Positions 1 through 29,489 of a stretch of 29,489 nt of DNA are shown in pieces. The first letter of the stretch is position 1; the number at the start of each line of letters is the position of its first letter. The notes under the pieces were generated by a model. It was given only the letters and a program-made list of their open reading frames with translations. It was not told the DNA's origin and searched no databases. A program made the translations under genes and the position numbers. The DNA comes from a virus. The stretch spans positions 1 to 29,489 of IMG/VR virus record IMGVR_UViG_3300043775_000270. One strand, 5' to 3'.

Positions 1-365
1 CATTTTTATTTAGACAAAAAGGATATTCTTTAATACAAATAGGAAAAGAACTAAACTTAAACCACGCTACAATAATACACCATTTGAAAATATACCCAAT
101 GATTAAACACTACAATCCAAGAGTAGAAGAATTAGAAAACTTAATCAATGGAGTTAAACCCGATTTAGTATTAGAATCATTACAATTTAAAATACAAATG
201 AGGGACATAGAAATAAAAGAACTGAAACAAAAAATAGAACAACTACAAACAAATAAAAACATTATGCGTTTAGCTGCACTATTAGAACACGAAGACGTAC
301 AAGAAAAGTTTCAAGCATTTTTAAACATTAACGAAAAAGCAAGATATTATAAAAAATATGAGTAA
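1..365 (+). CDS. DnaA domain-IV-like helix-turn-helix protein, 3' part (5' part at 29420-29489)
   Basis: The reading frame is open from the left edge (first whole codon at 3) to TAA at 363-365, so the gene starts outside the linear window. A TTG at 84 could serve as a start but would cut off the best domain. Residues encoded from about 9 to 90 read RQKGYSLIQIGKELNLNHAT followed by IIHHLK. This is the pattern of the DnaA C-terminal DNA-binding helix-turn-helix, where a similar loop contacts the DnaA box. The rest (about 75-115 in the joined protein) is Lys/Glu/Gln-rich and probably coiled coil. Joined to the partial frame at the right edge it gives one 144-aa protein with ATG at 29420. It lacks the AAA+ ATPase of true DnaA, so a DNA-binding role in replication or transcription is inferred. 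It overlaps the next small gene by 8 nt. Confidence 0.75.
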   Translation, partial: FLFRQKGYSLIQIGKELNLNHATIIHHLKIYPMIKHYNPRVEELENLINGVKPDLVLESLQFKIQMRDIEIKELKQKIEQLQTNKNIMRLAALLEHEDVQEKFQAFLNINEKARYYKKYE

Positions 366-471
366 TCTACAAAGAATATTAAGAGTAATGAGCTTCTATT
401 ATAAAAGAGGTTGCAATAAAGAATCAGTAAACACTATTTATAAAAAAATACTAAAACAAAAATACAAATGA
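358..471 (+). CDS. hypothetical protein, 37 aa
   Basis: A small basic frame starts at ATG 358 inside the end of the preceding gene and ends at TGA 469-471. The next gene begins at ATG 468 (ATGA overlap), which fits a translationally coupled chain. The product is Lys/Arg/Tyr-rich (starts MSNLQRILRV, ends KKILKQKYK) with one Cys and no recognisable domain. It is called a gene only because it fills the gap exactly between two coupled neighbours; function unknown. Confidence 0.5.
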   Translation: MSNLQRILRVMSFYYKRGCNKESVNTIYKKILKQKYK

Positions 472-644
472 AACTACAATTAGAAGAAGAAGGATACAAG
501 TACATAGTTGAAACACAACACGACGATGTAACGCTTGACGAATACCTACAACTTTTTAAAGGTTTATTAATACAAGCAACCTTTAACGAGCAACAATTTA
601 AAAGAGCTATTATAGAATTAGCTGATGAACTAAAAGAAGAATAA
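468..644 (+). CDS. small acidic hypothetical protein, 58 aa
   Basis: ATG 468 overlaps the previous stop (ATGA) and TAA is at 642-644. The product (MKLQLEEEGYKYIVETQHDD...) is acidic, with a central helical segment VTLDEYLQLFKGLLIQATF and an acidic C-terminus. I recall similar 'TLDEYLxLFxGLL' short proteins in flavobacterial phages, with no assigned function. The opposite-strand frame across this region is an antisense shadow. It lies in the run of tiny genes between the DnaA-like HTH gene and the terminase; no signal peptide or membrane segment is visible. Confidence 0.65.
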   Translation: MKLQLEEEGYKYIVETQHDDVTLDEYLQLFKGLLIQATFNEQQFKRAIIELADELKEE

Positions 645-647
645 GAT

Positions 648-821
648 ATGGACATTAAAATAATATCAATAACTAAAGGTGATTTAGGTGGTAAAAAAAC
701 AATGGAAGTAATTTCTAAATATAAAGATAGACAAAGATTTAACTTTATAATTAGTGATGAATATTTTTCAGAAGAATATATTTTAGATTATTTAAAACAG
801 ATACCAAATAATTATGCCTGA
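648..821 (+). CDS. hypothetical protein, 57 aa
   Basis: ATG 648 follows the previous stop by three bases and TGA is at 819-821. The next gene starts inside this one at 814. The product begins MDIKIISITKGDLGGKKTME and reads like a small alpha/beta fold with basic and aromatic residues and an acidic helix (SEEYILDYLKQ). No family recognised. Coding is supported by neighbour spacing and A/T-ending codons like the surrounding genes. Confidence 0.6.
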   Translation: MDIKIISITKGDLGGKKTMEVISKYKDRQRFNFIISDEYFSEEYILDYLKQIPNNYA

Positions 822-984
822 TATAACAATGTGTACCGGAAAGAATTGTGATTTAGCTTCAACCTGTTATAGATATAAAGCAGAACCAAGTGGATATTAT
901 CAAAGTTACTTTACTGAAGCACCTATTGAAGATGACCAATGTGATTACTATTTGGAAGTAGAAGATTTGGAAGTAGAAGATTAA
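814..984 (+). CDS. small four-cysteine protein, 56 aa
   Basis: ATG 814 overlaps the upstream gene by 8 nt and TAA is at 982-984. The product has Cys at residues 7, 12, 18 and 43 (CTGKNC ... C ... QCDYY), an arrangement that could bind a metal or form a compact knuckle. The start MPDITMCTGKNC and the segment SYFTEAPI are, as I recall, conserved in small proteins of many Bacteroidota phages; no function is known to me. The C-terminus is lengthened by an exact in-frame 15-bp tandem duplication giving LEVED twice. It is the last gene before the terminase pair. Confidence 0.75.
   Translation: MPDITMCTGKNCDLASTCYRYKAEPSGYYQSYFTEAPIEDDQCDYYLEVEDLEVED
952..981 (+). repeat. perfect 15-bp tandem duplication inside the 56-aa gene
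   Basis: TTGGAAGTAGAAGAT occurs at 952-966 and again, exactly, at 967-981. Fifteen bases keeps the frame, so the protein ends in two copies of LEVED directly before the stop. It looks like a recent slippage duplication. Confidence 0.95.
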
Positions 985-1045
985 CAATAAGTAAAACCTA
1001 TTATTTTTAAATTGAGTATAATTAATAATAATTGCTTTTATAATT

Positions 1046-1339
1046 ATGGAAGATAGAAGAAAAAATAATGGTGGTCATAAATCTGCAGGACGTAAACCTA
1101 AAGTAGAAGAACAAAAAGTAAATACATTATTTGTAAATGCTTTGAAACAATTATACAATACAGAAGTAGACGATGAAGCTAAAATTACTTTTGTTAAAGA
1201 TACTTTGTTAAGTTCGCAACGTGGACAGTTATTTGTAGCCGAGCATATATTTGGCAAACCAAAAGAAACAATCGAAACAACGCATAACATTAACGACTTC
1301 GATATAAAAGATATATTCAAAATTGATAAGTCTAAATAA
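1046..1339 (+). CDS. terS: terminase small subunit-like protein
   Basis: This 97-aa protein sits directly upstream of, and overlaps by 17 nt, the large terminase gene, the usual terS position. It has a basic N-terminus with GRKPK at 15-19, a helical middle, and HIFGKPKETIE at 67-77. A 'GKPKxxI' signature before a Thr/Asn-rich end is typical of small terminase subunits I know from Bacteroidota phages. Its role would be to recognise the packaging site and load the large subunit. ATG 1046 follows an A/T-rich leader (985-1045) without a convincing promoter. Position carries much of the call; the sequence alone is short and divergent. Confidence 0.7.
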   Translation: MEDRRKNNGGHKSAGRKPKVEEQKVNTLFVNALKQLYNTEVDDEAKITFVKDTLLSSQRGQLFVAEHIFGKPKETIETTHNINDFDIKDIFKIDKSK

Positions 1340-2528
1340 CAAATATAATTTATTAGGTTCCGATAGTAGATACTTTGTAATTACAGGTGGAAGGGGAAGC
1401 GGTAAATCCTATTCCCTTAACTCCTTTTTATTATTGCTTACTTACGAAGTAGGACACGTTATATTATTTACACGTTATACTTTAACTTCTGCAAACGTTT
1501 CTATTATTCCTGAATTTATAGACAAGATAGAATCAGCTGATTTAAGCAATGATTTTTATATTACTAAAGACGAAATCATTAATTTAAAAACAGGTTCTAA
1601 AATATTGTTTAAAGGTATTAAAACAAGCAGCGGAACTCAAACTGCAAACTTGAAATCATTAGCCGGTGTTACAACTTGGGTATTAGATGAAGCAGAAGAA
1701 CTAACAGATGAAGAAACATTTGAAAAGATAGACTTTAGTATAAGAACAAAAGGAATACAAAACAGAGTTATATTGGTTTTGAATCCTGCAACAAAAGAAC
1801 ACTTTATATATAAGAAATTCTTTGAAGATAAAGGAATACAATCAGGGAGCAATTTAATAAACGGAGACACTACATATATTCATACAACGTATTTAGATAA
1901 TATAGAAAACCTTTCTGAATCTTTTATTAACCAAATAGAAAACATTAAGAATAGAAGACCTGAAAAATATAAGCATCAAATATTAGGTGGTTGGTTGGAT
2001 AAAGCAGAAGGAGTTATATTTAATAATTGGTCAATAGGAAAATACGAGCAGGTAGGTAAAAGTATCTTTGGTCAAGATTTTGGTTTTAGTAATGACCCAA
2101 CTACGTTAATAGAATGCAATATAGACGCTTCTAACAAACGAATATATATTAATGAATGTTTCTCTTTACAAGCACTAACAACGTCGCAGATATACAACTT
2201 AAATAGGCAATACGTTAACGATGCTTTAATAGTTGCTGATAGTGCAGAGCCAAGATTAATAAGTGAGTTAGCTAATTTAGGTTTAAACATAGTTCCTACA
2301 ATTAAAGGGCAAGGCAGCGTTACATACGGAATCAGTTTACTACAAGACTACGATTTAATAGTAACACCTGAATCAATTAACTTAATTAAAGAATTGAATA
2401 ACTATTGTTGGTTGGAAAAGAAATCAAATACACCAATAGACAAACACAACCACTTGATAGATGCTTTACGTTATGCAGTAAGCTACCAATTAGAAAACCC
2501 TCACAAAGGAAACTATTATATTTATTAA
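1323..2528 (+). CDS. terL: terminase large subunit (packaging ATPase and nuclease)
   Basis: The 401-aa product has the full two-domain layout. Walker A is GGRGSGKS at 22-29 and Walker B with catalytic Glu is WVLDEAEE at 119-126. The motif LVLNPAT at 151-157 fits the coupling region. The RNase-H-like nuclease acidic residues lie in QDFGF (D252), ADSAEP (D306) and HNHLIDALRY (D380). It resembles the Terminase_3/PBSX type. It cuts concatemeric DNA and powers its entry through the portal. The start is a TTG at 1323; upstream in this frame there is a stop at 1305-1307 and only ATA between, so TTG is the only reasonable start. It overlaps terS by 17 nt and its TAA overlaps the next ATG (TAATG). Confidence 0.93.
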   Translation: MISLNNKYNLLGSDSRYFVITGGRGSGKSYSLNSFLLLLTYEVGHVILFTRYTLTSANVSIIPEFIDKIESADLSNDFYITKDEIINLKTGSKILFKGIKTSSGTQTANLKSLAGVTTWVLDEAEELTDEETFEKIDFSIRTKGIQNRVILVLNPATKEHFIYKKFFEDKGIQSGSNLINGDTTYIHTTYLDNIENLSESFINQIENIKNRRPEKYKHQILGGWLDKAEGVIFNNWSIGKYEQVGKSIFGQDFGFSNDPTTLIECNIDASNKRIYINECFSLQALTTSQIYNLNRQYVNDALIVADSAEPRLISELANLGLNIVPTIKGQGSVTYGISLLQDYDLIVTPESINLIKELNNYCWLEKKSNTPIDKHNHLIDALRYAVSYQLENPHKGNYYIY

Positions 2529-2689
2529 TGACTTACGGGGAAATCATAGCAACAATAGAATGTTACATTTATTTAAAGACTAATCAAAACATATTGATAG
2601 CTATGCCTCGTAACGTTGGAGAAATAAAGAAAATGAAAGCTATGTACGAAGTAGCTAAACAGAATGTTGCTTATATGCTGCAGGTTTAA
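2528..2689 (+). CDS. hypothetical protein, 53 aa
   Basis: ATG 2528 shares one base with the terL stop (TAATG), a coupling junction seen repeatedly in this genome. The product begins MTYGEIIATIECYIYLKTNQ, followed by a basic, helix-prone segment (VGEIKKMKAMYEVAKQN). An upstream in-frame extension back to 2405 lies wholly inside terL and is not credible. No domain recognised. It is followed by a clear promoter region and so ends the terminase transcription segment, although no terminator separates them. Confidence 0.6.
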   Translation: MTYGEIIATIECYIYLKTNQNILIAMPRNVGEIKKMKAMYEVAKQNVAYMLQV

Positions 2690-2691
2690 AA

Positions 2692-2752
2692 TGTTAAAGT
2701 TTTGTTAAAGTTTTAAAATACTTTTGTATTGTTAATATCTGTTGTATATTTG
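2692..2752 (+). promoter_or_regulatory. promoter P1 with tandem TGTTAA boxes
   Basis: The -7 box TATATTTG (2745-2752) matches the Bacteroidota consensus TAnnTTTG. A TTG at 2724-2726 lies 18 nt upstream of it, a good -33 element. Upstream are TGTTAA at 2692-2697 and 2703-2708 (11 nt apart), and a third at 2730-2735 between the two core elements. The start codon of the first gene is 42 nt downstream of the -7 box. Confidence 0.8.
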
Positions 2753-2794
2753 CTTCATCAAACAATAACAATAAACAATTTAAAAAACAAAATT

Positions 2795-3037
2795 ATGACA
2801 ACTACAAATTTAAACGTAACTGAATTAGAAGTTTACAATGAAATTAAATCTTTATTTTCTGATGATTTTAGATTTTATGATTTAGTAGAGGAATCAAAAT
2901 TATCTTTAACTAAAAATCAATTAAAAGGTTATATCTCAACATTAATGAAAAAAGGTTTTATTAACGATGCAAGAGGTGTAAAAGGAGATAAATATTATGA
3001 TTTAGAATGTTATTACGATTATTATTTATCTGAATAA
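2795..3037 (+). CDS. winged helix-turn-helix protein, 80 aa
   Basis: This is the first gene after promoter P1. The product begins MTTTNLNVTELEVYNEIKSL and has the order helix, helix (FYDLVEESK), recognition-type helix (LTKNQLKGYISTLMKKGFI, about 38-56), then a short beta wing (KYYDLE). That is a MarR/LexA-like winged-helix layout, so DNA binding is likely. The frame extends upstream to a TTG at 2729, but that lies within the promoter, so ATG 2795 is chosen. A transcriptional regulator controlling its own or early phage promoters is plausible; targets cannot be read from sequence. No dimerisation domain is visible. Confidence 0.7.
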   Translation: MTTTNLNVTELEVYNEIKSLFSDDFRFYDLVEESKLSLTKNQLKGYISTLMKKGFINDARGVKGDKYYDLECYYDYYLSE

Positions 3038-3087
3038 AAAAAAGGGGTGCAGCATCCTATAAACTGCATTAACAAACAATAGAAATT

Positions 3088-3225
3088 ATGAGAACAGTAT
3101 CAGGAGTTTTATCAGCATCAATAGCAATGGCAAGTAACGATTATTTAGTTCAAATAGCTTTTGCATTATTAACCTTTTATTTAATTTACCGTGAGCTTAA
3201 AAGCGATAAAGAATTGTCTGAATAA
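3088..3225 (+). CDS. small membrane protein, 45 aa
   Basis: ATG 3088 to TAA 3223-3225. The product starts MRTVSGVLSASIAMASNDYL and then has one hydrophobic stretch (LVQIAFALLTFYLIY, about 20-34) followed by a charged tail (RELKSDKELSE). One membrane-spanning helix is likely. It could affect the host envelope or be a minor virion or exclusion factor, but nothing identifies the role. It lies in the short unit between promoter P1 and terminator T1 and overlaps the next frame. Confidence 0.55.
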   Translation: MRTVSGVLSASIAMASNDYLVQIAFALLTFYLIYRELKSDKELSE

Positions 3226-3415
3226 CGGAATAACTATTTATCCAATAGTGATAGACGATGTTTATTTTGTAGGCAAACGAAAAATCAATTACGTTAAAAT
3301 AGAAATAAACGTAAATGGTGCAAAGAAATTAGGAAACGATAAATACAAACAAGACGAAACTTTAACGAATAAAGTATTTGAATTGTATGAAGTATTAAAT
3401 TTAAAATTAGTTTAG
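3191..3415 (+). CDS. hypothetical protein, about 74 aa (start uncertain)
   Basis: The frame ends at TAG 3413-3415, just before terminator T1. The only NUG-type starts are GTG 3191, which overlaps the membrane-protein gene by 35 nt, and CTG at 3218. The part from GITIYPIVIDDVYFVGKRK onward looks like a real small beta-rich domain with a basic surface (NGAKKLGNDKYKQDE) and a C-terminal helix. I vaguely recall similar short proteins in flavobacterial phages; none has a function I can name. The coding call is firm for the 3' two-thirds, the start is not. Confidence 0.6.
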   Translation: MSLKAIKNCLNNGITIYPIVIDDVYFVGKRKINYVKIEINVNGAKKLGNDKYKQDETLTNKVFELYEVLNLKLV

Positions 3416-3441
3416 AGTTAGTTTAAAGTTGGTTAAAAATT

Positions 3442-3467
3442 GGTAGTCAGAAATGGCTACCTTTTTT
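3442..3467 (+). terminator. intrinsic terminator T1
   Basis: The stem is GGTAGTC (3442-3448) with GGCTACC (3455-3461), 7 bp with one T-G wobble, around a 6-nt loop, followed by six T (3462-3467). It ends the short P1 unit ahead of the tail genes. Confidence 0.88.
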
Positions 3468-3490
3468 GTTTTATACAATTCCTACTTTAA

Positions 3491-3508
3491 TTAATTTTTA
3501 AAATAAAA
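3491..3508 (+). promoter_or_regulatory. A/T-rich leader motif before the tail chaperone gene
   Basis: TTAATTTTTAAAATAAAA ends one base before ATG 3510. The identical 18-mer occurs at 10682-10699 before the protease gene, and a close variant at about 14770-14788. It probably serves as a translation-initiation leader in this Shine-Dalgarno-free genome; part of a late promoter is also possible. Confidence 0.5.
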
Positions 3509-3509
3509 T

Positions 3510-4181
3510 ATGAAAGTAGATATTAATGTACCTGAATCATTAAACGAAATTACTTTATATCAATACCAAAAGTTTGAGAAGTTAATACAAAACAATGAAG
3601 CAAGTCATTTTGTAAATCAAAAGACTATTGAAATATTTTGTGATATTGAACTTAAGGATGTAGCAAGAATAAAAGTAGCTGATACTGATTCTTTGCTTGT
3701 GCATTTAAATACATTACTACAAACAAAACCTAAATTAACAAGAACATTTAAACTTGGTATTTACGAGTTTGGTTTTATTCCTAAAATAGAAGATATTACT
3801 TCAGGTGAATTTATAGATTTAGAAACCTACCTTGGTGATACTGAAACGCTGCATAAAGCTATGGCAGTTCTTTTTAGACCAATTAAAAATAAAGTTAAGG
3901 ATTTATATATCATAGAAGATTACGAAGCTGCAGACAAGTATTCAGAGGTTTTAAAATATATGCCTTTAGATATTGCACTTGGTTCTATGCTTTTTTTTTG
4001 GACTTTGCTCAACGATTGCGGGATCGCTTTGAGCCATTATATACAGAACGAAGTGGAACAGTCGGAAGCAGCGAAGCAAGTTTTGGAAAAAAATGGGGTT
4101 GGTATCAATCAATTTACGCAGCAGCTCAAGGGGATATTCTTCGATTCAATTCAGTTACCAAATTACCCATCACAACTTTAA
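3510..4181 (+). CDS. tail assembly chaperone, frame-0 product (G-like), 223 aa
   Basis: First gene of the tail cluster, ATG 3510 after the leader motif. The N-terminal 160 residues (MKVDINVPESLNEITLYQYQ..., HKAMAVLFRPI, MPLDIALGSMLFFW) match a protein I know as conserved in Bacteroidota phage tail modules and annotated as tail assembly chaperone or hypothetical. The frame-0 C-terminus reads EKNGVGINQFTQQLKG, also a recurring ending in that family. A nine-T run at 3991-3999 precedes a region also open in the -1 frame (see 3998-4252). By analogy with lambda G/GT, the short product ends here and a minority frameshift product is longer. Codons after 4000 include CTC, GGG, TCG and GCG, unlike the rest of the gene, as expected if both frames are constrained. 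Confidence 0.75.
   Translation: MKVDINVPESLNEITLYQYQKFEKLIQNNEASHFVNQKTIEIFCDIELKDVARIKVADTDSLLVHLNTLLQTKPKLTRTFKLGIYEFGFIPKIEDITSGEFIDLETYLGDTETLHKAMAVLFRPIKNKVKDLYIIEDYEAADKYSEVLKYMPLDIALGSMLFFWTLLNDCGIALSHYIQNEVEQSEAAKQVLEKNGVGINQFTQQLKGIFFDSIQLPNYPSQL
3991..3999 (+). other. candidate -1 ribosomal slippage site (T9 run)
   Basis: Frame-0 codons are CTT TTT TTT TGG; after the codon 3996-3998 a one-base slip back gives TTG GAC TTT and enters the 3998-4252 frame. X-XXY-YYZ pairing is satisfied because all bases are T. A second heptamer, A AAA AAT at 4088-4094, is also in frame 0 and would enter the same frame later. The rise in G+C begins right after the T run, which favours the first site. 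Confidence 0.6.
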
Positions 4182-4252
4182 TGACTTGGTTAATGTTTGA
4201 AAAGGAAAAAACAGAAATAGAAATTAAAAACATAAGAAAAAATGGTGTATAG
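3998..4252 (+). CDS. -1 frame extension of the tail chaperone (GT-like fusion part)
   Basis: This 84-codon frame has only a TTG at its 5' end inside the T run and overlaps the frame-0 gene for 184 nt before continuing 71 nt further to TAG 4250-4252. It contains FGKKWGWYQSIYAAAQGDI, then TWLMFEKEKTEIEIKNIRK. The 'KWGWYxxIxxLAxGD' pattern followed by a charged helix is a recognisable conserved domain in Bacteroidota phage tail modules. Made by -1 slippage at 3991-3999, the fusion would be 163 + 84 = 247 aa. The extension would recruit tape-measure and tail-tube subunits during tail assembly, by analogy with GT. The next gene's ATG (4242) overlaps its end. Independent translation from TTG is the alternative. 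Confidence 0.7.
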   Translation: MDFAQRLRDRFEPLYTERSGTVGSSEASFGKKWGWYQSIYAAAQGDILRFNSVTKLPITTLMTWLMFEKEKTEIEIKNIRKNGV

Positions 4253-4667
4253 AATTATTAGAGAAATCAAAGAAGCGTTATTAGAAGAACCTTTTGTAAA
4301 CACAGTTACAGAAGGAGATATATTTGCAGTTGATTTAAACAAACAAACAATGTTTCCTTTGAGTCACATTATTATTAATCAAGCAACGCATCAAGGCAAC
4401 GTGTTATCTTTTAATATTACAATGTTGTTAATGGATGTTATCGATCAAAAAGAAGAAGTAGATAATAAGGTTGATATTTGGAATACTCAAATGTTAGTAG
4501 GTACACGAGTTTTAAATAGATTGAATCGTGGGGATTTGCGTAGTGACTTTTGGGAGTTAACCGGTAACCCTACGTTTGAACCTTTTACCGAACGATTTGA
4601 AAACGATTTAGCGGGATGGGCGGTTACGTTTGATGTATTAGTTAGAAATGATATTACTATTTGCTAA
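4242..4667 (+). CDS. tail completion/terminator-like protein, 141 aa
   Basis: ATG 4242 lies inside the end of the -1 frame, so it is probably coupled to the frameshift product. The product has an N-terminal helix (IIREIKEALLEEPFVNTV), then beta-rich sequence (LSFNITMLLMDVIDQKEEV), a helical linker with NTQMLVGTRVLNRLNRGDL, and ENDLAGWAVTFDV at the end. Size and strand/helix order fit proteins that cap the tail tube or join it to the head. I recall this sequence type as common in flavobacterial phages beside a gp10-like gene. Function is inferred from neighbours and family recollection, not from a catalytic motif. Confidence 0.55.
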   Translation: MVYRIIREIKEALLEEPFVNTVTEGDIFAVDLNKQTMFPLSHIIINQATHQGNVLSFNITMLLMDVIDQKEEVDNKVDIWNTQMLVGTRVLNRLNRGDLRSDFWELTGNPTFEPFTERFENDLAGWAVTFDVLVRNDITIC

Positions 4668-5174
4668 ATGCAAAATAAAGAACAAACATATAAATATCTA
4701 AACGACTTTGCTAAATATGTTATTCAGCAGAGTAGAAGCAATTTATCTAAAAGCGGCAAGACAAACACAAAAGCATTATATAATAGTTTAGATGCTGATA
4801 TTGAAGTAAGCGCTAATAGTTTTAGAATGACTTTCTTGATGGAAGATTACGGGGTGTTTCAAGACCAAGGTGTAAGTGGTACAAAAAAGAAATACAATAC
4901 TCCGTTTAGTTATAAAAGTAAACGACCACCTTTGCAACCTATTTTAAATTGGGTAGAGAAACGTAGGTTTCAATTCAGAAAAGAAAACGGAAAGTTTATG
5001 TCTTATAAGTCAACTGCATTTTTAATTACACGTGGAATATTTAAAAACGGAATTAAGCCAAGTTTATTTTTTACAAAACCATTTGAAAAAGCATTTGAAC
5101 GTTTGCCCGATGAATTAGTTGAAGCATATGGTTTAGATGTAGAACAATTTTTAAAATATACAATTACAAAATAA
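4668..5174 (+). CDS. HK97 gp10-like head-tail/tail completion protein, 168 aa
   Basis: ATG 4668 follows the previous TAA directly. The N-terminal helix (QTYKYLNDFAKYVIQQSRSN) is followed by SGKTNTKALYNSL, the signature YGVFQDQGVSG at about 61-71, and a C-terminal GIKPSLFFTKPFEKAF segment. These are typical of the gp10-like family, in which a 'G..(Y/F).E.GTG'-type loop is followed by 'P.F..PA'. Such proteins form the ring between head connector and tail. The stop overlaps the next ATG (TAATG). Its placement beside tail genes rather than head connectors reflects the unusual gene order here. Confidence 0.65.
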   Translation: MQNKEQTYKYLNDFAKYVIQQSRSNLSKSGKTNTKALYNSLDADIEVSANSFRMTFLMEDYGVFQDQGVSGTKKKYNTPFSYKSKRPPLQPILNWVEKRRFQFRKENGKFMSYKSTAFLITRGIFKNGIKPSLFFTKPFEKAFERLPDELVEAYGLDVEQFLKYTITK

Positions 5175-6148
5175 TGAAGAAAATATTTATCAGAAGCCCT
5201 TACTTTATCGAAGTAGACGAAGCAGGACAATTAACAGGAAAACTTGAAATATTTATTTGGAACAAAGGAACTACAGAACCTACAACTCCAAATTATACTT
5301 TGACTAAAAATGTACCAAGTGCAAACCAAAACAAATTAGCTTGGAATGTAGCAAACTATGCAAGTGAATTTATCAAACCTATTTCACCTGTAGTTGTTAG
5401 TGTACCTACTGAAGAAAATGTAAATACTTGGTGTTTTATGCGAGTAGTTTCTTATTCAGACGATGTAGAAGTTGTAGACGAAACATTTATTTGTTTAAAC
5501 GGATATACTAATTATTCAATAGGTTATAATCAATATAACGATTATTTTGTAAAACCTTTAGTTAACCCTGCTATTACTTTTCAAAAATGGGCTTCGGTTG
5601 TGCCTTATGTAAATGTGTTTTATGAAGCGGGAACTTATGATATAATAGGTTATGGTACTTTAACAGTTGCTAATGATACTATGTATAAAATACCTTTAAC
5701 TGCAAATGTTAATGGGGATGATTACTTTGAGTTTAAATCCGAAATAATTTGTGAGCCTAAATACACACCTGTTATTTGTACGTTTGTAAATCGTTTTGGT
5801 GGTTGGCAATTCTTAACGTTTTTTAAAGCGTCTACGGAAGCAATAGAAACAGAATTTAAAGAATTTAATATGTTACCTTCAAGTATAGATTATAATGTCT
5901 TACAAGGGCAAAGAAAGCGTTTTAATCATCAAGGTAAACAATCAATAAAATGTAATACAGGTTGGGTTGATGAAAACTACTTTGAGTTGATTCAAGATTT
6001 GCTTTTAAGTGAAACTGTTTTATTAGGTGGTAAACCTGCAGTAGTAAAAAGCAAGACAAGCGAAAAGAAAACAAGTTTAAACAATAAGGTTATCAATTAC
6101 GAAATAGAATTTGAATACAACTTCGGACTAATTAACGATGTAATATAA
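5174..6148 (+). CDS. tail protein, distal-tail-like, 324 aa
   Basis: A beta-rich protein beginning MKKIFIRSPYFIEVDEAGQL. The C-terminal half contains FGGWQFLTFFKASTEAIETE, then VLQGQRKRFNHQGKQSIK and NTGWVDENYFELIQDLLLSE, ending in YEIEFEYNFGLINDVI. This order (aromatic beta domain, 'GKxSIKxNTGWV', ELIxxLLLSE, EFEYxxxxI) is what I know from a conserved Bacteroidota phage tail protein usually placed just before the large tail-tip protein. A distal-tail/baseplate hub role is inferred from position and size. ATG 5174 overlaps the preceding stop. Confidence 0.6.
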   Translation: MKKIFIRSPYFIEVDEAGQLTGKLEIFIWNKGTTEPTTPNYTLTKNVPSANQNKLAWNVANYASEFIKPISPVVVSVPTEENVNTWCFMRVVSYSDDVEVVDETFICLNGYTNYSIGYNQYNDYFVKPLVNPAITFQKWASVVPYVNVFYEAGTYDIIGYGTLTVANDTMYKIPLTANVNGDDYFEFKSEIICEPKYTPVICTFVNRFGGWQFLTFFKASTEAIETEFKEFNMLPSSIDYNVLQGQRKRFNHQGKQSIKCNTGWVDENYFELIQDLLLSETVLLGGKPAVVKSKTSEKKTSLNNKVINYEIEFEYNFGLINDVI

Positions 6149-6149
6149 A

Positions 6150-8501
6150 ATGGAAGTAGCTTTATTTATTAAAACTCCTAAATATCAGAACACAAATGAA
6201 CTAACATATAATAACTTTTATAAAAGAGTTAGAACTGATGGTGGCACATTTGAGGCAGGTAGTTGTTTAAGAAGTACAATAGAATCTTTAGGCAGTAGCT
6301 TTGACACTTTAGCTACATATAGCCGTATTGAATTATTTGAAGATGAAAAGATTTCTGTTACTTCGTCGATTCAAAACATAAACGATATTTCAAAAATATT
6401 TACTGACTACTCGCAAAGTTTTACAATTCCTGCAAGTGCAAACAATAACGAAATATTTAAACATTGGTACGAGAATAGTTTAGACGATGCTTTTGATCAA
6501 CGTTTAAGATACGATGGTTACATTGAAGTAGATACACAAACTTTTCGTATCGGTAGATGGCAATTAGAATCAGCAACTATAAAGAACAATCGTGTAGAAG
6601 ATTATAAAATAACTTTCTATGGTGACTTGAAATCTTTAATGGATAAATTCGGTGAAGATAAACTAAACGATGTACGAGAAATAAACGATTCTACTTTTGA
6701 ATATAACGGAACAAATGTTAGAAATTTAGTTCAATCTACTACTGCTCAAAATGTAATGTTTCCTTTAATTACTTCAGATAGAGTTTGGCAATATAACGGT
6801 GGTGGTGCAAATGATATTTCAACAAGTGGTGGTGCTATAAACTTTAACGAACTTTTCCCTGCTTTAAAAGTAACAAAAATATTTGAAGCTATTGCAGATA
6901 AATATAATTTAAACTTTAGCGGTACATTTTTAAATCAGCAAAAATTTACAAAGGCTTATTTGTGGTTGAAAGGAAATGATTCAAGAAGGTTTGTATCTAC
7001 ATCACAAAGAAAGCAACTTCTTTTTACAAACAATAATACTTATTTACCAAGAATCTTTAACATTCAGGATAATATTTATAATTTATTAAATAGTAACAAC
7101 ACGCATTTAGGTTCTAATGTTTATTCAAGTGAGCCAAAATTTACAGTTATAATAAACTTTCCTGCTTCAGTAAACCATAGAGTATTTATTTATAAAAATG
7201 ATTCGTTATTTACTACTTTAGAATTTACATCGGCATCTACAACAGTTACAATACCTAACACATATAGAAACGGTGCTTATAAGATTTTTGTAGAATCTTT
7301 TACACCAACAACGTACACGTATAGTTATTCGTTTACTTACAGAAGATTAAATCTTTCTACAGGAAATTTAACTTTCCCTGTTGTTTCTTTAGGTTCAAGT
7401 AGTGGTTCTTTAAGTTCAGATATTAATTTATTAAATTATTTACCTGATATGAAAGTATCAGACTTTTTTAGTGGTATATTAAGAATGTTTAATCTTACTG
7501 CATATAGTACCGACGGAGTTAATTTTACATTAGAGCAGTTAGAAAATTGGTATTATCTTGGTGGGATAAAAGATTTAAGCCAATATTGCACAACTGATTT
7601 GAACTTTGAAAGAATTAAACCATATAGAAAAATAAATTTTGAATACGAAAAAAGTGAGAATGTTTTAAGTAGAGAGTTCTTTGCAAACAATAACAGAGAA
7701 TATGGGAATTTAAGTTCTGTTTTCAATACCGATGGCGCTGATTATTCAATTAAGTTACCTTTTGAGAATTTATTGTTTAGCAAATTTACAGGAACTGATT
7801 TGCAAGTTGCTTATGCTTTAAAATCAGATTTAACTCCTTACGCACCAAAACCAATTATTTTATATTTAACGGAAAACAAAGCAGGAACTTTATATTTTAA
7901 TAACGGTGCAACGACTACGAATATAAATCAATTTATGAACTTTGGGCAAGATTGTATCGACACTGCCGATTTAACAAATAACACTTTGAATTGGGGTATT
8001 GAAATTAGTTCTTACTTTTTAACTCCTATTAACAATTCATTATTTAATAACTACTATTTAGCTTACTTGAATAACTTGTATAGTTTAAAATCAAGAATGG
8101 TAAAAGTTAAAATGCGTTTGCCTTATTTAAAATTGTTAAATTTAAAATTAAACGACAGAGTTGTAATTCGTGATAAAAGATATATTATAAATCAATTCAC
8201 TACTGACTTAACAACCTTTGAAAGTGATTTTGAATTAATACAAGATTTTAGAAGTATAAACTTTGACAATGGTACTTCAAGACGAGTAAGCAATCAAGCG
8301 GTTATATTTGATATATTTTTAACTTCAAAAGAATTATTGACTTGGACTATTATAGACGATGTTGATAGTATGTTAACCGGTATTTCTTTTAACGAGCTTA
8401 GTCTTAAAATTCAAGTTAAACAAAACACAAGTGGTGTGCAAAGAACTGCAGCTATATTAAGTAATAAAAATGATTTAATTACAATAGAACAAGATGCTTA
8501 A
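6150..8501 (+). CDS. large tail-tip (Tal/baseplate-like) protein, 783 aa
   Basis: Second-largest protein in the window after none other than the tape measure in role and the longest in length. Residues 23-48 hold a short module, RVRTDGGTFEAGSCL, that recurs at the end of the 78-aa protein at 17519. The body begins about residue 58 (RIELFEDEKISVTSSIQNIN, then FTDYSQSFTIPAS), a pattern of conserved Bacteroidota tail proteins. Residues near 430-520 (YLPDMKVSDFFSGILRMFNL, KINFEYEK) resemble a structural hub with repeated beta segments. The C-terminus has KLNDRVVIRDKRYIINQF. It probably forms the tail tip and contacts the host receptor. No peptidase or lytic motif is evident. Confidence 0.65.
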   Translation: MEVALFIKTPKYQNTNELTYNNFYKRVRTDGGTFEAGSCLRSTIESLGSSFDTLATYSRIELFEDEKISVTSSIQNINDISKIFTDYSQSFTIPASANNNEIFKHWYENSLDDAFDQRLRYDGYIEVDTQTFRIGRWQLESATIKNNRVEDYKITFYGDLKSLMDKFGEDKLNDVREINDSTFEYNGTNVRNLVQSTTAQNVMFPLITSDRVWQYNGGGANDISTSGGAINFNELFPALKVTKIFEAIADKYNLNFSGTFLNQQKFTKAYLWLKGNDSRRFVSTSQRKQLLFTNNNTYLPRIFNIQDNIYNLLNSNNTHLGSNVYSSEPKFTVIINFPASVNHRVFIYKNDSLFTTLEFTSASTTVTIPNTYRNGAYKIFVESFTPTTYTYSYSFTYRRLNLSTGNLTFPVVSLGSSSGSLSSDINLLNYLPDMKVSDFFSGILRMFNLTAYSTDGVNFTLEQLENWYYLGGIKDLSQYCTTDLNFERIKPYRKINFEYEKSENVLSREFFANNNREYGNLSSVFNTDGADYSIKLPFENLLFSKFTGTDLQVAYALKSDLTPYAPKPIILYLTENKAGTLYFNNGATTTNINQFMNFGQDCIDTADLTNNTLNWGIEISSYFLTPINNSLFNNYYLAYLNNLYSLKSRMVKVKMRLPYLKLLNLKLNDRVVIRDKRYIINQFTTDLTTFESDFELIQDFRSINFDNGTSRRVSNQAVIFDIFLTSKELLTWTIIDDVDSMLTGISFNELSLKIQVKQNTSGVQRTAAILSNKNDLITIEQDA

Positions 8502-8637
8502 ACTAATATTAGAAATGCTACCCTTGTTAAAAGGACAAGATAGCGAAGCGATTGCAATAGCAAAAGGAAAATACAAGATGCCCGAAAACTTTAAAGAATT
8601 AAAACAAACAATAAAATGGCAATTAAGAAAACAATAG
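8494..8637 (+). CDS. hypothetical protein, 47 aa, bridging tail-tip and tape-measure genes
   Basis: ATG 8494 lies 8 nt inside the end of the tail-tip gene and TAG 8635-8637 lies 22 nt inside the tape-measure gene, so it exactly spans the gap. The product MLKLILEMLPLLKGQDSEAI... is amphipathic, basic at the C-terminus (TIKWQLRKQ), with no recognised domain. The good fit to both neighbours suggests a translated coupling peptide or small tail factor; it could also be a spacer frame. Confidence 0.5.
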   Translation: MLKLILEMLPLLKGQDSEAIAIAKGKYKMPENFKELKQTIKWQLRKQ

Positions 8638-10661
8638 AAATTGATGTAAATGCATCTGACGCTGAAAAAGACGTAAAAAAATTAACGAGCCAATTTGAAG
8701 ATTTAGGCAAAGCTGCTTCCAAGTCTATTAATAACATTGAGAAAGCTACAGAAGATACTGAAAAATCTACCAAGTCATTAGCAGATGGCTTTAAAGGAGT
8801 AGGTTTAGCTATTAAAGCTATGGGTATTGGTTTGATCATTGGTGCATTAAGTACTTTAAAAGAAGTATTTATGGGCAATCAAAAGGTTGCTGATACTTTT
8901 TCAGTTGTTATGGGTACTGTTGCAAATATATTTAGTCAGGTTACAAATATTGTAGTTTCAGTTATTGAAAAGGTAGGTAATGCTACAAATGGTTTTGAAG
9001 GTTTAAAAAAGACAATAGGCGGTTTATTAACTTTAGGTTTGACACCTTTAAAATTAGCGTTCTACGGAATTAAATTAACTATTGATGAAGTTCGTTTAGC
9101 TTGGGAAGAATCTTTATTTGGTGATAAAGACCCGAAAACAATTAAGAAACTTACCGAACGCATAAACGAAACTAAAGGTAGTTTAAAAGAAGTTGGAACT
9201 GATGCTATCAAAGCAGGTAAACAAGTTGCTAATAATATTGGTAAAGCAGTTGGCGAAGTAGGTGCGGTTATTGAAGGTAGCGTTGCAGGTATTTCTAAAA
9301 TATCAGTAGAAGGAGCAGTAGCACAAGCCAAAGCAAATGTTCAACTACAAAACACTGCAAAATTAGCTGAAGCAGAACAGGCACGTTTAGTTGAAATTTA
9401 TGACAGACAAGCTGAAAAATTAAGAAAAGTCAGAGATAACGAATTTAACACAATAGAAGAAAGGCAAAAAGCTAACAATGATTTGTTGAAAGTTTTAGAT
9501 AAACAAGAAACTGCAATGTTGGCTCAAGCAAATGCTCAAGTAGCTGCTGCTAAATCTACCTATCAACAAAACAAAAGCATTGAAAATCAAGCTGCAGTTA
9601 CAAATGCATTAGCAAACGCAGAAGGAGTACTTTCGCAAGTTCAAGGTTTACGTTCAGAACAAGATTCAAATTTAAATTCTTTAGCAAAAGAAGCAATAGA
9701 GTTAACAAAAAGCCAACAAAATGTTAAAACTGAATTAGCAATTAATGAAAAGAAATTTAATGCGGAAAGAATTAAAGATGAAGAACAAAAATTATTAGCT
9801 ACAAAACAAGCTTTTCTTGATGAGTTAACTGCTGCTAAAAACAAATTAAAAGATGATAGAGAATTATACAAAGAAGGCACACAAGCAAGAGCAGATGCTG
9901 AAAGTGAGTTCTTATTAAAACAACAAGAAATAAATCAACAAATAAAAACTTCAGAAGATTCACTTGCTGAATATAGAAGAAATAAAGCAATAGAAAACCA
10001 ACAACTATTAATTGACAATGAAACGTTAAGTTTTGAAACAAGAAGAAATGCTTTATTAGAACAAGAACGTTTATTATTAGAAGACAAAAATTTATCTGAA
10101 GAACAACGCAACACTATTGAACAACAATATTCTAAAGCACGAGTTGAAATAGGTAGATTAGAGTTTGAACAAAAAATGGCACAAGCAAACGAAACTGCAA
10201 ACGTTTTAGGTAACCTTGCTAATTTAGTTGGTAAACAAACTGCAGCAGGTAAAGCGTTAGGTATTGCAACTGCATTAATCAATACTTACGTTGGAGTTTC
10301 TGAAGCATTAAAACAAAAATCTACTTTACCATCTCCTTACGATTACGTTGCAAAAGCAGTAAACGTTGCAGCTATTTTAGCTACAGGTTTTAAATCGGTT
10401 AAAGCAATTACTGCCGTTAAAGTTCCGGGCGGTGGTGGTGGTGGCGGTGGTAGCGCCCCTTCAATGTCTGCTGCCGGTGGTGGTGCTGCAGGTGGTGGTG
10501 CAGCTGCTCCTCAATTTAACGTAGTAGGCAATAGCGGAGTTAATCAAATTGCACAAACGTTAGGCGCTCAACAACCCGTTCAAGCCTATGTAGTTGCTAA
10601 TAACGTAACAACTCAACAGGCGTTAGATAGAAACATCGTAAGAAACGCAAGTATTGGATAA
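8616..10661 (+). CDS. tail tape measure protein, 681 aa
   Basis: The layout is typical of a tape measure. There is an Ala/Lys/Asp-rich helical N-terminus and hydrophobic segments at about 61-80 (GVGLAIKAMGIGLIIGALST) and 95-120. A long Gln/Glu/Lys/Ala-rich coiled coil runs from about 230 to 540 (LRKVRDNEFNTIEERQKAN and similar). Another hydrophobic stretch follows at about 560-600, then a Gly/Ala-rich flexible tract from 605 (eight consecutive Gly). It sets tail length and probably leaves through the tail tip at infection. Using the general relation of about 0.15 nm per residue, a tail near 100 nm is expected, which fits a siphovirus. No peptidase domain is visible. Unusually, it lies downstream of the tail-tip genes rather than upstream. 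Confidence 0.88.
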   Translation: MAIKKTIEIDVNASDAEKDVKKLTSQFEDLGKAASKSINNIEKATEDTEKSTKSLADGFKGVGLAIKAMGIGLIIGALSTLKEVFMGNQKVADTFSVVMGTVANIFSQVTNIVVSVIEKVGNATNGFEGLKKTIGGLLTLGLTPLKLAFYGIKLTIDEVRLAWEESLFGDKDPKTIKKLTERINETKGSLKEVGTDAIKAGKQVANNIGKAVGEVGAVIEGSVAGISKISVEGAVAQAKANVQLQNTAKLAEAEQARLVEIYDRQAEKLRKVRDNEFNTIEERQKANNDLLKVLDKQETAMLAQANAQVAAAKSTYQQNKSIENQAAVTNALANAEGVLSQVQGLRSEQDSNLNSLAKEAIELTKSQQNVKTELAINEKKFNAERIKDEEQKLLATKQAFLDELTAAKNKLKDDRELYKEGTQARADAESEFLLKQQEINQQIKTSEDSLAEYRRNKAIENQQLLIDNETLSFETRRNALLEQERLLLEDKNLSEEQRNTIEQQYSKARVEIGRLEFEQKMAQANETANVLGNLANLVGKQTAAGKALGIATALINTYVGVSEALKQKSTLPSPYDYVAKAVNVAAILATGFKSVKAITAVKVPGGGGGGGGSAPSMSAAGGGAAGGGAAAPQFNVVGNSGVNQIAQTLGAQQPVQAYVVANNVTTQQALDRNIVRNASIG

Positions 10662-10681
10662 AAAAACAATTTAATTAAAAC

Positions 10682-10699
10682 TTAATTTTTAAAATAAAA
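10682..10699 (+). promoter_or_regulatory. A/T-rich leader motif before the protease gene
   Basis: This is an identical copy of the 18-mer TTAATTTTTAAAATAAAA found before the tail chaperone gene, ending three bases before ATG 10703. It sits in the 41-nt gap after the tape measure gene, where the head module begins. Confidence 0.5.
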
Positions 10700-10702
10700 C
10701 AA

Positions 10703-11296
10703 ATGAATCTAATAGAATTAATTATAGACGACAAAGAAGAAATGCAAGGTGTAGAAGCTATTAGCGTAGTTGAATCACCTGCTATTGAATCCGATTTTGT
10801 AGCGTTAAAGTCTGAAGAAATTAAACTTGCTGAAATAAGCAAAGAGAAACGTATTTTAATGGGTGCGGTTTTGATTCCTGAAAAGCCAATTTACAGACGT
10901 AATGGCGAAGATGAATACTATATATATTTTTCAAAAGATACTGTCGTAAAAGCGTCTCAGTTGTTTTTAAAGAATGGCAATCAAGGCAATTCAACATTAG
11001 AGCATTCTAAAGTTATTGAAGGTTTAACAGTTGTAGAATCTTGGATAGTTGAAGATTTAACTAAAGATAAAAGTGCGTTGTATAATTTAAACGTTCCGCT
11101 TGGTACTTGGATGGCAAGTATAAAAGTAGACAATGACGAAATTTGGAACGATTACGTTAAAACAGGCAAGGTAAAAGGTTTTAGTTTAGAAGGACATTTT
11201 GCCGATCAATTAGAAAAGAAAAAAGAATTAAGCAAAGTACTTAATGAAGAAGAAGAATTAATTGAAAAAATTAAACAAATTTTAAATAACGTTTAA
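10703..11296 (+). CDS. XkdF-like prohead protease
   Basis: This 197-aa protein begins MNLIELIIDDKEEMQGVEAI and has VVESPAIESDF near residue 22, MGAVLIPEKPIYRRNG at 53-68 and YIYFSKDTV at 73-81. Two candidate catalytic residues follow: H101 in STLEHS and S161 in GFSLEG. This His...Ser arrangement and the wording 'GxxLIPxKxIYRR' match the XkdF-type serine protease that matures HK97-fold capsids. WIVEDLTKDKSALY and GTWMASIKVDNDEIW are also family hallmarks. It would process the scaffold and capsid protein encoded 1.3-2.9 kb downstream. The acidic C-terminus (about 170-197) is helical. Its stop overlaps the next ATG. Confidence 0.85.
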   Translation: MNLIELIIDDKEEMQGVEAISVVESPAIESDFVALKSEEIKLAEISKEKRILMGAVLIPEKPIYRRNGEDEYYIYFSKDTVVKASQLFLKNGNQGNSTLEHSKVIEGLTVVESWIVEDLTKDKSALYNLNVPLGTWMASIKVDNDEIWNDYVKTGKVKGFSLEGHFADQLEKKKELSKVLNEEEELIEKIKQILNNV

Positions 11297-11925
11297 TGGC
11301 TACAACGAATAATACCGCTTATAAAGTTCACGTTCAAGAAACAACTCAAACCGAAGTCGATAATGTAAATATTGAACAAGGTGCTATGCTTGTAACCGAT
11401 GAAGCATTATTTATGGGTTTCAATGGTGAACAAGTTAGAGTATATCCACCTCAATCGGGAAGTATGGGTTTAGGTTGGGCAAGATATGATGATACACAAT
11501 ATACAAGTGCTTCACCTTTTACTTTTACTACAACTGCTTTTACAGTTCCAAACAATAAAGGTTTTGTAATTGATACAAATATTAATTCTGCAATAGATTA
11601 TTATTCAGCTAATAAATTAAGAGCAGAGTTTGAAAACGATGTTTATATAGTTACAATAGCATTTAAAGCGCAAATAAGCAACGCAAACGGCTACGTTGAT
11701 ATTTACCTTGAAGGTGGTAATGGAACGCCTTACGAAAGATTGAGAGATACAATAACTTTTCCAAAAGGTAATGATATTGAACATACTTTTTCTAAAACTT
11801 TTCAATACTATGCTGATGAAGATGTAGTAACAAATGGTTTAAGTATTAAAATGATAGCAAACCACTCAGGTCATATACACGATGTAATATATTTTATTCA
11901 AAGAACACAAAACAATAAATACTAA
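11296..11925 (+). CDS. beta-rich virion protein, possibly head decoration, 209 aa
   Basis: ATG 11296 overlaps the protease stop (TAATG). The N-terminal 60 residues include NIEQGAMLVTDEALFMGFNG and QVRVYPPQSG, a pattern of phage fibre/decoration attachment segments. The rest is a Thr/Ile/Val-rich beta sandwich (YVDIYLEGGNGTP, HTFSKTFQYYADEDV, SIKMIANHSGHIHDVIYFIQ) that resembles jelly-roll or TNF-like folds. No enzyme motif is visible. Its place between protease and capsid genes suggests an external head protein; a fibre on the head is equally possible. Confidence 0.5.
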   Translation: MATTNNTAYKVHVQETTQTEVDNVNIEQGAMLVTDEALFMGFNGEQVRVYPPQSGSMGLGWARYDDTQYTSASPFTFTTTAFTVPNNKGFVIDTNINSAIDYYSANKLRAEFENDVYIVTIAFKAQISNANGYVDIYLEGGNGTPYERLRDTITFPKGNDIEHTFSKTFQYYADEDVVTNGLSIKMIANHSGHIHDVIYFIQRTQNNKY

Positions 11926-11926
11926 T

Positions 11927-12124
11927 ATGAGCAAACAAACTAAAAGCAGAACAAGCCCAAAGGGCGGAAACAGAGGTTGTCTATGTGCAGACAATACCTA
12001 CAGTAAAGAATGTTGTAATGGTGATTTACAAAATCAAGGAATTGGTGCTACACTTTCACAAGGTGGTGAATCTTTAATTAACAATGTTAACGAGCCAAGA
12101 ACAATAGTGCGAGTTAGTAACTAA
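11927..12124 (+). CDS. small Cys-containing phage protein, 65 aa
   Basis: The product starts MSKQTKSRTSPKGGNRGCLC and has four Cys at 18, 20, 29 and 30 (GCLC ... KECC), followed by NGDLQNQGIGATL. I recall the wording 'RGCxC.DxTYSxxCCdGxLxxQGIG' as a conserved short protein in head modules of Bacteroidota phages; its function is not known to me. The Cys cluster could bind a metal. A basic N-terminus suggests contact with DNA or an acidic partner. Confidence 0.75.
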   Translation: MSKQTKSRTSPKGGNRGCLCADNTYSKECCNGDLQNQGIGATLSQGGESLINNVNEPRTIVRVSN

Positions 12125-12176
12125 TTGTTAAAAATGTAACAAATATTTATAATATTAATTTTAAAACAAAAATCAA

Positions 12177-12587
12177 ATGAGTACGTTAAAAACCGTAGGT
12201 AACAAATTATTTAAAACTGAACTTGCTACACAAAAAGTTGAGTTAGCTAATTTAAAAGATTTACAAGCTGCATCAGCTAAAGTAACTAAAGATTTAGCAG
12301 CAGGTCAAAAATACCAAGACCAATTAGATAAATTAAAAAGTGAAGCATCTGCTTTAGGTAAAAAGTTTAATGAATTTTCATCTAACGCAAAATCAGGAAT
12401 GCCTTTATCTGCTAATTTATGGTCAATGATTAAAGAGATTGAAGCAGCTGCAAAAGAATTAGGTTTAGACGCCTCTAATACACCTGTTGTTCAAGATGCA
12501 AGAAACACTATGAATGCTTGGGAAGAATGGAAAACTGATGTTGCTAAAATGGCGACTGAATCAGCTGAATACGCAAAAAGATTTTAA
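12177..12587 (+). CDS. helical head-module protein, 136 aa, function unknown
   Basis: The protein is almost wholly alpha-helical and Ala/Lys/Leu-rich (ATQKVELANLKDLQAASAKV, QKYQDQLDKLKSEASALGKK), so coiled coil is likely over residues 15-70. A second helical part contains NLWSMIKEIEAAAKELGLD and AWEEWKTDVAKMATES. No family recognised. Located between the small Cys protein and the scaffold-like gene, it could be an inner-head or scaffolding accessory protein. The 52-nt gap upstream holds a short inverted repeat (12125-12142) and an A/T-rich leader. Confidence 0.65.
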   Translation: MSTLKTVGNKLFKTELATQKVELANLKDLQAASAKVTKDLAAGQKYQDQLDKLKSEASALGKKFNEFSSNAKSGMPLSANLWSMIKEIEAAAKELGLDASNTPVVQDARNTMNAWEEWKTDVAKMATESAEYAKRF

Positions 12588-12603
12588 TCAAAATAAATAA
12601 ATA

Positions 12604-13152
12604 ATGTCGAACGTAATTAACCAAATTAAAACCTTATTGGGAATGGAAGTAAAACTTGCTCAAATGGCTTTAGAAAATGGTACTATTATCGAAGCTGAAA
12701 TGTTTGAAGCAGGTGCAAGTGTTTTCATCGTAAACGAAGAAGATAGAATTGCTTTACCTGTTGGAGAATATAAGTTAGAAGATGGTATGATTTTAATCGT
12801 AGCCGAAGAAGGTATTATTGCTGAAATCAAAGAAATTGAAGTACCGGTTGCTGAAGAAGCACCTGCTGAAGTAGAAGTTGAAGTAGAGCAAGAAATGACC
12901 GAAGTAAAAGAACCTAAAAGAGTAATTGAATCAGTTACTAAAGAAATGTTCTTTGCTGAAATCGAATCTTTAAGAAAAGAAATCGAAGAATTAAAATTAG
13001 CTAAAGTTGAAGTTAAAGAAGTAGAATTATCTGCTGAGCCTTTAACACACAACCCTGAAGCTACAACTAAAAGAGAATTACATACTTTCTCACAAAATAG
13101 AACAAAAACAACTTTTGATTCTGTATTAAACAAAATTTCAAACTTTAAATAA
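12604..13152 (+). CDS. capsid scaffold-like protein, 182 aa
   Basis: It lies 7 nt upstream of the major capsid gene, the usual scaffold position. The N-terminal half (ALENGTIIEAEMFEAGASVF, then EEDRIALPVGEYKLEDG) is a small beta domain I know from proteins preceding capsid genes in Bacteroidota phages. Residues about 80-105 are very acidic (VAEEAPAEVEVEVEQE), and 112-140 are a Glu/Lys coiled coil (FFAEIESLRKEIEELKL). The C-terminus is basic (NRTKTTFDSVLNKISNFK), which would suit binding to capsid subunits. An acidic helical body with a basic tail is typical of scaffolds. The opposite-strand frame across it is an antisense shadow. Confidence 0.65.
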   Translation: MSNVINQIKTLLGMEVKLAQMALENGTIIEAEMFEAGASVFIVNEEDRIALPVGEYKLEDGMILIVAEEGIIAEIKEIEVPVAEEAPAEVEVEVEQEMTEVKEPKRVIESVTKEMFFAEIESLRKEIEELKLAKVEVKEVELSAEPLTHNPEATTKRELHTFSQNRTKTTFDSVLNKISNFK

Positions 13153-13159
13153 TTAAAAA

Positions 13160-14092
13160 ATGGCGACTACAACCTCTATTACAACTACTTATGCAGGTCA
13201 ATTTGCAGGGAAATATATTTCTGCTGCATTATTGTCTGCTTCTACTATCGAAAACGGTGGTATTGAAGTAAAACCAAACATTGCTTACAAAGAAGTTATC
13301 AAAAGATTAGCAACTAACGATTTAGTTAAAGATGCTACTTGTGATTTCGATGCAACTTCTACAGTTACTTTAACTGAAAGAATCATTACTCCTGAAGAAT
13401 TTCAAATCAATTTACAACTTTGTAAAAAAGATTTCAAATCCGATTGGGAAAGTATTGCTATGGGATATAGTGCATTTTCAGATATGCCTCCTTCTTTTCA
13501 AGATTTCTTATTAGCACACGTTGCTGCTAAAGCTGCTCAAAACAATGAAATTTCAATTTGGAGAGGTGCTAACGCAACTGCAGGTCAATTTGATGGATTT
13601 GTTACTTTAGCTACTGCTGATTCAACTGTTATCGACGTAGTTGGTACTACTGTTACTGCTTCTAACGTTATTGCTGAATTAGGAAAAGTTGTTGATGCAA
13701 TTCCTGCTACACTTTACGGACAAGAAGATTTATATATCTATGTATCTCAAAACGTTGCTCGTGCTTACGTTCGTGCTTTAGGTGGTTTTGCTGCTTCAGG
13801 TTTAGGTGCTAATGGTACTAACACAATGGGTACACAATGGTTTAACAACGGAAGTTTAACTTTTGACGGAGTTAAAATATTTGTTGCAAACGGATTAGCT
13901 AACAACTATATGATGGCTGCAGAAAAATCTAACTTATATTTCGGAACAGGTTTATTATCTGACCATAACGAAGTGAAAGTGATTGATATGGCTGACATCG
14001 ACGGATCTCAGAATGTAAGAATCGTAATGAGATTTACTGCAGGTGTTCAATACGGAATTGGTTCTGATATCGTTCTTTACACTCCTGCTTAA
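13160..14092 (+). CDS. major capsid protein (HK97-fold type), 310 aa
   Basis: The product begins MATTTSITTTYAGQFAGKYI and includes DLVKDATCDFDATSTVTLTE, PEEFQINLQLCKKDF, GQEDLYIYVSQNVARAYVRA and, near the C-terminus, MRFTAGVQYGIGSDIVLY. Length, the mixed alpha/beta content with few charged runs, and the ending 'xxRFxxGxQxGxxxDIVxY' fit phage major capsid proteins I know from flavobacterial phages. It follows protease and scaffold genes and is directly followed by a strong terminator. It carries more C-ending codons than its neighbours (ATC, TTC, GAC), as expected of a highly expressed gene. It is most likely cut or arranged by the XkdF-like protease. Confidence 0.9.
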   Translation: MATTTSITTTYAGQFAGKYISAALLSASTIENGGIEVKPNIAYKEVIKRLATNDLVKDATCDFDATSTVTLTERIITPEEFQINLQLCKKDFKSDWESIAMGYSAFSDMPPSFQDFLLAHVAAKAAQNNEISIWRGANATAGQFDGFVTLATADSTVIDVVGTTVTASNVIAELGKVVDAIPATLYGQEDLYIYVSQNVARAYVRALGGFAASGLGANGTNTMGTQWFNNGSLTFDGVKIFVANGLANNYMMAAEKSNLYFGTGLLSDHNEVKVIDMADIDGSQNVRIVMRFTAGVQYGIGSDIVLYTPA

Positions 14093-14115
14093 TTTTAAGC
14101 AAACTAAACTTCAAG

Positions 14116-14146
14116 GGGTGGTGAAATAAACGCCACCCTTTTTTTT
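14116..14146 (+). terminator. intrinsic terminator T2 after the capsid gene
   Basis: The stem GGGTGGTG (14116-14123) pairs with CGCCACCC (14131-14138), 8 bp with one T-G wobble, loop AAATAAA, followed by eight T (14139-14146). It is the strongest hairpin in the window, placed between capsid and tail-tube genes. Confidence 0.93.
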
Positions 14147-14171
14147 AATTAACTAATAAAAATATATACAT

Positions 14172-14699
14172 ATGGCTTGTGATTTATCAAGTGGAAGATT
14201 AGAAGTATGTAAAGATTCAGTAGGTGGCTTAAAAGCGGTTTATTTCGTTAATTACGGAGACGCAACAGGTTATACTTACGATGCTACAAATACCGACGTA
14301 ATCGATGCGGTTGCAGGAACTCCAACTGCTTACAAATACGATTTAAAAGGTGCTTCTACATTTACACAAAACGTAAATAGCTCACGTGAGAATGGTACAA
14401 CATTTTTCGAGCAAGTATTAGAGTTGACTTTCAAAAAGTTAACAGTTAAAGACCACAAAGAATTGAAATTAATGGCTTACGGGCGTCCACAAGTTATCGT
14501 AGAAGATAACAACGGAAATTTCTTCTATGCAGGTTTAGACCACGGAATGGATGTTACAGGTGGTACTATCGTAACCGGTGGTGCTATGGGTGATTTAAGT
14601 GGTTACACATTAACGCTAACAGGACAAGAACAAGTACCTGCTAACTTTATTGGTGACACACTTACTGCTGCAGGATTTACTGTAGTTGTTGGTTCTTAA
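14172..14699 (+). CDS. major tail tube protein, 175 aa
   Basis: The product starts MACDLSSGRLEVCKDSVGGL and contains YDLKGASTFTQNVNSSRENG, then TTFFEQVLELTFKKLTV, LMAYGRPQVIVEDNNGNFFY and GDLSGYTLTLTGQEQVP. This is the recurrent tail-tube protein of Bacteroidota siphoviruses as I know it; the beta-strand pattern with an 'A-Y-G-R-P' turn and a 'GYxLxLTGxE' end fits a tube subunit fold. It stands as its own small unit between terminators T2 and T3, which would allow a high, separately set expression level. Confidence 0.85.
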   Translation: MACDLSSGRLEVCKDSVGGLKAVYFVNYGDATGYTYDATNTDVIDAVAGTPTAYKYDLKGASTFTQNVNSSRENGTTFFEQVLELTFKKLTVKDHKELKLMAYGRPQVIVEDNNGNFFYAGLDHGMDVTGGTIVTGGAMGDLSGYTLTLTGQEQVPANFIGDTLTAAGFTVVVGS

Positions 14700-14722
14700 T
14701 AATCAACTTTAAATTTAATTAA

Positions 14723-14749
14723 GGGTAGCTTTTTAGTTACCCTTTTTTT
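14723..14749 (+). terminator. intrinsic terminator T3 after the tail-tube gene
   Basis: The stem GGGTAGC (14723-14729) pairs with GTTACCC (14736-14742), 7 bp with one G-T wobble and a 6-nt loop, followed by seven T (14743-14749). The stem is close in sequence to T1 and T5. Confidence 0.92.
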
Positions 14750-14791
14750 GTTTTAACAATTCAACACATTATTTATTTTTAAATAAAAAGA

Positions 14792-15121
14792 ATGATAATT
14801 TTAAAAGAACAAGCAACGGCACAAAATCTTTACGCTACGATTGATGGTTTAGAAGCTGATGCTATTGTTTTAAGAGATGAAGAAGCAAATACAGAAGAAA
14901 CTATCGGTTGCGTATTTTCGATTGATAAATATTACGCAGTTACTAATTTGGTATTTCCGATAATAGAAAACAAATTCTACAATTTGACTATTTTAAATGG
15001 TACTGATGTAGTTTACAGAGACAAAATATTTTGCACAAACCAAATAATTGAAGAATTTAGTATAAACAAAAACGTTTACACGCAAAGAACTTCAGATAAT
15101 GAATTTATAATTTATGGATAA
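14792..15121 (+). CDS. head-tail region protein, 109 aa, function unknown
   Basis: The product is beta-rich (starts MIILKEQATAQNLYATIDGL; then YYAVTNLVFPIIENKFYNLT and ILNGTDVVYRDKIFCTNQ). I recall the phrase 'YxLxVLNGxxxIYKDKIFCTNQ' from short proteins near portal genes in flavobacterial phages. It overlaps the portal start by 8 nt, indicating coupling. A structural role in the neck or on the virion surface is a guess from position. The leader upstream (14770-14788) resembles the repeated A/T motif. Confidence 0.6.
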   Translation: MIILKEQATAQNLYATIDGLEADAIVLRDEEANTEETIGCVFSIDKYYAVTNLVFPIIENKFYNLTILNGTDVVYRDKIFCTNQIIEEFSINKNVYTQRTSDNEFIIYG

Positions 15122-16916
15122 CGTACACATTTTAAGTTTAAGCGCTTATAATTCTCCAACTATAACTGAATCTAAAAACAAAGAGTTCGTTGAATACGGC
15201 GTAGATAACAACTATTTTCAATACCTTATTGATAGATTTTTGTATTCAAATACAAATCACGCTATTATAACAGGTGTTGCTAATATGATTTATGGAAAAG
15301 GAATCGATGCTACTGATTCAAATCGTAAGCCAAACGAGTATGCACAAATGATGTCTATTATAAAAAAGGATTGTTTGCGTAAAGTTGCTTTAGAACGTAA
15401 ATTACTTGGAATGGCTGCAATGCAGGTTATTTACTTGAATGGTAAAGTTAAATCAGTTGAGCATTTTCCAATGCACACGTTAAGAGCAGAAAAATGTAAC
15501 GATAAAGGTGAAATTGAAGCTTGGTTTTATCATCACGATTGGTCAAATTACAGAAAAGGTGACGTATTAAAACGCATACCTGCTTTTAAATTTGGTAATG
15601 GAAAAGAAGTTGAATTATACGTTATTAAACCATACGTTTCAGGTTATCATTATTATACTCCAATAGATTATTCGGGTGCTTTACCATACGCAACTTTAGA
15701 GCAAGAAATTTCCGATTACTTGATCAACGATGTAATGAATGGTTTTAGTGGTACAAAAGTAATTAACTTTAACAATAACATACCACCTGAAGAAAAACGT
15801 CAAGAAGTAGCAAACGAAGTTAAACGTAAATTAACAGGTTCAAAAGGCGACAAAGTAATTGTATCTTTTAACGCAAGTGCAGATAACAAAACTACAGTTG
15901 ACGATATTCCATTAAACGAAGCACCGGCACATTATCAATATTTATCTACCGAATGTTTTGAAAAATTAATCGTTGGGCATCGTGTTACAAGTCCAATGCT
16001 TTTAGGAATTAGAGATACAGGCGGTGGTTTAGGTAACAACGCTGATGAGATAGAAACTGCTACACGTTTATTTGACAATATTGTAATTAGACCTTATCAA
16101 TTAGAAATCATTGAAGCGTTAGACGAAATACTATCAGTAAACGGGATCGCTTTAAACCTATATTTTAAGACAATACAACCACTTGATTTTATAGACGTAA
16201 ATACATTAAACGCAGAAACGAACGAAGAAGAAACAGGTGTTAAAATGGCTTCTCACGATGTATGTTGTTCAAGTGATGAAGATTTAGCAGATATGTTAAT
16301 TTCTAAAGGTGAAGAATTAAGCGACGAATGGGTTTTAATTGATGAAACAGAAGTTGATTATGATAATGAAGAAGAATTAGATTTAGAAATTGAAGCACTA
16401 AATAACAAAAATAAAAAAAAAGAAAGTTTACTATCTAAAGTTTGGCACTTTGTAAGTACAGGAACTGCTAAACCAAAACAAAAATCGGAAGACGATAAAG
16501 AAATTGATGGTGTTAATTTTATCACTCGTTATGTTTATAGTGGAAATGCATCAGGCGAACGTGCTTTTTGCAATAAAATGTTAAGTGCTGATAAAGTATA
16601 TCGTAGAGAAGATATTGAAGCAATGGATAGCATAGCAGTTAATGCAGGATTTGGAAAAAATGGTGCTGCAACTTATTCTATATGGTTTTATAAAGGCGGC
16701 CCTCGATGTCACCACGCTTGGTTGCGTAGAACTTATGCAAGTTTTGATGTTAAAATTGACCCTACAAATCCAAATGCAAAGCCATTAAGTATTGCAAAAG
16801 CTGAAAAATATGGTTATAGAATTAGAAACGATAAAGAAGTTTCTATGAAACCAAACGATATGCCTTACAGAGGATATACAAAAGAATATTGGGATAAAAT
16901 GGGTTTTAAAAATTAA
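15114..16916 (+). CDS. portal protein with extra C-terminal domain, 600 aa
   Basis: Residues 1-365 form the portal body: VEYGVDNNYFQYLIDRFLYS, ITGVANMIYGKGID, LLGMAAMQVIYLNG, the stem region PAHYQYLSTECFEKLIVGHR, then VTSPMLLGIRDTGGGLGNNA and IRPYQLEIIEALDEIL. The 'SPxLLGI...GLGNNADE' segment is typical of portals. Residues about 365-465 are an acidic then Lys-rich flexible linker. Residues 466-600 are a separate domain with FITRYVYSGNASGERAFCNK, NAGFGKNGAATYSIWFYKGG and GPRCHHAW (529-536), which looks capable of binding a metal. I recall this module attached to Bacteroidota phage portals and sometimes described as MuF-like. The portal forms the 12-mer DNA entry ring. It lies well downstream of the capsid gene, unlike the usual order. 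Confidence 0.85.
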   Translation: MDNVHILSLSAYNSPTITESKNKEFVEYGVDNNYFQYLIDRFLYSNTNHAIITGVANMIYGKGIDATDSNRKPNEYAQMMSIIKKDCLRKVALERKLLGMAAMQVIYLNGKVKSVEHFPMHTLRAEKCNDKGEIEAWFYHHDWSNYRKGDVLKRIPAFKFGNGKEVELYVIKPYVSGYHYYTPIDYSGALPYATLEQEISDYLINDVMNGFSGTKVINFNNNIPPEEKRQEVANEVKRKLTGSKGDKVIVSFNASADNKTTVDDIPLNEAPAHYQYLSTECFEKLIVGHRVTSPMLLGIRDTGGGLGNNADEIETATRLFDNIVIRPYQLEIIEALDEILSVNGIALNLYFKTIQPLDFIDVNTLNAETNEEETGVKMASHDVCCSSDEDLADMLISKGEELSDEWVLIDETEVDYDNEEELDLEIEALNNKNKKKESLLSKVWHFVSTGTAKPKQKSEDDKEIDGVNFITRYVYSGNASGERAFCNKMLSADKVYRREDIEAMDSIAVNAGFGKNGAATYSIWFYKGGPRCHHAWLRRTYASFDVKIDPTNPNAKPLSIAKAEKYGYRIRNDKEVSMKPNDMPYRGYTKEYWDKMGFKN

Positions 16917-16919
16917 GAT

Positions 16920-17432
16920 ATGGCATACGCATTATTAATAAGTACTGAGGATGTAAAAAGATTCACTATACTAAATGGAAATTTAGATGTAGACGACTTT
17001 ATTCAATATATAAAAATAGCACAGGATATAACTATTCAAAACTATTTAGGAACTGATTTATATAACAAGTTTCAAACCTTGATTATAAGCGGTGATATTA
17101 ACTTAAACGCAAACCTTAAATATAAGAATCTTTTAACCGAGTATATTAAACCGATGTTAATTCATTTTGCAATGGTTCAATATTTACCTTTTGCTGCTTA
17201 TACAATAGCTAACAAAGGAGTATTTAAACATACTGCTGAAAATTCTACAAGTGTAGAGAAAAACGAAATTGATTACTTGGTAGAAAAAGAACGTGATATT
17301 GCACAACATTACACACAACGTTTTATAGATTTTATGTGTTTTAACAATTCAACTTTTCCTGAATATAATAGTAACTCTAACGGGGATATGTTTCCTGATA
17401 CCGACAATTTCTATGGTTCTTGGGTGTTGTAA
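16920..17432 (+). CDS. head-tail connector/adaptor-like protein, 170 aa
   Basis: ATG 16920 is three bases after the portal stop. It is mostly helical: YALLISTEDVKRFTILNGNL and DDFIQYIKIAQDITIQNYLG, then LYNKFQTLI, and YIKPMLIHFAMVQYLPFAAY with KGVFKHTAENS. The pattern 'hxxYIxxAQxxxIxxxLGxxLYxKL', followed by a long 'YIxPxLxxxAxxxxLP' helix, matches connector proteins (DUF6712-type, comparable to HK97 gp6) in Bacteroidota phages. Such proteins bind under the portal and seal the head before tail joining. Its neighbours (portal before, fibre genes after) support this. Confidence 0.75.
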   Translation: MAYALLISTEDVKRFTILNGNLDVDDFIQYIKIAQDITIQNYLGTDLYNKFQTLIISGDINLNANLKYKNLLTEYIKPMLIHFAMVQYLPFAAYTIANKGVFKHTAENSTSVEKNEIDYLVEKERDIAQHYTQRFIDFMCFNNSTFPEYNSNSNGDMFPDTDNFYGSWVL

Positions 17433-17529
17433 GAAGAAAAGAAAAAAGGTAGGTAGTTATACCAAACCTAAAGAAGAAAACAAAAAGAAGTTAGAATTAT
17501 TTTTAACAAAAATAGAAAATGGCAAATAA
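17413..17529 (+). CDS. tiny basic protein, 38 aa, bridging two genes
   Basis: ATG 17413 is 20 nt inside the connector gene and TAA 17527-17529 is 11 nt inside the next gene, so the frame fills an otherwise empty 86-nt gap. The product begins MVLGCCKKKRKKVGSYTKPK and is half Lys/Arg/Glu. Two adjacent Cys near the N-terminus are notable, but a signal sequence is lacking, so it is not a lipoprotein. No family recognised; the exact overlaps with both neighbours are the main support. Confidence 0.45.
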   Translation: MVLGCCKKKRKKVGSYTKPKEENKKKLELFLTKIENGK

Positions 17530-17755
17530 TATAGATTGGGGACAAGGTGTAAACAACAATGATATTTATTGGGGGCAAGGTGCTATCACCAATGATATTA
17601 GTTGGGGTAGTGTTTACTCTGTAAGTTGGTCGGGTGAAACTGAAATATTAGGAAACGAAATTGACGCAGTAATAGATTTCATAGCAAGGGTTGCTGCTGA
17701 TAGCGGTACGTTTGAGGCGAAACAATGTTTAATTAATATAATAGAAAATATATGA
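17519..17755 (+). CDS. WGQG-repeat tail/fibre-associated protein, 78 aa
   Basis: The N-terminus consists of three imperfect 11-residue repeats: NIDWGQGVNNN, DIYWGQGAITN, DISWGSVYSVS. Then come SWSGETEI and a C-terminal module FIARVAADSGTFEAKQCL that matches residues 23-40 of the large tail-tip protein. The repeats suggest a regular beta structure with stacked Trp. The small protein lies directly upstream of the tail-fibre gene and overlaps it by 4 nt (ATGA), so it may be a fibre adaptor or cap. I recall such 'NxIxWGQGxxNN' proteins in Bacteroidota phages without function. Confidence 0.75.
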   Translation: MANNIDWGQGVNNNDIYWGQGAITNDISWGSVYSVSWSGETEILGNEIDAVIDFIARVAADSGTFEAKQCLINIIENI

Positions 17756-19362
17756 GTTTATTTGATAGTGCTTCACTTTGCGTGACGCCGAACGCGTATA
17801 AGGAAGACAAACTTTATTCGATAAAACCTACTGATGGTAGTGGTGATTTGGTAGTAACAAGAGCAACAACTGCAACGAGAGTTAATAGTGCGGGATTGGT
17901 TGAAGTAGTACCTTATAATTTACTACAATATAGTCAAGATTTAACAAATGCAGCTTGGAGTTTAATCGGTACAATTACAAGAACTTCAAACTATGGGACT
18001 GCTCCTGATGGAACTCAAACGAGTACCCGTATACAATGGGGTGGTGGTGCTAACTTTGAATTATATCAATATACAGGCAAATCTGCTGATGTTCTTGGCT
18101 CTATTTATATTAAAGGTACTTTGGGACAAATTGTAAGGTTTAATAACTCAAATGTAACATTAACAGGAAGTTGGCAAGAGGTATCAAATTCTTTACTTGT
18201 TGATGGTTCTAATACTTATATGTCAATTCGTGGAATTGTAGGAACTACAACTGCACTTGATTTTCAAGTTTGGGGAGCTCAAGCTGTACAAGGCACTTCA
18301 GCAAAAGAATACTTCCCTACAACTGATAGATTAAATGTACCTCGTATTGATTACACTAATGGAAGTTGTCCGAGTATATTGGTAGAGCCACAGAGAACAA
18401 ATTTATTGACTTATTCAAATACTTTTACTGATGCAAGTTGGAATTTAGAAGATGCAACTATATCTGCAAATGTTGCTATTTCACCTGACGGAACACAAAA
18501 CGCAAGTAAATTAGTTTCAAATGCAAACAATACAGACCACACTATTTATAAAACTGTTTTAACTTTAGTAGATAGAACTTTTAGTTGTTATGTAAAAGCT
18601 GATGGTTACAATTATGTATTTTTAGGAAATAATAATGGTTTAGCAAGTCAAGGAGTTTTCTTTAATTTAACAAATGGAACTATATCTCAAAATACTTCAA
18701 CATTTACAGCATCAATTCAAAGTGCGGGCAATGGTTGGTATAGATGCACAATTAGTCAAGCTTTATGGACAATTCCTTATGCAATGATTTGTTTATCAAA
18801 TAATGGAACAAGCTTTACTTTTGCAGGTAATGGAACAAGTGGTGTATTAATATATGGAGCACAAAATGAAGCAGGAAGTTACGCTACTTCATACATTCCT
18901 ACAGTAGCAAGTTCAGTAACTCGTAATGCTGATGTTATTTCTAAAACAGGAATAAGTAGTTTAATTGGTCAAACTGAGGGAACTATGTTTTTTGATGGAT
19001 ATTTTAACGATGTTCAAAGCGGAACTGTATTTTTAGATTTAGAAGGTACATTTCCAAAAGTAAATTTTCAAATAGGCAGTGGAATATTATACTTTTATTC
19101 TCAGGGTGAATTTAGTTTTTCAACAGCTATTTCGTTAAATACAAGATATAAAATTGCCGGAGCATATAAAAATAACGATGTAGCTTTTTATGTTAATGGT
19201 GTTCAAATTGGAGTAGATAATTCAGCTACTATAACTGCAAAAACAAATTTATATATAAATTCTGAAGCGGGTTCTTATGTTGCTGATTTAGATATTAATT
19301 CAATAGCACTTTGGAAAACAAGATTAGACAATACAACTTTAGCAACTTTAACAACTATCTAA
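17752..19362 (+). CDS. tail fibre/receptor-binding protein with carbohydrate-binding-like modules, 536 aa
   Basis: The N-terminus (MSLFDSASLCVTPNAYKEDK, then TRATTATRVNSAGLVEVV) is an attachment segment common in Bacteroidota phage fibres. Two homologous lectin-like modules follow. The first runs about 56-190: NLLQYSQDLTNAAW, APDGTQTSTR, VWGAQAVQGT, EYFPT. The second runs about 217-383: NLLTYSNTFTDASW, SPDGTQNASK, IYGAQNEAGS, SYIPT. Residues about 400-536 look like a concanavalin A/LamG-type sandwich (GTMFFDGYFNDVQSGTVFLD, NTRYKIAGAYKNNDVAFYVN, GVQIGVDNSA). Together this indicates binding of host surface glycans. No depolymerase residues stand out. The stop overlaps the next ATG. Confidence 0.8.
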   Translation: MSLFDSASLCVTPNAYKEDKLYSIKPTDGSGDLVVTRATTATRVNSAGLVEVVPYNLLQYSQDLTNAAWSLIGTITRTSNYGTAPDGTQTSTRIQWGGGANFELYQYTGKSADVLGSIYIKGTLGQIVRFNNSNVTLTGSWQEVSNSLLVDGSNTYMSIRGIVGTTTALDFQVWGAQAVQGTSAKEYFPTTDRLNVPRIDYTNGSCPSILVEPQRTNLLTYSNTFTDASWNLEDATISANVAISPDGTQNASKLVSNANNTDHTIYKTVLTLVDRTFSCYVKADGYNYVFLGNNNGLASQGVFFNLTNGTISQNTSTFTASIQSAGNGWYRCTISQALWTIPYAMICLSNNGTSFTFAGNGTSGVLIYGAQNEAGSYATSYIPTVASSVTRNADVISKTGISSLIGQTEGTMFFDGYFNDVQSGTVFLDLEGTFPKVNFQIGSGILYFYSQGEFSFSTAISLNTRYKIAGAYKNNDVAFYVNGVQIGVDNSATITAKTNLYINSEAGSYVADLDINSIALWKTRLDNTTLATLTTI

Positions 19363-19718
19363 TGGAAATATATAAATTAAAATACACAGACAAAGAAACT
19401 GCAATAGCTGATTTATTAGCAAAGAAAGTTTATGTAGAAGTAGAAAACCTTGACAAAGAAATTACTTTAGCTTACGGGCAAGGTATACACGCAATAGTAG
19501 AGATAGGTTTAATAGTTTTAGAGAATGGAACTTATGATAGTGACTTTAACGAAATTACTGCACCTGTTTACGCTGATGGTTACCATTACGATGTAATGAG
19601 TGAAAACGAAATTGTGTTTGATAATGCTATTGAGGTTAAAAATCCTAAACATACTTTTGCAGGTTATGAAATTGTTAGCGATTTGATATATCCTTTTGAT
19701 AAAATAATCAATGAGTAG
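19362..19718 (+). CDS. fibre-associated hypothetical protein, 118 aa
   Basis: ATG 19362 overlaps the fibre stop (TAATG); an upstream extension to 19311 lies inside the fibre gene and is rejected. The product begins MEIYKLKYTDKETAIADLLA and includes YGQGIHAIVEIGLIVLENGT, then YADGYHYDVMSENEIVFDNA and NPKHTFAGYEIV. I recall similar proteins ('YADGYHVDVMxxxxIxFxxxxxPxxPxHxFxG') directly after fibre genes in many Bacteroidota phages. Fibre chaperone or accessory subunit is a reasonable guess. It overlaps the holin candidate by 8 nt. Confidence 0.65.
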   Translation: MEIYKLKYTDKETAIADLLAKKVYVEVENLDKEITLAYGQGIHAIVEIGLIVLENGTYDSDFNEITAPVYADGYHYDVMSENEIVFDNAIEVKNPKHTFAGYEIVSDLIYPFDKIINE

Positions 19719-19911
19719 TAAAGAAAAAATAGATTTATTCCTTAACAAGTGGGTAAGTCGTAAATTAACAGTTTTTGTTGTAGCATCTGCAGGTTTATTC
19801 TCAGGTGTTATAACTTCTACTGATTGGGTTATTATTGGAACTTCTTACATTACGATCGAAGGAGTTACAAATATTGTTGAACGTTTAATGAAAGCTAAAA
19901 ATGTCAATTAA
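19711..19911 (+). CDS. holin candidate 1 (two membrane segments), 66 aa
   Basis: The product MSSKEKIDLFLNKWVSRKLT has a charged N-terminus, then hydrophobic segments at about 19-36 (VFVVASAGLFSGVITS) and 38-55 (WVIIGTSYITIEGVTNIV), and a basic tail (ERLMKAKNVN). Two close membrane helices with a basic C-terminus just upstream of an amidase gene fit a small holin. I recall 'FLNKWxSRKLxVFVxAxxxL...DWxIIxxxYIxIEGVxNIVExL' as a recurrent protein in this position. It overlaps the next small membrane gene by 11 nt. Confidence 0.65.
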   Translation: MSSKEKIDLFLNKWVSRKLTVFVVASAGLFSGVITSTDWVIIGTSYITIEGVTNIVERLMKAKNVN

Positions 19912-20068
19912 CGATTTGAAACTATACGGACTTAATTCACTTGCGATGGCAATTAGCTTTTCTAATGTAGAATCTACGCTAAAAATATTCTTATTGTGTG
20001 TGTCTATAATTTATACAATAATGAAAACTATTGAATTAATGAAAAAGAAAAATGATGAGAGAGATTAA
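19901..20068 (+). CDS. holin candidate 2/small membrane protein, 55 aa
   Basis: ATG 19901 overlaps holin candidate 1 and the frame ends at TAA 20066-20068, 17 nt inside the amidase gene. The product MSINDLKLYGLNSLAMAISF ends in SNVESTLKIFLLCVSIIYTIM and a very basic tail (ELMKKKNDERD). One strong membrane segment lies at about 27-42. The wording 'INDLKxYGxNxxxLxISFSNIExxLKIxLLxxSIxYT' is one I know from holin-like genes next to amidases in flavobacterial phages. It may act with the 66-aa protein as holin or antiholin. Confidence 0.65.
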   Translation: MSINDLKLYGLNSLAMAISFSNVESTLKIFLLCVSIIYTIMKTIELMKKKNDERD

Positions 20069-20462
20069 ATACATCGTTATTCATTGCAGTGCTTCCAAGC
20101 CAACGACAACTAAAGAAGCTATTTTAAATTATTGGAAAAATACTTTAAAATGGAAAACTGTAGGTTATCATCGTTTAATTGATGCTAATGGTGTTATTCA
20201 CGAATTAGCAAAATACGAACAAGTAACAAATGGTGTTAAAGGTTACAACTCTGAATCAATACATTTTAGTTACATTGGTGGAATAGATGAATCAGGTAGA
20301 CCAAAAGACACACGTACAATTAAACAAAAAGAAAGTTTATTGTATTTAGTTAAACAAGCTAAAAAACAATTTCCTAACGCTATTGTTCAAGGTCATCGTG
20401 ACTTTGGTGTAAATAAAGCGTGTCCAAGTTTTGATGCTAAAAGCGAATATAAAGACATTTAA
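20052..20462 (+). CDS. N-acetylmuramoyl-L-alanine amidase (endolysin, Amidase_2 type), 136 aa
   Basis: The product starts MMREIKYIVIHCSASKP; two successive ATG codons (20052, 20055) are both usable. Zinc ligands can be placed as H11 (VIHCSA), H115 (GHRDF) and C124 (KACPSFDA), the T7-lysozyme-like His-His-Cys set. Y39-H40 in VGYHRLI and K122 in NKACP are likely catalytic or substrate residues. It is the length of a single catalytic domain, with no wall-binding part and no signal peptide, so it needs a holin for release. It cuts the amide bond between MurNAc and L-Ala. It lies between holin candidates and the spanin, forming a lysis cassette. Confidence 0.92.
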   Translation: MMREIKYIVIHCSASKPTTTKEAILNYWKNTLKWKTVGYHRLIDANGVIHELAKYEQVTNGVKGYNSESIHFSYIGGIDESGRPKDTRTIKQKESLLYLVKQAKKQFPNAIVQGHRDFGVNKACPSFDAKSEYKDI

Positions 20463-20473
20463 GACACTTTTAT

Positions 20474-20857
20474 ATGAAAATAGTATATTTACTTATCTTA
20501 TTAATTTTAACGTCTTGTGGAGTAGTTAAAAAGAGTTCTGAAGAATCAGTTGTAAAGGATAATAGTACAACTGAAATTGATGCAACAAAATACTCTAATA
20601 GTTATACGCTTGAACCGGTAGATTTAGACAAACCTATTTTAATAGGAAAAGATACTATTTATAACACAAGGGTTATTTATAATAACACAAAAGAAATAGT
20701 TAAAGAAAAACAAGCTAATAATATTGAAATTAAAGAAGAAAAAAAAACTAAAGAAGTAGATTATTCGGAAACTATAAAAATACTTGCTAATCGCTTAATA
20801 ATAGTTTTAGTTATATTGTTTGTTTTATCTGCAGTTTTAAAGAAATTTACTTTTTAA
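20474..20857 (+). CDS. unimolecular spanin-like lipoprotein, 127 aa
   Basis: The N-terminus MKIVYLLILLILTSCGVVKK is a lipoprotein signal with lipobox LTSC (Cys15). A 90-residue hydrophilic, Lys/Glu/Asn/Thr-rich part follows, and residues about 106-122 (RLIIVLVILFVLSAVL) form a C-terminal membrane helix with a KKFTF tail. A lipid-anchored N-terminus in the outer membrane plus a C-terminal inner-membrane helix is the architecture of u-spanins such as T1 gp11. These fuse inner and outer membranes in the last step of lysis. Position right after the amidase supports this, and it implies a Gram-negative host. It ends the late gene block. Confidence 0.78.
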   Translation: MKIVYLLILLILTSCGVVKKSSEESVVKDNSTTEIDATKYSNSYTLEPVDLDKPILIGKDTIYNTRVIYNNTKEIVKEKQANNIEIKEEKKTKEVDYSETIKILANRLIIVLVILFVLSAVLKKFTF

Positions 20858-20886
20858 AAATAATTACCCCCTTATACAATTACTTC

Positions 20887-20962
20887 ACTTATTTTGTTTT
20901 TGAAAACATTTTTTGTTTTTGGTATTTATTTTTTTTTAGTTTTAAATACTTATTTTGTTTTT
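20887..20962 (+). repeat. direct repeat in T-rich intergenic stretch
   Basis: ACTTATTTTGTTTTT occurs at 20887-20901 and again at 20948-20962, with a related TTTTTTGTTTTTGG between. The 195-nt gap 20858-21052 has no gene; it is strongly T-rich on the + strand and sits between late and early gene blocks. It could mark an origin or regulatory region, or be simple sequence. Confidence 0.7.
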
Positions 20963-20973
20963 AAGAACAAGGC

Positions 20974-20992
20974 AAAGTTACAACTTTTTTTT
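20974..20992 (+). terminator. weak candidate terminator at the end of the lysis cassette
   Basis: AAAGT (20974-20978) and ACTTT (20983-20987) form a 5-bp stem with a 4-nt loop, running into T at 20985-20992. The stem is weak and A/T-rich, but the position after the last late gene and before promoter P2 is right for termination. Confidence 0.35.
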
Positions 20993-21021
20993 GACATTTA
21001 CAAATTAACTTATTGACTACT

Positions 21022-21047
21022 TTGTTAATAACTAATACTTATATTTG
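21022..21047 (+). promoter_or_regulatory. promoter P2 upstream of ninG-like gene
   Basis: The -7 box TATATTTG lies at 21040-21047 and a TTG at 21022-21024 is 15 nt upstream, rather short. One TGTTAA (21023-21028) overlaps it. The -7 box ends only five bases before ATG 21053, so the transcript would start at or next to the start codon (leaderless or nearly so). Confidence 0.65.
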
Positions 21048-21052
21048 TATCA

Positions 21053-21439
21053 ATGAAAGTCAAACGTTCAACTTTAGTAAAGAATTTAGATACTGTATTT
21101 TCGCAGTACATACGTTTGCGTTATGCTAAAAATGAAATATCTGAATGTTATACTTGTGGTAAACAAGACCATTACAAAAAGCAACAAGCAGGACATTTCG
21201 CATCACGTAGGCATTATTCAACACGTTGGAACGAATATAACGTACAAGTTCAATGTTATGGATGCAATATCGGAAATCAAGGTTTGCAGTTTGAGTTTGG
21301 CAAAAGATTAAATAAAGAATTTGGCAATGATTTTGCAGAAAAGTTATTAATTGAATCTAAAAAGACAGTTAAATTATCTGATAATGATTTGCAAGATATG
21401 ATTATTTACTACAAAGATAAATTAAAAGAATTTCTATAA
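21053..21439 (+). CDS. ninG: NinG-like recombination protein, 128 aa
   Basis: A basic N-terminus (MKVKRSTLVKNLDTVFSQYI) is followed by a zinc-binding pair C32-C35 (CYTCGK), AGHFASRRHYSTRWNEYNV, and a second pair C68-C71 (CYGCN), then GLQFEFGKRLNKEFG. This is the NinG/Rap pattern: an HNH-like fold with 'GHF' and two CxxC knuckles. In lambda relatives NinG/Rap acts as a structure-specific endonuclease in recombination with Red. Here it would work with the ERF annealer and RecE-like exonuclease. It is alone between P2 and terminator T4. An overlapping frame at 21123-21311 is a shadow. Confidence 0.85.
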   Translation: MKVKRSTLVKNLDTVFSQYIRLRYAKNEISECYTCGKQDHYKKQQAGHFASRRHYSTRWNEYNVQVQCYGCNIGNQGLQFEFGKRLNKEFGNDFAEKLLIESKKTVKLSDNDLQDMIIYYKDKLKEFL

Positions 21440-21482
21440 ATTACATTATAATTTCTGATTGTTTTCTAATTGTTTGAAGAAG

Positions 21483-21511
21483 GAGTAGTTTAGCGACTAC
21501 TCTTTTTTTTT
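21483..21511 (+). terminator. intrinsic terminator T4 after ninG-like gene
   Basis: GAGTAGT (21483-21489) pairs perfectly with ACTACTC (21496-21502) around a 6-nt loop, followed by nine T (21503-21511). Confidence 0.93.
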
Positions 21512-21562
21512 GTTAATGAAATGTTAATGTTTATTTTTGTATTAAAATTCTTTATATATTTG
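21511..21562 (+). promoter_or_regulatory. promoter P3 with tandem TGTTAA boxes, DNA-metabolism operon
   Basis: The -7 box TATATTTG is at 21555-21562 and a TTG at 21537-21539 is 15 nt upstream. TGTTAA occurs at 21511-21516 and 21522-21527, 11 nt apart, i.e. 44 and 33 nt upstream of the -7 box. The first gene starts 24 nt downstream of the box. Confidence 0.75.
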
Positions 21563-21586
21563 CTTCATAATTAAAAACAATTACAA

Positions 21587-21757
21587 ATGAAAGATTTAAT
21601 CGATTATCAAAGATTCCAAGTTGAAGCATTACAAAAACGTATATGCGAACTTGAAACAAAATTAAACGACGTTAAAGCACATATATTTGAATTATGTGAC
21701 GAAGATTGTCCACAAGAGTACAAAACAATTATTAAACAAAAAACTTACGAATTATGA
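21587..21757 (+). CDS. small coiled-coil protein, 56 aa
   Basis: This is the first gene after P3. ATG 21587; its TGA overlaps the ERF start (ATGA at 21754). The product begins MKDLIDYQRFQVEALQKRIC and is a Leu/Glu/Lys helix with heptad spacing (ELETKLNDVKAHIFELC), then DEDCPQEYKTIIKQ. Three Cys are present. No family is recognised; it is likely a small helical accessory or regulatory protein of the recombination operon. Confidence 0.7.
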   Translation: MKDLIDYQRFQVEALQKRICELETKLNDVKAHIFELCDEDCPQEYKTIIKQKTYEL

Positions 21758-22329
21758 AAAATTTAACATTAAACGAAAAGCTATCTAAAATTCAAGTAGA
21801 ATTTAAAGCTAACAAATCAAAGTTTAATTCTTTTGGAAAATATAACTTCCGTTCTGCTGAAGATATATTAGAAGCGTTAAAACCTTACAATGAAAAGTAT
21901 GGTGTATCTTTTACTATTAACGAAAGTTTAATTTGTGAAAACCCGCCTGTATTGAAATCAACTGCAAGTATTATTGACAATAACGGAATTAACGTTATAA
22001 AAGCTATTGCAATAGTAGGAGTAGATTTGCAACAAAAAGGAATGCAAGTACCTCAACAATATGGTTCTGCATCTTCTTATGGTAAAAAATACGCATTGGG
22101 TAACTTACTTTTAATTGACGACACGCAAGATCCTGATGCAACTAATACACACGGACGAGATAACGCAAAAAGTGCGACAACTGAAGATGACCAAAAATGG
22201 TTAAATGTTAACACACCTGAATTTACAAAAGCTATTGAATATTTAAAAAGCGGTGGAACTATTGAAGTTATCGAAAAAAAGTATAAATTAGCAGCCAAAA
22301 CAAAACAAGAACTTTTAAAAGTTAAATAA
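21754..22329 (+). CDS. erf: ERF-family single-strand annealing recombinase, 191 aa
   Basis: The product begins MKNLTLNEKLSKIQVEFKAN and continues with NSFGKYNFRSAEDILEALKP, then STASIIDNNG, QQYGSASSYGKKYALGNLLL and IDDTQDPDATN (about 122-132). 'KYxxRSxEDIxxAxKP' and 'GxAxSYxxKYALxxLxxIDDxxDxDA' are the defining stretches of the ERF superfamily, which anneals complementary single strands in phage recombination. The C-terminal 60 residues are a variable helical tail. Its partners here are the SSB-like protein, NinG and the RecE-like exonuclease. Confidence 0.92.
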   Translation: MKNLTLNEKLSKIQVEFKANKSKFNSFGKYNFRSAEDILEALKPYNEKYGVSFTINESLICENPPVLKSTASIIDNNGINVIKAIAIVGVDLQQKGMQVPQQYGSASSYGKKYALGNLLLIDDTQDPDATNTHGRDNAKSATTEDDQKWLNVNTPEFTKAIEYLKSGGTIEVIEKKYKLAAKTKQELLKVK

Positions 22330-22348
22330 TTAATTAAATTTTTATATT

Positions 22349-23149
22349 ATGTTTCAAACATTAAAAGCACCAATGACAAATAGCTCAAGTGCAATCGAAG
22401 TAAATAAAGTTTACAAAACAAATGATTTATTAATTTTTAAACCTATTGACGGAAATCGTGTTCCAAATTTACAACACATAAAAAGATTATCTGATTCAAT
22501 TAGAATTTATGGAATGAAATGCAATCCTATTTTAGTAAATGAAAAAATGGAAGTCATAGATGGTCAGCATAGATTAATGGCTGCTAAAGAATCTAAATCA
22601 TTTGTTTATTACATAATTGTAGATGGTTATTCATTAAATGAAGTACATACTTTAAATCTTAATCAAAAGAATTGGGCAAAAAAAGATTTTATGGAAGGAT
22701 ATGCAAATATGGGTATAGAGTCTTATATAAAACTTTCTAAATTTATTGAAAAAAATGATGATTTTGGATTTAGTGATTGTGTTTCTATGTGCAGTAATAG
22801 GTCAGGTGGTCAAACAAAAGATAAGTCGTATATAATAAAACCTGAATTAAGTAAACAGGAATTGTTTGAAGATGGAACTTGGAGAGGAAAAGATTTTGAA
22901 TTAGCACAAGATTGGGCAAATAAAATAAGAATGGTACAAACATATTATTCAGGATATAATAGAAGTACATTTGTAGGTACAATGATAGGACTTCTGCAAA
23001 ACATTAATTTTGATTTTAATGAGTTTATGCATAAATTAAGATTACAACCTACTGCTTTAGTTGATTGTGCTAATCGTGAACAATATAGAACTTTGATAGA
23101 GGATATCTATAATTGGAGAAGTAGACAAAAAATTAATTTAAGATACTAA
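22349..23149 (+). CDS. ParB/sulfiredoxin-fold nuclease-like protein, 266 aa
   Basis: Residues about 35-95 have RVPNLQHIKRLSDSIRIYG, NPILVNEKMEVIDGQHRLMA and a following helix (AAKESKSF), the ParB N-terminal/Srx fold. DGQHR at 71-75 corresponds to the nucleotide-binding box. The remainder (about 110-266) is helical with TLNLNQKNWAKKDFMEGYAN and a Cys/Ser-rich segment; it resembles phage ParB-like proteins rather than plasmid partition proteins. No ParA is present, so partition is unlikely. A regulatory, nicking or CTP-dependent DNA-binding role in replication is possible. The second in-frame Met (residue 9) is an alternative start. Confidence 0.8.
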   Translation: MFQTLKAPMTNSSSAIEVNKVYKTNDLLIFKPIDGNRVPNLQHIKRLSDSIRIYGMKCNPILVNEKMEVIDGQHRLMAAKESKSFVYYIIVDGYSLNEVHTLNLNQKNWAKKDFMEGYANMGIESYIKLSKFIEKNDDFGFSDCVSMCSNRSGGQTKDKSYIIKPELSKQELFEDGTWRGKDFELAQDWANKIRMVQTYYSGYNRSTFVGTMIGLLQNINFDFNEFMHKLRLQPTALVDCANREQYRTLIEDIYNWRSRQKINLRY

Positions 23150-23206
23150 TAAAACCTGAATAGCCGACAACAGTAAAAAAAGGTAGGCAAAGTAAAATTA
23201 AATATT

Positions 23207-23500
23207 ATGAGTTCAATTATCAATTTGAGCATTAGAGTTGACAAACTACCAAAAGAAAAGTTTGTAATGGGTAAAGATGGAGCAGTCTATTATAACTGCA
23301 CATTAAACATTAACGATGAAGCAAACCAATGGGGTCAAAACGTATCGTTAACTGATTCACAAACCAAAGAAGAACGTGAAGCTAAAAAACAAAAGAACTA
23401 TCTCGGAAATGGTTCAGTTGTTTGGACTGATGGAAACATTAAAGCAGTTAAAAAAGAAACTGCAACGCAACAAGCAGTAGAAGTGGATTTACCATTCTAA
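23207..23500 (+). CDS. single-stranded DNA-binding-like protein, 97 aa
   Basis: A short beta-rich protein: MSSIINLSIRVDKLPKEKFV, KDGAVYYNCTLNINDEANQW, GQNVSLTDSQ, NYLGNGSVVWTDG, and a C-terminus ending VEVDLPF. The acidic-hydrophobic tip DLPF resembles the DD(I/L)PF tip by which bacterial SSBs recruit partners. Size is below cellular SSB but fits compact phage SSBs. Placement between recombination genes and a helicase-like ATPase fits a role in coating single strands. Terminator T5 follows directly. Confidence 0.7.
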   Translation: MSSIINLSIRVDKLPKEKFVMGKDGAVYYNCTLNINDEANQWGQNVSLTDSQTKEEREAKKQKNYLGNGSVVWTDGNIKAVKKETATQQAVEVDLPF

Positions 23501-23507
23501 ATTAATC

Positions 23508-23532
23508 GGGTAGTGTAAAAGCTACCCTTTTT
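23508..23532 (+). terminator. intrinsic terminator T5 after the SSB-like gene
   Basis: GGGTAGT (23508-23514) pairs with GCTACCC (23521-23527), 7 bp with one T-G wobble and loop GTAAAA, followed by five T (23528-23532). No promoter box is obvious before the next gene, so read-through is likely partial. Confidence 0.88.
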
Positions 23533-23550
23533 AAATCAATTAAAAAGACG

Positions 23551-24402
23551 ATGACAGAACAAGAAACGATCAATAGAATGATGATGCAAGTGCTTGAAGA
23601 AGATTGCTACATTAACCCTGAACAAGAAATAGAATATCCAATACCTGCTTTGTCTTTTGGTGAAAAGGAATACGAAACAAAAGATGGTTATAAAACATAT
23701 CCAATTCCTATTGGAACTTATGGTAACTTTAGTTTTATTCAAGCACCACCTAAATCAAAGAAAACGTTCTTTATATCGCTTTTAAGCGCAGTTTATATGA
23801 AAAACGAATTACAGGGATTTGGTGGTAAATTAAGAGGTAACAGGCAAGATAAACACGTTATACATTTTGACACCGAGCAAGGAAATTTTCACGCTTCAAT
23901 GGTTTTTAAAAGACCATTACAAATGACAGGTTTAAAAGATGATAAATACCATACTTACGCATTAAGACAATTAGGATTTAAAGAAAGAGTTTTATTTATT
24001 GAATATATACTTTATGATAAATTAGAAGGTCAAGATATTGGTTTGGTTATTATTGATGGTATTGCAGATTTATGTTCCGATGTTAATAGCATAGAACAAG
24101 CAAGTGAAGTAGCACAACATTTAATGCGTTGGTCAAAAGAATTGAATTGTCACATAGTAACAGTTATTCACTCAAACTTTGGAACTGATAAACCAACAGG
24201 GCATTTAGGATCGTTCTTGGAAAAGAAAGCAGAAACACAAATACAATTAGAACTAAACACAGTAAATAAAGAACTTGTTAAAGTAAGTTGCAAAAGAAGT
24301 AGAAACGCAAGTTTTGAAGATTTTAATTTTAAAGTTAACAATTTTGGTTTACCACAAGTAGAAGGTGATTTATATGATATACTAAAAGATATAAAAATAT
24401 GA
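23551..24402 (+). CDS. RepA/AAA_25-like RecA-fold ATPase (helicase type), 283 aa
   Basis: The core is a RecA-fold NTPase. A P-loop-position segment SFIQAPPKSKKTFFISLLSA (61-80) is followed by VIHFDTEQGNFHA (103-115), Walker B LVIIDGIADL (165-174) and sensor-like VTVIHSNFG (203-211). LGSFLEKKAETQIQLEL matches the 'GSxxLxxKxxxxxxL' stretch of RepA-like hexameric helicases. The P-loop is degenerate: A65PPKSKKT72 instead of GxxxxGKT/S. Known Bacteroidota relatives, as I recall, also have 'GKAKSRKS' forms, so it may still bind ATP. It is the only helicase-like gene seen and could unwind phage DNA at the origin. Its TGA overlaps the methyltransferase start. Confidence 0.75.
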   Translation: MTEQETINRMMMQVLEEDCYINPEQEIEYPIPALSFGEKEYETKDGYKTYPIPIGTYGNFSFIQAPPKSKKTFFISLLSAVYMKNELQGFGGKLRGNRQDKHVIHFDTEQGNFHASMVFKRPLQMTGLKDDKYHTYALRQLGFKERVLFIEYILYDKLEGQDIGLVIIDGIADLCSDVNSIEQASEVAQHLMRWSKELNCHIVTVIHSNFGTDKPTGHLGSFLEKKAETQIQLELNTVNKELVKVSCKRSRNASFEDFNFKVNNFGLPQVEGDLYDILKDIKI

Positions 24403-25265
24403 TAGTTTTAAGTTTATTTAATGGAATGAATACAGGCAGACAAGCATTGGAGAATGTCGGTATTAAAGTAGATAAATATTATTCAAGCGAAATTAAACCT
24501 TACGCTATTGAATTAACTCAATATCATTTTCCTGATACTATACAAGTTGGTGATGTTACCAAATGGAAAGAATGGGACATTGATTGGAAAAGTATAGATT
24601 TAGTTTTAAGTGGTTCACCTTGTCAAGATTTATCTGCAGCAGGTAAACGTGCAGGAATAAATGGCAGTAAAAGTAGTTTGTTTTTTACTTTTATTGAAAT
24701 ATTAGAACACATAAAATCTTTAAATCCAAATGTATTATTCCTTCAGGAAAACGTAGGTAGTGCTTCTAAATTGGATGTTGGTATTATGTCGAGAGCTTTA
24801 GGTGTTTATCCTGTTAGAATTAATTCGAGTTTAGTTACTGCTCAATTAAGAGATAGATATTATTGGAGTAATATAAGAACAAAAGCTGATGGAATGTTTG
24901 GCGATATTATAACTGATATACCATTACCAAAAGATAAAGGAATACTTTTAAAAAACATTATTACAAGTGGTGATGTAGATAGAAATAAAAGCAGATGTTT
25001 AATAGAAAGATATATTGGTGCAATTCCTAAAAATCACGATGCTATACAAAGGCACTTAAATGAAAGAGTTGAATTTGGTTCATATACTGTAGTTAAAGAA
25101 GGTGATTTATTAAGAGCATTTAATAAAACTGAAATGTGCAGATTGCAGGGTTTTCCTGATAATTATTGTGATATACTTACAACAGAGAAATCAGGTAGTT
25201 TACTTGGCGATGGATGGACTTTACCTATAATAGAGCATATTTTTAGCTTTATAAATAAATGTTAA
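24399..25265 (+). CDS. C5-cytosine DNA methyltransferase, 288 aa
   Basis: All key motifs are present. Motif I is LSLFNGMNTG (4-13), motif IV is GSPCQDLS (72-79) with catalytic C75, and motif VI is QENVGS (116-121). Motif VIII is QLRDRYYW (149-156), motif IX is RLQGFPDNY (248-256), and motif X is LLGDGWTLP (268-276). It transfers a methyl group from S-adenosylmethionine to cytosine C5. The N-terminal wording (LSLFxGxxTG...VDxYxxSE) resembles DNMT3-type enzymes more than Dcm/HhaI. The target-recognition region between VIII and IX is short. No cognate endonuclease is adjacent; protecting phage DNA from host restriction is the simplest role. It is coupled to the ATPase by ATGA. Confidence 0.93.
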   Translation: MIVLSLFNGMNTGRQALENVGIKVDKYYSSEIKPYAIELTQYHFPDTIQVGDVTKWKEWDIDWKSIDLVLSGSPCQDLSAAGKRAGINGSKSSLFFTFIEILEHIKSLNPNVLFLQENVGSASKLDVGIMSRALGVYPVRINSSLVTAQLRDRYYWSNIRTKADGMFGDIITDIPLPKDKGILLKNIITSGDVDRNKSRCLIERYIGAIPKNHDAIQRHLNERVEFGSYTVVKEGDLLRAFNKTEMCRLQGFPDNYCDILTTEKSGSLLGDGWTLPIIEHIFSFINKC

Positions 25266-25284
25266 TAACTTATTAATAAATTTG
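25260..25284 (+). promoter_or_regulatory. weak promoter candidate P5
   Basis: TAAATTTG (25277-25284) matches TAnnTTTG and ends four bases before ATG 25289; TGTTAA at 25260-25265 is 17 nt upstream of it, the same spacing as at P2. No -33 TTG is visible. In this A/T-rich sequence a chance match is possible. Confidence 0.35.
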
Positions 25285-25288
25285 AACA

Positions 25289-25585
25289 ATGGAAAACTTG
25301 ACAATTAAAAATCATTTACAAGAATTAAAAGTAAGCACATCAAGAATGTTAGTTTACAATTCCGATAATAGCGAGTTGTTATCTTACTTTAAAGACGTTG
25401 TATTTAAAATAGATATGATAGAACAATTATTGCAAGTTGATTCTATTATTGATTGGAATGCTATCGAAGGTGCTTACAAATCAATTCTAAATTTAGATAG
25501 TGAATTAACAAACGTTGAAATAAATATTGCTTTAAAACCTGCAAAAGAAAAAAAGGTTGGAAAAATAACTGCTAAACTATTTTAA
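25289..25585 (+). CDS. hypothetical helical protein, 98 aa
   Basis: The product begins MENLTIKNHLQELKVSTSRM and is mostly helical and acidic (SDNSELLSYFKDVVFKIDMI, VDSIIDWNAIEGAYKSIL). It ends in a Lys-rich stretch (KPAKEKKVGKITAKLF). No domain recognised. It has a possible own promoter (P5) and is followed after one base by a small membrane protein gene. Confidence 0.65.
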   Translation: MENLTIKNHLQELKVSTSRMLVYNSDNSELLSYFKDVVFKIDMIEQLLQVDSIIDWNAIEGAYKSILNLDSELTNVEINIALKPAKEKKVGKITAKLF

Positions 25586-25586
25586 T

Positions 25587-25778
25587 ATGATTTATGTAAT
25601 TCTTGGGTTAATAGTTTCTTTATTGCTTTGGGCCGACCAAACAGGAAAAGAAATTCAAATAGCATCAATACAAGGTTTTATGGTAGGTGTTCTTTATGAT
25701 TGTGACGAACAAGATGAAGAAAAATATTATACTATTCAAATCCTGTTAGGTGTTTTGTCAATTAACATATATTGGTAA
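25587..25778 (+). CDS. small membrane protein, 63 aa
   Basis: The N-terminus MIYVILGLIVSLLLWAD is a membrane segment or uncleaved signal anchor. The middle is acidic (LYDCDEQDEEKYYTIQ) and the C-terminus IQILLGVLSINIYW is a second hydrophobic segment. I recall similar proteins ('GFMxGxLYDxEExxxxxYHTxQxLLGxxSxNIxW') near sigma-like genes in Bacteroidota phages, with no function. It could be an envelope or exclusion factor. It directly abuts the sigma-like gene (TAA then ATG). Confidence 0.6.
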   Translation: MIYVILGLIVSLLLWADQTGKEIQIASIQGFMVGVLYDCDEQDEEKYYTIQILLGVLSINIYW

Positions 25779-26291
25779 ATGGAAATATTAGAACGAGTTG
25801 CAAAGTATCACAAAGATTGGGTAGAACTTGCTGAAGTGTTTGACAAAGATTTTGCAGAAGATATAGTACAAGAAATGTACCTGCTACTGCATAAATACAA
25901 AGTTACCGAGCAACAAATGTTTACTAACGACAAACCAAATCGTGGTTATGTTTTTATAATAATTAGAAACATACACTTTCAACTTCATAATATTAGAAAG
26001 CGTATTGATAAATGCGAATTGAATGATGAAGTTTACCATTTAATTGATGATTATTCTGAAGAAAAAGAAATTGAATGGGATGACTTTAGAACAAAAGCTG
26101 AAGATGAGGTTAATAGTTGGGAATGGTACGATAAAAAGCTATTTACTTTATACCGAGATAATAAAACATCAATAAGAAAATTAGCAAAAGAAACAGGAAT
26201 ATCATTTGTAAGTATATTTCACACATTAAAAGCTAACAAACAAAAACTTAAAAGATTATTACAAGACGATTACGATAACTTAAAACTTTAA
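25779..26291 (+). CDS. sigma-70-family (ECF-like) protein, 170 aa
   Basis: Residues about 20-75 resemble sigma region 2: FDKDFAEDIVQEMYLLLHKY, then NRGYVFIIIRNIHFQLHNIR. Residues about 116-162 form region 4: WYDKKLFTLYRDNKTSIRKL, AKETGISFVSIFHTL and ANKQKLKRLL, with the helix-turn-helix at 129-150. 'EDIxQExxLxL' plus a C-terminal HTH is the ECF/phage sigma pattern. It could direct host RNA polymerase to phage promoters, perhaps late ones that lack the standard TAnnTTTG box. An anti- or pseudo-sigma role cannot be excluded because region 2 is divergent. Confidence 0.7.
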   Translation: MEILERVAKYHKDWVELAEVFDKDFAEDIVQEMYLLLHKYKVTEQQMFTNDKPNRGYVFIIIRNIHFQLHNIRKRIDKCELNDEVYHLIDDYSEEKEIEWDDFRTKAEDEVNSWEWYDKKLFTLYRDNKTSIRKLAKETGISFVSIFHTLKANKQKLKRLLQDDYDNLKL

Positions 26292-26295
26292 AAAA

Positions 26296-26673
26296 ATGGC
26301 AAGACAAAGAAAATCAAAAGGACTTGGTGATACAATAGAAAAAATCACTGAAGCAACAGGAATTAAAACAGTAGTAGAAGCAATTTCGGAAGCTACAGGA
26401 ATCGACTGCGGTTGTGGTGAACGTAAAGACTTATTAAACAAATTGTTTCCTTACAAACAAGCTGAATGTTTAACCGATGAAGATAACGAATGGTTAACTA
26501 ATTTCTTTTCGATAACTAATAATCAGTTAACACCGAAGCAACAAAACAAGGTTACTGAAATTTACAAGAATGTATTTAACGAAAAAATACAACCTTCAAA
26601 TTGTGGTTCTTGTTGGAGAGATAAAATAAACGATCTTAAAAGAGTTTACGACACGCAAAATGCAAGTAAATAA
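26296..26673 (+). CDS. conserved phage protein with Cys pairs, 125 aa
   Basis: The basic N-terminus MARQRKSKGLGDTIEKITEA is followed by a near repeat of ITEATGIK as ISEATGID. Then come C38-G-C40 with GERKDLLNKLFPY, C58, and C103-G-S-C106 with WRDKINDLKRVY. I know the wording 'DCGCxERKxxLNxLFPY...CxSCxRxxIxxLxxxY' from many Bacteroidota phages; no function was assigned. The Cys pairs could bind zinc or iron. It lies between the sigma-like gene and the nuclease-like gene and overlaps the latter by 14 nt. Confidence 0.75.
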   Translation: MARQRKSKGLGDTIEKITEATGIKTVVEAISEATGIDCGCGERKDLLNKLFPYKQAECLTDEDNEWLTNFFSITNNQLTPKQQNKVTEIYKNVFNEKIQPSNCGSCWRDKINDLKRVYDTQNASK

Positions 26674-27319
26674 ACAGAATAGATTTGAAGTAACATTTGA
26701 CAAATCAAAATTCAGCTTATTAAACAAAGACAGAAAGATTTCGTGGTTGTTTAGAAGTTCTGAAGTTGGAAAATGTGCAAAGATATTCGATGACTATTAT
26801 AATTCCGAACAAGTATTAACTCCAAAAGGTTGGTTCTTGTTTTATAAATCAGTAATGGGTGTTGACATACTAAAAGAAGTTTCTAATAAAATAATGGAAA
26901 TAACAAAATTAGATGAAGACACCTGTTTTCAATATACAAAGTTTAGAGTACTTGGTCAAACTTGGAATGGTATGTTAAACGAAATAGATTTAATCAATGA
27001 ACTAAAACAAGAATTTCCAAACATTGAATTTAGAAAAGCTGATTACAATTTAGACGAAAACTATTTTACTGATTGGGAAGCGTATAGTAATGGGAAGTTA
27101 TTTTTAGGTTTACAAATTAAACCAATAACGTATCAGTATATGAATACTCAATATCAGAATCAAGCCAAGTTAAATCACGAAGCACAAAGACAAAAGTATA
27201 AAGATGAATTTAAAGTCCCGCATTTTTTAATATATTACGAAAACAATAAATTGCAAGACAAACAAAAAGTAATAGATAGAATAAACACATTATTAATAAA
27301 TTTAATAGAAGTTAGATGA
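26660..27319 (+). CDS. MjaI-like restriction endonuclease/PD-(D/E)XK-type nuclease, 219 aa
   Basis: Central residues read FRVLGQTWNGMLNEIDLINE (95-114), FPNIEFRKADYNLDENYFTD (119-138), then WEAYSNGKLFLGLQIKPITY (139-158). This resembles what I know of MjaI-family restriction endonucleases. The D138...Q152-I-K154 arrangement could be the PD-(D/E)XK core with Gln in place of Glu/Asp. MjaI itself cuts CTAG; the present protein's specificity is unknown. Relatives are annotated in some flavobacterial phages, by recollection. The C-terminal half is Gln/Lys-rich and helical (HEAQRQKYKDEFKVPHFLIY). It has no adjacent cognate methyltransferase; the C5 enzyme is 1.4 kb upstream. It could degrade host or rival DNA if the phage lacks its sites. 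Start ATG 26660 overlaps the previous gene. Confidence 0.5.
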   Translation: MQVNKQNRFEVTFDKSKFSLLNKDRKISWLFRSSEVGKCAKIFDDYYNSEQVLTPKGWFLFYKSVMGVDILKEVSNKIMEITKLDEDTCFQYTKFRVLGQTWNGMLNEIDLINELKQEFPNIEFRKADYNLDENYFTDWEAYSNGKLFLGLQIKPITYQYMNTQYQNQAKLNHEAQRQKYKDEFKVPHFLIYYENNKLQDKQKVIDRINTLLINLIEVR

Positions 27320-27678
27320 GCGCAATAGAAAACCCAATACAATTAGAGTATTTAAAGCAAGTGATACTTTCACAACTGCTTTTAGAATGTAACGAAAATT
27401 TACGCTTTACAATACAATATAAGCAACAAATTAAGAATAGAATTAATAACCTAAACAAAGACTTGGAAAGTGTCGTACATAAAGAATACACAAGTATTTA
27501 TAAAACCGATCCTGAAATGACTACAAACATTTTAAGCAAGATTGAAAGTTTGGTTACTAAATTAAGTACTTCAACACTTGACGAATTAATTATGATTGAC
27601 GCAATAATTGAAAAGTACAACGATAACAAAGAATGGTTTAAAGAATACGCTGAAGCTGAATTTTTAAAAATAAACTAA
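27316..27678 (+). CDS. hypothetical helical protein, 120 aa
   Basis: ATG 27316 overlaps the nuclease stop (ATGA). The product begins MSAIENPIQLEYLKQVILSQ and is all-helical with a probable coiled coil (NENLRFTIQYKQQIKNRINN, LNKDLESVVHKEYTSIY), then ILSKIESLVTKLSTSTLDEL. I recall this kind of protein as frequent in flavobacterial phages, unannotated. Coupling to the nuclease gene makes an accessory role possible. Confidence 0.65.
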   Translation: MSAIENPIQLEYLKQVILSQLLLECNENLRFTIQYKQQIKNRINNLNKDLESVVHKEYTSIYKTDPEMTTNILSKIESLVTKLSTSTLDELIMIDAIIEKYNDNKEWFKEYAEAEFLKIN

Positions 27679-27908
27679 TGAGCAAGATAACACCAATGCA
27701 TTATATGACAGAATCAAGAATTGACGTTATAGACTTTTGTAAAATGTACGATATGAATTTTAATCGTGGCAATATAGTTAAGTATTTAGCACGAGCAGGT
27801 AAAAAAGATAACGAACTTGATGACTTACGAAAGGCATTAAACTACTTGATGCGGGAAATAGAACACCACGAAAAGTTGCAGGAACAATGGATTGAAAATA
27901 ATAAGTAG
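27678..27908 (+). CDS. DUF3310 protein, 76 aa
   Basis: The product reads MSKITPMHYMTESRIDVIDF, then NFNRGNIVKYLARAGKKDNE and LDDLRKALNYLMREIEHHEK. 'HY..xxxxIxVIDFxxxxxxxFxxGNxxKYxxRAGKKxxxxxDLxKAxxYLxxEI' is the DUF3310 family (Pfam-defined, common in phages and sometimes labelled SaV-like or nucleotide kinase). The molecular role is not established. It ends the long operon that began at P3 and is followed directly by terminator T6, whose stem begins inside the stop region. Confidence 0.88.
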   Translation: MSKITPMHYMTESRIDVIDFCKMYDMNFNRGNIVKYLARAGKKDNELDDLRKALNYLMREIEHHEKLQEQWIENNK

Positions 27909-27927
27909 GGTAACACCTACTTTTTTT
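27904..27927 (+). terminator. intrinsic terminator T6
   Basis: AGTAGG (27904-27909) pairs with CCTACT (27916-27921) around loop GTAACA, followed by T through 27927. The stem overlaps the stop codon of the DUF3310 gene. Confidence 0.9.
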
Positions 27928-27949
27928 ATCTTTTAATGCTACGCATTTA

Positions 27950-28000
27950 TGTTAAAGTTTTGTTAAAATGTTAATAAGTAAAAAATAAGTTATATATTTG
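27950..28000 (+). promoter_or_regulatory. promoter P4 with three TGTTAA boxes
   Basis: The -7 box TATATTTG is at 27993-28000. TGTTAA occurs at 27950-27955, 27961-27966 and 27969-27974; the first two are 11 nt apart and lie 43 and 32 nt upstream of the box. ATGTTAAAGTTTTGTTAAA (19 nt) is identical to the sequence at P1. No good -33 TTG is present, so an activator may be needed. Confidence 0.7.
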
Positions 28001-28023
28001 TTGAAACAATTAAAAACAAGTAT

Positions 28024-28212
28024 ATGGAAACATTTAAGTATCGTAATCAAGAAATCCAAGTTGATTACTACACAGTAGAAGTAAAAGGCGACCAAGTGCC
28101 TGATGTTATTATTAGTTCAGTATTTTATCAAGGTACTGATATAACAATGGTATTATCGCAAAAAGACGAACAAGAAATATTAGAAACAATTTACGATAAA
28201 CTAAACAACTAA
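28024..28212 (+). CDS. hypothetical protein, 62 aa
   Basis: This is the first gene after P4. The product METFKYRNQEIQVDYYTVEV contains DVIISSVFYQGTDITMVLSQ and an acidic helix EQEILETIYDKLNN. It looks like a compact beta-beta-alpha fold. No family recognised. The stop is directly adjacent to the next start (last A of TAA is the A of ATG). Confidence 0.65.
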   Translation: METFKYRNQEIQVDYYTVEVKGDQVPDVIISSVFYQGTDITMVLSQKDEQEILETIYDKLNN

Positions 28213-28418
28213 TGAAAACAGAAATTATAAACGATTTAGATATCTTAATTCAATTAAGCAAAGATTTAGATAACGCATATATGAAAAACAAATTGCGTAA
28301 TATTAAAAAGCTATTATTAGAAGAATGGAACGAATCAGATTTGTACCAAGAACAAATAAAAGAAGTTTTAAGGCACGATGAAACAATGAACAATTTAAAC
28401 AACATAAAAATAAGATAA
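28212..28418 (+). CDS. hypothetical helical protein, 68 aa
   Basis: ATG 28212 overlaps the previous stop (TAATG). The product is one or two charged helices (ILIQLSKDLDNAYMKNKLRN, IKKLLLEEWNESDLYQEQIK). No domain recognised; likely a small early protein. It lies one base upstream of the exonuclease gene. Opposite-strand frames across it are antisense shadows. Confidence 0.65.
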   Translation: MKTEIINDLDILIQLSKDLDNAYMKNKLRNIKKLLLEEWNESDLYQEQIKEVLRHDETMNNLNNIKIR

Positions 28419-28419
28419 T

Positions 28420-29184
28420 ATGATAACAACATTTGATAACAAACAATGGACTAAAGAAGAAATCCTTTCTAATATGTACGATGATAGTTTCTACTATGGT
28501 TACTTGGGGCAAAACGCATTAAGTAGTTCAAGTATTAAAACATTAATATCTTCACCTAAAACGTATTACTTTACAACTAAATACGGAAGTGGTGAAACAC
28601 AAGCGTTACGTGATGGTAGACTATTTCACACAATGATATTAGAACCTGAAAAGTTAGAAGATATTATATTTGTAGACGCTGCAACAAAAGCAAGTAAAGA
28701 ATACAAACTTGCAAAAGAAACAGGAAAAGAAGTTTACACTAAAAACGAAAAGAAAGCAGCAGAACGTTTATGCGATGCGTTATTAAGAAATGAAGCAGTA
28801 AAAGAATACTTAACAAAAGCAGAATACGAAGTACCACAAATAGCAATGATTGATGGAATACCAATAAGAGCAAAAGCAGATATATTAAAAGGCAATACTA
28901 TTATTGATTTAAAAACCACAACAGGTATTAAAGATTTTAGATATTCAGCAGATAAATATTCTTACGATTTACAAGCGTGGTTATATCGTGAAATGTTTGG
29001 AGTAGAAGATTTTGTATTTATAGCTATCGATAAAGGCAGTTTAGATATTGCTATATTTGAATGTAGTGACGAGTTCTACGCAAAAGGTAAAGAAAAGTTT
29101 GAACAAGGAGTTAGTAACTATAAACACTTTTTTCAAACAGAAGGAGTAGATTTAGACCAATATGTATTAAGAGGAGTATTGTAA
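28420..29184 (+). CDS. RecE-like/PDDEXK exonuclease (DUF3799 type), 254 aa
   Basis: The N-terminal region reads GQNALSSSSIKTLISSPKTY and ALRDGRLFHTMILEPEKLED with H70. The nuclease core follows: IRAKADILKGNTIIDLKTTT with D154, D163 and K165 (D-x8-DLK), then SYDLQAWLYREMFG with Q185 and Y189. This is the PD-(D/E)XK exonuclease pattern of RecE C-terminal/DUF3799 proteins, which resect duplex ends 5' to 3'. It would supply single strands for the ERF annealer (21754), although the two genes are about 6 kb apart in different transcription units. Length matches stand-alone phage members. Confidence 0.88.
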   Translation: MITTFDNKQWTKEEILSNMYDDSFYYGYLGQNALSSSSIKTLISSPKTYYFTTKYGSGETQALRDGRLFHTMILEPEKLEDIIFVDAATKASKEYKLAKETGKEVYTKNEKKAAERLCDALLRNEAVKEYLTKAEYEVPQIAMIDGIPIRAKADILKGNTIIDLKTTTGIKDFRYSADKYSYDLQAWLYREMFGVEDFVFIAIDKGSLDIAIFECSDEFYAKGKEKFEQGVSNYKHFFQTEGVDLDQYVLRGVL

Positions 29185-29195
29185 TGTAATTTAAA

Positions 29196-29423
29196 ATGGA
29201 ATTAACAAAAGATGAAGCATTTGCTATGACGCTATACGATATAAGTCAAGGCGAAACATTAGAAACAATGCGAATGGTTTTAACAGACTACGAAGAACGT
29301 GAAGAGTTTGAAGTTTGTGCAGGTATACATTTAGCAATAGAAGTATCTTCGTTTCTTACATTAACCGCAGTAGTACAAGAATTTAACCCAATAGAATTAG
29401 AATTAACATTTGATGAATTATGA
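29196..29423 (+). CDS. small acidic hypothetical protein, 75 aa
   Basis: The product MELTKDEAFAMTLYDISQGE is strongly acidic throughout (TDYEEREEFEVCAGIHLAIE, EFNPIELELTFDEL). Its TGA overlaps the next ATG (29420, ATGA). High negative charge at this size is seen in DNA-mimic or anti-restriction proteins, but here the evidence is composition only. It sits between the RecE-like exonuclease and the DnaA-like HTH gene. Confidence 0.6.
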   Translation: MELTKDEAFAMTLYDISQGETLETMRMVLTDYEEREEFEVCAGIHLAIEVSSFLTLTAVVQEFNPIELELTFDEL

Positions 29424-29489
29424 TAATAGAAAAAATAAAACAAGAATCAGGAATTGATGTAACAATAAAAAGCAGGAAACGTGAACAAG
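29420..29489 (+). CDS. DnaA domain-IV-like HTH protein, 5' part (continues at 1-365)
   Basis: ATG 29420 opens a frame that runs off the right edge: MIIEKIKQESGIDVTIKSRK followed by REQ and one base of the next codon. Adding bases 1-2 gives GCA (Ala), and the frame then continues without a stop through FLFRQKGYSLIQIGKEL and on to 365. The composite 144-aa protein has a short N-terminal helix, the basic KSRKREQ segment expected before the DnaA-type HTH, then the HTH and a coiled-coil tail. The seamless join is the evidence that both parts are one gene. Confidence 0.78.
   Translation, partial: MIIEKIKQESGIDVTIKSRKREQ

Follow-up and report, generated by a model that had tools for sequence, protein, structure and literature searches.

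The isolated phages closest to the genome described here, judged by the portal protein (35% identity over 97%), are the Nonlabens (Persicivirga) phages P12024S and P12024L of the genus Inhavirus. Their layout resembles that of our genome, with portal, tail, lysis, Erf, exonuclease, sigma-like and terminase genes, but they differ from it in their length of 35.7 kb and in having an annotated primase gene. These isolates are distant relatives only, and a megablast search with positions 10000-20000 found no DNA-level similarity in the phage collection. Since P12024S, the nearest isolate by portal, infects a marine flavobacterium, we tentatively regard the host as probably a member of the Bacteroidota. 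The phage group itself, taken as one of Bacteroidota, is of a freshwater type.

The stretch of DNA analyzed (29,489 bp, hereafter the window) coincides with a virus record from end to end, which leaves it without chromosomal context. The initial annotation had proposed that the two ends join in frame and that the window is a complete circular or permuted phage genome.

The gene divided between the two ends of the record

The frame that begins at ATG 29420 was open through 29489 with one base (G) left over; bases 1-2 (CA) fill this codon, and the frame continues from base 3 to a stop at 363-365. The literal join thus encodes an uninterrupted 144 residues plus a stop, just as had been described. 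Taken by itself, however, an in-frame join is weak evidence, and we rejected circularity inferred from the join alone: arbitrary joins of two same-strand genes are in frame one-third of the time, and random joins of window pieces with the same lengths as the two halves gave an open frame in 4.6% of cases. A check for terminal redundancy, which had been proposed along with the circle, found no terminal repeat by prefix and suffix comparison; the longest word common to the first and last 500 bp was 11 bp, and a direct terminal repeat of 20 bp or more, a sign of a complete circular or permuted genome in the CheckV sense, is lacking. Comparison with relatives was therefore needed. The elements at the two edges are as follows.

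29420..29489, + strand: 5' part of the split gene, residues 1-23 (MIIEKIKQESGIDVTIKSRKREQ) and the first base of the next codon; the same residues begin the intact gene in 35 relatives
29489..29489, no strand: gap at the right edge, with about 21 bp (7 codons, VEMKALA in close relatives) absent between 29489 and 1; seen in 35/35 relatives and as a 21-bp DNA offset
1..365, + strand: 3' part of the split gene, comprising the end of the first long DnaA-domain-IV-like helix, the recognition helix-turn-helix (QIGKELNLNHATIIHHLK), a long helical tail and the stop at 363-365; from the frame, the alignment and the helices predicted in relative L002
29196..29423, + strand: small gene directly upstream that overlaps the start of the split gene; no PHROG family; in some relatives replaced or followed by other small genes

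An IMG/VR scan with the joined protein, a search that the initial annotation had suggested, found 35 relatives, and in every one the gene was unbroken and carried seven extra codons exactly at the join. In the alignment of these relatives the proteins read RKREQ-VEMK[ATV]LAS-[FY]L (two have IEMKTLAS), and the literal join reads RKREQ-A-FL. The extra codons are flanked by sequences that match the right and left ends of the window: DNA of close relatives runs ...GAACAAG TAGAAATGAAAGCATTAGCAT CATTCTTATTT..., the right end of the window is GAACAAG, and its left end starts CATTTTTATTT, so that the 21 bp absent from the record correspond to about TAGAAATGAAAGCATTAGCAT. In DNA alignments the two window ends lie side by side and colinear in relatives, and those alignments that reach both edges have a constant 21-bp step (e.g., 1237/1259 in L003 and 5477/5499 in L004). 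The missing 21 bases are available only from relatives, which have 66-95% protein identity.

Because the seven residues are present at the join in every relative, the 144-residue product proposed earlier is not the real one; judged from the alignment, the true protein has 151 residues and the circle is about 29,510 bp, with about 21 bp absent from the record. The codon GCA at the join, which the initial annotation had read as genuine, is on the same comparison artificial, made up of pieces of two codons that read about GTA and TCA. A very improbable alternative is that the genome is an exact 29,489-bp circle and that the phage truly lacks these 21 bp and makes the 144-residue protein. In its favor, the two ends join in frame, a loss of 21 bp, being divisible by three, would not shift that frame, and an assembler might break at precisely this point if the deletion were polymorphic in the population. 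Against this, the seven residues occur in 35/35 relatives and belong to the domain's first long helix, the domain score is halved without them, and the opening of a contig at the very site of the deletion would require a coincidence; moreover, assembly of an exact circle normally yields a k-mer end repeat, which six relatives have and this record does not. We instead favor a gap that is most likely an assembly break rather than biology, for which a local strain variant or a coverage dip would be the simplest cause. Polymorphism at the gap edges was also considered as the cause of the break and is unproven; the first and last missing bases are invariant among the aligned relatives.

A circular map opened inside the gene

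Circular templates opened at random give contigs with odd, k-mer-like repeat lengths, and aligning such contigs from related viruses reveals permutation (CheckV, PMC8116208). Exact end repeats of this kind occur in six related records (G001, G009 and G019, 127 bp; G014, 121 bp; G017, 123 bp; G018, 87 bp). All six are circularly colinear with the window, and they are opened at different map positions, with the split gene internal in each. Three of the closed IMG/VR phages are closer to the window (the records behind L013/G001, L035/G009 and L139/G014): they cover 61-72% of it by DNA similarity in the same circular gene order and have an unbroken copy of the split gene at the same place as in the window, with the exonuclease gene on one side and the terminase genes on the other; some of their accessory genes differ. 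The net sizes of the closed relatives, these three included, are 30.6-33.9 kb versus about 29.5 kb for the window, and are described as bracketing its size class. Some relatives that lack exact end repeats seem to extend beyond one full turn of the map; 300 bp recur at 99% in G002 and about 600 bp at 86% in G004, the latter probably being two strains in one contig.

That the window might be only a piece of a larger phage or of a prophage, its in-frame join being coincidental, would suit a record without end repeats and a one-in-three chance of joining same-strand genes in frame. We consider it exceedingly improbable: both edges fall in one gene, 21 bp apart, in 35 relatives, the complete relatives hold the gene order of the window round the whole circle, and edges would come to lie within 21 bp of each other by chance on a 30-kb circle about one time in a thousand. 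The join goes beyond chance because the two halves form a single gene in all 35 relatives.

To test for fixed physical ends, we used the contig ends of relatives. The 76 that could be mapped to the window were scattered, with none at base 1 or 29489 and the nearest at 29464 and 80; this set was found partly via the split gene, which biases it against contigs ending inside that gene, and it also took in contigs retrieved by way of the exonuclease and terminase genes. The scatter indicates that contigs do not usually break at the edge point of the window and that no fixed physical end lies there. An extremely improbable reading is accordingly that the edges are the physical ends of virion DNA at a cos site, with a single-stranded overhang of about 21 nt lost in library preparation. 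In its favor, the absent stretch is short and has a single size by comparison with every relative, which is what the loss of an overhang would give, but fixed ends should recur and 0/76 contig ends fell at this point, which is also located within a conserved coding helix.

We put at about 0.93 the probability that the window holds almost the whole genome of an uncultivated tailed phage with a circular map, arbitrarily opened in a 151-residue DnaA-domain-IV-like gene, where about 21 bp are absent. From the earlier proposal of a complete circular or permuted genome, the neighboring ends, the essentially complete content and the circular or permuted map are retained (35/35 relatives with the ends adjacent across a 21-bp gap, and six closed records with 87-127-bp repeats opened at different positions, both in the CheckV sense), and the exact 29,489-bp circle is not. 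This is an ordinary situation among metagenomic phages. In-frame continuity between contig ends may seem to prove an exact circle, and yet the relatives reveal missing bases and a wrong protein; the record is usable as an essentially complete, permuted genome with one known small gap.

Gene content and packaging

Genes outside the split gene to which we could give a function or a probable function are listed below with their PHROG matches.

1046..1339, + strand: probable small terminase subunit, downstream of the junction; phrog_38011 (function unknown), 3.8e-9, and a position just before TerL
1323..2528, + strand: large terminase subunit (TerL), single copy; PHROG 2, 3.6e-47; nearest solved chains SPP1-type 2wbn and Sf6 gp2 4idh
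8616..10661, + strand: tail tape-measure protein; PHROG 9483, 2.1e-9
10703..11296, + strand: head maturation protease; PHROG 3017, 2.2e-16
13160..14092, + strand: probable major capsid protein; PHROG 11320 (unknown function), 1.7e-48, and PHROG 1623 (virion structural), 2e-7
15114..16916, + strand: portal protein; PHROG 33693, 7.8e-104; the match to the P12024S portal given above
17752..19362, + strand: tail protein; PHROG 5939, 4.9e-51
20052..20462, + strand: amidase endolysin; PHROG 822, 2e-46
21053..21439, + strand: NinG/Rap-like junction endonuclease; PHROG 5034, 8.6e-26
21754..22329, + strand: Erf-like single-strand annealing protein; PHROG 155, 5.5e-37
28420..29184, + strand: exonuclease VIII-like recombination nuclease, upstream of the junction; PHROG 412, 6e-38

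The statement that the hallmark modules occur once each held up for the structural, lysis, packaging and recombination genes, with single genes for the large terminase, portal, probable capsid, head protease, tape measure, tail protein, amidase, Erf-like, NinG-like and exonuclease VIII-like proteins. No integrase was found among the proteins scanned (some small ORFs were outside the scan), and no tRNA or Rfam family was found in the window.

Among solved chains TerL matched 2wbn (1.7e-12), which we take to be the SPP1 TerL nuclease, and 4idh (Sf6 gp2; 1.4e-9). The SPP1 and Sf6 TerL enzymes are headful packagers, so the resemblance suggests that headful packaging and permuted virion DNA are likely here too, the packaging mode being drawn solely from TerL similarity; the same resemblance argues against the cos ends considered above. 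Under the circular reading that we prefer, DNA would replicate to concatemers, for which Erf and exonuclease VIII-like recombination genes are present, and headful cutting of the concatemers would give permuted virion molecules; the split gene would then merely be where the record happened to be opened, and the gap would stem from an assembly break.

Several regions varied among relatives. The terminase region (about 1111-2379) had diverged alleles in the otherwise similar L003, L014, L022 and record G015 (388-aa TerL), and the comparison suggests that the packaging module may have been exchanged among relatives. A DNA cytosine methyltransferase gene (24399-25265; PHROG 116, 1.9e-44) was cleanly missing in several close relatives: in L011 and L036 window position 24396 adjoins 25257, L005 and L019 have other sequence in its place, and G014 has the gene. 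L011 and L036 also lack a ParB-like gene (22349-23149; PHROG 12305, 1.3e-30), with 22329 adjoining 23152. Two small genes at about 637-830 and 805-995 (window 637-995) were swapped in order in G001 and G015, the 637-830 gene still being 96-97% identical in DNA. The intergenic regions 2691-2758, 21509-21568 and 27949-27998 have common repeats such as ATGTTAAAGTTTTGTTAAA and terminate in TATATTTG, in resemblance to the Bacteroidota promoter (TTTG / TAnnTTTG); the motif count on the + strand of the window (6 vs 2.0) exceeds chance by little.

The DnaA-domain-IV-like product

The earlier description of the split gene product as a DnaA-domain-IV-like helix-turn-helix was supported by profile and fold matches in intact relatives, and the coiled coil described after it is probable. 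The Pfam model Bac_DnaA_C (PF08299) scored 15.1 bits against the literal join and 28.4, 29.6, 29.7 and 32.5 bits against four intact relatives (curated cut-off 31.5). It also matched 12 of the 12 members of a wider alignment (A1; best E 4.9e-12), and the profile of this alignment had as its best solved chain 1J1V, DnaA domain IV bound to its box (range 12-79, E 0.0042). The predicted structure of relative L002 was all helical and confident over residues 1-70 (pLDDT about 90-95), with the long helical tail after the helix-turn-helix domain, probably a coiled coil, modelled less confidently. By the fold test for domain IV, the top PDB match of the model was 3PVP, the M. tuberculosis DnaA DNA-binding domain (probability 1.00, TM 0.73 normalised to the target, rmsd 1.8, with a Foldseek E of 0.19). 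The missing residues 24-30 lie inside the predicted helix 21-36 of L002, the first helix of the domain. Once these seven residues are restored, the split gene is predicted by these models to encode a DnaA-domain-IV-like DNA-binding protein.

Searches with the split gene detected no relatives in the phage collection, P12024S and P12024L included, and gave only one weak match in genome_contigs (L159, a Ruminococcus MAG contig, 30% identity over 83 residues); no prophage form was seen in genome_contigs. Distant relatives (about 30% identity) occupy the same interval between the exonuclease and large terminase genes in G016, G017, G018 and G020. L178 (record G015) has, at about 3846-4450, small genes and the 3' part of the gene in a segment whose orientation is opposite to that of the flanking sequence, and the helix-turn-helix part is absent; this reflects either a chimeric assembly or a real inversion.

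DnaA-box-like sites were counted over the whole window and in records G001, G002, G009, G014, G017 and G019. Sites matching TTWTNCACA were below the dinucleotide expectation in the window and few in most relatives too, an effect to which codon usage may contribute. Given this scarcity, the target of the protein is likely a site other than the canonical DnaA box. The product would bind phage DNA through its helix-turn-helix and act, we infer, in replication initiation or in early/late regulation. A further idea, which we consider rather unlikely, is that a stand-alone DnaA-domain-IV phage family, kept between the recombination exonuclease and terminase genes throughout the group, marks the phage origin or packaging start via a site that is not the host DnaA box.

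Compared with the DnaA system, the phage has no canonical DnaA-box cluster in the window (1 site vs 7.35 expected), and L002 falls under the Pfam cut-off (28.4 vs 31.5). The 151-residue protein has no AAA+ ATPase domain of the full DnaA initiator, consisting of the helix-turn-helix domain and, in place of the ATPase, the helical tail only. Its resemblance to DnaA domain IV itself (PF08299; 1J1V, 3PVP) consists in the predicted fold, the profile match to 1J1V and a conserved basic R-K-R and NHAT-IIH motif.
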